Source: Arthonia radiata (lineage: Eukaryota > Ascomycota > Arthoniomycetes > Arthoniales > Arthoniaceae). Taken from it: 64,000 nt of DNA. A program made the position numbers and the translations under genes. The stretch's first letter is position 1. Each line of letters begins with the position of its first letter. Below the pieces are notes generated by a model. It saw nothing but the letters and a program-made list of their open reading frames with translations, searched no databases and had not been told where the DNA came from. The stretch spans positions 247,178-311,177 of the forward strand of contig PSQN01000013.1 in the NCBI GenBank assembly GCA_002989075.1, given 5' to 3'. Of this stretch, positions 1-64,000 are shown one piece after another.

Positions 1-147
1 TATAGTCTCCAACCCTCTCTCGCTACTGCGCTCCAGAAACCCCACTCCAGCACCTCAACGCCCTCGCCTCCAATGCTTCCCCGGTCGTAGCGCTGTCTCC
101 GCTTTGAGCAGTGCTACGGACTGAGGATTCTTCGTCCCCACTGAGAC

Positions 148-3100
148 ATGAACCAGTACCCTGGCGTGCCTCCTCAAGGGCCTGCGTATCCTCCACACCC
201 TTCTCGACGGCAAGACTATCCCTACGCCGCGTCGCCTCATCCCCAGTACCTCCCATATTACGCTCCCGCATCACCCCATCCAGGTCCCGTTCAATATGGT
301 CCGCCTCAACATTACATGCCCCAATGGTACCCTTACCAGCAATATCATTACCCGCCGCAGCCTCAGCCGCAGCCTCAGCCGCAGCCACAACCGCCGCGCC
401 ATTATCAGCAGCATCAGTCACCCTTGGTAGTATCCTCAACGAACCACCAGCCCGTGCTCCCCATCAACCGGCAGCACCCTCCACCTCCACCGCAGCAGCA
501 GCAACAGCAAGCTCCTCCTGTTGCCCGGACGCCATTACCTGAGCAATCCACAACATCATCTACCACATCGCAACATATAGCGTCCCCCTCCACGACACCT
601 ATCACTACCTCTGACACCACCGCGACTCCTCCCATTGTGCCCTCCAAGGCTGCGCCGCCGCCTCCTACTGCCGAGACTCAACATCGTGCACACTTCATTC
701 TACAGGTATGTTGAAGCCATGAGCGCTCGCTGCTACAAGCCCGTCGTCTCGTATTTTCTGTACCTGTCGCGCCATCGCTCGTTCGTTTTGATGTCGATGT
801 TTACAGCCATTTACTGACTTTGACACCAGCTCCCATGGCTCTCTGCTCCTGACTCAGATTTCCCCATCAGATCCTCAAGGCGGCGAAAGAGACGCAGATC
901 GCCTGACAGCCTTCCGGAAACTCCGACTCTACCCGCATTCCCCCGTCCAAGGCCTGCAGCTTCTGCACTGCCCAAGGAGACTTCGGAGCAACTCACTCAA
1001 CAAGATGTAACCCCTACGCCGCCCGTCCAGGAGAATATCAGCGATCCCACTCCGATTCCTGCAGTAGATCATACGCGAGATGAGCCGTCAACATCATCGA
1101 TACCCGAACCTGTCGCTTCCTCAGAGACAGCAAGCACGCCAGTGCCTAGTCCTGATCAGCAGCAACGCAAGCGCGCTCCAACACGTCCCGTAGTCCCCGC
1201 CTTACCCAACATTCCGCGTCGTCCAGCTACGAGCGTAGAAACACCACCTTCAGCGTCAAACACTCAGCAAGCCCCCGTTGAGAGTCCTCAAAAGCCGGCA
1301 CCATCTACCAATGGTCAAGTAGAGAACCCTGAAGTCAATGGCGTTGTTGTAGGAACCGATACTCAACCATCTGCGACTCCCAAAGCCCCGCCAAAGTCTT
1401 GGGCAGAACTCCTGCGTAGCAAGAATGCCGCCGCCGCCGCGAGTGCAGCAGCTACTACAGCACCTAACGGCGCTAATGGTGCCGTACGCCCAGCTCAATC
1501 CTCTTCCACCTCGCTGTTAGATGCGTTGCGATCTTATGACGTACAGCATGGAGAAAAGATCTCCTTCTTGGAACCGCGTGGCCTTGTTAATACTGGTAAT
1601 ATGTGCTATATGAATTCTGTGAGTGTGGAGATCCATAAGAATGGCTATCGTTACTGATTTCTGCTAGATTCTGCAAGTTCTTGCATTTTGTGTACCATTT
1701 TTTGAGCTCCTTGACCAAGTTCGCAAGCGAGCTGTGCATAGTTTTAAAAGTAACACGCCTCTATTAGAGGCTATGTAAGTATTATTCTATCCGCGCAGAA
1801 TCGCAGTGATGGTGCTAATTGCAACTACAGGATCATGTTCATGAACGAGTATAGTATAATCGACTCTGCGTCATCCGTTGACCAGCTCCGGCTACGCCTC
1901 AAAGACAACGAGCTTGAGCAGTATGGAGAATCCTTCATTCCTGAATACGTCTACGAAGCTATCAAGCATCTTCCTCGTTTCTCTTCTATGAGACGAGGCC
2001 AACAGCAAGACGCTGAAGAATTCCTTGGTCTGCTGCTTGAGGTTCTTCATCTCGAATGCCTGAGCGTTATGGAAAAATTCTCTCCAGCTTCAAGCTCAGC
2101 TCCTCAGGTCAACGGCACCGATGAGACGTCACCAACAATGAATGGCAATGCCTCTGATGGCTGGATGGAAGTACAACGCCATCAAAAGCCAGCTGTGACT
2201 CAGACCTCTGGAGCAAGTGCACAATCGCCGATCACCAAAATTTTCGGTGGCGCACTTCGCAGCGAATTCCGCGTGGCTGGTAACAAGAATTCGGTGACCA
2301 TGACACCCTACCAGCAGCTTCAGCTCGATATCAATGACCCGGCAGTCACCAACATTACTCACGCGCTGAAGGGCTTAGCCCGCTCCGAGAAGGTCGATGG
2401 TGACTTTGCTACTTCGCGCGGCACAGCTACTCACGGGACCAAGCAGTTCTTTATCGAGACCCTACCACCGATGCTCATTCTGCACTTGAAGCGTTTCCAC
2501 TATGATAGCGTTGTTGGTTCTACTCAGAAGATCTGGAAACGTGTGGGCTACCCACTCGAACTTGAGATTCCAAAGGAAGCGTTCGCGCCATCCAAGCGCG
2601 CGCAGTATGCGGCGCGTTCACAGGGCATGCCTCGATACCGACTGAGCGCTGTTGTCTATCATCATGGCAAGAACGCAAGTGGTGGCCATTACACCGTGGA
2701 TGTTCGCAGACAAGAGGGCCGCGAATGGATACGTCTTGATGACACCGTCATTCGAAGGGTGCGTGCGGAGGATGTCGCGAACGAGGGTGGCGAAGAAGAT
2801 CCAAAGATACTGGCGGCAGCCCTTGAGCGTCACAAGAAGGAGGAGCAGAATCGTGCCAATAAGCCCAGTAACCCATACGTGCTCAATGAAGATGGAGACA
2901 CCGATAGTATGGTGGAAGGCGATGGCGCAGACGGTTGGAGTCAAGTAAATGCCAACGGTGTTGCCAGTCCACCCGCATCTAGCGCCGGCAACAAGAAATG
3001 GTCTGGTGTCGTCACGAATGGCACTGCGGGCACTAACAGCACGGGAACAGCTACACCAACAGGCAAGAAGACGCCCAGAGACACGCGTGGTGCCGCTGCC

Positions 3101-3175
3101 GGAGCGAAAGGGGTGCAGACCTTTGCCAAGGACAAGGTCGCATACATCCTGTTCTATGAGCAGATACAAGGCTAG
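148..3175 (+). CDS. ubp3: Ubiquitin carboxyl-terminal hydrolase, UBP3/USP10 type
   Basis: Four exons give 932 residues: 148-705, 830-1618, 1668-1774 and 1831-3175, with introns of phase 0, 0 and 2. Residues 1 to about 435 are low complexity, rich in Pro, Gln and Ser, with a Pro-Gln run at about 358-396. The C19 protease domain starts at GLVNTGNMCYMNS, with the nucleophile Cys445. The His box is NASGGHYTVDV, with His771, and is followed by RLDD. A second intact block reads PPMLILHLKRFHYD. Family members remove ubiquitin from substrates; yeast Ubp3 works with Bre5 in transport and ribophagy, and human USP10 with G3BP. The UBP3/USP10 assignment rests on the catalytic boxes and the long disordered N-terminus. 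The start is the first ATG in a GAGACATGA context. The insert between the Cys and His boxes (about residues 560-625) is Ser/Asn-rich and probably disordered. Confidence 0.9.
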
Positions 3176-5806
3176 GTGTCGTTGTTGCTGAGTGAACTCA
3201 CTGAAGAGAGGAGATGCAGAGATGGAGGTGAGCAGTGACTTGAGCACACTCGTTTGGGCGGTGCTTTGAAAACGCTCGCTTTGGATGGTGGCCTTGAGGT
3301 GGTTACTCGGTGGAATGAGTAGAATAAGGAAAGCGCGGGGAGGAGATACCCGCTGATTGAGCATTTGCTTGCTACAGTCAGTTGTGAGGGCAAGTAAGGA
3401 ATGAGTGAACATATCGTTAGCCCTCGTTCGAGGATGTAGATGGCGGCTTAGATAGACACTAGAAAGCGGATGAAGAAGCGCTTTCCCATAGCCCGTTGAG
3501 CCTTTCGCTGCTGCATTGTAGTTGCGGGGGTGACGTCCACAGTATATCCACCACCGCGAAGGCGGACAAGAAGCATCCATACCACTCCTCAAACAACCAC
3601 GTCAGTCAAGGTCAATGTCTCACAGCACCGTCATTGGCCAAGGCATTAATGTCAGACATCATCTAAAGGTACTGAAAACTCCGGCAACTCAAACCTGCGC
3701 TGCAGAGAGTTCCACCTGCAAATGAAGGGCATTGGTGCACCGGTAATTGGCCGTTTTGGCCTGATTGTGGGCCGTCTGCACTGGATCCTTCTTGCGCCCC
3801 ATACGTTGCTAAATGTTTCTATCGGGATGGCGCAACTCAAGACGGGTAGACGTAAATTTTGCTGACCGTCTCCAGCGGCAGGCGCCAGCTGCAGACCTTG
3901 ACCGGTAGAAGGTTCAAAGCCTGCACAGCGTTGATCTCCTCAAGCAGCTAATGTGATCGCTCACACCACCTATTCTGCCACCCGTGGCGTCTGTGCCGAC
4001 GCATTTCACGTGAATGACTGTAATAGCTTTGCAGAACGAATGCGAGCCATCAACGAGCCACAAGTCCAGCGAAGCATGCACCAGGGCGTCGCCGCGAAGC
4101 ACTAAGCAACGGCGAGTCGACCAGACCGAATTTTCATCGCCGTCTAATCAAGACATAAACAGCATCAACAGAAAGAGCGCGTGATTCTGTACACCACAGG
4201 CTGTTCACGCGGCGGTAGACGTAATTTTCAACTTAGGTGATGCTCGGAGGTGGTGATCGTTAGGGAATTTGGTGACAGTTCGAGGCTTTTCGAGTTTCGA
4301 GTCGTCGAGGTCGAATTTTCGACGCCGTCTGGTCGTGCCAAATTTAGTACCGTCGGACAGCGCGCGTGAGTTTGTACGTGTTGTGATGTTAATGAAACCT
4401 GGCAAGCAATTCTGATGATGTTGCTGGCGTCGGTGGATACACGATTTCTGGGGGCTGTTCGGGGCTTGGTGCCCCTGAATGACGGATCGTTCGCGCCCAA
4501 TGATAGGGGATACTAGGGGCCCAAAGCCCCAAAATGGATTCGATTGCTGCACTGAGCGCCGCCCCACTTTCGTCATGCGCCGACTGCTGATGGTCATCCA
4601 GATCTTCAAAGTGCCACTTCCATTCCTAGAGATTGGAAAACGGTTTCCTGCTCCTACTGTCGCCGACGACGCTGGTAGACAGTGCTAGTGCGACATCAAA
4701 AACCTGACCTTCGCTGCGATGAAAAGCTGACAACGTCTTTGCTTGGTACGCCCCCGTGCTCGCTTAAGCGGCACGACGTGTCCCAAAGAAAGACCGCTCT
4801 AGGTCTTCTGATGGCAAATCTTGTGTGCTCCTCTCCTTCGGAGTCTCCATGAGAGGACCATTGTTACCGAAGTCGTGAGTTTCCTCGTTCAGCTGGCGAT
4901 GAGGCCGCGTCGCGTCGCAAAGGAGCCACTGGGTGAATGCGTCCCTGATTTGCGCATTTCCAAGACTCAATCGCTTGTGGTAGTCCTGCACGGCGACCGT
5001 TGTGTCTGGTCAATTTGTGTCTGTCGGGCATGCTAGAAAGAGCAAGATGCATGAGACAGGCCTTCGTTCTAACATTGGCCGATGTACGAGTACATCACAG
5101 GTGATTGCGTTGATGAAAGCTCCCAACTCGCGAATGCGCTCGTGCGCTTTCGCGAAGCTGTCTGAAGGTCCAACGGCATGGTTCACAATGTCGGAGCATG
5201 CGGTCAAGTGGACCTTCAGTTGATGCATGTCTCAAAAAGACTCAATTGACAATCTTGAAGGGTCGTATGGAGACGGCGCAATTCAAGTTGATATATTTTG
5301 GCCCAACCAGTGCAGCAAGCTACAGAAGTCCACATTTGTGTCGCACCATCTGCTGCCTACATCAGACCAGATAACAGTCGCCTTCTTTCGCAGCCTAAGC
5401 TCATGTACCCATCTCAAATCATCGCCTCCCTTAGCCGATCTTACGAGAACCATTTAACTCATGCTCTACTCGACGTGCGTATTATCAACTACACGTGAAC
5501 ACGCGCAGGTATGCAAGAAAACACATCAATGTCTCGAGATGTCTGCAGGAGCTGCAGGCTTCAGCGGTGAATAAATACGGGATGACTCAAACGCGTTGAA
5601 TGTCTAACAGCTGCGCACGAGATCAGTGCTCAGACGCTTTTTCCGCTGCGTTCTTGCGCATGCGCTCTTCCCTCTCGATGTCTCAGATCGCAAAGTTTGG
5701 TTGCAAGTCACTTTTCTACGTACAGACTTACTTATACAGTCGAAATCCATCTCAACCAAGAAACCATACCTTGCAATAGCGATACGGAGCAGCTCCAGTC
5801 TTCAAC
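3176..5806. other. Intergenic region without a recognised gene
   Basis: It holds the 3' flank of the ubiquitin protease gene and many short frames, none with convincing coding character. A frame at 5227-5457 starts well (MSQKDSIDNLEGSYGDG) but soon loses protein-like composition. A diverged 80-bp direct repeat lies at 4113-4192 and 4298-4377 and is listed separately. Confidence 0.5.
4113..4377. repeat. Pair of diverged 80-bp direct repeats
   Basis: Copies at 4113-4192 and 4298-4377 align over 80 positions without a gap, with 56 identical bases by eye (70%). Both start CGAGTCG, carry CGAATTTTC and CGCCGTCT at the same offsets, and end TGTAC. Many differences are transitions. No terminal repeats or coding sequence are attached, so their origin is unknown. 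Confidence 0.5.
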
Positions 5807-6185
5807 ATGGAAGACGCGCTCGATATTATTCTTATCATTCTCTCTTCCTCGAACCATCTTGAAGGAATCGTGGTGCTCACAATTGTTGGCTTGTTTACAG
5901 CGTTTGCGATTGCTGCTCTTTGCGCCATGATCCTTGTCAGATCACCTGAGTAGAAAGCATGGGACAACTCGTTTGAGCAAAGCCGTCTCGAGAATGAGCG
6001 GCTGCGCTTAGAGTAAGTGTCTTCGCTTGAGTGAAGGGAGGCTTGCTTATACGTCTAGGATCTTAAGGTTGTCAATGTGTTCGAACGATGCGGACACCGA
6101 AGGGAACGAGACGACTACCGCGGTCGCTGGACGTGGGAAGCGTGGCAAGGCCATGCGTCAAATCACGCAGGGTGAGGCGGATTAG
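5807..6185 (+). pseudogene. Broken or unusual copy of the membrane-segment/coiled-coil small-protein family (copy 1)
   Basis: The frame from ATG 5807 gives 48 residues: an acidic start, then two hydrophobic stretches (DIILIILS and IVVLTIVGLFTAFAIAAL). An in-frame TAG follows at 5951-5953. Directly after the stop, the same frame reads SRLENERLRLE, the coiled-coil motif of the three neighbouring copies (6789-7242, 7647-8145, 8524-8900). The frame then closes at a stop buried in a splice-donor-like GAGTAAGT (donor at 6013), as in the sister copies. A phase-2 intron 6013-6058 would join 41 more codons ending at TAG 6183-6185. The internal TAG suggests a pseudogene; a 47-residue membrane peptide is the alternative. 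No function is known. Confidence 0.5.
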
Positions 6186-6788
6186 GTCACATGTACGTGT
6201 TCCGGAGGAGGGACGCAGATGCTGCAGCCTTTGGCATGGTCATGGGCATGACTGGCAGGATCCGTATTAGTTATGAAGAGCTCAAAGATCGCCGTCACAC
6301 GTTGGACTCGAGACTCTAGCCGGTTTGTTAACAACGCTAAATTAGTTGCTAATCACAGATCTAGTGGACTGTGTCGCCTACCTGCGGCGCATTTCACTAT
6401 GCAGCGGTACTTTCCATTTCCTTCAAACACATAATCCTTACGTCGGCAAATCTTATGGACGTAGGTGACCGACACACAGCTGACAATCTGTGACGGTGCA
6501 ACATCGAGTTGAGCTCGGTACTGAGAAAGTTTGCACTCCAAGCGGGTAGGACTTGCTAACTCTCAAGGGCTTCCTGAGTAGTAGCCGCGTTTGTATCAGC
6601 ATCAGGCCGTGTATAGGAAAGCAACTGTGGCTTTGGGTCTGCTTGCATGCAGAGCGTGACCAGAGGTCGCATTAATTTGCTCAATGCATTTGGCCCGGTC
6701 GAAACGTCGACGCTCGTCCGATCTCGCCCGTCCATTCAGCATGCCCACGCACTCCCCGCTACAGTTCCATACTGTCAACCGCTCACCA
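6186..6788. other. Intergenic region between family copies 1 and 3
   Basis: This holds the tail-to-tail space between copy 1 (plus strand) and copy 3 (minus strand). I see no further coding sequence. Confidence 0.4.
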
Positions 6789-7242
6789 TCACCCGTGCAA
6801 AAACACAAGATTGCCATCCTCGTTCCCCACCGTCGGGGCCGCCTCAATCTCCGCAGCCGTCAACCGGCCAGACCGTCCCATCAACCTATGTATCTCCATC
6901 AGCATACATCTTCCTCATCCCCTACAAACACATCAAGTCAGTCACTCAGCGAACCTACTCCAGCTGCCTTCGTTTGTTCTCAATCCGCCTACGCTCATTC
7001 TCCTCGATCAATCGCTCGTTCTCCAATCTGATCCGTTCATTCTCCAGCGCCTTGTGCTGCAGAGAGCGCTCGTGCGCCAGCTTCGCGGCCTTGCGTTCCT
7101 GCCGGTTGGAGAGCGGCGTGCCGGGCATGGTGTCGCAAATTGAAATCAGGAAGAGCGTGAACATGGCTGTGGTACTCACGGCTAGGATGAGGCCGCAGGT
7201 GATGAGGATGGTGAAGATGATGGTTGCGATTAGGGGGTGCAT
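6789..7242 (-). CDS. Short membrane-anchored coiled-coil protein (family copy 3)
   Basis: Exon 1 is 7242-6959 and exon 2 is 6885-6789, with a 73-nt phase-2 intron; the protein has 126 residues. The N-terminus MHPLIATIIFTILITCG begins a long hydrophobic stretch (residues 4-32), possibly two membrane passes. Residues about 45-94 form a charged helix with LENERIRLENERLIEENER. The apparent stop after RRQLE lies inside the donor GAGTAGGT. Splicing to the acceptor at 6886 adds about 32 residues ending NLVFLHG, then TGA. Copy 2 has GLVVLHG at the matching place, which supports the intron. The start is the only ATG before the hydrophobic segment and matches copy 2 (MHHPITITL, then ITC.G). Copy 2 lies divergently 405 bp away. 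It is not a family I recognise; a membrane tether with a cytosolic coiled coil is inferred only from the sequence. Confidence 0.65.
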
Positions 7243-7646
7243 TGGGTCTTGCTGGGGTGGGGGCTGGGGTGGAAGTGGGAAGCAGTGGATGTCGGAAGCA
7301 ATGATCTTTTGGATGTTTTGAATCACGCGGTTGGGTAGGTCTATGGGATGTCCAGGTTTATTACGTGGTATGAGCGAGTCGGCGTTGGGTGATGTGCGGC
7401 GTACCTTAGCGACCTACCAAAGCTGTCCGTCCCATGTCAACCGCAAGCTCGTGAGATATGAGTAAACTACTTGTTAGTTAGTGGTCAAAAACCTGACGTG
7501 ACCGGCCAGGTTGTGCAGGCAGATACCTAGGTAGATGCAGGTGTCCAATCTATACACGGCAACCATTCAACAATATTACAGGACTATCTAGACACAAACA
7601 ACACACAGCCGCCACACACAACAACCCCACCACCCCAACCCAGCCA
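7243..7646. promoter_or_regulatory. Shared divergent promoter region of family copies 3 and 2
   Basis: This 404-bp spacer separates the two divergent starts (ATG 7242 minus, ATG 7647 plus). The plus side ends in a CA-rich leader (about 7590-7646), a common fungal 5' UTR feature. No clear TATA box is seen. Co-regulation is an inference from the arrangement. Confidence 0.4.
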
Positions 7647-8145
7647 ATGCACCACCCCATCACCATCACCCTCGACTACACCATCATCACCTGCGCCGGC
7701 TTCTGCATCATACAATTGATAATACTATTTTTCCAGCTCGCGAACCGCCACGGCTACTCAGGCCCCAAGTATGCCGCCGCGAGCGAGGCTCGAAAGCTGG
7801 AGGACGAACGCACATCTCTCGAAGCCGAGCGCAGACGCCTGGACATCGAGCGGAGAAGCCTGAGTATCGAGCGTACTTATCTGGAGATTGAACGTATGCA
7901 GTTGAGGATTGAGAGGGAAAAGATGGCGCGGGAGAAGGAGAGGCTGGGGGTGGAGAGGCAGACGTGGGAGGTTGAGCGGATGAATATGGCGTGAGTATAG
8001 GTTGCATTTCGTGTCGCATGTGGTGAGTGCTAAATCGAGGAGACTCATGCGGAGAACGCCGCAGGGGGCGAGAGCGAGCGGCGTCGACAGCGAGGATAGA
8101 CCGACGGGGAAGGAGAGGGAAAGTGGGCTTGTGGTTTTGCATGGA
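7647..8145 (+). CDS. Short membrane-anchored coiled-coil protein (family copy 2)
   Basis: Exon 1 (7647-7990) codes for MHHPITITLDYTIITCAGFC, continuing into one hydrophobic segment (about residues 8-30). A long charged helix follows (residues 44-114), built from repeats such as LEAERRRLDIERR and LRIEREKM. The apparent stop TGA at 7992 lies inside a donor (GCGTGAGT). A 49-nt phase-2 intron (7991-8039) leads to exon 2 from 8040, which starts RLMRRTPQ and reaches GLVVLHG at 8145, matching NLVFLHG at the end of copy 3. Copy 3 stops there with TGA, but here the codon is CGA and the frame stays open through 8802, straight into the frame of copy 4. The true end is therefore uncertain: either a read-through fusion or another intron. 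The end given is that of the part shared with copy 3. Confidence 0.6.
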
Positions 8146-8523
8146 CGAGCTCAGGCAGAAACAGAGCAGTGCTCGTACAGTGCCTGTGTTTGCTGCAAGG
8201 GAGTTCTCCAGCTAGAGGGCATTGGAGTCGTGTCGGTGCTGGATCTTGCAGGCGCCCGATGTTCGCGTGCTCTTGCCAGAGGCTCAAAATGGGGTCAAAG
8301 ACAGGATGGTGATATGTCATCATTACACCTCGCGAAGAGTCTGCTCAGACACCTCATCTTTAAGAAGCTTTTCGCAGGCGCGCGCACTTCGCTCCCATTC
8401 ACATCCACCCCCAGCCAATCTTCACCGCTCACATCAACACCACATCCAAAGCCATCTACACCAACACCAAATCACCCATCCAGCCACCGATCATCATTCT
8501 CACCTCACACTCCCCCATCAGCC

Positions 8524-8900
8524 ATGGACGGCACCGTCGAAACGCTCCTCGGGATATGTCTCGTATTTCTCTTCGCATGCATCGGCATCGGCGCGGTCTT
8601 CTTCCTCTACATTGTCTACTCGGAGTACTTCGGCGTTCCAATCGAAACACAGAAGAAGCAGCGAGCGGAAGACCAAGCGCACAAACGGACCATGCAGCTA
8701 CAGCAGATGGAGAGCGAGCGGCTGGAGATGGGGTTGAGGATTCAGAGGGAGCAATTGGAAATACGACGGCTCAAGCAGGAGAGCGGTGAATACTCGAGTG
8801 CGTGAGCCTTTCTCTACTTTCGAAGTATGCGAAGCGCTCAGATGCTGAGAGATAGATGAAGACAGATTCCAGTGAGCGAGTATGGAGAAGAACCGCGTAA
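8524..8900 (+). CDS. Short membrane-anchored coiled-coil protein (family copy 4)
   Basis: ATG 8524 sits in a good context (GCCATGG). The protein starts MDGTVETLLGICLVFLF with a membrane segment at residues 7-32, then a charged helix (MESERLEMGLRIQREQLEIRR). Exon 1 ends at 8801, where the apparent stop TGA lies within the donor GCGTGAGC, as in the sister copies. A 71-nt phase-2 intron to the acceptor at 8872 would add ERVWRRTA and a TAA at 8898-8900; compare RLMRRTP at the start of exon 2 in copy 2. Without splicing the protein would be 93 residues. The upstream frame is open back to the second exon of copy 2, so a fused product cannot be excluded. Function unknown. Confidence 0.6.
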
Positions 8901-9177
8901 TGTTCAGGACCGCACCTATCGATGCCTGGAAGTGTCAAATCGTTAATGTACAAATACGGGATGCTGGAGATACCCAAACGTGTCGAAATGTACCCAACAA
9001 CATGTATCCAATCGAACCTCTGAAAGGTCTTCGTGTGAAAATGCAAAGATGCGCGCCGTGTAGCCTTGTTCAACGCCGACCGATGTGAGGGTATCAAATA
9101 GACCGCAAATGCTGTGAATGTTCAAACCAACGCCTTTAGAGAGCCCAGTGAAATCTAAAACCGGCGTGCTCTGTCCG

Positions 9178-12100
9178 CTACTCCATCAATTCGAGCTGCG
9201 AGTAGCCCTCACTCAGCTGCGAAAACTCGTACTGCTCTTCCGGCGCGGTCTCGAACTTCGCGGGCGACATGGCTTGCGTAGGTGTCCCGATAGGAGGAGA
9301 CGGCCAGCTGTACTGTGTCGTACCAGACCACTCGATCTGGCCGGGTGCGGCATTCTCGAAAGCATCGCTCGCACCGTCAAGTCCAACAATGGCAGGCGCA
9401 GTGGGGATTTGAGGACCCTGTTCCATATCGGTGTCTCCATCGCCATCGTAGGCAGTCACGTAGCCTTGTTCCTCATCCGAGACGACTTCTTCCACAACTA
9501 CGGTTGTCTCCTCGACCTCGTTCTCGTCTATCTCGTCAAACTTGCGTTTACGAACCTTGGTATCGCAACCGACTCGCGCAACGAGAGACTCCGTGCCTTC
9601 AAATGAGTCTGCTTTCATCCTACACAAGATCTCGCCAGCAATAGAGAACGCAAACGACGGCTTTTCATTCCAGATCTGAAACAGTACAGCGGCCTTAATC
9701 TTTTCCCATGTTGACAGCCCATACTGTTCGGACCTGTGCGTGATAATCTGGCTTACGCCGCTGGCTAGATCGAGAGGCTGTAAGTCCCTGAAGCGCAGCC
9801 GACATTCTCTACGAGCAGCTGTGTATGACTCATATTTGGTGTCGTCCGTAGCTGTCCCGTTGTGCTCTGCTGCCTGAATCCTTGGGCCTGCATTCCTCCA
9901 CGGCTCGTAGAAGGGTGAGTCGAACCCCAACTGCTTTGCAAGGTGTTTCAAGATGTCGACTAACTCATGGCGAACGAAGAATCTGTCCCAGATCTGTTGC
10001 AAGTGTTTGTCCTCGAACTTAACGAATCTCCGAGCCACATTCGTAATAGTTTGCAGAATTTCTCTGCACTTGGGCCTCGCAATGACAAAGACCAGATGGT
10101 CAATGATGTCGGTGAATGTGTTGAACTTCTTGACCGTCACATCATCATCAAGTTTTATGTTGTGCGCACGGTCGAACAGCGGATCACGCACGTCCCTGAT
10201 GGCTGTGTTTTGTTTTCTCCACTCACTCCACTTCTCTTCGGAAAAAGTGTAGCCATTTTTGCTGGAGTCAACAAGAAGGTCGTGTATGTCGGCAAGGTCC
10301 AAGACACCCTTGTGGTGCATATTGTTGGTGGTGTATCGGACGCGCTTGAGGAAATTTGTGCAAGTGCCTAGTAGACTCTGTTGTAGTTGTAGCTCGAAAT
10401 TCCTCCGAAGGAACCTTTCGTCGAATTGGCCCCACTCTTGATAGTGGCTGATGGTTTTGCTATCCACAGCAATGTTGAACCGTTGCGGATGGGGGGAGTG
10501 AGCCGGAGGTGGGGCGTTGCGGAATTGATCAACAAGATCATGCTGCCAGCAGACCCAGAACGTGTCACCATCGTAATCACCACCTTGTAACTTGCCGGCA
10601 AGAGGGAAGCAGCCTGTGACAGGAAACACGACAATGTCGCAAAGATGCGCCAGTTTCGGGTGCTGCACAATTCGTACTCTTTGAATGTCGGAGGCTCGAC
10701 AGGCGGGATGTCGCGAGACCAAAGCATCCACATTGTCGAGCATAGATGTACCCCATGTTTTCGAGTCGGAAAAATGCAGGTGAATCTCGTCAGGTCCAAG
10801 GACTTTTTCGGGATCTGCAACGCCAATCACCGACGTCGACTTAGGAATAGTGATGCGCAAATCATTGCTGTTCGCCGTCAAGTATTTTTTGATCATTGAG
10901 AGCATGAGTTCGTTCAATCGCGCACATTCTTCGATCTTGAATCCGCTCTACATTTACGTTAGCGATGACGATAGATGAGAGATCAGCTCGGCTTGCCTGG
11001 ATAAGAGTCTGAACCATCATTGAGGAAGTCTTCTCGCGATGTCCACAGAACTCTGTGCCCCCTTCTGTTGTAGCCAACACAGCGTTTCTACCTTGTATCC
11101 AACGAAGCGCTTTGACTGAATGGCCGAGCGCTTCTTCAGCAGCGGTTTTCTCAGTCTCCAGAGAATCCAAGACGATTTTGCTGCAGGCATCTACAGGCAC
11201 CCCACGGTCTCTCAGAATCGGTATGAACTCGTGGTAGAACGTGCTTGCTTTAGGAGGGCGTGAGTATGTGACAACGTCGAAACTCAGCCTCAGACTGTCG
11301 AAATTATTGTCCTCTCGATCCTCTTTGTGCTTCTCAAATTTGGTTTGCGTAGGGTTGACTCGTATCCAAATGTCCTCTGGACGGACTGGGCCATGATGCT
11401 GAGGTGATGCGACCATCCAAACACCTTTGTAGGGACCAATGCGTGCTTGGAAGCAGCTTGGCACGGGTCCAAACCCTCGCATTATACTCCATACTTCCGC
11501 GGCTGCGGCTGCAGAGATCATGTCACATCCATCATTCATCTCCCTTTCTGCGTTGCGATCATCAATAGCTCGCCAGTCAAACGAACAGTCTTTCAGGGCT
11601 GCATGGCCTGGACGACCGTCGCTGAAAGCGTTGGGGACTTCAAGAACTTGACTCGGTTTGAAGACCTTAGTTGGTATGGTTGATGAGAAGCCTAGTTCAA
11701 ATCGACTGTAAGCTTTTGACGCAGACAGTCCGCCATTCAGCGAGAAGTCCAAGAACCAGTTCATCATCTGCTTGCGTGTGATATGATCAAGACCTGGACC
11801 CTCCTCAGCAAAGAAAAACACTTCACGACCATCTACTTCTCCAAACCTCTCCTTTGCTTTGTTGGTCGCTCTGCCAGGCTTAACGAATACAGCGTTCCAA
11901 GAACAGCCTAGCAGGTGTTTCCCGGGGGTAACAAGCCATTTGATGAGCGCAGTCTCGAAATTCTTCTGGTCGAGGTGCTCGGGTATGTCTCTAACGTTAG
12001 TACTAGGTAAGGTGACTCGCAGAAAGCGATGGGCGCCAAATTTGCGGAAGAACCTGTTGGACTTCTGTTTCATCTCGGGCGCCTTCAGCTCTAAACGAAG

Positions 12101-13398
12101 AGCAGACGGGTCTTTGTTTGACTGGAAGCAAAGTCGGGCGGTCAGCGCTAAGCCAGGCGGCCAGTCACTGCTATGAGCTTGTTCCCATGTTGGCTGCTTT
12201 AGTTTCTCGTACTGGCTGCGCCCTAGTGCGTTGGATCCCAGATGGGATAGCTGAGTTTGCACATCCTTCAAGTCACGCGTGCCGAGTGGGAATTGTTTAC
12301 CTAGATCCTGAAGCACGACGCGATGGTACAAAGCATATCGCATCGATTCAAACCGAAGTACGAGTGGTGAGTCGTGATAGCTTTCCGGAATGTCTTCTGT
12401 GAAAAACTGACTCTGCGGCATTTCACGCGTATGCCAATGTTCATGCTTGTTCGCAGGCTCCGGTCTTGCAGCAGGTGCGAAGATGTTGACATCTTTTTCT
12501 GGAGGATTGAACTTTGGCGGCTTCTTCTCCGATGGTGCATCAGTACGCGATAGAACATCGAGCGAGGGCGGCTTCGTCTGTCTGAACAAGCACGTTATTC
12601 GTCTGTCTGTGCTCCTGGCATCTTCCTTTCCTTGCGGCCTCTTCTCTGATTCTAGGCAAATCCCAGGCGCTGCGCGCGTCCCAGTCTGCTTAAATGCTTT
12701 GCGAATATCTCCGTTCTGCTTTCGAGCGACGGGAGGAGAAAGACGTTTTTTAGACTCACGCGTCGCTGTCGTGGTCGTGGGTGATGGCGAAGGCGGTGGT
12801 GAGGGTGCCCTAAAAGAATCATGTGGGTTTAACGGTCCGAAAGAGGTTTCTACAAATATCGTCAGCATACAACACTGGTTGCGATCTTGGAAGGCTTACC
12901 AATATCAGTACCGCCGGAAGTGGTAGTGAGCGATGTGGCTGCAGAATCGATATGTCGCGAAGAATCGGTGTCAAATGAACGAGTGTTGGCAGTTGTGTTC
13001 GACGTTAAAGATGTAGGGTTGGAGCGTCGACTTGTGCCGGGACTGTCACGGAAGGCTCCAGACTTAACAACTTCATCCCTGTAGACCTTCAGAAGGACCT
13101 TCAACGTCTTCAAGTGTTGTTCAGGTTGAGCAAACGACTTGAATCTGCAGATGCAGTCGTCCAGTGCAGGCTTGTCTTTGAAATAGAGCAATGATATAAC
13201 AGACTGGCATTTAGCTCCGTCAGAACCTACAGCGCTGGGTCCATTCCCAGCAGCGAAAGGGTTGAGATCGGGTATCTCAAGCTGGATGGCTAAATCGCGC
13301 AGGAAGCGATTGATGGCATGCGCGCTTGGTGAATTGGAGGGCGACGTGACGAGCTTGGAGCGCGGCGTGCGCTGTGGAGACTCCAGCGAAGGAGCCAT
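9178..13398 (-). CDS. RNA-dependent RNA polymerase, QDE-1 type
   Basis: Three exons (13398-12900, 12849-10997, 10947-9178) give 1373 residues, close to the roughly 1400 of Neurospora QDE-1. The second intron (10996-10948) starts with GC rather than GT: the donor is CAG/GCAAGC, the branch site GCTAAC, the acceptor TGTAG. Skipping it joins LIQ to SGFKIEECARLNEL, a block typical of the family. The catalytic motif GGDYDGDTFW is present, with the three Asp of DYDGD at residues 908-912. The N-terminal 300 residues are Ser/Thr-rich and poorly conserved. These enzymes copy single-stranded RNA to make double-stranded RNA for quelling and DNA-damage-induced small RNAs. The C-terminal 120 residues are acidic. 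No other RNAi gene is in the window. Assignment to QDE-1 rather than the SAD-1/RRP-3 branch is less certain than the enzyme class. Confidence 0.93.
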
Positions 13399-14319
13399 TG
13401 GGATGCAGGAGAGCGAGTGCGTTGTAAGTCACCATCATTAACAAAATGGCAATGGCGAGAGAGGCCGGAAGAGGAGTCACGATCCGAAGCGGGCAATGTC
13501 GATCTAGAGAGCGGGTGCAACTCCTCTTCGTGGCGCGTGCGCCCAGGGGCGCAGAAGTAGTGCCTCTGATACTCACTTCATCTTTGCCATGCTCAATTTG
13601 AAGTGAGAGTTGAGAAAATCAGATAAAGATGAAGTGTTCGGGTGATTGAATTTAGCGGCGGGAGGGCCCAGAAGATGTGAACCAGTTGTTTGCTTAGAAG
13701 GGAGTGGAGACAAAACGTGTTGACAAGATGTCGTCCCTGGCAACCAGGAACCACGAGCCGGCCGGCGCCAGCGCTTTAGCTCCCTTTTCCGTTGTGTTAG
13801 CGTGACTTGGCAGCACTGTCTCACCAGACGACACCAGTATTCAATTTCAACGGAAGGCATACAACATCATCAACTAAGCGCACCGTCCATCTTGCTCGAA
13901 TAACACGCAATGCCACTAGCGCCCAGCTTGCTGACGAATCAATCAGTTCCACTACCATGCAACGTAGCTTCTTGACCAATGACCGCTATTGCCTGGTCTA
14001 GAGACAGCATCATGTAGGTATTCAAGCCTTTCATCTCGGGTGCAAAAAAAGGTCACCGACGGCTGCGGAAAGGAGAGAACGGTTCTGTAATGTGGTATGA
14101 TGTGTTTTATTGCAAAGCTGGTGATAGCGGCATCTGCGTCGGCTGCGGATTCCCTTCTACAACGCTCAGGAGCCCGTGACTGGCACACCCAAAGCAACAT
14201 CCTAGGTCTATAACCTGACTGAACGCCATGCGCCCGCACAGGAAATACTTTGGCATCTAGTCAGCACAACAACCATCCTTGGCACCTGATCAGCACAAGA
14301 TGTGAATGTCAAAACGCGC
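13399..14319. other. Intergenic region upstream of the RNA polymerase gene
   Basis: This contains the 5' flank of the minus-strand polymerase gene and the 3' flank of the ribonuclease-domain gene. I see no coding sequence with protein-like composition. Confidence 0.5.
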
Positions 14320-16165
14320 TCATCCATTGAAACCACTGCCCCCACCAAGCCCTTGCATGATCCATGGGGCGGGGCCCATTCTTGTAGGGGGCGGAAACTG
14401 TAGGTATGTCTCGTCTTCGTCAACGGTGTGATCATGCCCATTAGCCTGGTGGAAGCGGTTGAGCTGTCCTTGGTTCAGTTGGTCGGTATCCTCGCCACGG
14501 TGAGTAAAAACGCCCACGAATTCGCCGGTCAGCCCCTCGAAAATGACACGGTCAGGGCCGGGATCGTCACCGCTGCGTCGGGCGGGTCAGCCTGGCCGCT
14601 CTAAGTGCTTGCGGGATGAAAGACTCACGTGGTAAAGGCAGTGCCGCCTAGCGGATCAAAGTTGCCGAGTGGAAACTCAAACAGATCATTCGTGTTAGCG
14701 TTGTTCGGAATGCGGAAGTTGGCTTCGTCGTTGACGTAAAACGGTCGAGGATAATACACCGAGTTGCTGCCGTGAATGCCGAGGTGTCGTTCTATGATGA
14801 CGTTGTAGCCGGCCCGCACGGCCGCGACGACCTGCGCGCTCGAGTAGATCTCTGTGCCCACGGTTTGGTCTTGCCATGGCAGGGGGGTGCACGTATAGAA
14901 TGCAGCAACGCTGATCTCGCCCGGTGTTAACGCTCGCCTTCGGAGCGCGTGCGCCGCAGAGACATCGCGCTTTGCAGCGTTGGCTCCGGAACATGGGCAT
15001 CCCTGTCGATCGTGAGTTTGGCTATAAGACCACAAGACATGTACCAAAGGTGAAAGCTTACCCAGTGGTCAAGTGACGTGCAGACGAAGTTGACCCCAGC
15101 GCAGTGATTTTCAGTGCAGAGAGGCTCGCCATTACCAAGCCGACACTGCGAAGAACACTCGCAGCCTGCGTGGTCGCCGCTTGTGCAAAACGCTTTGTCT
15201 GTCCCATTAATGTATAGACCATTGCAGCCCGCGTCGTAACAAGATCCAGGCTCCGAGGCGCAGTTCGATTGGCAATGGCATCCTGCAAAATTGCCGCTCG
15301 TGCACACACCATCGCCATCTGCAGCCTTGTGTTAGTGAAATGATGGCATGATAGAAGCATGCGGTCGGCGAGCTGACAGGAAGGCTGCAGTCTTGACGAG
15401 ATGTCCGAAACGTACCGGGAATATTGACGGGGTCACAATTTTCTATGGTATCACAGAGGCCCGCAAGATGGCCTGCGGTACACAGCGACTGGCACTTGCA
15501 TCCGGCATACTCCCCCGAGATGCACGTCGAGTCGCCTCCGCTTGGGTTATTGATGCCCTTACACTTGTCATCCCCGCAGTTCGGAGTAGTCGATGGGCAG
15601 CTGTTTGTGCACGGGCAGTCCAATGTTTGTAAGGCGTTGCAGACGCCATGCGACTGGTCTGGTATGGAGACGCCCTCGCAGGTAGCATCGCTGCACTGGG
15701 GTTGAGAGGATGGACATATAACTGGCTTGCACGCACATCCGGCGTTTGCTCCAACGAGACAGAGCCCTTGGGAACCGCCGAAACATTGCGGACTACAGCA
15801 AGAAAGTCAGTTGGCAGGAAAGCAGACAAAGTCATCTTGGGGACGGATGAAGCGAGATATTCCGGCACGGGATGGGCAACATACTCATCACAAGTGACTG
15901 GGGTTGATGGGCAAGCGCTGGTGCACAAAGTACCGGCACAGTCCCCGGCGGTACAAGAGCCGTAGCTGATGCTGTCCTTAGTAGTCTGATTGTTGGCGCC
16001 AAAGCACCCGGGTGCGTTGCATTTCAACGAAGATGTGCAAGATGCCGCCGGGGCAGAACTCAGAACTGTTGGTCCTGGGATTTCTGATGTTGGTACGGTG
16101 GTCAGAGTTGTCTGGGCCAAGGCAGGAACCAGTCCACCAGCCAAAAAGAACGAGAGGAGCTTCAT
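14320..16165 (-). CDS. Secreted cysteine-rich repeat protein with C-terminal RNase T1/N1 domain
   Basis: Five exons (16165-15885, 15792-15416, 15318-15062, 15002-14629, 14572-14320) give 513 residues. Residues 1-18 are a signal peptide (MKLLSFFLAGGLVPALAQ). Residues about 40-310 hold at least four imperfect cysteine repeats, for example CTSGNFAGCHCQSNC, CTSGDHAGCECSSQC and CISGEYAGCKCQSLC, each followed by a C..C.G unit. Residues about 350-460 match guanyl-specific ribonucleases: SSAQVVAAVRAGY, GSNS.YYPRPF, FEFPL, GPDRVIFEG, VGVFTHRG. By comparison with RNase T1, Glu58, Arg77 and His92 correspond to Glu414, Arg438 and His454. The YPH histidine position reads Arg391. The enzyme class cleaves RNA after guanosine; here activity is uncertain. 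The tail is hydrophilic. Four phase-consistent introns support a working gene. The cysteine repeats may bind a cell wall or host ligand, which is inference only. Confidence 0.85.
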
Positions 16166-18595
16166 AACAATACGAGTGATCGACTTGGGTCAGCACGTGA
16201 GAAAGAAAGCAAACATGCAGGGATCAATATCAGCTTGTCAGCATAGAAGGTCATGCTTGCCTTTTGTATGTCGTCCTTGGGGATCTTGACTGGGCGCACG
16301 CATATTGAAACGAAAGAGGAGTCCCTCGTGCAATCCGCACCACGACGCCTTCATCGGAAGCAGAATCCTCGTCGAATCTGTGCCGCTCATGGCCAGATGG
16401 GGCCAGCGCCTGCAGAAGCTCAGCCTAGCCATCTATGACATGTAAATAGCTTGCACTGGTAAACATGACCGTGGCCCGAGTGCCAGTAAATCATAGGTAC
16501 CAGCCAAGGGATGGGCGGATGAGATGAGTATGCACGTCTTGGAACCATCCAGGCCACCATCACACATGGATTGGGGTGGACGGTTTACCGCCGTGGGGAG
16601 CTCCTTGCGGAGGATGGGTGTGGCATAGACGCAGGCATCGCATTCATTCCAAGATGGAAAAATAAATCCTTGTCTGACAAGGGGAGCGACGGTCGGCTTC
16701 CAACGCAGGGACGATGATTGAGCAGGTCGGACACTTCGATCGAGCTCGAGTAATGAATTTTATCAGTAGTAAGATTCATCTGTAGCGATTTTCTCAGTAG
16801 TGGGATTCATCGGGCAGACCGTGCACAGACCAGTGCGGGCCGAGGCGGTAGCTTGCCGTGCCTGCCGACGAAATCCCGTAGATGCCCATATCCATGGAAT
16901 ACTACCCAATGGAAGTTCTATGAAATTGTTACCAATTCCATGGATGTAACCAAATTCAATGGAAACCCAAAGTGTCATAGAAAAGGGTTTCGTCCATGGG
17001 AATGATTGCGGGATTGCGTGGAAGACCCGAGATTCTCATGGATGTGGGCAGGTCCGATCAGCTCTCCCTTTGCCACTGCTTTCATCCTCTGCTTAGGCGA
17101 AATCAGCCTGCCAGGAAGAGGGTTCTATCTCATATGCCAGCCTTCCAGTTCCTGACCGTTGCAGGAAGTCCGCCTTTTGGTGCCGTTTGCGTCTACGCGG
17201 TGCACCCCTTGGCAGGATCTTTACGCAGAATGAAACAGATACGGGCACAGTGACCCCCACTGAAATTCTTCTTCATTTCTTTCAGTCGCCAGAGGAATGG
17301 TAGTCTCCTATGGGCAATTCCAGGGCCAGCCCGATTTAGCACTTGCAGTGAAGCTGTCCGTCTGTCTCTAACTCACCTTTCCTTTGTTTCATTGTACAAA
17401 ACCGCACACCAACCAGGCAGAAACGTGACCTGCGCCATCTGAATTCTACTGTCGTCGTGAGGCTCTGTGTCTTACTTTGTGACGCCAAATTTTGTCACGC
17501 ACGATGATAGGGCCACTGAAGTCTTTCGACTTCTGACCACTTATTTAGCTGACCGAGACCCGCTTCGCATGACTCACCGTGAAGCCAAAGCAATCACTTC
17601 AAATTTAGATGATAGCGTCGCCGCCATTAGAACATGGAAAGCTCAGCTTGACACTTTCTGCACCGTCCTGCTCTCCAGCGCGAAGCGGTTCCCGTGGAGC
17701 AGAGGTAAATTGTAAGAGGGACCAGTAGGTTTCAACGCGCTGAGATGGAAGTTCTGGGAGAATTGTTTCGAGTATAGTGCCTGCAGGGTAGACGTCAAGG
17801 CTGGTACGAGAGTCACTGCACTAAGGGCCGTGGGGAGGATGCGGAAGCTCGGCCAGCCTGATTCAATCTGAGATGGTGTACCCAGCGTTACCAAGAGGCA
17901 TGGAGCATTCTGTTACACATTGGTCCATAGTTACTCCGTAGTTAACTCACCATTGATGGGAAGCACGGTGCACATTGCAGGACGTGCACAATTTTGATCC
18001 CCGCCTCCGTCCTCGACGCGACTCCCGATTACCTTCAAAATCCATCCCAGTGACCAACAGCCGTAGTGCGAGTAGTATAGCAATGATATTTGCGTCTGAC
18101 TGCGAGTTTGAAGCATCATAGATTTTTAGGAAGGGATATAATGCCTGGGTTCAGCTGCCACAGAAGTGGAAAAGCCACGGATACTCTCCAGAGCCGCTGT
18201 TGCCAATGCTGCAACATCAGGGGAACGCCTGCTTGAAGACTACCTTCGGTCTTTCTGCTAGGTGCTGGTTATGCTGCATGATGCATGATGCAGGCACGTC
18301 GGGCACCGGTACTATTATGCAAGTACGCGTTAAGGCATTGACGTGTTCGTAACACAGCAGGCAAGAGACCGAACACCTTTTCTGTTTTGCTCGCAATCAA
18401 AGCATACAATCATTCCGAAATAGGCACGTATACGCGAGGAAGGAGCGGTCAAGTGTCGCTCCTTCCTCAACTTAATTGTGTTGACTAGCTCTGCATTCAT
18501 TGTATCACTCTCACAAGTCCATCCCCTACAGCCACATGCTTCTGCGCACGGACAAATCCCAAACAGGAGCTGCTTGTGATTTATAACCCAACGCG
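16166..18595. other. Long intergenic region
   Basis: No gene is supported in these 2.4 kb. A plus-strand frame at 17467-17715 has mildly protein-like composition (THREAKAITSNLDDSVAAI) but no ATG start and no splice context, so it may be a decayed exon. A short tandem repeat lies at 16757-16818, and the palindrome TCCATGGA recurs nearby (about 16890-16950). Confidence 0.4.
16757..16818. repeat. Two tandem 31-bp units
   Basis: Units at 16757-16787 and 16788-16818 share ATTTT.TCAGTAGT..GATTCATC.G with a few changes. It looks like a local tandem duplication; no function is seen. Confidence 0.6.
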
Positions 18596-19979
18596 ATGCC
18601 GCTGACACTACTAGCAGAAGCTCTCACCAGCGCGGCAAGTGTGCTCGAGGATGACTGCGGTATGTCGAAAGACCGCATTCTCGATGCAGGCTCTCCCGTC
18701 GAAATGCCTGTGGTTCACCAACAGCTTCTGTTCGGCACCGGCGATGGTGATAATAGAGTGAAGGTGCTTGTTGTCGGCATGCCTGGCATTGGAAGCTCAG
18801 TGATGGCCCAAGCCCTCAAGCAACTCGGTATCAGCAAGGTGTATGCCACGTAAGTTTTCCACCTACTGCAGGAGAATAGAGGCTAGCGGCTGCGCTCGCA
18901 TGTCTCAACTTGGCGAACGTACAAGGCGCCTATCTCCAGAGCCAGAGGTGCTATAAGACAAAGCTGACGAGCTCCCTCAGGAAGAAACTACTCGATCCCA
19001 AATCTACACTCAACACACGCCGTCTGTTGACGATACTGGATGGCTCCGCGCGCAGGCATCGCGCGACTTTCGTCACAGCCAAGGATTTTGATGCGATCTT
19101 GGGAGATTGCAATGCCGTCGTCGATTTGCCCGCCGCTGTAAGTGCTATTCTAAGATTTCATACTTTCCTTATTGCCATACTAATGCACACCCATAGGCTT
19201 ACGCGACCGATCTCATGATCGCTTATCGCGGCGCCAAGGTCATACTTACTACGCTTCCACCCGCTGCTCAGAAGGTCTGGGTGCAGAAGCTTCAGTTCGT
19301 CTTCAACGAGCTTCACAACTGCCGACTCATCAAGTTCCTACTCCGCACGAACGTCGGAAACTACCGCGCCACCCACAAGCTCCTCACGACGATCGGTGAC
19401 GGCTTCTTCGATGGTGACATCTCCCAGCACGCGATCATGTCTTATAAGATCCACGAAGGGCGTATCAAAGGCACCCTCAATCTGCAGCGCCGAGACGAAG
19501 CGACAGACCTGCTGAAATTCGACCCGTCGACTGATGGGTGGGAGCCTCTGTGTAAGTTCCTTGGCCTGCCTGTTCCGAAGAACACTCCATTCCCACAGCC
19601 GGCGAACGCCGACGACATTATCGACATCGCCGATTTCGCAGCCTGGCGCCTCTTCATCCGCTACACAGACCACCACTGGTATCTCACCGCCGCTCTCTCG
19701 GTCCTCCCGGCCACGCTCTTCAAGTCTTGCCTCACTTACGAAGCGACCGTCATCGGCCTCGCCACTGCTGCCTACTGCATCTACTATGCGGCACTCTTCC
19801 AAACACCAGAAAAGGTCCTCCTGATCTTGGCCACTCAGTCGGCGACTATCTGTTTGTGGGCCTGGCCATTCCAGCGCGTGACCCTCGCCTCGACCGGACA
19901 TGGCACTTTGGCGTTCATCTGCGCAGCCATGTTGACGATGTCAGTCGTCAAGCCGGCCCTTCTTTGGTTGGCGCAGTGA
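18596..19979 (+). CDS. Sulfotransfer_4-like P-loop protein with C-terminal membrane segments
   Basis: Three exons (18596-18849, 18981-19137, 19197-19979) give 397 residues. Intron 1 is placed by a donor GTAAGT, the branch site CTGAC and the acceptor CCCTCAG, which restore the frame; intron 2 has a CTAAT branch. The P-loop region reads VKVLVVGMPGIGSS (residues 55-68), where the family normally has a G.PRTGT.S form. Later blocks are typical of the fungal Sulfotransfer_4 family: AYRGAKVILT (DAKVILT type), then LLKFDPSTDGWEPLCKFLG and a VP...PFP motif. Residues about 300-397 contain three hydrophobic segments, so the protein is probably membrane-anchored. Many fungal members are uncharacterised. 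The loss of the usual Arg-Thr in the P-loop leaves sulfotransferase activity doubtful. Confidence 0.75.
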
Positions 19980-20729
19980 GAACCTAATATCAGCACGTTT
20001 AGCGTGGCGCAGGAGGCAATCGTCACGGAGGCGATTTATGTTTGAATGCAATTTGAGGGCGTTGATGTGCGATTCGGAAATTGAAGCAATAAGCGAAGCC
20101 GGTCGGCGGCTATAACCGCGCGATCTGCCAGATATGTGCGTGGCAGATAAATCGGCCATTCGGTAGGACTAGTCACCATAGCAGAGCGTTTGTGTAGCAC
20201 CAGCAATTTCTCCTTGAAATCTCCTTCCATGCCGACACTTGGGCGCTTGCATGTTGATTGCCAGCACTGAAACACTTCTGCGTAGCTACTGGACGTCTTG
20301 AAAATTCCCGTAGCTTACTATATTCAGACTCATGCAAGTCCACTTGCACGCCAGCTCTTAGGCGCCATTGTGAACGTTCAGCATATTGAAGAACTGTACA
20401 TGTGTGCTCGACATGTCAGACATTCGTCCTGGCCTGGTACATCGTGGGCATAAGCGTGTAGGCGTCTCAAGAGTGGAAATCAAGCTCTGAGTTCACTTGC
20501 TACGCTCACTCTTGGACGTTCTCATTCTCCCGTCGACATTCTATCCTCACGTGCATGTGATCGACATGTCTTACTGATCAAACAAACCAGAACGACTTGT
20601 CAAACATGGCTTCCATTTCTATACTCACGACAAATTCTCACTAATCTCACACACGCTCATTTGACGCACGTGTCATTCATGCATCGCTCAGCAGCAATCC
20701 CTCCCTACAGCCAACACCACACCCCCTCA
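19980..20729. other. Intergenic region between convergent genes
   Basis: This lies between the 3' ends of the sulfotransferase-like gene and PRP21. I see no coding sequence or clear repeat. Confidence 0.5.
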
Positions 20730-22415
20730 TCACCGCTGCCCCGCCTTCTCCCGAATAGCCTTCAACTGCTCCTCCAAGTCCACACGATCCCCCTGCCCAC
20801 TCTTCCCCGTCGGCCCCGGCCGCACCATCCCCGGAATAAATCCATCATAGCTCCGCGCCGCCTTCTTGCGGCGCTCCTTCTCCTCTTCACTGATGACCTC
20901 ACCAGTCACGCCATCAAACACATCCGTCCGCTGGCTCGCCAGCCGCTTGAGGTTGTTCGCCACGTCCATGGTACTTAAATTGGTCGTCGCATTGCGAGAC
21001 GCCTCCTTGGCGCGCTGGTCACGCCAGCGCGGGTCGAGCTGCTCGATCTGCACGTGCTGGTTGTACTCTGAGAGGGGGATTTGCTGCTTGCACATGGGGC
21101 ATTGGGCTGTTTGTTCCTTGTTGCGGGCGCGCGCACGGGGTTGGTAGTCGGGGCGGATGTTGGTGGGTGGTGGGGCGGCGCGGGGTGGCTGCATGCCGTT
21201 GGCGGGAGAGGCGAGGCGGTTGCCTTCCATTGGCGGAGGCGGCGCGAAGGCTTGTACGCCTGATGGAGAAGCGGAGACTGGTGGTGGCGGGGCGGGCGAG
21301 TACGGGGCCGGTGGCTGCTGAGAATGTGGGCGAGGTGGCAGGGCGCTGGGTGGGAAGGGGTGTTGAGGGTATGGCATATGTGATGGCTGCTGCGGTGGCG
21401 GCGGCTGGAAGTGCTGCTGGGGGTGTTGAGGATATGCGGGTGCCCTTGAGGAAATGTGCGTGCCATTCTGGTATTCGAACTCGCCGGGCATTGCTTCTTC
21501 AAGACGACGACTAGATGAGACGAGAGCCTCGGTCATACGGCCTTTCTCTTCGAGGCTGGAAGCTTGCAAGTCGTTGAGGCTCATGGGAAGAGGGAGGTCT
21601 TCTTTTTCGTCGTCTTCAGTGAAGACAATGGTCTCGACGACCGTGAAGTCGTGCCAGTCGATCTCGGCGTAGGCAATGCGGTCGGCTTCCTCCTTTTCGG
21701 CTTTCGCGGCGCGACGGGACTCTTGCTGTTGAGTCCACTTTGCGCGCTGCTTGGCGCGGTCGAGGATGTGATACTTGTTGGCGATATTCTTCTCGAGCTC
21801 TTTCTTGCGCTCTTCAGCCTTACGAAGGTGCACGGCGTCACTCTTGATGAGCAGCTCGTACTGTTCGATAAGACGCTGAAAGAAGCCGTTGAGGGTATGC
21901 TGCGGGCGAAGGAAGTCGAATTGATAGTTGTTGTGCTCCTTTTGTGAGATGGTAGTGATGAACTGACGACCGTTGCGGGCCACGAACAGAGCCGTTAGCT
22001 TTACGACCTCCAGATCTTGCGCAGAGATGTTTGGCATCCTGGCGCTGAATTGATAGTCCGCTGGCTTTTCCAGCTGCGGCTTCGCCGGTCCGCGCTGTTG
22101 TTGACCTACCGCTGTAGCGGCACTCTCTTGCGGCTTGCCTCCGCCAGCTTCGATACCACGATTTTGACTGATCTCTTCGACACGCCATAGATAGTATTTG
22201 TGGTAGGCATCGTCAGGCTGCAGCCATGAGAACTTGGGATTGTTGGTTTCTTTCTCTCTGATGCGGTCTTCGAATTTCTTACCGTTGCGGGCGATGTAGC
22301 CCGAAGTCTTCTCAATGATGTTCTTGATCTCTCGGGGTGGCTGAACGATGTCCTCAGGCGGCTGCAGTTGCGCTATCGCGTCATCTACGGACGACTTGTT
22401 TGCTGTGTCTGCCAT
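20730..22415 (-). CDS. prp21: Splicing factor 3A subunit 1 (PRP21/SF3A1)
   Basis: A single exon codes for 561 residues. Two SURP domains are clear: the first at about residues 28-80 (IEKTSGYIARNGKKFEDRI, then FSWLQPDDAYHKYY), the second at about 130-185 (VVKLTALFVARNGRQFITTI, then YQFDFLRPQHTLNGFF). A charged helical linker follows, then a Pro-rich stretch (about 325-430). The conserved C-terminal part has CPMCKQQIPLSEYNQH, GVTGEVISEEEKERRKKAA and a final EEQLKAIREKAG. The protein is part of the SF3a complex of the U2 snRNP and is needed for branch-site recognition in the nucleus. The C-terminal ubiquitin-like domain of the animal protein is absent, as in other fungi. PMT1 is transcribed divergently 575 bp away. 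Confidence 0.95.
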   Translation of the reverse strand: MADTANKSSVDDAIAQLQPPEDIVQPPREIKNIIEKTSGYIARNGKKFEDRIREKETNNPKFSWLQPDDAYHKYYLWRVEEISQNRGIEAGGGKPQESAATAVGQQQRGPAKPQLEKPADYQFSARMPNISAQDLEVVKLTALFVARNGRQFITTISQKEHNNYQFDFLRPQHTLNGFFQRLIEQYELLIKSDAVHLRKAEERKKELEKNIANKYHILDRAKQRAKWTQQQESRRAAKAEKEEADRIAYAEIDWHDFTVVETIVFTEDDEKEDLPLPMSLNDLQASSLEEKGRMTEALVSSSRRLEEAMPGEFEYQNGTHISSRAPAYPQHPQQHFQPPPPQQPSHMPYPQHPFPPSALPPRPHSQQPPAPYSPAPPPPVSASPSGVQAFAPPPPMEGNRLASPANGMQPPRAAPPPTNIRPDYQPRARARNKEQTAQCPMCKQQIPLSEYNQHVQIEQLDPRWRDQRAKEASRNATTNLSTMDVANNLKRLASQRTDVFDGVTGEVISEEEKERRKKAARSYDGFIPGMVRPGPTGKSGQGDRVDLEEQLKAIREKAGQR

Positions 22416-22989
22416 TCTGGCGGCACATTCACTACGCGCGCAATCTGAGAGTTGGTCTCGTGGAGATGCTTCTCAAGCTCCCGCGCTGCGGAAGAAGACT
22501 GGATCAATAGGTGCGTTTTGCAATGACGATTGCAGAACAGCGGCGAAGATGCTGCGCGCGAGCAGCAGCTTCAATAGTCTTCGGTTGTCGTTCCGAACGC
22601 AAGCTGAATTGCAATTGCGAGTAAAAAGAGAGATCGTTGAAGTGCTGCCATTACGTGACTGTAGGCGTGCAAGCGAGAAACGTGATGGAGAAGTTCTTTA
22701 GCGTGGCACTAGTCAGCCCTGCGCGATCTGGGGAGGGACGCGGCCGAGAAGGAAGGTAAGGGAGATATTATTTCTACAACAGCAACCACACTCCATATTA
22801 TTTGACCAGCGTTTTTCTCTCCGCCTTTCCTTCTTCTTCATTGCCCCTTTAATTCAATCCATTACGTCGTCTTTGCGCATTCCATGCGCTCGGTGTCCCG
22901 ACAGGACGAACCACCGCGGCTGCATTTGATGCTCAGCTGAACCACACATCACCGCACTCATTTCATCATCCAATTCACAATTGAGAAAC
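22416..22989. promoter_or_regulatory. Divergent promoter of prp21 and pmt1
   Basis: This 574-bp spacer lies between two divergent ATGs. On the PMT1 side it has a pyrimidine-rich stretch (about 22815-22850, TTTTTCTCTCCGCC and CTTCTTC runs), common in promoters of constitutive fungal genes. No clear TATA box sits near either start. Confidence 0.4.
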
Positions 22990-25883
22990 ATGTACAAGGC
23001 CAAGGATGCCAAATCGTCCAAGGGCAAAGAGGATAATGTCTACTCCGCTGTACCAAACAAGAATCAAGAATACACGTCAGACGGCGTTGGGAACCACGAC
23101 ATCTTCAAGCTCCCTGCCTCGGACTGGTCCATCCTCGGTGTTGTGAGCGTGATCGCATTAGCCGTGAGGCTCTTCCGACTATATCAGCCTACAAGTGTAG
23201 TCTTCGACGAAGTCCAGTATGCTCTCATGATCATCCTCATCGAGTTCAGATGACTGACCATGCATGCAGCTTCGGTGGCTTCGCTTCAAAATATATTCAT
23301 GGCAAATTCTTCATGGACGTACATCCACCATTAGCGAAGATGCTCATTGCCTTGGCCGGGTGGCTAGCGGGCTTTGACGGCAATTTTGACTTCAAGGACA
23401 TCGGTAAAGACTACCTCGAGCCAGGCGTCCCCTACGTAGCCATGCGGCTCCTACCAGCCCTTATGGGTGTCGTCACGATTCCCACCATCTTCTTAACCCT
23501 CAAAGCGATTGGCGCACAGACTACGACTGCAACGCTAGGAGCTGCGCTCGTCACGTTTGAAAATGGTCTTCTCACAAACAACCGTCTCATCTTGCTGGAC
23601 TCACCACTTGTTACCGCTACTGCCCTCACCGGACTTGCTTGGACCTGTTTCACGAACCAACACGAGCAAGGGCCAAGAATAGCCTTCAGCCCGCTCTGGT
23701 GGTTCTGGCTCACCGCTACTGGCATCGCATTAGGCGCGACAGTCAGTATCAAATGGGTTGGCCTATTCACGATTGCATGGGTAGGCAGCCTTACTTTGAT
23801 TCAGCTGTGGGTCCTTCTTGGTGACAATGCCCATGTCACACCGAGACTGTGGTTCAAACATCTCTTTGCCCGCGCGTTCTGTTTGATCGTCATTCCGGTC
23901 GGCTTTTACATGGCCATGTTCGGCATCCATTTTATCTGCCTCGTCAATCCTGGAGAGGGTGACGGGTTCATGTCGTCAGAATTCCAGGCGACTCTTAACT
24001 CCAAAGGCATGCAGGATGTAGCCGCGGACGTAGCGTTTGGTAGCCGAGTATCCTTTCGTCACCACAACACACAAGGTGGCTATCTCCACTCCCACCCGCA
24101 CATGTACCCTGAAGGCAGCAAGCAGCAGCAAATCACCTTGTACCCGCACAAGGATGATAACAACGTGTGGGTACTGGAAAATCAAACTCAACCGATCACT
24201 GCCAACAATGAGACCATTCCCGGCATTCGTGCATGGGACACACTGAACCCCGAATTCATTCAGGACGGTGCCATCATCAAGCTCTATCACGGCGTTACCA
24301 ACCGCAGACTACACTCGCACGACGAGCGGCCGCCAGTCACCGAAGCGGATTGGCAGAACGAGGTCTCCGCTTACGGCTACGAGGGCTTCGAGGGTGACGC
24401 GAACGACTTGTTCAAGGTTGAGATCGTCAAGTCATTGTCTGATGGTGCCGAGGCAAAGAAGCGTTTGCGAACAATTCAGTCTAAATTCAAGCTTGTGCAT
24501 ATCATGTCCGGTTGTGTGCTCTTCTCGCACAAGGTCAAGCTTCCAGATTGGGCGTGGGAACAGCAAGAAGTGACTTGCGCGAAGCAAGGCACATTGCCCA
24601 ACAGCGTCTGGTACATTGAGTCCAATGAGCATCCGATGCTGGGCAGCAACGCCGAGAAAGTCAACTATCGTAACCCCGGCTTTCTGGGCAAGTTTTGGGA
24701 GCTTCAAAAGGTCATGTGGACCACCAATGCCGGCTTAGTCGAATCTCACGCATGGGACTCGCGCCCACCGTCGTGGCCGCTACTCAAGCGTGGTATCAAC
24801 TTCTGGGGCAAAGATAATCGGCAGATTTATCTCATGGGCAACCCTCTGATTTGGCTCTCCTCAACAGCTGCTATCGGCGTTTACCTCCTCGTAAAAGGCT
24901 TTGCCGTGCTACGATGGCAACGTGGTTTCAGAGATTACAACGTCATCACTTACAAGCGATTCGATTACGAAGTGGGCATGATGGTGCTCGGCTGGGCCTT
25001 CCACTACTTCCCCTTCTACTTGATGGAGCGTCAGCTCTTCCTGCATCATTATTTCCCAGCTCTATACTTCGCCATTATCGTATTCTGTCAGGTCTTTGAC
25101 TTCATTCACTTTCGAGTGGGCGCAGTGGGCCTCAAGAACCGGCCGGCGATTGGGCAGGCAATTGCGGTAGTCTTCATCGCTCTCAGCATTGGTGTGTTCA
25201 CTTACTATGCACCTCTAGCTTATGGCAACAAATGGACAAAGAATCAGTGCAGCAGGGTCAAGTTGCTTGACACTTGGGATTGGGACTGTAACAACTTCCC
25301 AGAATCCGTAAGTCTCCTGATGAATCCATCTATGCATGTTCGAGCTAATACTTTGCAGTATGCGGAGTACCCATTAGAGCCGACAGCATCAGTCAGTTAC
25401 CTCAACGAAGCCGAGAAGACGTCCCAGGTTGCTTCACCAGGAGTTTCGCCCCAGGTACAGCAATACGACAACAACGGTAATCCTATCTTAGGCATGGAGC
25501 AGTCATTCGAGTTCCGTGACCAAGACGGCAACCTTCTTCCAGAAGCCGAAGTGAGCAAGCTTAAAGATGCTGGCGCGGAGTTTGAGACGAAGCATGAGGT
25601 ACGAACACGTGTTATCGATGAACAAGGCAATGAGCTTGTGGAGTCAGGCGGTGGTGTAGGTGGTGGCGTTCACCCACAACACCCAGATGCGGAGGGCCTC
25701 AACCCGAACACCGCTGGCGTGGAGAAAAAGGACAAACAAGCGGAGCGAGAGGCTAATGATCGGCCCGCCAACGTTGATGCTGGCGTCGACACTAAGCAGC
25801 AAGCCGACATCAATGCGAAGGAGCAGAAGAAGAGCGGCCAAGCGCAGCCCGGCAGCGAACGAGCAGAGGCCACGGAGTCATGA
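22990..25883 (+). CDS. pmt1: Dolichyl-phosphate-mannose:protein O-mannosyltransferase, PMT1 family
   Basis: Three exons (22990-23216, 23270-25307, 25359-25883) give 929 residues. The first splice creates DEVHFGGFASKY, followed by FFMDVHPPLAKML, the invariant DE and DVHPPL motifs of the first luminal loop. Many membrane segments follow, with a central MIR region (about residues 330-500) containing LHSHPHMYPEGSKQQQITLY. The tail (about 755-929) is hydrophilic and not conserved. The enzyme sits in the ER membrane and transfers mannose from dolichyl-phosphate mannose to Ser/Thr of secretory proteins. The block FGGFASKY fits the PMT1 rather than the PMT2 (FGKFGSYY) or PMT4 family. The second intron is 51 nt, stays in frame and has no stop, so its retention would add 17 residues. 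Confidence 0.95.
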
Positions 25884-26497
25884 CGAGATGGATGTGCTTT
25901 CGCCTGGGATGTATCAGTATTTCTATCTTAGCTTTGTAATCTGAAGAGCGTGAGGTACGGAATTACTCATCTTGTCTGTTCAGTGGTTACATACCATCCT
26001 ACACGAGCACGGTCAAATCAATGTCCCAGTTCTTTGACTTCGCTTTTGTCTATTAGAATCGCGTTAGCTGGGTCAACCCTGCCAGCTAGTCGCGCAAACC
26101 CTGCGGTGACAACGTGCAAAGAAGTCAAGTTACCTCTCGCATAGCCTCTCATAGCGTCCCTGACTGTTCTCATTGCCAATGGTGGATCTGGGCTTAATAA
26201 ACGATTGTCAATGAGAGGTTCCGTGGAAGCGGGCGCCATTGTGCAGCCATGCAGCCGCGACGAGAGCATTGATGTGATTGGGCAATGCATTGTTTACGCT
26301 AACAAGTACCGAGTCCAGGACGCCGGCAGAAATAATTTGTCTCTGGTTCAATTTGTTCGTTGCTTAGCTATAAATGCGATTTACAACGCGGTGTCTCGTT
26401 GAGTCTGTTCTCGCGACTATTGTTGTGCGCTTGTAGATGTGTAATCATATCGTCGCGACTTCCTCTATTGATCGGCCATTGGGAGTACGCGGGCACC
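25884..26497. other. Intergenic region upstream of erg4
   Basis: PMT1 3' flank and ERG4 5' flank. I see nothing else in it. Confidence 0.5.
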
Positions 26498-28222
26498 ATG
26501 AGTGAGCGCCAAACACGCTCCAAGACTGGACACACCCCAGGGTATGCGCATATCTTGAGCATGCCCGCTGTATAGCGCATCGCATTCTGTTGGAGTCAAT
26601 GCGCTGATGAATTGTTAGGAAGCCAGAGCACCCTGGTTTTGTGAAAACACCCGGAACGAACAGTACGCGTCGTTCGCGCAAGTCCGTCGCGCCGGTTCAT
26701 GACTCCCTCGATCTGAGCGGAGAGCTCATCAGCACAAACAAGAGCCACCCGCAGGAGACCAATGGCCATGCTCGCGGTCCGGGAAGACCTCGCAAGAACA
26801 CCGGTGCGAAAAGGACGTCAAAAGACGAGACCGACATACACACGCACTTCGAGTTCTGCGGTGACGCTGGCGTCAGTGTCTTAATGATTGGCTTTCCCCT
26901 GCTGATGTACTACATGTGGGTTGGCGCAACATACTACGATGGACACTTTCCCACCCCTGAGGGCGACCAGAGCTTCCGCGAGTTCTTCCAGCACCTGGGA
27001 CATCTCATCTACGAGGGCGCATTTCCAACATTGAAGGCATGGGCGATATACTGGATATTCTTTGTTGTCGAGGCGATTTTCTATCTATACATGCCTGGAG
27101 TGTACGCCAAAGGCAAGCCGCTGCCGTCTCTGAAGGGACAGCAGCTGACTTATTACTGCTCCGGTGTTTGGTCGTTCTACTCCACCATTGCCATTGCAGC
27201 GGCGTTGCATTTTACAGGCTTGTTCAAGCTGTACAACCTTATTGATGAGTTCGGACCTCTAATGAGCGTTGCCATTATCTCTGGTTTCTTGGTCTCTGTT
27301 GCGGCTTACGCCTCCGCTCTATACCGCGGCGCGCAACATCGTATGAGCGGTCACCCCATCTACGACTTCTTCATGGGCGCTGAGCTCAATCCTCGCATGT
27401 CCGGCTTGCTTGATTTCAAGATGTTTTTCGAGGTCCGCATACCGTGGTTCATCCTCTTCTTCGTCACACTTGGAGCCTGCGCGCGTCAGTATGAGGAGAA
27501 GGGGTTCGTCTCTGGCGAGCTCAGCTTCCTGCTCCTGGCGCATCTCCTTTACGCCAATGCCTGCTGCAAAGGCGAGGAGCTGATCACTACAACTTGGGAC
27601 ATGTACTACGAGAAATGGGGCTTCATGCTGATCTTCTGGAACATGGCCGGCGTGCCGCTGTCGTACTGCCACGCGACAGTCTATCTGGCGAACCATGACC
27701 CAGAAGTGTATCGCTGGCCCAGGCCTTTCCTAGCGTTCTTGTACGTCTCGTACCTCTTCGCCTACTGGGTCTGGGACACCTGCGGCAGTCAAAAGAACCA
27801 CTTCCGCGCCAAACAGCGTGGTACAGCGATCACACGAAGCACTTTCCCGCAATTGCCGTTCCGAAGAATCGACAACCCAGAGACCATCCCCGTGCCAAAC
27901 GGCGATGATCTCCTGTGCGATGGCTGGTACAAGTACGCACGAAAAATCCACTATACGGCTGACACATACTTTGCGCTGTGTTGGGCTTTGGTGACGGGAT
28001 TTGGCAGCCCTTTCCCCTGGTTCTATCCAGTGTTCTTTTTCGTAATGATTACTCATCGAGCGTGGCGCGATATAGCAAAATGTCGGGAGAGGTATGGAGA
28101 TGCGTGGAGAGAGTTTGAAAGGCGGACGCCGTATCTGTTTATCCCGGTAAGTCACATTACTGTGCTTTCGTTCGCCTTGCGATCAGTGGGAGTCGCTGAC
28201 CGAACTGCAGTACGTATTTTGA
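26498..28222 (+). CDS. erg4: Delta(24(24(1)))-sterol reductase (ERG4)
   Basis: Three exons: 26498-26541, 26619-28146 and 28211-28222, for 527 residues. The first exon codes for only 14 full codons ([14 protein letters not shown]). The last codes for three residues and the stop, completing the conserved end LFIPYVF. Signature blocks are [64 protein letters not shown] and [11 protein letters not shown]. The many hydrophobic segments place it in the ER membrane. The enzyme does the last step of ergosterol synthesis, reducing the C24(28) double bond with NADPH. The N-terminal 80 residues are basic and variable. Confidence 0.96.
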
Positions 28223-30010
28223 AAGCACTATGATACTCGGCCCAGGAATGGGAAAAAGCGGGAATTCAGGGGCGTACAGTGTTCCGCGACAAGGGGCATG
28301 GGAAAAGCACTTCTCGCACCGATACTCTTCATTTACATTGAACCTTCAACACGTATAAGGTTGGACACACCAGATAGTCGCTAATCTCTATTGCTTATAC
28401 CCATTCACACCCTCATCTCGACACGTTATCTTGATCACTCCGATATTCTGACGCCAAGTAAGCACCAGGACATTCATCGATTGCGCCGGCGCTAGGCTTG
28501 TCATCTTCCTTCCATTCTGAACACAGCAGAAGTAGCTCGGCTTCAGGACTCGGAGCGTCCGTGTCACGATGCAAATTACGCATCGGTGGCACCGAGATAT
28601 TCTTCGACTACGCCCAGGTAGCGAGAATCACACGCCGGACTTGTCAGCGCCCTTCAATAATGAAAGCAGGGGAAGTAGCATGGCTTGAAGACTTAGGGCA
28701 TGTTGTAGGGAGAGGCGCCCCTGTCAATTTCGTGGAGATCGATACAACGTGCTGACAGCTTTTGCGCATACGGAGTACATGCATCGGATCTGAAACGCAT
28801 CTGGAGTAACGCTGACGGTCTGCATATATGCTCGCTTACGCGGTCAGAGGGGATTCCTCATCCGCGCGCCCTGGGGTCGTTTCGAACAGCTGTCAAACGG
28901 CTTGAAGTTGACCTTTGCGTTCGGTCCCGGTGCACGAGTGACTAGCGCTTATGGCCCGTGCTCAGTCCCGCGGGGTCAGGTCCGCTGTCACCGTTTTCTC
29001 ATCTCATCCCATCCTTCGATATGCACAATCCTTCATCCTGTCCGGCTCAATTGCTCCTATACCAATGCTCCATGGACAACTCTTCCTGCACACAATCTCC
29101 GAGGCTGGCTCTCGGTATATTCTAGGAAGGAGCAGCCCCCACGACTCCAGCTCTGGTCGGCTGCCGCATCTCACGAACCTGACATGTCCAGCGGCACATC
29201 ATGCCGAATCCAGCCCCAGCGCAGGCTAATCTCGTCAACGCCATCCGCCATCTCGACCAATACAACGTCAAAGTAACGTTGCACGTTGATGTGTTTCACT
29301 CTTATTCCGTTTGGACATAAGCAGAGATCAAGGGGCCTGACTACAGGTGACGAAACTTCTACTTCTTTCCTCTTTCCGTCTTGTGCCGTACTGAACGGGC
29401 GAGTTGCAATTGCTGATTTTGCGCTTTGGGTGTTGGAATGTGCGTTGCCTAACCGCCCTTTGCGCATTTCCGGCGCACCCACCCACCCATGCCTGACCGC
29501 GATTCATTTTCATTCGCATCATCACATACCTGCGGGCTTGAGTTGTGTTAGCTTGCCGTCTCCGTCGAAAACGTCCCCAACGTGATCGCTGTATGTAGGC
29601 GTGGGAGGATTTAGCAACGTCCGGTGCCAGCCAATCCCCGTGCTACATCATCTACGACCATACTGTCAAGCGAACGAGCCCCCGGGTCTGGGCCAGCTGC
29701 TCACCGACGCATATGCCTATTCTGATATAAGCACACCACCCCGTGAATATGGGTGATTTTCTTTGCTCTCCTCCTTTCCTTCCTTTCCTACACGCAACAT
29801 CTCGACGTCGTCACCACTGTTTGTGTACTTTGCTGCGGTGCAGCTAGCCATTCTTTTGGAAACAATCTAACCATAGTCATTCGTTATACTGATCAGTTGA
29901 ACTGATCTACTGTCGCTCATTGACCCAAGACGTATCACAGCATTTCAAACGTATCTCCAATTATATCAGAAAGAATTTAAAGAAAGGACAAACTCGATAT
30001 TCACTTCAAA
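28223..30010. other. Intergenic region
   Basis: This holds ERG4 3' sequence and the leader of the next gene. A small frame at 29201-29320 (39 residues, starting MPNPAPAQANLVNAIRHLDQ) has protein-like composition and a possible donor GTAACG in frame, but no partner exon could be fixed. It is noted only as a weak candidate. Confidence 0.4.
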
Positions 30011-31831
30011 ATGTACGGCCAGACTATGGTTCTCGCCGCTCTCTCCACTGCAGGAGCTCTTGCAGCGCCCCAAATGTGTGCTTGCCCGCCTGGGATTCCG
30101 TCCGCCGCTGCCGGAAGTGTTGGGGCAACACCATCGCCGTACTCATTTCCATATGCACCTCCTTCCTCTACATCTACGTCGACCGTCACGGAGCACTTGA
30201 CCTCAACGGTTACAGCCACTGCATCTTCAGGCAACGCTGGTCAATCCACCATCACAATTACGGAACATGACACGGTGACTGTGGTGAGTATTTCAACAGC
30301 TGATCAATCGCTAAAGATGATGCAGTGTACTGACGGCTCTTGCAGACTCAATCAGTTCCGGCCACGACTTCGACGGAGACTTCGGTGAGCTCAAGTCCAT
30401 GCCAACGACCCTGTTGATCAGAGAGAAGGCTAATCATTATTCTCCTAGACCGTCACGTCTACTGTTACATCTACCCAGACTGTTACTGCAACTAACACAC
30501 CGCAAGCCCCGTCTGTATCGAGTGGCTCGGTCGTACCTTCAAACGCGCCGTACTATCCGACCTACCCAGGAGGTCCGTCAGGCGTCGCCGGCCCAACTGG
30601 TGGTACGGGCTACAGCAACGGGCCATCTGCACCCCAGTCTAGCAGCACCACTTCGCGTTCTCAATTCAGCTACCCCGTGCCGAGCCCGCGCCCAAGCAAT
30701 ACCTATACACCAAGCCCAGCACCAAGCGCCCCTGGCTCAAACAGTGCAACAACGCCATCCTACTCCTACACTCATCCTGTTTATACTCCCACCACACCTA
30801 TCTCAGTACCGACTTCCAGCGCCCCGAGTGACTCAACATCCGTCTCAGCGCCCTACTCCAACCCATACTCCTACACGCCCTCACCCGTTGGCCCATCCGC
30901 GCCAGGCTTCTCAAGCTCCGTAACAACATTCCCGCACTCCATCCCGAGCCACCCATCGGGCCCCTATCTGCCGCCCATTCCAGTCCCTACGACATACCCC
31001 ACTGCACCAGCTAGCGAGACTGACTCCGTTTCTGCTGCGGCATCCTCCACCGGCCAAGCCTCCACCTATGTCCCGTCCGGTTCCGCGACCGCGACTCACG
31101 GTCCATCGCCATCAGGCTCCTTCCCGCAAAGCATCAGCCTCACCAACGCCGAATGCTTCTCCAACGGCGCCGGAAACCACTCCACATCTGATACGGTTGG
31201 CGTACCCGCCGAATCCGCTTATGTCTGCCACAATGGCCCCGCTTCTGCCTTCCCTAACTCCGACAAGTGGATGAGCTACAACGACATGAAGAAGCTGCAC
31301 AACATGCTTGGACAGACCTGGTGCTCCAATGGCGTTCTTAACACCGACTCGCAGACCGCGGCCGTGTACCGTGCCATAGAGGAGGTGGGCGCCGCAAGTC
31401 TAGTGGACAAGCGCGTCATTCTGGCCCATATCATTCAAGAATCGAGTGGGTGTGTCAATGTTCCGAATACGAACAACGGTGTCGACAATAGAGGCGTGAT
31501 GCAGAGTCATGCTGGTGTCGCATTCGTCGGCAATGGAGCGAATGCGGAGGATCAGTATCAGAGTATTCTACAAATGATCAGCGACGGAGTGGAGGGCACA
31601 CACTACAAAACTGATGGCACCGGAGGTGATGGTTTGGTGCAGGTGTTGGATCACTGGGGCAACTTCTACGAGGCCGCAAGAGAATACAACAGTGGCAGCG
31701 TGGATCAGAGTAATTTGAGCAACCCGATGGGTGCGACCGCCAGCTATTGCTCTGATACTGCGAATTATTTGCAGGGGTGGGATGGCGTGGCGAGTGCGAC
31801 GAGAACGAGTTGCTACCCAGCACCGGCGTAA
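30011..31831 (+). CDS. Secreted Ser/Thr/Pro-rich protein with lysozyme/lytic-transglycosylase-like domain
   Basis: Three exons (30011-30283, 30346-30384, 30449-31831), all joined in phase 0, give 564 residues. Residues 1-19 form a signal peptide (MYGQTMVLAALSTAGALAA). Residues about 40-330 are a mucin-like stalk of Ser, Thr, Pro and Tyr, probably O-mannosylated. The C-terminal domain (about 335-564) has VDKRVILAHIIQESSG (Glu435), then NRGVMQSHAG. The spacing E-S-x(n)-GxMQ resembles the catalytic Glu and GLMQ motif of SLT-type lytic transglycosylases and goose-type lysozymes, followed by a region with AAREYNSG that fits the A..YN.G motif. Action on peptidoglycan or chitin is possible but unproven. 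Eight or so cysteines suggest disulfides. Confidence 0.75.
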
Positions 31832-32240
31832 TGAGTTCGTGGAATTGTTCATAGCCAGGTTGGAAAATTTGTATGATAGTGTAGGGTTTCTGTTGGTTAA
31901 TTGCACCAGCGCCTCTATGTGGGCGGCTTTATTTCTGCATCATCGCCTGCGTCTCAGGCACTCTTTACAAATAATTGCGGCGAAGTTGTCGTCAGAGTGT
32001 GAAAGTACACACCCAGGGACCGCGCGTGCCCAGTAACGATAAGGGGCCGTGGTCAGAAAAGTATCTTGGGCTCTGGGCAAGATTGCGAACACATGAACAA
32101 ACTGTCCGACAGACGAAGATGTCATCATTTCGCTATGCAATGTACATGCTCTTTCAGAGCCTTGTCCCGCCCAATCCTACTGAAGTTACCACATTCTTGC
32201 ACCGCGTCGCCCCCGACATCTTCATAGCCGCATCGTCCGC
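31832..32240. other. Intergenic region between convergent genes
   Basis: This is 3' flank on both sides. I see no gene. Confidence 0.5.
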
Positions 32241-32805
32241 TTAATAGTCGTCAAACTCTTCCTTGTCATACTTATTGAATTGCTCGTGTAGATGCTTCGG
32301 TAAATTAACATTCGGCACGATCACGCTGTGTAGCGCGCTCGGTGCGTCTTTGGGTGCTTGTGATCGATCACCGCCGGGGTGGTATTGGTATTTCCCGCTG
32401 GTGCCGGACTCCCAGGGTCGCGAGTTCTCGACCATGCTGACTTGTTGTTCGGAAGAGGATGAGGTTGGTTTGCGCGCTGACGTAGATCAATAACCATCAT
32501 GATAGGGGAGCGTGGTCGAAAGGCAGACATACCGAAGTAGAAACCGGCTAATGCGAAAGCGCCCGTCATGATGAAGGCGAGGGTCTGTTCAGCCTCGTCA
32601 GCTTTCAACTCACCAATACAGCCTGTTAGAGTGGCTCTGATGGGTTTCTCCAGCGCACGTAAAGTTCCGGATCCCGCTTTGCGCCCTTGTGCAGGACGTG
32701 CTGGCCGACTTCTTTCTGCTGAGCCATTCCTGCGCCAGAGTTGGCGCCTGCCTCGCGGAGTACTCGAGTAGCACGGAAGGCTGAGCGTCCTAACATGGTT
32801 GCCAT
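32241..32805 (-). CDS. Mitochondrial NDUFA4/MLRQ-like small membrane protein
   Basis: Three exons (32805-32659, 32584-32533, 32476-32241) give 144 residues. The start MATMLGRSAFRATRVLREAG is a basic, amphipathic mitochondrial presequence. KRDPELY is followed by one membrane segment (IMTGAFALAGFYF), then the basic stretch ARKPTSSSSE. ENSRPWESGTSGKYQYHPG resembles the NNP.PW......YK pattern of the NDUFA4/MLRQ family (PF06522). The tail ends NLPKHLHEQFNKYDKEEFDDY. NDUFA4 homologues are small inner-membrane proteins of respiratory complexes (complex I or IV). Exon joins were chosen by frame and by this family pattern; the 74-nt first intron has a CTGAC branch site. The gene is divergent from ERF2. 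Confidence 0.72.
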
Positions 32806-33329
32806 GATCGCTGGTATGTGGTGGTTGTGAGACGGTGGAGGAGAACGGATGAAGAGGACTGACACCTCGGCGAGGGAGGAGTTGAGGTCATATCAAAGAG
32901 CTTGCTCAAGCACCAGGGTTAGGGCTGATGGGGTTCTTGGCTTCCCGTATTAGCGTGCATTAGCGTTGCGCCAGCTCTGGAAATCAATCTTGAGATGAGC
33001 AGGACGAACCTCAACGCTCGCCCGCTCACTTCACCTCTCCTCTCGTCTTCTTTGGTTTCATCTTGCTCATTTTCTTTATCGACATTTCACGCTCTTGGTA
33101 GTCTACACTGGTCCTCGAATAACCAAAGCTCTCAATCACCGTCGCAGACTCCTGTGTCACTATCACGTCACCAAGCTCGGAGGTCCTGTACCACTGAGCC
33201 TGCTTCCGGAACCCCATCCTCTACGCATCCACCTTCCGTCTCGAATTCCGCATATCTTTTGCAACACTATCAGCAGTATCTACAATGTCATGACCGGTTC
33301 AGCAGCCTCAAACAAGCTCTTGACCTTCA
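32806..33329. promoter_or_regulatory. Divergent promoter of the NDUFA4-like gene and erf2
   Basis: This 524-bp spacer lies between divergent starts. On the ERF2 side there are two upstream ATGs out of frame with ERF2, at 32996 and about 33289. The second opens a frame that overlaps the ERF2 start, so translation of ERF2 could be damped by upstream frames if the transcript includes them. Confidence 0.4.
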
Positions 33330-35473
33330 ATGGCGGAAAACACCGCTCCGCCGGGATCCTTCCCAACACCGCTCGATGTTCCGGCAGATGACATTAAATC
33401 AGACGTATCATCGCAGCTCGGAGAAACTCCTTCTGTGCCGAAGTCGACCGCGAAGCGTCCGCCAGAATTAGACGTTCGAAGACCGCAGCAGTATCAGGAG
33501 CAATACGGACAGCATGGACATCTCTCGCCTAAAACGCCAAACAGCCAAGCTGAAACAGGCGACCCGTCCGCGAAGCCGAGTGCCGCACACGCTGCCATAT
33601 CTCATACCGTCGATATCACCAACTCCCTGAGCAACAATCGGCTGAGCCAAGGAAACAGTTTACCGGACAGTGCGTCAAGGCCAACAACCAGTGGTAGCCG
33701 ATCACATGTCACCGGCGGATCGCGATCCCATGTCGCATCACTACGCAGCCCGGCGTTCTTCCAGCCGATGAGTAGCCAGCGTCTTCAAGCACAACGAGCA
33801 ATCCGGCCACAATCTGCGCTCACTCATTCTCGCGACGTTTCGTTGGAGACTGACGACGACGAGAATCAAAATCGAGCGCACAGGAATAGTACGGGATCAA
33901 TGCCTGGTCGAAAGGCAAAAATCAGCCCCGAGGGTCTGCACACACAGTATTTCGATGACGGTGCTACGGCTGCTCCGACTTCAAGGGGTTCCGATATCAC
34001 GGAGCGGAATGATTGGACACCACATGCACAGGCGACAAATAGGGGTCTCATCAATGGCAACATGCGGTACGAGGCCGCTCAAAGCATGGATACATTTGGC
34101 GACACGGAGCAAGGGCAAAAGAGTACGATACTGGACCCGGAGAAGAACTACTCTCCACGGCCGGACCAGATCAACAGAAGTCGAAGTCCAAGAAGTCTTG
34201 TGTCTGCACTTAGGAGGCGCAGTGAGCAGGAAAATGGGAAGTCAAATGGGCATGAAAAACTATCAAGTCGAGACTCCGCAAGCCTGCAAAAGGAAGCACA
34301 AAAGAGCCAACGCAAGGATCTGGGAAAGAATTGGGAGTACTTTGATGGCAACACGATATTTCTCTTGGGTGGCAGATTAGAGACTGCGAAGGATAGGCCG
34401 ATTGTTCTTGTCACGGCTGCGGCGGTGGTGATACCTGCTGTGCTGTGGTTCGTTTTCTGGTAAGCGTTGTCGATCGCTACTATCTGCGTATGTTACTGAC
34501 ACCGGGTAGCGCTCCTTGGTTATGGCACAACGTCTCGCCTGCAATACCCATCATATTCGCCTACTTATTCTACGTCGTCATGTCGTCTTTCCTGCACGCA
34601 TGCTTTGTGGATCCAGGCGTGAGTGTTCTCTCAGAAGTCCTGTTGGGTAAGAGAAGCTGACTTTCTACCAAGATCTATCCGCGCAATCTTCACCCATTTC
34701 CTGCTGAAGATCCTACCGAGGATCCCCTAGCCCTCGGACCACCAACGACCACATGGACCAGGGTCGTCACTAGAAAGGATTCTCCCAACCAATTCGAAGT
34801 TCCCTGCAAGTTCTGCAAATCTTGCAATATCTGGCGGCCACCTCGATGCCACCATTGTCGAGTGTGCGACAATTGTGTCGACACTCAGGACCATCACTGT
34901 GTCTGGCTCAATAACTGCGTCGGACGCCGCAATTACCGCTACTTTTTTACCTTCGTGGCAGGCGGCGCTCTTCTGGCCGTCTTCATGTTCGGCTCCGCCA
35001 TCGGACAGATCACTCACTATGCCTCGCTCAACCACAAGAGCTTCGCAGACGCCCTGAGCGATACTGCCGCCAATGGAGTAGCCATGTTTCTATTCGTGTA
35101 CGGCGTCATTGCCTTCGGTTACCCAGCCGCGCTTTGGAGCTACCACTGTTTCCTCATATATGAAGGCGCCACCACCCGCGAATGGCTGAACTCGAACAAG
35201 TTCCTAAAGAAAGATCGACATAAGCCGTTCGATCAGAGGAGCATCTGGCACAATTTCGTGGTGGTACTGTTTAGGCCACGGCCACCGAGTGCAATGGAGT
35301 TTAAGAAGCCGTATCAGGAGGGTGACCAGCGGCTTGGTGAGCGTAGGAGTCTTTCGAGGAAAGAGCGCGTTGACAAAGAGAATATCATGGGTGGACAGGT
35401 GGAGATGCGGCAACTGGAGGCGCGACCAGCAAGCCATGGGACCAGGTTGACCGGCATGTTTGGGCGAGGATGA
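33330..35473 (+). CDS. erf2: DHHC palmitoyltransferase, ERF2 type
   Basis: Three exons (33330-34459, 34510-34618, 34673-35473) give 679 residues. The first 340 residues are disordered and Ser/Arg-rich. Then comes NTIFLLGGRLETAKDRP, a block typical of fungal ERF2, and two membrane segments. The DHHC cysteine-rich domain (about residues 458-505) reads CKFCKSC, then CHHCRVCDNCV and DHHCVWLNNCVGRRNYR, with DHHC at 486-489. Two more membrane segments follow, then a basic tail. Erf2 with Erf4 attaches palmitate to Ras at the ER/Golgi. All zinc ligands and the catalytic Cys are present. Confidence 0.93.
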
Positions 35474-36037
35474 AAGTAAGATGCAAGATTCAAAAGGCAG
35501 AAGCCCGTGTTTGAGTACTAGGAACAGAGCTGGGCGTTACCGGCTTGTGTGTTCTTGGGTATCACGTTCTAGCATGGGCGCTGGTAGGCGGATCTGACTG
35601 TATCATACTGTCTTCACATTTACAGGTTTAAGAGCGATGTGGAGAAGCTAATTGTATAATCTAAATTACAATCAAACGTGATGATTTGGATGGGACGAGA
35701 CGCATTCCTGGGTTTTGATGCTCCTAGCGCCTTACATTCCACTAGCTGCTAATTTACAAGAGCCAACCAGCTCCAAGCAGATACTAACAGCCTTCGAAGA
35801 CCAGCACAATCAGGCCTACAAACCGGCAAAGCCAACCAAGACTTCGACGTCGTCAGACATCAGAAAGCTTGGGCCAGCTTAGCGTCCACTAGCGGTCTCG
35901 TGATTGGACGACGGATATAAACCCAAAGTCCTTTAGCGCGTCTTCGTCGCGTCTCAAACTTGAACACAATAATACGAAGCAAACGCACCAAGCGCTCGAG
36001 CTCCACTCCCAGCCACCCGACTTTTCGCACCTCCAAC
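35474..36037. other. Intergenic region upstream of the SET-domain gene
   Basis: This has the 3' flank of ERF2 and a probable 5' leader. No gene or clear motif is seen. Confidence 0.5.
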
Positions 36038-39000
36038 ATGGCCCGCTCTAAAGAGCCAGAACCGCGAAAAGCACCAGAAGCTACAACCACAACCACAACA
36101 ACCTCACACAACGTTACCAAATCCACCATGTCGAACAGAGTCGAGCGACCGACGAAGGGCGACCCCGCCATCAAGAAGAGCTCGCACTTCTCGCGCGCCG
36201 GCCGGAGGACTTGGAAGGCCGTGAAGATCATGATGAATAACAAGAATTGGGGGTTGAAGAAGGAGGAGAACGAGGCGGCGGAGGAGCAAGTTGCTGCGGG
36301 GAACGATGAAGCCAGTGCCCAGATGCCTGAGGAACAGGACGAAGAGATGCAGCTGGATGGTGTGGCTGCTGAGGATGAAGCGATGGCTGATGTCGTCGAC
36401 GTCGGCCATTCGGAGCCAGAGCTGCCAGTGGAAGAACAGCAGGAAGAGCGGGGGTCTGCTGATGCTGAAGCTGAAGCTGAGACTACCGTTGAGGTTGCCG
36501 ACACGGATGCTTCGGAACCGGAGCTACCACAAGAAGCGCAAGAGCAAGAGCAAGAGTCTGTTGACGCTGAGACTACCGCCGAGTCTGCCAACGCGGGCGC
36601 CTCGGAGCCAACGCAGCTCCAGAAAGAACAGCAGGAGGAGCCGGAGTCTGCTGACGTTGACCACACTGCTGAGGTTGCCGTTGCCGTTGCCGATGCCGGT
36701 GCCTCGACGCCAGCACAGCCGTCCCACCGCCGTCTCACAGCTGCTAGACAAGCTCAGTAAGTCTACAGCCTCCATATACCCTTTTGAGAATCGGTTTCAA
36801 CTCCAATTCGCCTGCTTGGGCAAGAAGGAGTAGTTACGACTCCTTAATGTCCCAGTCTTCCTGCTCTTCACCTGAAGCATTGCTAACATTTGTTCATTAG
36901 AAACAACACCACCGCCAACCGTCGTAAATCGTCGCGGGGACTTTCCACGGCACCCACTGAAACCCCCAATGCTCTAGGCAAGCGCAAGCGGGATGGTTTC
37001 GAGCCTGGCGAAGACCAGCTTCAAGCGATTTTCCAAAAAAGAGAAGAGCATGTGAGACTCACAGAGCCCGAGCGCTTGATCTATGACGAGGAGGTGAAGA
37101 GGCGGGAGCTCAAAGCACACAACGAGAAGACGAAGCTGCACCTTGATGACAGCTGGAGTCTCGAAGCACTCGAGGAGCTCGAGACAAACGCAAAGATGCC
37201 TGCTGGATGGCACTACCATTACGATAAGGAAGAATTCCGCGCAATTATGGAGCGCAAGAAGGCCGCCACTGGCGTTGCTGCCAAGGAGAAGACGCCAGCC
37301 GTCGAAGAACAACCGGACAGCGAGGACGAGGCAATCGAAGAAGAGCTTGCCCCGCCGCCCGCAAAACAGAGAAAGAAGAAGTATTTGAACGAGGGTCTCT
37401 ACGTCGGTCACCAAGCTGGCTTTGACCCGAAACTTAAGCCTGGTCTGAATCTAGAGCGGATTAGGCAGCGAGGTGAATCGCCAGAAAACGCCGTACTACC
37501 CATGCCAATGTTTCATGGCAACACTCTCATCGAGCGCGGACGCGACTTCGAATTACCCTACAACGTCTTCGCTCCGCAGCCACCGGGAGCCCCAAAGCCC
37601 GAGCATTGGAAGGTACTGAGGAAGAGTGAGTAATTCCCTTTATCAGATTGCGAACGATTGTCGCCTGACGTCCCTCCCACTATTTGTACTTGCTGCTAAC
37701 ACTCCCCTTAGGCAAGCTAGTCGGCGACGCAAAGCAGATCAGCGAGAAGCTTTCGATGGAACGCTCGCCGTGTATGTGCAGTCCAGACAACGGTTGTGGC
37801 GACGGATGTCTGAACCGTATCATGCATTACGAATGTGACGAAGACCTTTGTAGTGTCGGTGTCTTTCTTTGCAAGAATCGATCATTCGGGGACCTCAGAG
37901 CTCGAAATGAAGGAGGCAGCACCTTCCAAATCGGCGTTGAGGTCGCACAGTACGCTGGCAAGGGTTTCGGAGTTCGAACGTGCCGCGAATTCGATGATGA
38001 CCAGATCATCGTCGAGTATATTGGTGAAATCATCACCGAGGAAGAGTGTCAGCGAAGAATGAATGAGGACTACAAGGATGCCAAGGTACGTTGTTATAAG
38101 CTTACAGAAGACTCAATCCCGGACTAACATCAATAGAACTTTTATCTCATGGAATACGACAAGGGTCTCATCATCGACGCTACCCGTGGGTCCATAGCCC
38201 GCTTTGTCAATCATTCCTGTAATCCCAACTGTGAGATGAGGAAGGCGGTAGTCGAAAAGCAGCCCCGAATGGCTCTCTTTGCGCGCCGCCCCATTGAGAC
38301 CGGGGAGGAACTCACATACGACTACAATTTCCAACCCAATCGCGAGCCTCAACCCTGCCACTGTGGCTCAGACAACTGTCGAGGCGTCATTGGCCCTCGC
38401 CCGACCAAAGATAAAGAGCGCGCTCGCAAGATTGAGCAGGCCAAGCAAGAAGCTGAGAACGTCGTCAAGACTTCTTGTAAGAATGGTAAGGCCACCCAGA
38501 AGGTTGCTGACAAGCTCTCTGCGCACGGGTTCGCCAAAGCTGGGGCTCTGGCCGCGCAGAAGCCTCCCACGAAGCAGCTGAAGATCGATGCGATGCCAGG
38601 GGCGCTGCGACCAACGAGAGCCGCGGAAAAGTTTGCTGACGTTTCTGCTGTTGGGCCTGCTGATACACCCGCTAAGAGACGAACAACCAAAGCTGTTGAG
38701 CAAGGCAACAATATGCCAGCTCCGCAAGTGACCGAGTCGGTCACCACGAAGCGCTCGTCTAAGGCAGGAAAGGCTCCAGAGACACCTGCTGTGCAGCACA
38801 AAGTAGTGCAAACCACGCCGGTATCGGCAGCCATCGAACAGACGGATGAAGCTCCTCTACTGCCGCCTGTACCTGAGTATAAGGCGATGGGTGGTAAAGT
38901 AGGCGAGATCTTCGTTCAAGGGCGTCGCGATCGAGAGGAGAAAGAGAGAGCGGAGGCCATAAAGAAGATGCAGGACGAGGCCAAGAAGGCTCGAGAAGCT

Positions 39001-40806
39001 GCTCTCGCGGGTCAATCGGTGAACGCCCTTGCGGGTTCGGCACAAGAGGTCGGCAGAGGTGGAGAGGCTCGTCCTGCGCGTCAATCAGTGAACACCCTTG
39101 CGCGTTTCACACGAGAGGCCGACAAAGATCAAGAAGCTCGCCCCGCGCAACAATCAGCGGACACCCTCGCGGGATCAGCACAAGAGGTCGACAAAGGTAA
39201 AGAGACTCGCTCTACGCGTCAATCAGTGAACGCTCTTGCAGATTCAGAGCACGAAGTCGACAAAGATGAACAAGTACGTGCTAAGCGTCGCACCGCGAGC
39301 ACGCGTGCAGATTCAAAGCCCAAAGGCGACAAACATAAAGAAGTCCGTCCCAGACGTCACTCAACGAGAACCCTTGCAGGTTCAAAGCACGTGGTTGAAA
39401 AGGATGAAGAAGTTCGTCCCACGCGTCAACCAAAGCGTCGTAAGATAAATCCACCGTCAGCCCCAAAGCCTCCACCTCAGTTTAACTTTCCCAAGTTTCC
39501 TAAGCTCCGACGTCGAGTCGATCACGTTGCGTACCGACGCCCCGGTATGGCACCCAAATACTTCTCGGACGACTCAGACACCGAAGAAGCTGGGACAAAT
39601 CGTACGGCACCAACCGTTGCTGGGGTGACCAACAATGTTGTCACGTCTACCTCCGCCACCGGAGAACCATCCACAGATCGTACAGCACCAGCCGTCGCTG
39701 GGTTGACCAACGACACCGTCGCTCATACCTCCGCCTCCGAAACGCGGTCGTCGTCTGAGCCTCTATCGATGGCGTGCTCAAGCCCCGCCGGCTCTTCAAA
39801 CGAATCAGATACCGCAACAACACCCGATCAGTCACCAGTGTTCAGTGGACAGGCATCATTGCCCAGCGATGCGGAGATGGTCGATAAAGACGTCGCTTCT
39901 GCCTCGAACGTGATCGAGGCTCATCCCAAGGGTCGACATACCTCACCAGCTGCTCGCAGGACGCCCGATCAGTCATCAGCGTTCAGCGATCAGGCGTCAT
40001 TGCCCAGCGACGCGGAGATGGTCGATAAAGACGTCGCTTCTGCCTCGAACGTGATCGAGGCTCATCCCAAGGGTCGACATACCTCACCAGCTGCTTGCAG
40101 GACGCCCGATCGGTCATCAGCGTTCAGCGAACAGGCACCATTGCCCAGCGATGCGGACATGGTTGACGAAGACGTCGCCTCTGCCTCAAATGTGATCGAG
40201 GCTCAATCCGAGGGTCGACATACCTCACTAGCTGCTCACAGGACGCCCGATCGGTCATCGGTGTTCAGCGAACAGGCGTCATCGCCCGGCGCTTCCGAAA
40301 TGGTTGAAAAGCGTGTCGCCTCTGTTCCAGACATGATTGAGGCCCAGTCTGAGCGTCGATCTACCTCTCCAGCTGCTCGCCAGTCTGCGCGCGAAGACAC
40401 CCCCGAGCTGGGTGTTGAGCGCCCCCGGTCTCGGACCCCTCGACCTGCCGCGGAACCCCGATTCCCCCGCGTCATCGAGGCAACACCAGAGCTCGAGGAC
40501 GACACTACTTTTGATCACCAGCCGGACCCCATGGCCATCGACCAACACGAGCCACAGCCTGCACACCAGCAAACCTACGAGACCGCTCCCTACAATGGCA
40601 GCGGCATCTACTATGAATCCGACACAATCCACCCCGGCGAGCTCAACCCGTGGGACAACTGGCGCGCTCCCCGAACGCCCAAGGCGGTCGCGTGGGCGTA
40701 CACGATCTCATCGGGCTTCGATGAGTATATGGCGAAGAAAAATGCGCGTACGGCCAGGGATGGGTATGACGTGTTGATGGATGACGTCGACGATGAAGAA
40801 TACTGA
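36038..40806 (+). CDS. Histone-lysine methyltransferase with AWS, SET and post-SET domains (ASH1/KMT2H type)
   Basis: Four exons (36038-36756, 36901-37625, 37712-38085, 38137-40806) give 1495 residues. The N-terminal 240 residues are acidic and repetitive (EPELP, EAEAETT). After a basic linker comes the AWS domain (about 498-545; CMCSPDNGCGDGCLN, then CSVGVFLCKN). The SET domain (about 550-670) has GKGFGVRT, IIVEYIGE, RFVNHSCNPNC (628-638) and GEELTYDYNF. The post-SET motif is CHCGSDNCRG. All core catalytic motifs are present. The order AWS-SET-post-SET, with no visible WW or SRI region, fits the fungal ASH1 family, which methylates histone H3 at Lys36. SET2 is less likely. The tail of about 800 residues is disordered and holds two families of tandem protein repeats, listed separately. 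Confidence 0.88.
39010..39423 (+). repeat. Six tandem 69-bp units in the SET-protein tail
   Basis: Six units of 23 codons encode degenerate copies of QSVNALAGSAQEVDKGKEARP (residues about 898-1035). The later copies turn strongly basic (KEVRPRR). The period is exact, so slipped pairing or unequal crossing-over probably made it. Confidence 0.85.
39817..40380 (+). repeat. Four tandem 141-bp units in the SET-protein tail
   Basis: Four units of 47 codons start at 39817, 39958, 40099 and 40240. Units 1-3 are very alike at DNA level; unit 4 has diverged. The core protein motif is SLPSDAEMVDKDVASASNVI. The near identity of units 1 and 2 points to recent duplication. Confidence 0.9.
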
Positions 40807-42345
40807 GTGCGTCGCGAGCAGGAAGTGCATCGTGACAGAGATGTGATGGAGAGAAGATGATGAAATATGACAGCAGCTCCAATGTGTGACAAAAACTGTG
40901 ACGGAGCATGATATGGGCCCGCTCCCCCGGCGTTGATGGAAACTGCATGGATAAGGAGCTACGGTCTACTACGGGTAGACTCTTCAGTTTGTACCACTAT
41001 TGGCAGTAGCCGTGTCCTCGATTAGCATAGCGTGGGGTTTGCATTGTAGCGAGTCGTAGATATCAAAATTACATGTTTGACAGCACTTGCGAGCTTACGA
41101 TACTTCCGAAATTCTGCGATATAGGAGGTAATACTCCGGCGCGGCGCGGCGACAAGGCGTTGGAGTTCAACCTTGATTCGCTAACATGTGAGGGCTCTTG
41201 ACGGCTGTGTTGGGAATTGCCTGACAGCAAAAACTTCCATCGCACACCGCAGACCGAGCTGCTCGTGAAGTTGCGTAACTCTAGTGCTGTTATCAAGGTT
41301 TCCTGATGTCAGTCAAGATTCGTTCGCGCTGCGTTTGGATGCTTGTGTGACAAATTGTTTGCATGAGCTCACTCACTGTGCCGCACGGTGTGTACAATCT
41401 AGGTTGTTGCAGAGCTCCTACCTCTACCGCACGCTCGCAATGCGAGAAGCCGACTAGCAATGCGTCGCCTTTCCGGTGAGGGTCGGTGTAGCAGCATGAT
41501 ACGACCAGAGCGAAGTCGTCCGCTGGGCGCAGTTCAACAGCCGACAAGGTTACTTTCCGCCGAAAGCCAGAGCTTGTGTAAGTGGCACTTCGCAAGGCCC
41601 CATGGAAGCGAGGATAGAAGGAAGGTGTGGGGTATGAGCGTATATCGGAGGTGGGAGCTATGCGTGCGCGTCTACCTGTGGTGCTATGAATTGATGCTGT
41701 AGTCCGTTCCCACTGTCTACGACATTTGATGTACTATTAGCTGTCTTAGCGATGCGTTTCCAACAAGACGTGGGCATCGGCAAGCAGCTGCGGATAGCAT
41801 TGACCAAACTATGTGATGACGCTGGTGCGCATTTGAAAGATGGGAGGAAGAAAGCTGTTCACAGATGTAACTTGCGTTGCGATCATGACTGACATCTTGT
41901 GTCGTACTGACCCTCTCTTTAGTTCTCTTGTCAGCACTCATTCCCATCCGACATGTGAGCGTCTGCCCCGCGCTGACATTGTCTTAAGGCGCGATAAGCA
42001 CTGACCAGCGTTTCGGGTCCATCGGAATAGGGCGGAATATGCGACGGCCGTTCGTGTTGGGCTGCCGTCTCATCAGCACTACTGGCATCGTACCATGGTT
42101 CCACGGATGACTGCACGTCATGTAGCTCATTCGAAACACCTGTCAAAGAGCGACGTAGCTTGTTCGCAGTCCCGTGCTTCGATTAATTTGTTTGTTGCTC
42201 GATCGTGTTGTTAATGAACAGATCAGACAGACCCAGCAAGCCCAGAATTCGGCAATAGCAAAACCGGCCGTAGTTATTCAAGTCGCCTTTATTGCAATCG
42301 AAAAAACAAGTGAGGCACGCTCATCAACGAGATAGTTCGTATAAA
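40807..42345. other. Intergenic region with a possible minus-strand gene fragment
   Basis: Most of this span shows nothing clear. An open minus-strand frame at 41293-41735, listed separately, has protein-like composition. A further minus-strand frame at 41931-42146 contains ELHDVQSSVEPWYDASSAD and could be another exon of the same gene. Confidence 0.4.
41293..41735 (-). pseudogene. Unidentified coding-like fragment, possibly part of a decayed gene
   Basis: A stop-to-stop frame of about 147 codons without a clear ATG reads in part FRRKVTLSAVELRPADDF, ALVVSCCYTDPHRKGDALLV and GFSHCERAV. The composition is that of a folded globular domain, unlike the random frames around it. I do not recognise the family. 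Neighbouring minus-strand frames (41717-41947, 41931-42146) may be other exons. The lack of a start and of a clean exon chain suggests a relic or a gene with unusual splicing. Confidence 0.35.
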
Positions 42346-42793
42346 ATGCCACCTTACAAAGGTGCTCCCGACGCCGACACAGCCCGCAAAGAACTAGGCA
42401 ATGGAGACGCCACCGGTGGAGCGCACCATAACAACCTCACCTGGGAGACGCTTGGTTGGACCGTGGGTTTTTCTACACCGATGCGTCATCGATGATAGCA
42501 AACTTGACAGCTGACCCCGGACAGCATGTGTTTCGTGGAGCCGCGAAGAGAGCAGCCCAGAAGAACCAGACAGAGGATAAGACAGAAGATCCGGACAAAG
42601 GCAAGACGTTAATGTGGACGGTGAGTATCCCCGCCCTGATGCAACCCCTCAGTGCGCCATGTACGTGACTGACGTTGCAAAGCTTGCTGCCGCCGCGGGC
42701 TTCAAGCACGGACCCAAGAACAAGAAGGAGAGGGAAGCAGCTGCAGAACAAGAGCAAGCGCAGAAGAACAATAAAGGCGAAGGACAACAATGA
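42346..42793 (+). CDS. Small hydrophilic protein, array member 1
   Basis: Three exons (42346-42462, 42525-42620, 42683-42793), both introns phase 0 with CTGAC branch sites, give 107 residues. The start is MPPYKGAPDADTARKELGNG. Exon 1 ends WETLGWT and exon 2 ends KTLMWT, a similar exon-end motif. Exon 3 starts LAAAAGFKHGPKNKKEREAA and ends in a Lys/Gln/Glu-rich tail. No signal peptide, membrane segment or known domain is seen. The exon chain is convincing because all three parts share composition and the splice signals are standard. Eight more short plus-strand genes with a phase-0 first intron follow up to 55.7 kb. Function unknown. Confidence 0.72.
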
Positions 42794-44153
42794 TCGAAGA
42801 GCGAAGAATGGTGCGAGTAACAACACCCAGTCGGGACGACTCCAAGAATACGCTTTGAGAGGAGCTCAATTGTGTTTCATGTTATCTTACGGCTTGCGCG
42901 AAGAGCGGACCGTGTCTTTGAGGAGTTTTAGCGTGAGCCATGTTGGCGCGCTGATGACAAGTCCTAGAGAGACCTCTAGAGTTTCGAGACGCGTCAAAAT
43001 GGTGCGCAGCGTGTCTAAGCAGACTTTCTGAGCTTAACATAATGGTAAAAAGCTTGGTAAAACCACCAGAGCTTGTTCACGCTCGAGAGTACCCAGCTTT
43101 CCCGTTCGAAAGTCTACTTGCCGTCAGAACACGTGTGCGTCCTGCAATGTGTGGTTTCGCGTCGCTAGCGTTGGAGCGGCACAGCGGCTTCTGCGACTTG
43201 AAGTGAAACACGCGGACATGAATGTGTGGCGCCAAAAAGGAGTGTGGCCATTCGCGGCAGGTCGTTGTCTTCGCTCGCCGTCGGAAGGATGAAGTGTAAA
43301 AGGTTGAACGGGAAAGGTGGACAGGTCGTTAGGATGGCAGATAGGGAAGGTAGATCACACACTACCATATCGGGTAATAACCTCACGCTAAGACGCACCT
43401 GACGCATTGCCCTGTCGACAAGACCATTACCATGCATCAGTACTCAAAGCTAGCCACTCCTTTTCAACTGTTGCACTTTCTCTCTATAATCTCCTGCTCA
43501 TCGTGTGAGAATACAATATTGTTAGGGATAGGAGGCAGCTCGGATTGCGACCAGAAAGCCAACGAGTCGCAGCCAGCTTGCACCACTACGAGTGGCACAT
43601 CCATCCGATACAAACACCGCCTTTGGGTGATTAACTCCTGGAATATTCTTCAATCTTCAGCTTCTACTCCTAAGTGCTTCTGAGCATAAGAATACATTCG
43701 ATGTTTGTAGATACTCACCGTAGAGAGCGAGCACTCCAAGATCCAGAAGGTATTAAGAGCTTAGACCTGCTTCTCTATTCGCTAACTTCCCAATGTAATG
43801 CTGCGTAGAGTCTCTAAAGTTTCATTAGTTGACAAGTTGTTGACACGTCAATACCTCTCCCGAAGTGGGCGTCACGACCTTAATCAGCCGTCCGCTTCAG
43901 GTAAGTATACGGCGCTCGAGGGCAAAGTAGTCGAGCAAACATTCCACGGCGGGCATATTGCCACCTTGGAATAGTCACATTATCAGTCTTCGAGATGGGG
44001 CGGCCAAGCAGACACAGTGTTCTGAAGTTCAAGTAGTGCTTATAAAAACACCACTGCTCAGCTTCTTACGCCGCTCAGCAGAACAACACCAGCAACTTCC
44101 AGCACAACAAACACAACTCACCAAACTCAACCACCATCATCCAAACCTTCAAA
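42794..44153. other. Intergenic region in the small-gene array
   Basis: No gene is supported. A frame from ATG 43432 (83 codons) with a possible phase-2 intron (GTGTGAG donor, GACCAG acceptor) would have coding-like exon 2 composition, but the first exon is unconvincing. A TATAAAAA box at 44041-44048 belongs to the next gene. Confidence 0.4.
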
Positions 44154-44455
44154 ATGGGCCTCCCAAACCAACAGAGCTTCACAAACGGCCACAAGAGCAA
44201 GGACCAGGCTCCCATCACCAACCAAGACCTCTTCACCACCTCCGGCGGACAGTCCGCGGAGAACAGCGGCTTCTCCAACGAGTCTGCCTTCTCGGACGCC
44301 ATGCCAATGGAGAGTACGAAGCACCAGAGCGGGCTCATGCACCCGGTGGTGAGTAGAGCAAGAATTGCCGCGGCTCCTGATGCTGACATTGACACAGAAA
44401 AAGACCGAGGAGGAACTCCACAAGGTCACTCATCTGGGACATCGCAAGTTCTAGG
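44154..44455 (+). CDS. Small hydrophilic protein, array member 2
   Basis: Two exons (44154-44348, 44399-44455) with a phase-0 intron (donor GTGAGT, CTGAC branch, acceptor CACAG) give 83 residues. The start is MGLPNQQSFTNGHKSKDQAP; the body is Ser/Asn/Gln-rich (FTTSGGQSAENSGFSNESAF). The spliced end is KKTEEELHKVTHLGHRKF. A TATAAAAA box lies 106 bp upstream of the ATG, and the leader is CA-rich. Without splicing the frame runs 71 codons further, with less protein-like composition. No domain is recognised. The size and fold-poor nature resemble small stress- or development-induced fungal proteins, but no homology was seen. Confidence 0.72.
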
Positions 44456-44856
44456 CGCTGGGCGCCACCTGGATGACCAGTCGGTTCGTCTGGGATGGCC
44501 GAGACTTGACACGGACGTTCTGAGGAGGGACGCTCTGGGATCAAATTCCCGCAACACTCGTTAGCTGTACAGAAATCAAAGTCACTCTGTGTGAGCCGAG
44601 TTCTGTTATCTGTGAGTTGTAACTTGCTGAGGAGTTTGCCTGTCTGCATGCGTTCAATTTGATCCGTCCCGTGACACGTCTTTAAGGCTTTGGCATTACG
44701 CCTTCTGCAAATAAGCGCTTGTTGGTAGTACGCTGCTTCGCCGACCAAGGTGTTCATCCATAAACACTATTTACGTTTTCAGTAATATCGTAGGGTTTGG
44801 AGAGATACGAGACCGTCGCATAGCTTTGTCTGAGCATACTTACCGTCCTCAATAAG

Positions 44857-45152
44857 TTGCAACGTCGGGAGTTTGGCACATACCTGGTCACAATGAACGC
44901 TCCGTGGACACCAATCACTTGGACGTCCAATCAAACAGCAAGCAAGCCGTCAAGGACAATGACACAAAGATTGCCAAGAGGATGAAAGCTTCGGCTGAGC
45001 AACAACAGGAAAAGCAAGCGGAGCAGATAGCCAAGGAGGCTTCAAAACGCCACAGTCAAATGCGAGCAAGCCTGCCCTTGGCGCCTCTGGGCCCTTGCAA
45101 TGCTCATGACGGAAGAGCACGAAGACGCCTTCAAACTGCTTTTAAAGACTAA
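44857..45152 (+). other. Possible array member with two competing coding-like frames
   Basis: One frame (to TAA 45150-45152) reads KQAVKDNDTKIAKRMKASAE. Another frame, open from 44999, reads FKTPQSNASKPALGASGPLQ and stops at TGA after LQCS. Both look like array proteins. ATG 44893 (MNAPWTPITW) lies in the third frame. I could not fix an exon chain, so it may be a real spliced gene or a decayed one. Confidence 0.3.
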
Positions 45153-47394
45153 GATCCTACACCGCAGTAGCAGAGGTCAGAGCCGGAAGTGACATTTTGG
45201 TCCACGACATGGTAGTCCGTTCGAAGGTGACTGAGGTGGGCTATCAATAGAATTCGATGATCCGTTAGCAATCTTCCTATGCACTGATAAGGCCAGTGTG
45301 ATAGCTACATCCATTTAGAACATCAATATATGTTGGCAAAAATTGAACGACTACTTGATCACGATAGACCGTGCCTTATGCGGTACTGGCGCCGCTTGAA
45401 AAACCTGAGGGGGTCCCGAGAGGGATCTTTGATGGAAGACGCTTACGTTTCGTTCGCCTGGCTTCCGAAACGGTCCTATGTATATCGTTCTGCGGTTGGC
45501 GAGCACTCCGTGGCACCACCGTTTGGTTATGTTTATGACAACGGGCTGCGTGGCGTGTACGGACCTGTTATACAGTAAGTCCGATCGATGATCTTGGGCC
45601 GAGACGCGGGCGTGATAGCACGTCCGGTATGAGTATAACATGTGTGTTTTTGAATCTTTGATCAATGCGTAATGATCATGTAGCGCACCGTTTCATTGCT
45701 CTGCACATGCATACCTGGATTTTGCACTCTTGAGCATGCTACATAGCTCACGGCTGGCAAGGTGGCTTACTGGTGTCTGCATGACGAAAAGCTTGTTCTG
45801 CAGGTATCAAGCTGACCACTGTACGCACTAGCTTGGTCCCGGCACTGAAAGCTGTTGGCAAACTGACCCACCTGCGATAGCGAGTACGATACGCCCCTTG
45901 CTGGAGCGTGTTGAAGATCGATGGGCACGAGACAGCCGTGCCGCATTACGAGCTGGAATCAGTGGAGACGGCATTACGATCCACTCATCGACACGCAAGC
46001 AGCGCTTGAATGAGGCTCAGCAAAGCCGTGTCTCGTGAGCTTTACGATATAAGCAAGGGCAGAGGCAGTCAGGCAGATACGTGACTTTCGAGCTGCGCGG
46101 TCTTGCCGTCCGGCGCCCGTCCAGTGTCGCTGGCTCAGCTCACAGTCAGTTACCACGAACAAACGCCACGACGGCTTGCAGAGCTCATATATACTTCAGC
46201 GACGTCCGTTTCAAGGTGAACAAATTGCGAACCAATTTTCGAACCATCCGTCGAGCCGGGCTGGCCTCGCAAAACGGAGCCTACTCTAAGACGGCCCGCA
46301 GTGCGCGAAAACTTGCCCACCTTGGCGGACACGTTGCCATTGTGCGGAAGCAAGCTTCGAGACAAGCATTCCCTTGCGGGCCGCTGATTAACGCGCTGAG
46401 GATCTGGATAGATGCAGTAAGAACGGACGCGCGTCAACGTGAAGCGATGGATGTTCATTGGTGCGCTGAAAGCTCGATTCCTCAGTATACTGTATGCGGC
46501 TAGCGCTGAAACAGCCAAGAATAGCAACGCTTCCGTTTCCGGCGATTTACGGGCGTATGCATGCGGGTAGCTGCTCCTTCCTTTATCAGATGAAGCTGAC
46601 GAGTGATCCAATGCGTTCTGATCACAGTCTATCTATGTGGTCGTCCCCAAAGCAAGATCGTTTGTGTAAGGTTCTAGGTGAATCTTGTGGATATTGGTTG
46701 GTGTCTATGGATCGAGTTGCTATACGTTCTTGTATACTCGCTTGTGGCTTGATATCGATGATGCGACGCATCGGAAAAGGACGCCTGGCGAGGATCATGA
46801 TCGTTTCAGATCCACCGTCGCACACGATACGCCAGGATTACGCACATAAAATCGAGAACGTGGCAATTCCTCACGCTAGTGCTCCTACTCATGTTAGCGT
46901 GTTTGGCTGTACTTCTAGGCGTCGCGAGGCAAACACGCATCCGTGCCATGTAGGCTTTCAATGACCGTTGTCAGATCTCATCGATGTACCCGTTGACTTG
47001 CGCTGAGCATCCTGCAGGACCTCATCGCCATCAATGCGGCCACGTACTCGTCGCCCCTGCCAGCGCTCGTACTGCGTGCTGAAACCATGGTTCACGAGCC
47101 GTGGTGGACCTTTCATGGGTAAGTGTTGAGCATTGACCGCCGCAACTCATGCTCGGACCAGTCAGAAGCTCCACAACGGCGCCAATGCGGCGCGTTCGAA
47201 GCGTTGCGTTCAACGTGGCCTCCGGAATGTGGTCTGCGAATCGTGTCAACATCGCTCTGTCATAAGACGATCTTTCCTCTTGGCACAGCAGAATCAGCAA
47301 GACCCTCATTTACCACCTGCCTATCTGTATCTTCAAGAAGAACAGGCCAAGACTCCTACGAGATAATTATTACATTCTCTCACACCGAACCAAA
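45153..47394. other. Intergenic region in the small-gene array
   Basis: No firm gene is seen. An 82-codon frame from ATG 45330 (MLAKIERLLDHDRPCL) ends at a donor-like CAGTAAGT and could be a first exon. A weak two-exon candidate is at 46010-46289. A TATATA element lies at about 46188. Confidence 0.35.
46010..46289 (+). other. Weak candidate array member
   Basis: ATG 46010 opens MRLSKA, followed in phase 0 by GTGTCT (a weak donor also used at 51242). The acceptor CTCACAG at 46145 opens a 47-codon frame with coding-like composition (SVTTNKRHDGLQSSYILQRR) ending at TAA 46287-46289. The layout fits the array (six-codon first exon, phase 0), but the donor is weak and the call was guided by the pattern. 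Confidence 0.22.
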
Positions 47395-47769
47395 ATGAGC
47401 AACACAGACTACGGGCGACAGGCGGAGATGCAGAGCAACCCACAAACAGATAAGCCCAAGAAAGAAGACACGAATTGCTTGGAGACAGCTGCCAAAGTAT
47501 GATTGTCCCGTTTTGGAAGTCTGAGAAGTACGCTGACGTTTTGCAAGTGGATGTGCTGTTACTTCGCCTGCAAGTGGGCGTGTGGCGATGACTGCGCTAA
47601 CGACTGTCTCGCGATTGTGTGTTGCGAGAAAGTCTGCTGCTCATGGTGTCCTTTCTGCCCCAACTCGAAGTGCTCTTTCTGGCCTTGCAACTTCTGCGAG
47701 TGCTGCAGAGATGAGGACCACTCAGAGCATCACGACGTAGAGAAACCGTCACCTGCGAGCTTGGATTAG
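47395..47769 (+). CDS. Extremely cysteine-rich small protein, array member 3
   Basis: Two exons (47395-47496, 47548-47769) with a phase-0, 51-nt intron (GTATGA donor, CGCTGACG branch, TTGCAAG acceptor) give 107 residues. The hydrophilic N-terminus MSNTDYGRQAEMQSNPQTD resembles the other array members. Residues 35-90 hold about 17 cysteines, many as CC pairs or CxxC (WMCCYFACKWACGDDCANDC, then VCCEKVCCSWCPFCPNSKC). The end is acidic with His (DHSEHHDVE). There is no signal peptide, so it is probably cytosolic or membrane-attached. Metal binding or palmitoylated membrane attachment are possible readings; neither is shown. The Cys spacing is not that of classical fungal metallothioneins. Confidence 0.75.
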
Positions 47770-49922
47770 CGTATTAAAAGGGTACTTGATGGAGTTTGGA
47801 CATCGAACTGATTAGCGGCGTCGGTTATCTTGAACAACAGCTTGCGTTGTTAAGGTCTCGAAAATGGTGGGATTGCCACTTGGACGTGCCAGAAGTTCCT
47901 TGAGTCTGGAACTTTGAAAGTTCAGAAGTAGACAACATGGTATCATCCGGCGCCGTCGCGGATAGTTTGATCATGAATACAGGTCAACATGGGCTGAGCA
48001 CTTGTCATCTCCATCATCTCTACTTGCAAACTTTTGCTTGTTTACTTTACCCCAAGTTCAAATTGCAACATGAGGAAACCTATTCGGCATTGATGTTCGC
48101 CGCTCACCACTATTAACTTCTGAAAGTAGAGCATCGACTGTCTGCACTTTGGCTTTCGACCGAGCTTGCACTCTCCATTACTTTACGCGGTCTTCGGTCT
48201 TGTGCTGAAAAGCCTTGTGAGTCTATTTTGAAGCTGTGTGATTCAGTGCAAAGCATGTTTGCGCACAACGCCACTTGCGCCCACGCAAGGACTGGACGCT
48301 TGCTGAGAAACTGTCACTCCTAGTAAGTACATACCCTCAGAAACACCTGCTAGCCGCAGTATTCAGTAGCACTCATGGGGCTCGTTGTGCTTTTGGATAA
48401 TCGCCTAGTCCAGCGCTCAATGCACATTAATGGAATCGAGCAGGTTTCCCGTATTCAACGGCGGCGAACACAGTCACCTTTCCCTTTTGCGACGGACCGG
48501 TCAAGGACCTCACAGCTGTTAATCGCTAGCATCTCGTCCCTTCTGCAATCTGATCTTTAAATTTTTGAGCCAAACCCGCTTTCGCAGACATCAAGAAGTG
48601 CGTTGACTGCTAGGGGCTTCCCCCATCGACGTCACAAATTTCGACCTCAGTACTGAGTATGTCCGGCCAACCGAATCTTCGAGAGAAGATGAGGTCAAGA
48701 GGCAGCAGTGATTCAGACGTGTCCAAGGACGACAGTCATTGCTGCTCGAACTAGTGCTTGGTAAGCCAGCACAGTACTCAGATCAACCGTGCTAGGGCGA
48801 TGTTAATCCGAACAACTAGGCTGGTTTGGCCACGTGTTGCGTTACAAAGCAGTCGGACGCTGACGAAGGGTGTTGTGCAAAGCTTTGCATATGCTGTCGC
48901 GCAGAGAGCGTCATTGCAAAAGCCCGGAAGAGAAGAGCAGCCAGAAAAGGATCATGGGACTAGAGTGCTCGACTGTAGGCGGCTAAGATCGGACGCTGCA
49001 CCTGGAGTAAGAAGACGCGCTGGTCAACATTCGTCGCCCAAGTGGAGCTCGGTAGCTTGCCATGGAAGATGGACTTCGTCAAGTCTCCATCGCCGCTGGA
49101 ACCTTGGTGCTATGCTGAGGTAGCTCGACACATGCAGGTCTCTACATCTACTCCTACCAGTATCCTGGAAGGAGTTCAGCACAGAAATCGTGAGCGAAGT
49201 CTCCAATCTTGAGCTGCAGCATCGGTAACCGTTGTCGTTCTCACGTGAGTCTTATGTTGAGCGAATGAGCTACTGTGACAGACTGGACGGTGCAATCCAT
49301 GAAGCGCACAAGGAGGCAACGGCAACACTTTGCCAAGAAATTTGGATCACGCTAGAGTGCAAAGAGGCTAAGTGCGGCAGATGTAATACTGTGTTTCTCA
49401 ATCGAGTAACCATCCATACCTCCACGTGTATCTTCACACCCACTCTTCCCACAATAAAGCACCGCTCAGCTTGTCCCGTAGAGACCAACAACATGAGCTC
49501 TACTACACTTCGCCGCTCGATGATCTTGTGTTGGTCTGACTGCCGACGCATTGTTATGTCAGCACGATTGTCTGACCCAGTCACCCGCGTCCGCTGCCAC
49601 TTTCAAGGGACACCTATCATGTACCGTGTTGGTAGGGAAATCGTTGCATACTTGAAACTTCAAGATGTCCATCGTCCATCGCCCGACAGTCATCAGACAA
49701 CGTGTCTGCATACCTAGCTGTCAAGATCCTGCCAATTGTTGCGATCATGTCCCTTGAGCACGCGTACTGCATTGGCGCCCTCTACTTGATCTAATAAGAA
49801 GATTGTTCCTTTGCTTGTATCATAATTAGCCCAGATTTTCATCATTCCGCTGCTCTTCATACGACCTCGCTCCAAGAAAGTGAACCGGCATTTCTACTTG
49901 GATCGTTCTCATCGCAAGAACG
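47770..49922. other. Intergenic region in the small-gene array
   Basis: A coding-like exon at 48614-48754 is listed separately. A 151-codon frame from ATG 49265 (MSYCDRLDGAIHEAHKEA) has mixed composition and no supporting context. Otherwise nothing is seen. Confidence 0.35.
48614..48754 (+). other. Coding-like last exon of a possible array member
   Basis: After the acceptor GACTGCTAG (48605-48613), a frame of 46 codons reads LPPSTSQISTSVLSMSGQPN, then LREKMRSRGSSDSDVSKDDS, and stops at TAG 48752-48754. Composition matches the array proteins. A first exon could end at EQ/GTTTCC near 48448 (MHINGIEQ), but the donor is weak. Alternatively translation starts at the internal ATG 48659. Confidence 0.3.
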
Positions 49923-50325
49923 ATGTCTTCGGCCGATAAAGCTGCAAATACGTCGGGCCAGCAGACGGCTAAAGAGGCCAAACACCCTGATGTGAGTGCA
50001 CACAAGAGGCTATCAAGCAAGGACGCATCGCAGTGAGCGACGTTTCGGGACTAATCACGACTCACAGCGGAAAACAATTACTGATGCTCTGGGCGATGCA
50101 AGTTTCCGCCTCTCCAGCGCACAACCCCCTCTTACTTACTGTTGCATGCTAGGAGTCGACGCTCCGCAAACTTGGAAGGACATTCAAGGACAATAATTTT
50201 CTTCAAAGGGACGAAGAGCAGACCCAAGTCGACGATTGGCGACCCGGCGGCAAAAGGTTAGAGAGTATGTCGTACGCCGCAGATGTTATCGCATTGTATG
50301 TGTGCATACAGACTACGAACTTTGA
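49923..50325 (+). CDS. Small hydrophilic protein, array member 4
   Basis: Proposed exons are 49923-49991, 50068-50097, 50153-50264 and 50312-50325, giving 74 residues. Exon 1 codes for MSSADKAANTSGQQTAKEAK and HPD, ending at a strong donor GTGAGT in phase 0. Exon 2 codes for RKTITDALGD. The second intron would use a GC donor (GCAAGT) as the RNA polymerase gene does, and leads to ESTLRKLGRTFKDNN, then RDEEQTQVDDWRPGGKR. The third intron (GTATGT to TACAG) closes the protein at ENYEL. Exons 1-3 are coding-like; the end could instead run on in the open frame to 50470. No known domain. Confidence 0.5.
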
Positions 50326-50959
50326 AAAGGTGCCGCGGACCTTTCGAGCTAGAGCATCCGTCCGTAATGTTCTCAGGACACAGCTCAGTGGCATTGTCAC
50401 TCGCTCGGGGGCGTTAGGCTCACCACAAAAGAGGTATGATGCTATTCGGATTGCCCTTTCCAGCCAGTAATGCATAGCTTATGAGGTCTTGCTCGCTTGT
50501 TTGCTGTTCGATATCACCTGCTACTTGAGCTGTGAGTGATGCAATTTCCGCTCGCGTCTCACCGCAGATGCGTAGAACTTGTGCAAGTCCAGTCATCTAC
50601 TGCTGGTCTCATACCGGTGCGTAAGTGCGGTCTAGCCGTCTCGAGACAGTCAATGGATCTGCGGCCCTCCTCCCATGCAAAATGCATGTGTGAAAGAACC
50701 CGCACTGTTAAAACTTCAAATAAGCGTGCTAACCCACATCCGATTCCCTCAACTCACGGTTTCTGGCCTTCGGCTCTCACCCTGTTATACACTACCACGC
50801 TGACGTTATATAACCGTCCCATAACATGACAGCTACGCGCCGCAACATCAACGTCACTCCGCAATAATCCAGCAACGTGTCCTCGACAGCCTCGTTACTT
50901 CCACAACATCGTCAGACCATTTGTAAGCTCTCAAGTGCCACCGTCCTTTTCCAAGGTCA
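50326..50959. other. Intergenic region in the small-gene array
   Basis: No gene is supported. A TATATAA element lies at about 50807, some 150 bp before the next candidate start. Confidence 0.4.
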
Positions 50960-51384
50960 ATGAAAGCTGGGAAATGTCGCACTTCATCAAACGTGGAAAC
51001 AACGACCATCGCATCTGCGCTGTCGATACGACCAAAGCTGCAATCGCGGAGCATCCGCCGAGAAGTGACTGGCGCACCTGGTTAGGCAACATGAAAAGAG
51101 AGCATCTCACGGGCGCGAACGAGACGTCAGCGTAGGTCTCGACAGCACACGCTTCAACGGCCACGTCATCTGCCGCTTCGACGGCTCACGAGGTGAAGTC
51201 TGACTATGGTGCTAAAGGAAGTGAGCAGGCGGACCTCAAGGGTGTCTGATGCATCAAGACTGCCATCTTGAGTTTACTTGTCTTCCAACATGTACCAGAA
51301 GCCTACCAGGCGGCCTCCGTCGTACAAAAATTCAAAGAAGTCTTTCAAAAGTTGCTCCATGGCGATGCATCACCTAGCCCGTGA
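50960..51384 (+). CDS. Small hydrophilic protein, array member 5
   Basis: Proposed exons are 50960-50992, 51136-51241 and 51299-51384, giving 74 residues. Exon 1 is MKAGKCRTSSN with a weak phase-0 donor (GTGGAA). Exons 2 and 3 are well supported by composition: SAASTAHEVKSDYGAKGSEQ joins ADLK to EAYQAASVVQKFKEVFQKLL through a 57-nt phase-1 intron ending TACCAG. Exon 2 can also be reached in the same frame from ATG 50974 only across an in-frame TAG (51133), so the first exon is the weak point. The C-terminal part is predicted to be helical. No domain is recognised. Confidence 0.48.
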
Positions 51385-51925
51385 CTTAGCCCCCCCAAAG
51401 CACCTCCACAAACTCCACGGTCAGACCCGTCACCGTTCAACGTGGTCCCTTATCTTCTCAGACAACCACATACACGCCAGTGTGTCTAACCGCGTCATGC
51501 TCACAAGCACAAACAGCTGACTCACGACACAGGCCATCTGTCCTCATGCATCAGCCGCTCGCCAATCGCTCCCTTGCGGTTTCACATTGAGAAACACCGC
51601 CCGGGGCCAAGGGGCGGCCCGTGGCTCGCGTATTATGACACTTACTCACGGTATAGGAATGAGCGATGACGTTGAGTGCCATTGGAGCCATTGGGACGTT
51701 TGATACCTGACGTGGTTGAGACGTCACTTTCCACGTGTTGTCCAACACTCGATCATGCAGAATCGGCGACCGACAGAGTGTGTTCTCCACGTGTTCACGA
51801 CTGCTCAATCTGGTCGTATATATGGCCCACCGCGGCCACCGCCTGGATACATCCACAATGAGACCAGAGTTCCACACCAGCGTAACACATCGAGCGTCAC
51901 CCCCGCACCGCGAAACTAACGCACC
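51385..51925. promoter_or_regulatory. Upstream region of array member 6 with TATA box
   Basis: TATATATG at 51817-51824 lies about 109 bp before ATG 51926, nearly the same distance as the TATAAAAA box of array member 2 (113 bp). The rest of the span shows no gene. Confidence 0.45.
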
Positions 51926-52235
51926 ATGCCTTGGAATCCCAAAGAAGCGGTGCAAAAGGTACGCAGCTTCTCTGGCGTGCGCGTTGGCCCAGGCGCCCGT
52001 TGGCAACCGGCGGCTCTCCCTGCTTTCGTCGATGCTGTGTAGAACAGCTCGGTTGACGCCATTGCAGATCACGAACCTCGGGAGGGGTCACACCAAAGAT
52101 ACCACCAGCACAACCGCCAAGTCCAGCGGCGGGGATAAAAGCGTTGCTTTGTCGAGACCGGATGGCAGCAAGCAGACAATAAAACAACGCGAGAAGGAGG
52201 AGGACAAACATGCAGGGACCTGGATGAGAAGTTGA
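51926..52235 (+). CDS. Small hydrophilic protein, array member 6
   Basis: Exon 1 (51926-51958) codes for MPWNPKEAVQK. A 109-nt phase-0 intron (donor AAG/GTACGC, acceptor ATTGCAG) leads to exon 2 (52068-52235), for 66 residues in all. Exon 2 reads ITNLGRGHTKDTTSTTAKSS, then GGDKSVALSRPDGSKQTIKQ, and ends in REKEEDKHAGTWMRS. The protein is strongly basic and acidic with few hydrophobic residues, so probably disordered. First exon length, phase and composition match members 7 to 9. Function unknown. Confidence 0.72.
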
Positions 52236-53037
52236 TTTGAGCGTCGGTGCGTGCTGTTGAGGAGGTGTGGAGAGTGTGACGGGTGGTAGGTAGCGGCGTG
52301 GATACTCCGCTCTACTCCTGGAGTTAGGTGAGCAGATATCGTGTGCGATTGATGAATGACGTCCATCAGCAAATCTGAGTTCGCTGCCATCGCGAGGGGA
52401 GGCGCTTTGCTAGGGCTTCGTTAGTGACTGCGCTCCCTAGTAAGTGGTCCGGCGGTCCTCGCAGTCAGCGAAGTAGACTTGCCAGTCGCTTAGCGGTTTT
52501 GCAGCTTACCTGGCTCATGGTGAATCTAATGGTGTAGCTATTTGTCATCATCGAACCGACTTGCGAGGACGTGCGCAGCACCATCAACAAGCACATACAC
52601 CGTCGTCTAACGAGTTCACTTTGCGTGTATGAGTCTTTCCCTTGCTCGACCATCCAGGAGTTGCCCAAACACCACTGTCGCAACATGACCCGCTTTTGGA
52701 ACACAGTGGCTCCTCGCAACACAGACTACGTGTTCTCAAATCAACAACGCTCGAGGAACCATACCGCATCAGTACCCTAAGCGCGACAGAAGGCCAAGGA
52801 GGGCTCTTGAACTGCATCTCAAACGAGTTAGAAGTGCACACATCTCAAATATACCCATTAGCGTCCCGCGCGACGTGTACTTACAAACACTAGCGACGTC
52901 ACACAACGCGGCTGTCTTCTGATGGATTCTTGATACCCTGTAAGATCGACTGCGCAGTTACTTTGAACTGGACAAGAAAAACATACCTCAACACCTGGAG
53001 CACTCACCACCAAATCACAGACAGAGCGCAAAGCACA
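52236..53037. other. Intergenic region in the small-gene array
   Basis: ATG 52686 opens MTRFWNT, close to MGRLWN of array member 8, and is followed by GTGGCT in phase 0. The exon reached from CGACAG (KAKEGS, stop) is too short to be convincing. It may be a decayed array member. No other gene is seen. Confidence 0.35.
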
Positions 53038-53393
53038 ATGTCCCTCTTACACAAAATCACACACGTACCTCGCCCCTCCCGAAAACTTCCCGTCCAAACG
53101 CGAACTAACACATCCAGCCCTTTGACCGCCATAACAAACCCACCACCACCAAGTCAACAAACACAACCACCTCCAAGACCGCCGCAGACAACAATCTCCA
53201 CGACGCGCCGACCGCAGACTCCGACAAAGCCCTGCCGCCTGTGCCTAAAAAGAAGCATCTAGAGGCGCACCCAAAAACGCTGCTCGAGGCGATGGGCATG
53301 CGGAAGAAGCGCTTGGGCTCGCCGGACTCGGTTTCGAGTACTACGGGGGTGTACGACCCGCCGGACGAGCGCGAGCGGGTGCCTGAGAGTTGA
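53038..53393 (+). CDS. Small hydrophilic protein, array member 7
   Basis: Exon 1 (53038-53064) codes for nine residues, MSLLHKITH. A 53-nt phase-0 intron (donor GTACCT, branch ACTAAC, acceptor CATCCAG) leads to exon 2 (53118-53393), for 100 residues in all. Exon 2 starts PFDRHNKPTTTKSTNTTTSK, continues with ADSDKALPPVPKKKHLEAHP and MGMRKKRLGSPDSVSSTTGV, and ends ERVPES. Unspliced, the first ATG gives an unrelated Pro/Thr-rich frame of 74 codons ending at 53262; the spliced frame is longer and more protein-like. PPVPKKKH could be an SH3-type proline motif (inference). No known domain. Confidence 0.72.
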
Positions 53394-54127
53394 GGTGAGG
53401 GTGCGATGGGTTGAGGGAGGGAAGGTGCGTGGCGTTTGATGGGTTGTGGGATGAGTTTGGATGTGGGAGGAGGTAGGGTGGCGAAGGGCAGTTGAGGTAC
53501 GCTTAACCGTGAGTTGACGAGATGACAAGCGATCGTTTTCTTGCTGACTGCCTTACGGCCAGGAGGGTTTCGAATGCCATTTGGTCGGGAGAACGGTAAT
53601 CGAGGTGATTTAAGTTGAGTATTCTGCTGAAGTGTGTAGTGGAAAACGTCCGCCCGCGCATAGCGCACTCAACCTCTTCTTGCGCCTGCATTGAGACCTT
53701 TCTTGCGACTTGCCGGACCTCACGGTCTTGGCTCTTGTTGATGACTGATCGACTTCCAGTTTTGATCATCTCACGACTGTTCGCAATCGCATTCATGATG
53801 GCCCGTAAGCACCGCGCGCCAGCTGTCCCTCGCAGTCTGCTCACCCCTCGGGCCCCTCGCCTCGACTCGCTCGTATAGTCGACACTTGGGGCCAAGGGCC
53901 GGCAACACCTCGTCGTATGGCGTATGACGCCAGATGTCAATGACTGAGGCCACAAGCTATTACGTGTTCTCGAAGGCCTTTACTATGTCTTGCTTTTCCT
54001 TACACGATGTACCAATCTCTTGTTGGAGCACAGCACCATTCATCAATTACTTCCTATCAACCTTGGAGGAAGCCGTCTGCGCCACTAGAACACAACATAC
54101 CTACATCAACCGCGCAAATCGCACGCC
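53394..54127. other. Intergenic region in the small-gene array
   Basis: No gene is supported; long minus-strand frames across 53105-53955 are shadows or random. Confidence 0.4.
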
Positions 54128-54592
54128 ATGGGAAGGCTCTGGAATGTAAGTGCCGCCCAGCGAGATCCTGCGCTTGTTGGAATGTTGTGAGAGGTCCGAT
54201 TCCTGACCCGGATGTAGTTCGTCAAACCCAAGAAAGACCACACGGCCACTGGCGCCAATAAGGCCCCTGAGATGACAACCACAGCGGCTTTCACAGGCTC
54301 GACTACAGGGCCTGTACGCCGGTCGCTGGACAAGGTCATACCTTCGCACCTGCTTAGCGACAAGCACCAGAACCAGCAGAGAGAGCGCGCCTCGTCAATG
54401 GCGTCCAACAAGACGGTGAGCAGCACCAAGGGTGGGTATGCGTCGTCAACGGCGTCCAACGAGACGGCGAGCAGCACCAAGGGTGTGTATGCGCGGTCAA
54501 GGCCGCCGTCCAACGAGACGGTGAGCAGCACCAAGGGTGTGTATGCGGCGTCGCGTAAGCACGAGCGTGTGCGAGAGGAGGAGGAACAATAG
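54128..54592 (+). CDS. Small hydrophilic repeat protein, array member 8
   Basis: Exon 1 (54128-54145) codes for only six residues, MGRLWN. A 72-nt phase-0 intron (donor GTAAGT, CTGAC branch, acceptor GATGTAG) leads to exon 2 (54218-54592), for 130 residues in all. Exon 2 starts FVKPKKDHTATGANKAPEMT, then RRSLDKVIPSHLLSDKHQNQ. Three tandem copies of a motif like SNETVSSTKGVYA follow (about residues 75-120), and the end is RKHERVREEEEQ. The splice signals are all canonical. The repeats suggest a linear motif used several times, for instance a phosphorylation or docking site (inference). No known family. Confidence 0.75.
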
Positions 54593-55370
54593 ATCGATGA
54601 GGCATTGCTGGCGCTGCATGAGACACATCCGGGATCTTTAGCGGTGCTGTTACGGTTAACACGATTTTTGAAATGCGCAACGGCGAACGTGCCTTTTGTT
54701 TCGAGCATTGCGCTGTCTCTTCATCATTGTGGCGCCATCACTCAGGCAAAAGGACTTTAGTGCCCCAGCCTCACCGCGTGGCATTCTCTGCTTGTACCGT
54801 TTGGTCATGTTGAAGGCTAAGGATTGCTGTCACTCGATTGATAAAAGGCGGTGGGTTTCTCAAACAGCTCCGGTATGCTTGGAAGTCCTCCAGACAGCCA
54901 TTAGCGCGGTCCGCGTCGTCAGCCAGGAAACCAGGACATGTCATCAAGGACAATCAGCGCCGTCCACCTGCAGACGCCATGTGTTCGTCCGTCACGCACG
55001 GATGACACGAAGCGCGTGCCGCTTTCTTCATTAGGCGGCTTTGCTCCACGTGCGACCCCTTGGATCGTTCATTTTGACCCATGGATCTGTGACCATGGAA
55101 GGGTTCGGCTTGGTGGGCCTCCCCATCTGAAACGAGTCGTCCCAGACGCATAGTGTTGAACGGCGGGTCCATCGCAAGCTTACCCGCGCTTCTCGCCTGT
55201 CAGCGTGAACTCCATCGTATGAATCTCAGATGGCGTGACGTGTCGTCTTGTCGTTAACGTGCTCATTGCTTCTCATATGCTACCTCCCCGTTCAGACAAC
55301 CTCAACAAACAGTGCCCCCATCATTTTTCGAGCATCCTCTTCCTCCTTCACACAGCCCAACAAACTCATC
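54593..55370. other. Intergenic region in the small-gene array
   Basis: No gene is supported. The 3' end of this span is a CA/CT-rich leader for array member 9. Confidence 0.4.
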
Positions 55371-55664
55371 ATGAACGCCGCCAAAGATGCAGTCGAAAAG
55401 GTTCCTACTCCTCATTCTGTACACATCAAACCCAGTGGTCGTACGCTGACCTAGCAGAAACTCCACCTCAAGTCAGATAAACACAGGTCTTCGACTACCG
55501 ACAGCACCACGACTGCTGCGGTCAAGGATGAAGAGTCCACCAAGGAAGCCGAGCCGCGCGAGAGCATGGATTCGGACTCGAGCGCTCGGGGCATCTTCAA
55601 TGGGAAGCGGGGCTGGGGTTTCCGTTCTAGGCGCTCGCACCCACCTGACAATGAGACGAAGTGA
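55371..55664 (+). CDS. Small hydrophilic protein, array member 9
   Basis: Exon 1 (55371-55400) codes for MNAAKDAVEK. A 54-nt phase-0 intron (donor AAG/GTTCCT, branch GCTGAC, acceptor CTAG) leads to exon 2 (55455-55664), for 79 residues in all. Exon 2 reads QKLHLKSDKHRSSTTDSTTT, then AAVKDEESTKEAEPRESMDS, and ends with a basic aromatic stretch, KRGWGFRSRRSHPP. The first exon resembles MPWNPKEAVQK of member 6 (both end in AVxK). The donor GTTCCT is weak but the branch site and frame are good. RSM22 lies convergently 204 bp away. Function unknown. Confidence 0.68.
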
Positions 55665-55867
55665 GGTGTCGTGTCGTTAGCGGTGCTGTCCAGACAATGA
55701 CTGAGCGTGTCCGGATTCGGCCGCGCGTTGACACTCAATCGTGATGTCTCGCATCGTCGAAGGCAAGGCGCTGGCAGCCGGCCTGATGTGAGATCTAGTA
55801 TAATCCGCTGATAGCTATACGAGCCCTTATCATACAGTCAGAACGCACCCTATCCTTCCCCCTCAAG

Positions 55868-58414
55868 TCAAGCATCCTTCAACGCCCCCTCCAACTCCTC
55901 CTCCGCGCCCTCTTCACTCGCACGTTCCTTCATAGCTCGCCTCTCCGCCCGCTTGCGGCTTCTTGCCTTCAGCCTCCCCGTGAACTTCTCCTCTTTCTTC
56001 GCTTTACCCAAAACGTCCTCCACTGTCGTGCCGTCGTCCACGTCTCCCGCCACAGTCCCAACGCTCCTCCCAATTCGCACCTTGCGGTACTCGCGTGTCT
56101 TAGCGCCCAATGCCCAGCCATCACCCCAGACGGCTTTGCGCGCGTCGCGGTAAACTCCCTTGCCATAAGAGCGCGGAACGGTCCAGCGCTCTAGGGTACC
56201 AGCAGGGGTGCAGACGTCAAGCATGACGTGTCCCGGGCGTTTGAGTGGTGGGAGGACGAGATGAGGCAGTGTGAACGCAGATGGCGGCGGATGCGGAGGC
56301 TTGGTGTTTGACGAGACTGCGCCGCTTGAAGAGGGTGACATATGAGCAAGAGCGCGCTCCTCGGAAGTAATCGCCCGCTGCTCGATCGGCTGCGCTTGAA
56401 GATCGGTACCCTGTGGACCAGCCGGCGGCATCGCGAGGTCAGAATCGTGGACGTCGTACCCTTCGAAAGCGCGATCGGTGGCTTCCTTGCCGGTCAAAGG
56501 CACACGCACGCTTAGCTTTCCTTCGTCATCAGCTTGCACGGTGCGCCCGAGCTCTTCTGGCAGACGACCTTTCTGCACCGCAACATAGCTGAATTTGACA
56601 TCTTCGTGATTGCGGTTCTTTGCACCCAGTAAGCGCTGAAAGAAGCTTGGTCGCAGATAGCGCTGCGAGAAATGGCAGTAGTCCTTTCGTTGCTTGCTGA
56701 TGCCACCGAAACGGTACATGGGACACTTGCTCTGCGTGGTGCAGGGTGCAATGACCACGCCAGGGGCTGCGTGCCGACTCTTACCTTCCGCTGTGGATTC
56801 TTCCTCGAGATTAGCTGGTCGTTTGCTGCTGACAGTGTTGGAGAAGAGGTCATCGAGGATGTACTGGCGGGCGCCTGCGATGACTTCGAAGCCACGTGGC
56901 ACGCCTTTCTCAAGAAGGACGAGAATGCCACCATCTGGGTTGAGCATGGCCCACAAATTCTGAATATGCTGACGGCGCTGCCATTCTTCGTTGATGGACC
57001 AGACTGAGTGCGGTGCAAGGATGATGTCGAATTGTTTTCGAGCTTGCGGCTGAGCAGTGCCGTCATCGTAGGCGTTTGCCGATGACTGTGCGGATGGCTT
57101 GGGTGTGAGATGAAAGTAGTCGGGGAGTCGCGGGAGAAAGGTCGTGTTATCGAGCAGGACTGAGGCGCGATGTCGAAGCTCGTCACTGCCCGTGAGCACC
57201 GTAGCTCTACCCTCAGTAGCACCAGGATTGTCATGTAGGTCTTCAGGCAAAGTGCTATCGTCTTTCATAAGCTGAATCTCTGCTCGTAGCAACTCCCGCC
57301 ATGCCAAAGCTCCCGCCCCGCCGGCACCAGCGTCGAGAATGCTGGGGCCGCCCTCCTTGTAAACCCTCATGAGCAGATCCCTGATCCACGCAGAGCCGAG
57401 TCGTCTGCGCAATTCCACCAATACACTCATTGAGCTGGCATAATAGCCCGGCATTAGGCTTGCGAGGTATACATCTGCTTCAATGCTCGACATTCTGTGT
57501 TGGTATGCGCCAAGAGGGATCGGCTTTTGTGGCATTGTCCGGCTGATTCGAGGCGTGCCAGTGCCATATGGAAGTCCCGGACCGCCCAGAACTCGCGCGG
57601 CAGCTTCGTCGAGATGTTTGTTCTTGGTCTCAGCAAGTAAAACAGATGCAGGGCCAACGAAGGCGTCCTTCGGTAGCTCGATGGTAGATGGGTTGGTACC
57701 TGCACGCGAAGTCAGGGTGTACGGATGTGCGCGGGAAGCCTCTCCAGACGCGGATGGATCGATCATTGTCTCTTCCTCGCGGTCCGCATTGTATTCTTCC
57801 GACTCCAGGGTTGGTTCGGATTCGAGCGCGACCCGTATGTCTTCCTGAATGAGAGCATTGGCATCGTCCACATGTAGCCCTATCTCTTCCTCCAGATTGA
57901 GTGCTTCGTCGTCGATGACCTCAACTTCCTCAAGCTCTCCATCGACCCCTTCCTTCAACAGAATGTCTCTGTCATCTTCATTCTGCTCCTCTGCGGCCAG
58001 GTCATCGTCAAGACCCTGCTCTTGCTCGTGACGCGGCTCCCACGTTAGCGGCGTGCCGAACATGCGCTCATAGACCTTGAGCTCCTCGTCTCTTAATGCG
58101 CCCTCGGGCAATCGATCCCCAAATCTCCTCCGCGCATGTCTTGCCACCGCCTCGGGGTCGAGCGTCGATCTAATGTCCAGCTGTTCATTGCCCTGGGCTG
58201 TGTCCTCCTCTTGCGCTGAGTTTGCGTGCTGCTTCCTGACCAGTCCATATTCCCCAAGTGTTGATCGTTGTGCTCGTTTATCGCGTGCTGGGGCCGCCGC
58301 TTGCGAAATGAGGGTTCGTCTGATGTCCTTCGTCTGCAGTCGTGGTGCCAAGGCTCGTGAAAGTAGTCGAAGCTGACAGGACAGACACACCGCTCCAGTG
58401 CTCGCTTGCGGCAT
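55868..58414 (-). CDS. rsm22: Mitochondrial ribosome assembly factor RSM22 (METTL17 type)
   Basis: A single exon codes for 848 residues. The start has a basic mitochondrial presequence. An acidic insert (about residues 120-200) follows. The methyltransferase-like core has SILDAGAGGAGALAW (motif I), FDIILAPHSVWSI, LWAMLNPDGGILVLLEKGVP and RGFEVIAGARQYI. The cysteine block CTTQSKCPMY, followed by KDYCHFSQRYLRPSF, matches the metal/Fe-S-binding site of the Rsm22 family. The C-terminus is highly charged. The protein binds the small mitochondrial ribosomal subunit and helps its assembly. The Cys residues seen support a working protein. Confidence 0.92.
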   Translation of the reverse strand: MPQASTGAVCLSCQLRLLSRALAPRLQTKDIRRTLISQAAAPARDKRAQRSTLGEYGLVRKQHANSAQEEDTAQGNEQLDIRSTLDPEAVARHARRRFGDRLPEGALRDEELKVYERMFGTPLTWEPRHEQEQGLDDDLAAEEQNEDDRDILLKEGVDGELEEVEVIDDEALNLEEEIGLHVDDANALIQEDIRVALESEPTLESEEYNADREEETMIDPSASGEASRAHPYTLTSRAGTNPSTIELPKDAFVGPASVLLAETKNKHLDEAAARVLGGPGLPYGTGTPRISRTMPQKPIPLGAYQHRMSSIEADVYLASLMPGYYASSMSVLVELRRRLGSAWIRDLLMRVYKEGGPSILDAGAGGAGALAWRELLRAEIQLMKDDSTLPEDLHDNPGATEGRATVLTGSDELRHRASVLLDNTTFLPRLPDYFHLTPKPSAQSSANAYDDGTAQPQARKQFDIILAPHSVWSINEEWQRRQHIQNLWAMLNPDGGILVLLEKGVPRGFEVIAGARQYILDDLFSNTVSSKRPANLEEESTAEGKSRHAAPGVVIAPCTTQSKCPMYRFGGISKQRKDYCHFSQRYLRPSFFQRLLGAKNRNHEDVKFSYVAVQKGRLPEELGRTVQADDEGKLSVRVPLTGKEATDRAFEGYDVHDSDLAMPPAGPQGTDLQAQPIEQRAITSEERALAHMSPSSSGAVSSNTKPPHPPPSAFTLPHLVLPPLKRPGHVMLDVCTPAGTLERWTVPRSYGKGVYRDARKAVWGDGWALGAKTREYRKVRIGRSVGTVAGDVDDGTTVEDVLGKAKKEEKFTGRLKARSRKRAERRAMKERASEEGAEEELEGALKDA

Positions 58415-59337
58415 CCCAGACCGCGCAGTTCTACAGTCGTTGCGATAAAGATGCGTATGAAAGTTATCACGAAAGATAGGCAGCTAACGTCAAAAGATGA
58501 GCATTCGGTGAAATCGTAGAGTGACCCTGCCTCGTCATGCATAAACCGATGCTGCTGACGATGGCCGCGATCTGTTGACAAACGCCTGCTAGATCAACGT
58601 CAAAGCAAAAGTTCATGCTTAAGGAGCAAGAGGAACTTGAATAATGCAGTTGCCATTCATTCGCACTAAATCGCAACCCAAGTTCTCCGTAAGAACAACG
58701 GTGTTGGCGGTGGGAGCTATAGATCGATGCTGCTAGAAGTCACGTAACCAGGCCCAGCAATGCTCAGCGGCAAAGCCACCTCGATCGAGGCTTCGTTGGA
58801 CGCCGAATTCCAGCTCCTCTGCGTTGCTGCTTCAATCGTGCCGTGCAATGCCCTCGTTGCTTCTCCATCCCCTTCTTGTCGCTGAGACAAATGCCTCCCC
58901 AGAAGCGGCACTTAAAACATTCCAATTTCCAGTTGATCGCATGACAAATGTGTAGCCCAAAAGGCCATTGCGTGTTTCCACCAGATCCGTGTTTAGGAGT
59001 GTTGTCCGTTGAGCAAATCCTCCCAATCAGACCTTTGACATGGAGTATTCCCAATGTAGAATTGTGTCTCGTTGTAGTCGGTCTCTTGCCGCTCGAGACT
59101 GAACTCCACGCACCTGCGGGGTGGTACGGTTGAGCGTAAGACTCAAGCACTCCCCGGCCGGGGGTGGGCGTTTCCAGAAAAGAGCTTCGAAATATGCAGT
59201 TTGCGCCGTGCCTGCACATGTTGCACGGCAAGTGACGCGTGCCACGGGGGTTTGAGTTGAGTGTAATCCGCCGACCTAGATCCTTGCTTCCTCTCACATC
59301 GAGAAAGCAATTCACTAGACGGTATCATGCTGAAAGA
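58415..59337. other. Intergenic region
   Basis: Upstream of RSM22 and downstream of the casein kinase gene. Minus-strand frames at 58764-59315 look random. I see no gene. Confidence 0.45.
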
Positions 59338-60687
59338 CTAATAGCCACCGCTGTTGCCATAATAGTTGTCACGCTTAGCGGAGCGAAGTTGCCTGTGGGA
59401 AAACGAGCTTGGTCAGCCAAAGCTCATCAAGACGCCACCCTCGCAAAACACAAGAGGGCGGAGAGGACCCACAAGTAGAACTCACATTCCGGTACCTTCA
59501 CCACGATCTTTGACAGGTCGGCGAGCGCCAGTCACATTGGCACCCTTTGACGATTGACCGATCGGAGTACCGGCAACACCAGCGTTGGTACGAACCTTGT
59601 CGTCATCACCCTGAGCTTGCTTCTGGGCATCGGCGACGGCCTGAGCGTTCTTCTGGTACTTGTAGACGGTCCAGTCGAAGACATAGTCGTACTGGAAGCC
59701 TTCCCGGACGAAAAGGTCACGGAAAATCTTTCTGAGGTAGGAGTAGTCTGGCTTATCGTCGAAGCGAAGAGATCTGGTGTAGTTGAGGTAGATGGCGAAC
59801 TCATTGGGGAAGCCACGGCAAAGGACCTCGGTGGGAGTGGTCATCTTCTTCTCCATGATACGATCGTACTTCTGCTTCTTGGTGGCAGCCTTAAGACCTT
59901 GCCATGGGAGAGATCCACGGCAGAAGTAGAGCATGACATAGCCCAGAGATTCCATGTCATCGCGACGAGATTGCTCGACACCCAAATGAGTGTTGATGGA
60001 CGCGTAGCGGGCCGTGCCAGTCAGGTTCTTGTTCTCCCTGTATGGGATGTGGAAGTGCGTCTTGGGGTCGCGGTACTTCTTGGCCAGACCGAAGTCGATC
60101 ACGTTGACCTGATTGCCACGCTTGCCGATGCCCATGAGAAAGTTGTCGGGCTTGATGTCTCGGTGGATGAACGACTTGGCGTGGATGTACTCGATGCGAG
60201 AGATGAGCTGGTCTGCTAAGAGGAGGACAGTCTTGAGGGTGAATTTGCGGTTGCAGAAATTGAAGAGATCTTCCAAGGACGGTCCGAGTAGATCGAGCAC
60301 CATGGCATTGTAGTCGCACTCCGTGCCAAACCAACGGACAAAGGGGATACCGACACCGCCGGCGAGAGACTTGTAGACGCGGGCTTCATATTCGAGTTGA
60401 GGATGTTTGGCCTTGACGCTCTCGAGCTTGATGGCGATCTCCTCACCAGAGATGATGTTGGTGCCTATTGACGTGTCAGACGTGTAGTGATGGAGCTGGA
60501 GGACGCTGTTGCTCACCCAGGTAGATATCGCCGAAGCTGCCACTGCCGATTTTGCGTCCTATGCGGTACTTGTTCCCCACGCGGAGGTCCTGAGAAAGGT
60601 CAGCTAAGATCCATCAACAAGGGGAATGCCCACGTTGATGATTGTGTGACATGGTTGGGCACGGACACTGACCATGCCTGTGGACAT
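59338..60687 (-). CDS. hhp1: Casein kinase 1, HRR25/Hhp1 (CK1 delta) type
   Basis: Four exons (60687-60673, 60589-60517, 60464-59486, 59392-59338) give 373 residues. Exon 1 codes for MSTGM only; exon 2 supplies [20 protein letters not shown], the glycine loop. Exon 3 has the catalytic Lys in EEIAIKLE, the loop [26 protein letters not shown] (the CK1 DFG), [15 protein letters not shown] (the CK1 SIN motif) and [12 protein letters not shown]. Exon 4 adds [17 protein letters not shown]. The kinase acts in DNA repair, vesicle transport, chromosome segregation and autophagy signalling. The C-terminal tail is short (about 70 residues), shorter than in yeast Hrr25. The tiny first and last exons were placed by splice signals and by the conserved ends. 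Confidence 0.95.
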
Positions 60688-62052
60688 GACGACAAGCCGA
60701 TGACAGCGGCTTTATTATGATGTTGATAGTTGCGTTGACGTTGACGAAATGGTGAGGACGATGCGGAATGCAAAGTAGGCCGTGAAGAGGAAGAAGGCAC
60801 TGGATGAAGAATGGTAAGCTCGTGTTTGTGGAGTGGGAAGGGTTGGTCGTGGGAAGAGTTGGTTGTGAACAAGGCGGTGTAGCAGGCTGGAGTCAAAAGA
60901 GGCAGTCGGACGAGGTTGCCTGAAAGCGTGACTTTGCCGCCAAGACAACAAAGAGGTGACGCGTTGAATGTTGATTGCGGTTGGAGAGAGAGAAACGTAC
61001 GATTTGTGGTGAAATCACGAGTCGTGATGGAGTTGGTTGTTGAAGGAGCAGGCGTCAGCGGAGGAGCTGTGGTCTGCTTGAGATAACGTGCTCGGGCTGC
61101 AAATTGTGACCCGACACGCCCTTTGAGGAGAAGGGCGCGGAAGTTGTTGAGCTGCTGCAAGGGCAGGCAGCGACAGAATGTGGACAGTGGAGGAGGAAAG
61201 AGAAAGAGTTGACGTGGAGTGATCGGGAGAGGGAGAGAGATGGTGGGGAGTTGGGCGAGAACGAGCAGTAAGCAGGGGAGGGAGAGCAGAGTGTGTGAGT
61301 TGGTGATCGTTCAAAGAAGCGGTATCCGCCCGCTTGGCAGCTAGACGGAGCTAGACTCGTCTCGTCTTTGGCTGCCCGGATTCTGAGGCATCCCACATAC
61401 AGATCGCTCGATCAGGCAATTAGTCCCACAGACCGGCTCCGGAAGCGCGCGGCTAGCGACAAGCCTTCCAAGATAGCGCAGCCATTCCCTCCCTCACTCC
61501 ACCACCAAGATGCTGCTCGGCATCAGACGACTTCCATTGACGCCGCTATCATGATCCACCTCTATCCCACCACGTGTCGCTGCATGTCTGTCCCTGGCGC
61601 CTCGCACGGTCAGCATCACCCTCGAATGATGCTATATCCATACCAATCAAAGCCACCCGCGGTAGACAGGTGTGATACTGCACCTCTCCCGCAGCAGCTT
61701 GCCCGCTATTGAACCTGCCGAGCCGTTTATGCAGCTCGGCATTATCAAGAGCAAGCTGGTCAATAATAATAGCAAAGACTTGCGCGGTGCTAAGAACATA
61801 GCAAATTCAATTGCGTCTACTTTGTACACACCCGGCAGTACTAGCCAAGCTCGCCCCAAACCTCCCATAATTCCTACAGTCCGTAAGCTCATGTAATGCC
61901 TTCGACGTCTCCGAGCTCAGAAGCGAACGCAAAGCTTGCCAACACAGCAGCTCTGGGGTATGAACGCGGAAAAGATACACCACGAAAGAGACCCGTGGAA
62001 AAGGAGCCAGCTCTTGCCCATTACCATTACTCCGGTATCCACCTCCAACCCC
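60688..62052. other. Long upstream region of the casein kinase gene
   Basis: On the minus strand, 60700-61320 is very rich in CT and CA runs (TCTCTCTCCC and CTTTCTC type), as in long fungal 5' leaders. No gene is seen here or in 61400-62052. Confidence 0.45.
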
Positions 62053-64000
62053 TCAGGCAGCTTCCATTGACTCCCTGCCCGCGCTCTCCTCTCTTTCTCG
62101 CAGATCAAGCTTCCTCCTCCAGTTCGCCAGGCTCTCGCCCTCATTTGTCGTCATATGTCCACCGGGCATCATCATCGGCGTCGTCACATTCATGCTCTGC
62201 TGGCTGGAGCGGTAGTTCTTGTTCGTCGTCTCCCAGTGACTCCGCAGCGTCTCCAGTTCGCTCGCCAGGCTGTCCAGTGCCATCGAGTTCCTATCTCCGA
62301 TGTTGGTGTTCTCGCCTGGATTCGAGTAGTTGGACTCTGCGCCCAGGCTGCTCGCCGAGTGCCCGCGGTAATGCCCCTTGACGTGATTGCTCTCCTCGGG
62401 GTGCAGCCCATTCATCGACCTCGAGTGGCGATAGTTCTCGACGCTTGATCCGACCGTATCCAATAGCGTCTGCACCTTCCGCTCCGCCTCCATCGCCCTC
62501 ATCTCAAGCTTCTCGTTCAACTCCCGCAAACCCGTCAGCTCACCCTTGCTTTGGTTCTGTGTGCTCGCCAGCGTTTGCTGCGCCATCTCCCGCTCCGCAT
62601 GCGCCGCCCTTACTTCCGCCATCTGCTGCTCGAGCTGCTGCTGTGATGTCGTCACCCGTACAGCCATGGTATCGAGATCATTTCTCAACTTATTGCGCTC
62701 CATCTCCCATTGGGGCGGCGGTGTCGGCGTTGGTGCTGCGCTACTGTCCCGCGAGTTGCTCTTGATCTGGTCCTCGAGCTCCTTGTTCGCTGTCTTATAG
62801 CGCTGGAGCTCCGTCTTCATCTTCGACAACATCTTCTCTGTGCCTTTGAGGTACTTGACTGCGGCCTGGTAGTCGGAATCGAGCGCGGCGATCTTCTCTT
62901 CCCAGCCGCGATTTGCGTCGTATTCCCGCTTCTCAAAGGATTTGCGCATCTCTTCATGGGCTTGGCTCTGCGCTTCGAGTTGTGACTCGAGATCGCGGAA
63001 GCGCCCCTCGTCGCTAACGATGCCGCGCGTGCGTGGAGATGTGTTGGGGTCGATGCCGCGTTCAGCGAGGACGTCGCGGAGGGCTGAGTGTTGCACTTGA
63101 AGGGCTGTCCCATCCATTCTGATGCCCGAAAGCTGCTTCTGCAACTCTGCTTTCTCAGAATGCAACGCTACAGCCTCGCGAGAATGCTGCTGAAGTTGCT
63201 TGCGCATGGTGAGACCCTCGCGAGATGTTTGCTCTTGGTAAGCTTCCAGACCAGCGATGCGCTCCTCAGCACGTCGCAGCCTTTCTGCAGCATTGTCAGC
63301 GGCATCTTGGTTGCGGCGAGCCATCGCATTGGAGCTGTCAAGCTGAGCTTGCAAGGCCTCGACGCGCTCGTCTTGAATGTCAGTGGTGTCCAGCGAGCGA
63401 TCATGGACCCGCCCAAAGCCAGCCAGTACTGCTTCTCGATGGGTCTTCGCCTCAGCTGCGTGACTCGCAGAGAGATCTTCGGCGTCCTGAAGCCGACGAG
63501 AGGTAATCTCAAGCTCACTCACACGCGACTCGTGTTCACCCTTCAACTGCGCAAGCTTCTCCTCGAGCGAGGACCTTTCTCGGCGCTCATAGTCAAGCTT
63601 CTTCTCCAGCATTGACGCTTTGTCAGTCGATGCTGTAACGGCTTCGCGCAGAGAGCTCAGGATGCCATCATGGTTCCTCGTTTGCTCTGTCACCATCGCT
63701 AACTTGCCAGTAAGCTCATTCTTGTCAACCTGTAGGCTTTTGGTGTTGGCTTGATGGTGTGTGACGTCAGCAGTGGCTTGCCGATGTGCTCGTTCCATCT
63801 CGTGCAGCTCGCCGCGCAAATGTTCTAGCTCGGACGATGATGCTTGCTTGTGTGAGTCCAGCTCCGTGGCACGGCTGTGAGCGGTCTCAGCGGACTCTTC
63901 AGCGACTTGTCGTGCCCTACGTTCGGCCTCGATCTCAGCACCCAGCGAATGTATCCTAGATTGCAGCTCAGCTTGGGAGGATAGGGCGATCGCAAGCCGC
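62053..64000 (-). CDS. C-terminal part of a long coiled-coil protein, Tea1/Kel1-like
   Basis: The frame is open from the window edge (64000) down to the stop at 62053, giving about 648 residues; the start lies outside the window. Almost all of it is heptad-type coiled coil (RVSELEITSRRLQDAEDL, AERLRRAEERIAGLEAY). A disordered Pro/Ser linker is near PTPTPPPQWE. Near the end are SMALDSLASELETLRSHWET, then TNKNYRSSQ, and EGESLANWRRKLDLREREE. These blocks resemble the tail of fungal Kelch-repeat polarity proteins (Tea1/TeaA, Kel1), which mark cell ends and connect microtubules to growth sites. The Kelch repeats would lie beyond the edge. Other long coiled-coil proteins remain possible. Confidence 0.65.
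   Translation of the reverse strand, partial: RLAIALSSQAELQSRIHSLGAEIEAERRARQVAEESAETAHSRATELDSHKQASSSELEHLRGELHEMERAHRQATADVTHHQANTKSLQVDKNELTGKLAMVTEQTRNHDGILSSLREAVTASTDKASMLEKKLDYERRERSSLEEKLAQLKGEHESRVSELEITSRRLQDAEDLSASHAAEAKTHREAVLAGFGRVHDRSLDTTDIQDERVEALQAQLDSSNAMARRNQDAADNAAERLRRAEERIAGLEAYQEQTSREGLTMRKQLQQHSREAVALHSEKAELQKQLSGIRMDGTALQVQHSALRDVLAERGIDPNTSPRTRGIVSDEGRFRDLESQLEAQSQAHEEMRKSFEKREYDANRGWEEKIAALDSDYQAAVKYLKGTEKMLSKMKTELQRYKTANKELEDQIKSNSRDSSAAPTPTPPPQWEMERNKLRNDLDTMAVRVTTSQQQLEQQMAEVRAAHAEREMAQQTLASTQNQSKGELTGLRELNEKLEMRAMEAERKVQTLLDTVGSSVENYRHSRSMNGLHPEESNHVKGHYRGHSASSLGAESNYSNPGENTNIGDRNSMALDSLASELETLRSHWETTNKNYRSSQQSMNVTTPMMMPGGHMTTNEGESLANWRRKLDLREREESAGRESMEAA

Follow-up and report, generated by a model that had tools for sequence, protein, structure and literature searches.

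The 64,000-nucleotide stretch analyzed here (the window) comes from an Arthoniales lichen fungus and contains a cluster of small spliced genes in a shared orientation, spanning 13 kb. The locus raises the question of whether these genes are real, whether they share an origin and what their products might do. The cluster interval covers 15 kb between a SET-domain gene (plus strand, ending at 40806) and RSM22 (minus strand, 58414–55868). A sequence-only reading had proposed nine genes in this array, all on the plus strand, and had guessed a Dothideomycete source; the fungus belongs to the Arthoniomycetes. Searches of the window for RNA families and tRNAs found none.

Gene models between the SET-domain gene and RSM22

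An ab initio gene finder was self-trained on 172 kb of the same genome, blind to the exon joins proposed earlier. Much of the distal 88 kb of the 264-kb sequence is AT-rich; training on all 264 kb gave far too many introns for that reason, and the 172 kb were therefore used. The seed examples of splice sites and start codons came from general knowledge and were written after the region had been read, and the final tables derive from the finder's own predictions. In an array-free rerun, the array was omitted from the last parameter estimate only, the gene set being that of iterations that included it. The models are as follows, with array-free scores in parentheses.

g1, 42346–42793, plus strand: exons 42346–42462, 42525–42620 and 42683–42793; 107 aa; score 21.0 (17.5)
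g2, 44154–44454, plus strand: exons 44154–44348 and 44398–44454; 83 aa; score 12.5 (12.2)
g3 (likely), 47395–47769, plus strand: exons 47395–47496 and 47548–47769; 107 aa with 18 Cys and a polar start
g4 (doubtful), 49923–50325, plus strand: exons 49923–49991, 50153–50264 and 50312–50325; 64 aa; total score −9.4
g5 (doubtful), 50974–51135, plus strand: 53-aa intronless ORF, 14 bp inside the g5 proposed earlier; score −1.5
g6 (likely), 51926–52235, plus strand: exons 51926–51958 and 52068–52235; 66 aa; good donor and acceptor; total score −2.3
g7, 53038–53393, plus strand: exons 53038–53064 and 53118–53393; 100 aa; score 5.6 (5.7); weak donor
g8, 54128–54592, plus strand: exons 54128–54145 and 54218–54592; 130 aa; score 19.6 (16.2)
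g9 (probable), 55371–55664, plus strand: exons 55371–55400 and 55458–55664; 78 aa; weak donor GTTCCT

Four of the nine genes were recovered at the starts given by the sequence-only reading (42346, 44154, 53038 and 54128), and g1, g2, g7 and g8 are thereby shown computationally to have coding potential and the exon plans listed. The gene at 55371 (g9) was missing from the main run, scored 2.0 when a single strand was scored under the final model and reached 2.1 after array-free training. In the order-3 Markov sequence used as the null, models of at least 60 aa with a score of at least 2 arose at rates of 0.0067 (150 simulations) and 0.005 (200 simulations) per 15-kb strand, and none reached a score of 5. 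On the minus strand of the interval no score exceeded 0.5, with no gene listed after array-free training, and minus-strand genes in place of the plus-strand models were dropped on that score. The supported models all lie on the plus strand, as had been claimed.

Models g3, g4, g5 and g6 fell below the coding threshold. For g3 the total was −14.1, with −12.3 for exon 2; its region contains the most cysteine-rich open 73-codon window in the six frames of the 172 kb, and the cysteine richness of exon 2 has a binomial P of 3e-19. At the start of g6 (51926), the relaxed finder favoured an unspliced 38-codon frame. The first intron of g4 measures 161 bp and has a weak acceptor, and the g5 start at 50960 gave no plus-strand model at any of three gene penalties. 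Measured against 104 training introns, whose 5th percentiles are 2.2 for donors and 1.6 for acceptors, weak splice sites were the donors of g9 (0.7) and g7 (1.8) and the acceptors of g8 (1.1) and g3 (0.7). A set of nine uniform members was dropped because g4 and g5 fail scoring; of the genes claimed, g1, g2, g7 and g8 were predicted independently, g9 weakly, and g3 and g6 are likely. On ab initio prediction, at least four and probably seven of the models would be real genes.

The first intron is in phase 0 in all seven acceptable models. Phase 0 had been noted earlier for every member of the array, and it is also the commonest first-intron phase in the 172 kb (25 of 47 predicted first introns, or 21 of 43 without the four array genes, against 17 in phase 2 and five in phase 1). 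Genes g6–g9 share a fuller plan, comprising a first exon of 6–11 codons, a phase-0 intron, a single second exon and the plus strand, at a spacing of 1.1–1.2 kb. Only five spliced predictions of at most 130 aa with a score of at least 5 occur in the 172 kb, and four of them lie within the 15 kb of the array. Co-orientation of five models would occur by chance about once in 16 cases.

Similarity among the genes and an upstream element

By computation, the predicted g8/g9 and g7/g8 protein pairs are more similar than composition-adjusted chance, in both cases within exon 2. The g8/g9 pair has a Smith–Waterman score of 74, which was reached by none of 4000 whole shuffles and by none of 1000 local-composition shuffles in each direction; the reversed control scored 35, and composition-adjusted BLASTP gave an E value of ~1e-4. 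The C-termini of g7 and g8 gave a BLASTP E value of ~3e-4 and 0.02–0.03 under local shuffles, and their score of 52 compares with up to 48 against g7 and 51 against g8 for unrelated hydrophilic pieces. In g8, three 51-bp repeats lie in frame at 54389–54544. The first exons of g6 and g9 match up to the phase-0 junction (KEAVQK/KDAVEK), with a P of 4e-4, or 0.011 for 28 pairs, for a match spotted before the test; the similar short starts MPWNPKEAVQK and MNAAKDAVEK had been pointed out earlier. The sequence around the stop of g6 and g7, compared in register, gave a P of 0.06.

Other comparisons were at or near chance. Default phmmer found no pair among g6–g9, and none of the genome searches with g7, g8 and g9 listed another of the three, though chance-like places were listed at E values of 0.002–4.4. 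The whole-protein pairs g6–g7, g6–g8, g6–g9 and g7–g9 were at chance under local shuffles. First exons other than those of g6 and g9 are unlike one another, and upstream DNA yielded a single 16-bp g6/g8 match (P 0.045 as the best among 36 pairs). Among 15 unit-by-unit DNA comparisons, the g6/g7 units alone narrowly exceeded their 60 shuffles (39 versus 38); tandem units at the DNA level were dropped, as this sole excess sits in G-rich sequence around the stops. The 3′ flanks of g8 and g9 gave a P of 0.007 (21 pairs) with a score of 28, below the 32 that the highest-scoring of 55 unrelated genes reached with g8, and the g1/g8 flanks gave a P of 0.028. For g1–g5, the uncorrected values of 0.03 for g1/g4 and for g2/g7 did not survive correction over 45 pairs. 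The old, fast-diverged tandem expansion suggested earlier draws modest support for g6–g9 only, from the g8/g9 and g7/g8 proteins, the g6/g9 first exon and a post hoc element upstream of three of the genes (described below); g1–g5 show no kinship after correction. A single array of nine related genes is not supported by these sequence comparisons.

Relatives were also sought more widely. No homologues of five proteins, including g2, were found among 5.8 billion proteins, and no convincing paralogues of g1, g2, g3 and g6–g9 were found in the genome. The same seven proteins stayed below the Pfam family cut-offs, including those of CON-6, CON-10 (KGG), HSP9/12 and other stress families; three weak sub-cut-off matches to unrelated families had E values of 0.06–0.25, and homology gave no lead to a function. 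Weak genome matches were seen for g7 (L005, L006), g8 (L036, L037) and g9 (L033, L034). L033 (E value, 0.002) has four stops and is not in phase with an open, coiled-coil-like frame; L034 and L036 fall within long open frames, and L037 within a 122-residue Ser/Pro/Thr-rich frame. All six were judged chance matches on reading and were dropped as paralogues.

A short element, GGCCAAGG, occurs upstream of three consecutive genes:

51605–51612, plus strand: GGCCAAGG element, 321 bp upstream of g6
52792–52799, plus strand: GGCCAAGG element, 246 bp upstream of g7
53890–53897, plus strand: GGCCAAGG element, 238 bp upstream of g8

All three sites of the extended pattern GG(N)CCAAGG(R)G (searched as GG.?CCAAGG[AG]?G) in the 172 kb sit upstream of g6, g7 and g8. 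The core CCAAGG was present in six of nine array upstreams and three of 54 others, with the element being defined post hoc and the value of 9e-5 failing correction for all 6- and 7-mers. The plain GGCCAAGG was seen three times in array noncoding DNA, with 1.0 expected. Genome-wide, the degenerate pattern had 11 matches versus two in the reversed control, of which the three array sites match by construction, having supplied the pattern. Seven of the eight matches outside the array fall in predicted coding exons, and one (L048) falls in predicted noncoding DNA.

Predicted protein properties and known systems

The predicted proteins g1, g2 and g6–g9 are hydrophilic, with GRAVY values of −1.34 (g1), −0.99 (g2), −1.35 (g6), −1.08 (g7), −1.02 (g8) and −1.46 (g9); the value for g3 is −0.63. 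For 53 other predicted proteins the median was −0.52 and the minimum −1.12; g1, g6 and g9 lie under this minimum, and g2, g7 and g8 lie within the lowest tenth. A charge–hydropathy measure placed all seven acceptable models on the disordered side, g3 barely so (0.03). The starts are polar, including the first 34 residues of g3, and no signal-peptide-like hydrophobic N-terminus was seen by eye. The highest 19-residue hydropathy was 1.39 in g3.

In being small, mostly very hydrophilic, predicted to be disordered and without a known domain, the cluster proteins partly recall the hydrophilins (LEA-like stress proteins; yeast STF2, SIP18 and HSP12; fungal CON-6/CON-10; Alternaria SIH), a class also marked by a largely coil or disordered structure and by induction under water stress. 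As worded in an excerpt of PMC3306391, the hydrophilin definition includes a glycine content above 6%, and a hydrophilicity index above 1 is taken as a GRAVY below −1 in an excerpt of PMC6730492. Glycine exceeded 6% in g1 (11.2%), g2 (8.4%), g6 (9.1%) and g8 (6.2%), and was lower in g3 (1.9%), g7 (3.0%) and g9 (5.1%). GRAVY was below −1 in g1, g6, g7, g8 and g9, narrowly above it in g2, and well above it in g3. The cluster proteins differ from hydrophilins in having no Pfam match above cut-off and, for g7 and g9, in glycine content. The same excerpt of PMC6730492 holds a table of uncharacterised Alternaria hydrophilin candidates, some of 51–100 aa.

The 18 cysteines in the 107 residues of g3, with CC, CxxC and CxxxC spacing, resemble those of fungal Cys-rich proteins and metallothioneins. 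However, g3 contains Trp, Phe and Tyr, which classical metallothioneins are not known to contain, and has no Pfam match.

The locus also resembles ascomycete clusters of orphan small-protein genes, which are likewise clustered, co-oriented and fast-diverging, with relatives not found. The best-known ascomycete clusters of lineage-specific small-protein genes encode secreted effectors, whereas the proteins here have no signal-peptide-like starts. In the present cluster a short first exon followed by a phase-0 intron recurs from gene to gene, a plan that sets it apart from known orphan clusters.

Origin and possible role of the cluster

We give an even chance to an orphan cluster in which g6–g9 are tandem copies that diverged fast, as the residual sequence similarity suggests. 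One small ancestral gene would have been duplicated in tandem, and the copies would have diverged so fast that the gene plan and scraps of similarity survive. The retained plan would comprise an ATG exon of 6–11 codons, a phase-0 intron and a disordered Lys/Ser/Thr-rich second exon, and three of the four genes would also keep the GGCCAAGG element 238–321 bp upstream. We infer common descent, the membership of g6 and shared regulation from these remnants.

A possible, if somewhat doubtful, alternative is that the genes are unrelated orphans, born de novo or drifted independently in a permissive intergenic stretch, with the likeness of g6–g9 reflecting Lys/Ser/Thr-rich composition and no more than a single pair, g8/g9, being genuine duplicates. 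It is favoured by the loss of most pairwise protein matches under local-composition shuffles, by the blindness of default phmmer to all pairs among g6–g9, by the failure of the g7, g8 and g9 genome searches to find one another, by unit DNA barely above chance in one of 15 comparisons, and by the differences of g1, g2 and g3 from each other and from the rest after correction. However, the g8/g9 pair withstands both shuffle types and composition-adjusted BLASTP, the g7/g8 BLASTP match and the element upstream of three consecutive genes also speak against it, and the g6/g9 first-exon match breaks off right at the phase-0 junction.

All seven acceptable models pair a short first exon with a phase-0 intron, which would also suit the exon shuffling proposed earlier, in which a shared promoter and first-exon unit was set before unrelated second exons. 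This origin appears highly improbable, as the first exons are dissimilar save those of g6 and g9, upstream DNA yields just the 16-bp g6/g8 match, and the g8/g9 and g7/g8 protein similarity sits in exon 2. There is similarly very little chance that by-eye splicing created the whole set where no genes are present: such an artefact fits g4 and g5, but a self-trained finder blind to the joins picked four models at a near-zero null rate. Secreted symbiosis effectors aimed at the algal partner would be small, fast-evolving, clustered and lineage-restricted with one Cys-rich member, a combination typical of small secreted proteins of fungi according to an excerpt of PMC7105643. We consider this quite unlikely, though unconventional secretion is conceivable, for proteins in which no hydrophobic signal-peptide-like start was seen by eye and no 19-residue stretch exceeds a hydropathy of 0.03 (g1, g2 and g6–g9).

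The predicted proteins are best read as fast-evolving, lineage-restricted, small, disordered and intracellular, and perhaps as stress protectants. By analogy with hydrophilins, we conjecture that the hydrophilic products might act as intracellular, low-specificity disordered protectants during drying and rewetting, a role that would relax sequence constraint while conserving composition. The stronger proposal seems unlikely, namely a lichen-fungus-specific tandem family of tiny disordered drying and rewetting protectants, united by plan, composition and a private promoter element instead of by sequence, and evolving too fast to leave recognisable copies in relatives whose RSM22 is still 65–69% identical. 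Lineage-specific clusters of small genes are already known, and the cluster may be real but fairly ordinary, with its last four genes being worn-out tandem copies.

If expressed, these genes would form a concrete, testable small-protein gene set in a class of lichen-forming fungi. They may illustrate how a tandem family sheds detectable similarity while composition, exon plan and spacing persist, so that homology-based annotation would miss such a family. The practical value would lie chiefly in genome annotation and in candidates for desiccation tolerance.

Gene models between the SET-domain gene and RSM22

The window lies at positions 247178-311177 of a 1.83-Mb contig, in a genome of 33.5 Mb and 16 contigs; the published Arthonia radiata genome comprises 33.5 Mb in 17 scaffolds, is accompanied by a transcriptome and has 6,931 genes annotated (PMC5887037). 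The sequence-only reading had drawn nine spliced plus-strand genes (g1-g9, starting at 42346, 44154, 47395, 49923, 50960, 51926, 53038, 54128 and 55371), and a purpose-written gene finder was used to test these eye-made models independently of them. The finder combined start, codon-phase third-order Markov, splice-site, branch-site and intron-length terms and was self-trained on both strands of the window and of the 108 kb that follow it (172 kb in all). Its seed splice and start examples were supplied by hand, and its final tables came from its own predictions. The final training set held 55 genes, whose 107 introns have a median length of 65 bp and show the customary donor (GTRWGT) and acceptor (YAG). 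Two genes flank the array and are handy synteny anchors in relatives; a third lies further upstream:

36038-40806, plus strand, SET-domain gene, flank of the cluster
55868-58414, minus strand, RSM22 mitochondrial ribosome methylase-like gene, flank of the cluster
9178-13398, minus strand, RNA-dependent RNA polymerase domain gene (PF05183)

The PF05183 domain points to RNA silencing in A. radiata. In addition, a mostly AT-rich block on G000:C3 (loci L020-L028) extends from about 423 kb as far as 511 kb or beyond, with about 22-38% GC interrupted by a single 50% stretch and an N run; it adjoins a 53% GC arm and is perhaps RIP-affected or centromeric.

In 40900-55867, the finder recovered the proposed starts of g1 (three exons; score 21.0), g2 (12.5), g7 (5.6) and g8 (19.6). 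The g9 model was absent from the main list and scored 2.0 when the strand was scored alone under the final model. When the last training step excluded the array, g1, g2, g7, g8 and g9 scored 17.5, 12.2, 5.7, 16.2 and 2.1, respectively. Order-3 simulated 15-kb strands gave models of at least 60 residues scoring at least 2 at a rate of 0.0067 (150 runs) or 0.005 (200 runs) and none scoring at least 5 in either set, and the best finder model on the minus strand of the interval had 39 residues and a score of 0.5. Because their scores stand against a nearly empty simulated null, g1, g2, g7 and g8 are well supported as genes and g9 is a probable one.

Of g3 the finder took no more than the initial 35 codons (score 0.4). 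The g3 model fails the coding score, which is attributed to the unusual composition of exon 2, where 17 of the 73 residues are Cys. Of all open 73-codon windows in the six frames of the 172 kb, the one richest in Cys lies in this region (18 Cys; runner-up, 13). Such a density would hardly arise unless the protein were under selection, so g3 is likely a gene. Both splice sites of g6 are good, but its intron is 109 bp long, its coding part is short and its total score is -2.3, and the relaxed finder favored an unspliced 38-codon frame at this locus; g6 is considered likely because its first exon matches that of g9. The best join found for g4 scored -9.4, and the ORF at g5 is 53 codons long from 50974 rather than 50960 (score -1.5). 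Seven of the nine proposed genes stand at these graded strengths, and g4 and g5 are unsupported. Some weak splice sites had been conceded for members 4, 5 and 9. Judged by the fifth-percentile scores of the training introns (n = 104; 2.2 for donors, 1.6 for acceptors), weak sites are the g9 donor (0.7), the g7 donor (1.8) and the acceptors of g8 (1.1) and g3 (0.7).

A second Cys-rich gene or relic is possible at 48659-48962, where a 31-codon ATG frame ends in HCCSN and is closed by a TAG ahead of an apparent donor; about 60 bp past the TAG lies a further open frame, which carries several pairs of Cys and has a basic tail. In g1 (42346-42793), TLxWT ends exons 1 and 2 right before the introns, suggesting internal exon duplication.

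Intron phase, kinship and upstream sequence

The first intron is in phase 0 in all seven acceptable models, as had been claimed. Phase 0 is also the most frequent class in the surroundings: among first introns of predictions scoring at least 5 in the 172 kb, phases 0, 2 and 1 accounted for 25, 17 and 5 of 47, and phase 0 for 21 of 43 without the four array genes. At the background rate, the chance of phase 0 is about 0.007 for seven of seven, unadjusted for joins partly chosen by frame, and about 0.03 for the five finder models. Genes neighboring the array lie on mixed strands. Clustering is a firmer statistic than phase or orientation, although likewise post hoc: four of the five spliced predictions of up to 130 residues scoring at least 5 in the 172 kb sit in the array interval.

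An old, fast-diverged tandem expansion had been suggested for the whole array, with exon shuffling around a common promoter and first exon as the alternative. Among 45 pairs (g1-g9 and one fragment), shuffling gave five P values of 0.05 or less, with about two expected: g1/g4 (0.03), g2/g7 (0.03), g7/g8 (0.01), g7/g9 (0.04) and g8/g9 (0/300). The g8/g9 alignment (score 74; reversed control, 35) was reached in 0/4000 shuffles and 0/1000 local-composition shuffles in each direction, with composition-adjusted BLASTP E values for the pair of 1.4e-4 and 6.5e-5. A C-terminal stretch common to g7 and g8 scored 52 (31/4000 shuffles; local shuffles, 0.02-0.03; composition-adjusted BLASTP E, 3-4e-4), while 38 unrelated hydrophilic pieces scored up to 48 against g7 and 51 against g8. 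Aligned back from the phase-0 junction, exon 1 of g6 and exon 1 of g9 read KEAVQK and KDAVEK with 14 of 18 bases identical (P = 4e-4, or 0.011 for 28 pairs), a match noticed prior to testing. The other 13 of the 15 pairs among g1, g2 and g6-g9 were at chance level with local shuffles. The tandem reading has modest support for g6-g9 only.

Even there, tandem origin is the better reading but is not proven, since several comparisons run contrary. Default phmmer gave no matches among g6-g9, and own-genome searches with g7, g8 and g9 listed neither of the other two in any case. Among 15 pairs of 1.1-kb units, only u6/u7 (score 39) barely exceeded its 60 shuffles (38); this match surrounds both stop codons in the same register and falls within G-rich DNA (P = 0.06). 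For 3' ends (21 pairs), g8/g9 scored 28 (P = 0.007) and g1/g8 gave P = 0.028, but the g8 3' end scored up to 32 against 55 unrelated genes. Upstream (350 bp, 36 pairs), the sole match was 16 bp between g6 and g8, GGGGCCAAGGG(G/C)CGGC (P = 0.045 for the best pair).

CCAAGG or its complement occurs within 400 bp upstream of six of the nine array genes versus three of 54 others, which ranks it first of the 6- and 7-mers examined (uncorrected P = 9e-5). The longer GG.?CCAAGG[AG]?G is found three times in the 172 kb, with one identically oriented copy upstream of each of g6 (-321), g7 (-246) and g8 (-238); plain GGCCAAGG has 11, six of them noncoding, with three in the array versus 1.0 expected. 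A degenerate pattern built on the three array sites occurred at 11 places genome-wide (reversed control, 2), and seven of the eight outside the array fell within predicted coding exons. The case for a common promoter element of g6, g7 and g8 is suggestive and post hoc.

Two further observations concern this segment. Three in-frame 51-bp repeats, 76-90% alike, at 54389-54544 in g8 represent intragenic expansion, and a short ORF at 52685-52780 opening MTRFWN, like the g8 first exon (MGRLWN), may represent a first-exon relic lying between g6 and g7.

Relatives and possible function

No Pfam family reached its cut-off in g1, g2, g3 or g6-g9, and exon-by-exon searches of the own genome with these genes found no convincing second copy; six weak matches were judged chance, the strongest (g9, E = 0.002) lying in a frame with four stops. 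Against 5.8 billion proteins, g2 had no usable words in common, and a g6-g9 alignment gave 3502 candidates, none with E of 1 or less. RSM22 found fungal matches in the same database, the best named being Coniocarpon cinnabarinum (66% identity), a genus of Arthoniaceae, Arthoniomycetes, together with two ENA proteins at 65 and 69%. The database therefore holds relatives, distant enough for disordered proteins that evolve fast to escape detection. By title or abstract start, no account of the array was found among the matches listed for lichen-fungal genomes, orphan genes, hydrophilins and desiccation.

Eight hydrophilic proteins and one Cys-rich protein had been described; this description fits g1, g2 and g6-g9 and the Cys-rich g3, with g4 and g5 unsupported as genes. 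The GRAVY values of g1, g2 and g6-g9 were -0.99 to -1.46, compared with a median of -0.52, a tenth percentile of -0.98 and a minimum of -1.12 in 53 other predicted proteins. In charge-hydropathy terms all six fall on the disordered side, and none has a hydrophobic 19-residue segment; these properties suggest intracellular disordered proteins. In one account, a hydrophilin has more than 6% Gly and is highly hydrophilic (PMC3306391). Both features are found in g1, g6 and g8, but g2 falls narrowly short in hydrophilicity and g7 and g9 in glycine, and the cluster was not filed under hydrophilins because only some members qualify.

The cluster of small genes is real and its members have no known relatives; it merits annotation, but its type is already known. 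Within it, a four-member tandem core is probable. A protectant role may be conjectured for the cluster's proteins, which would fit a lichen that dries and rewets.
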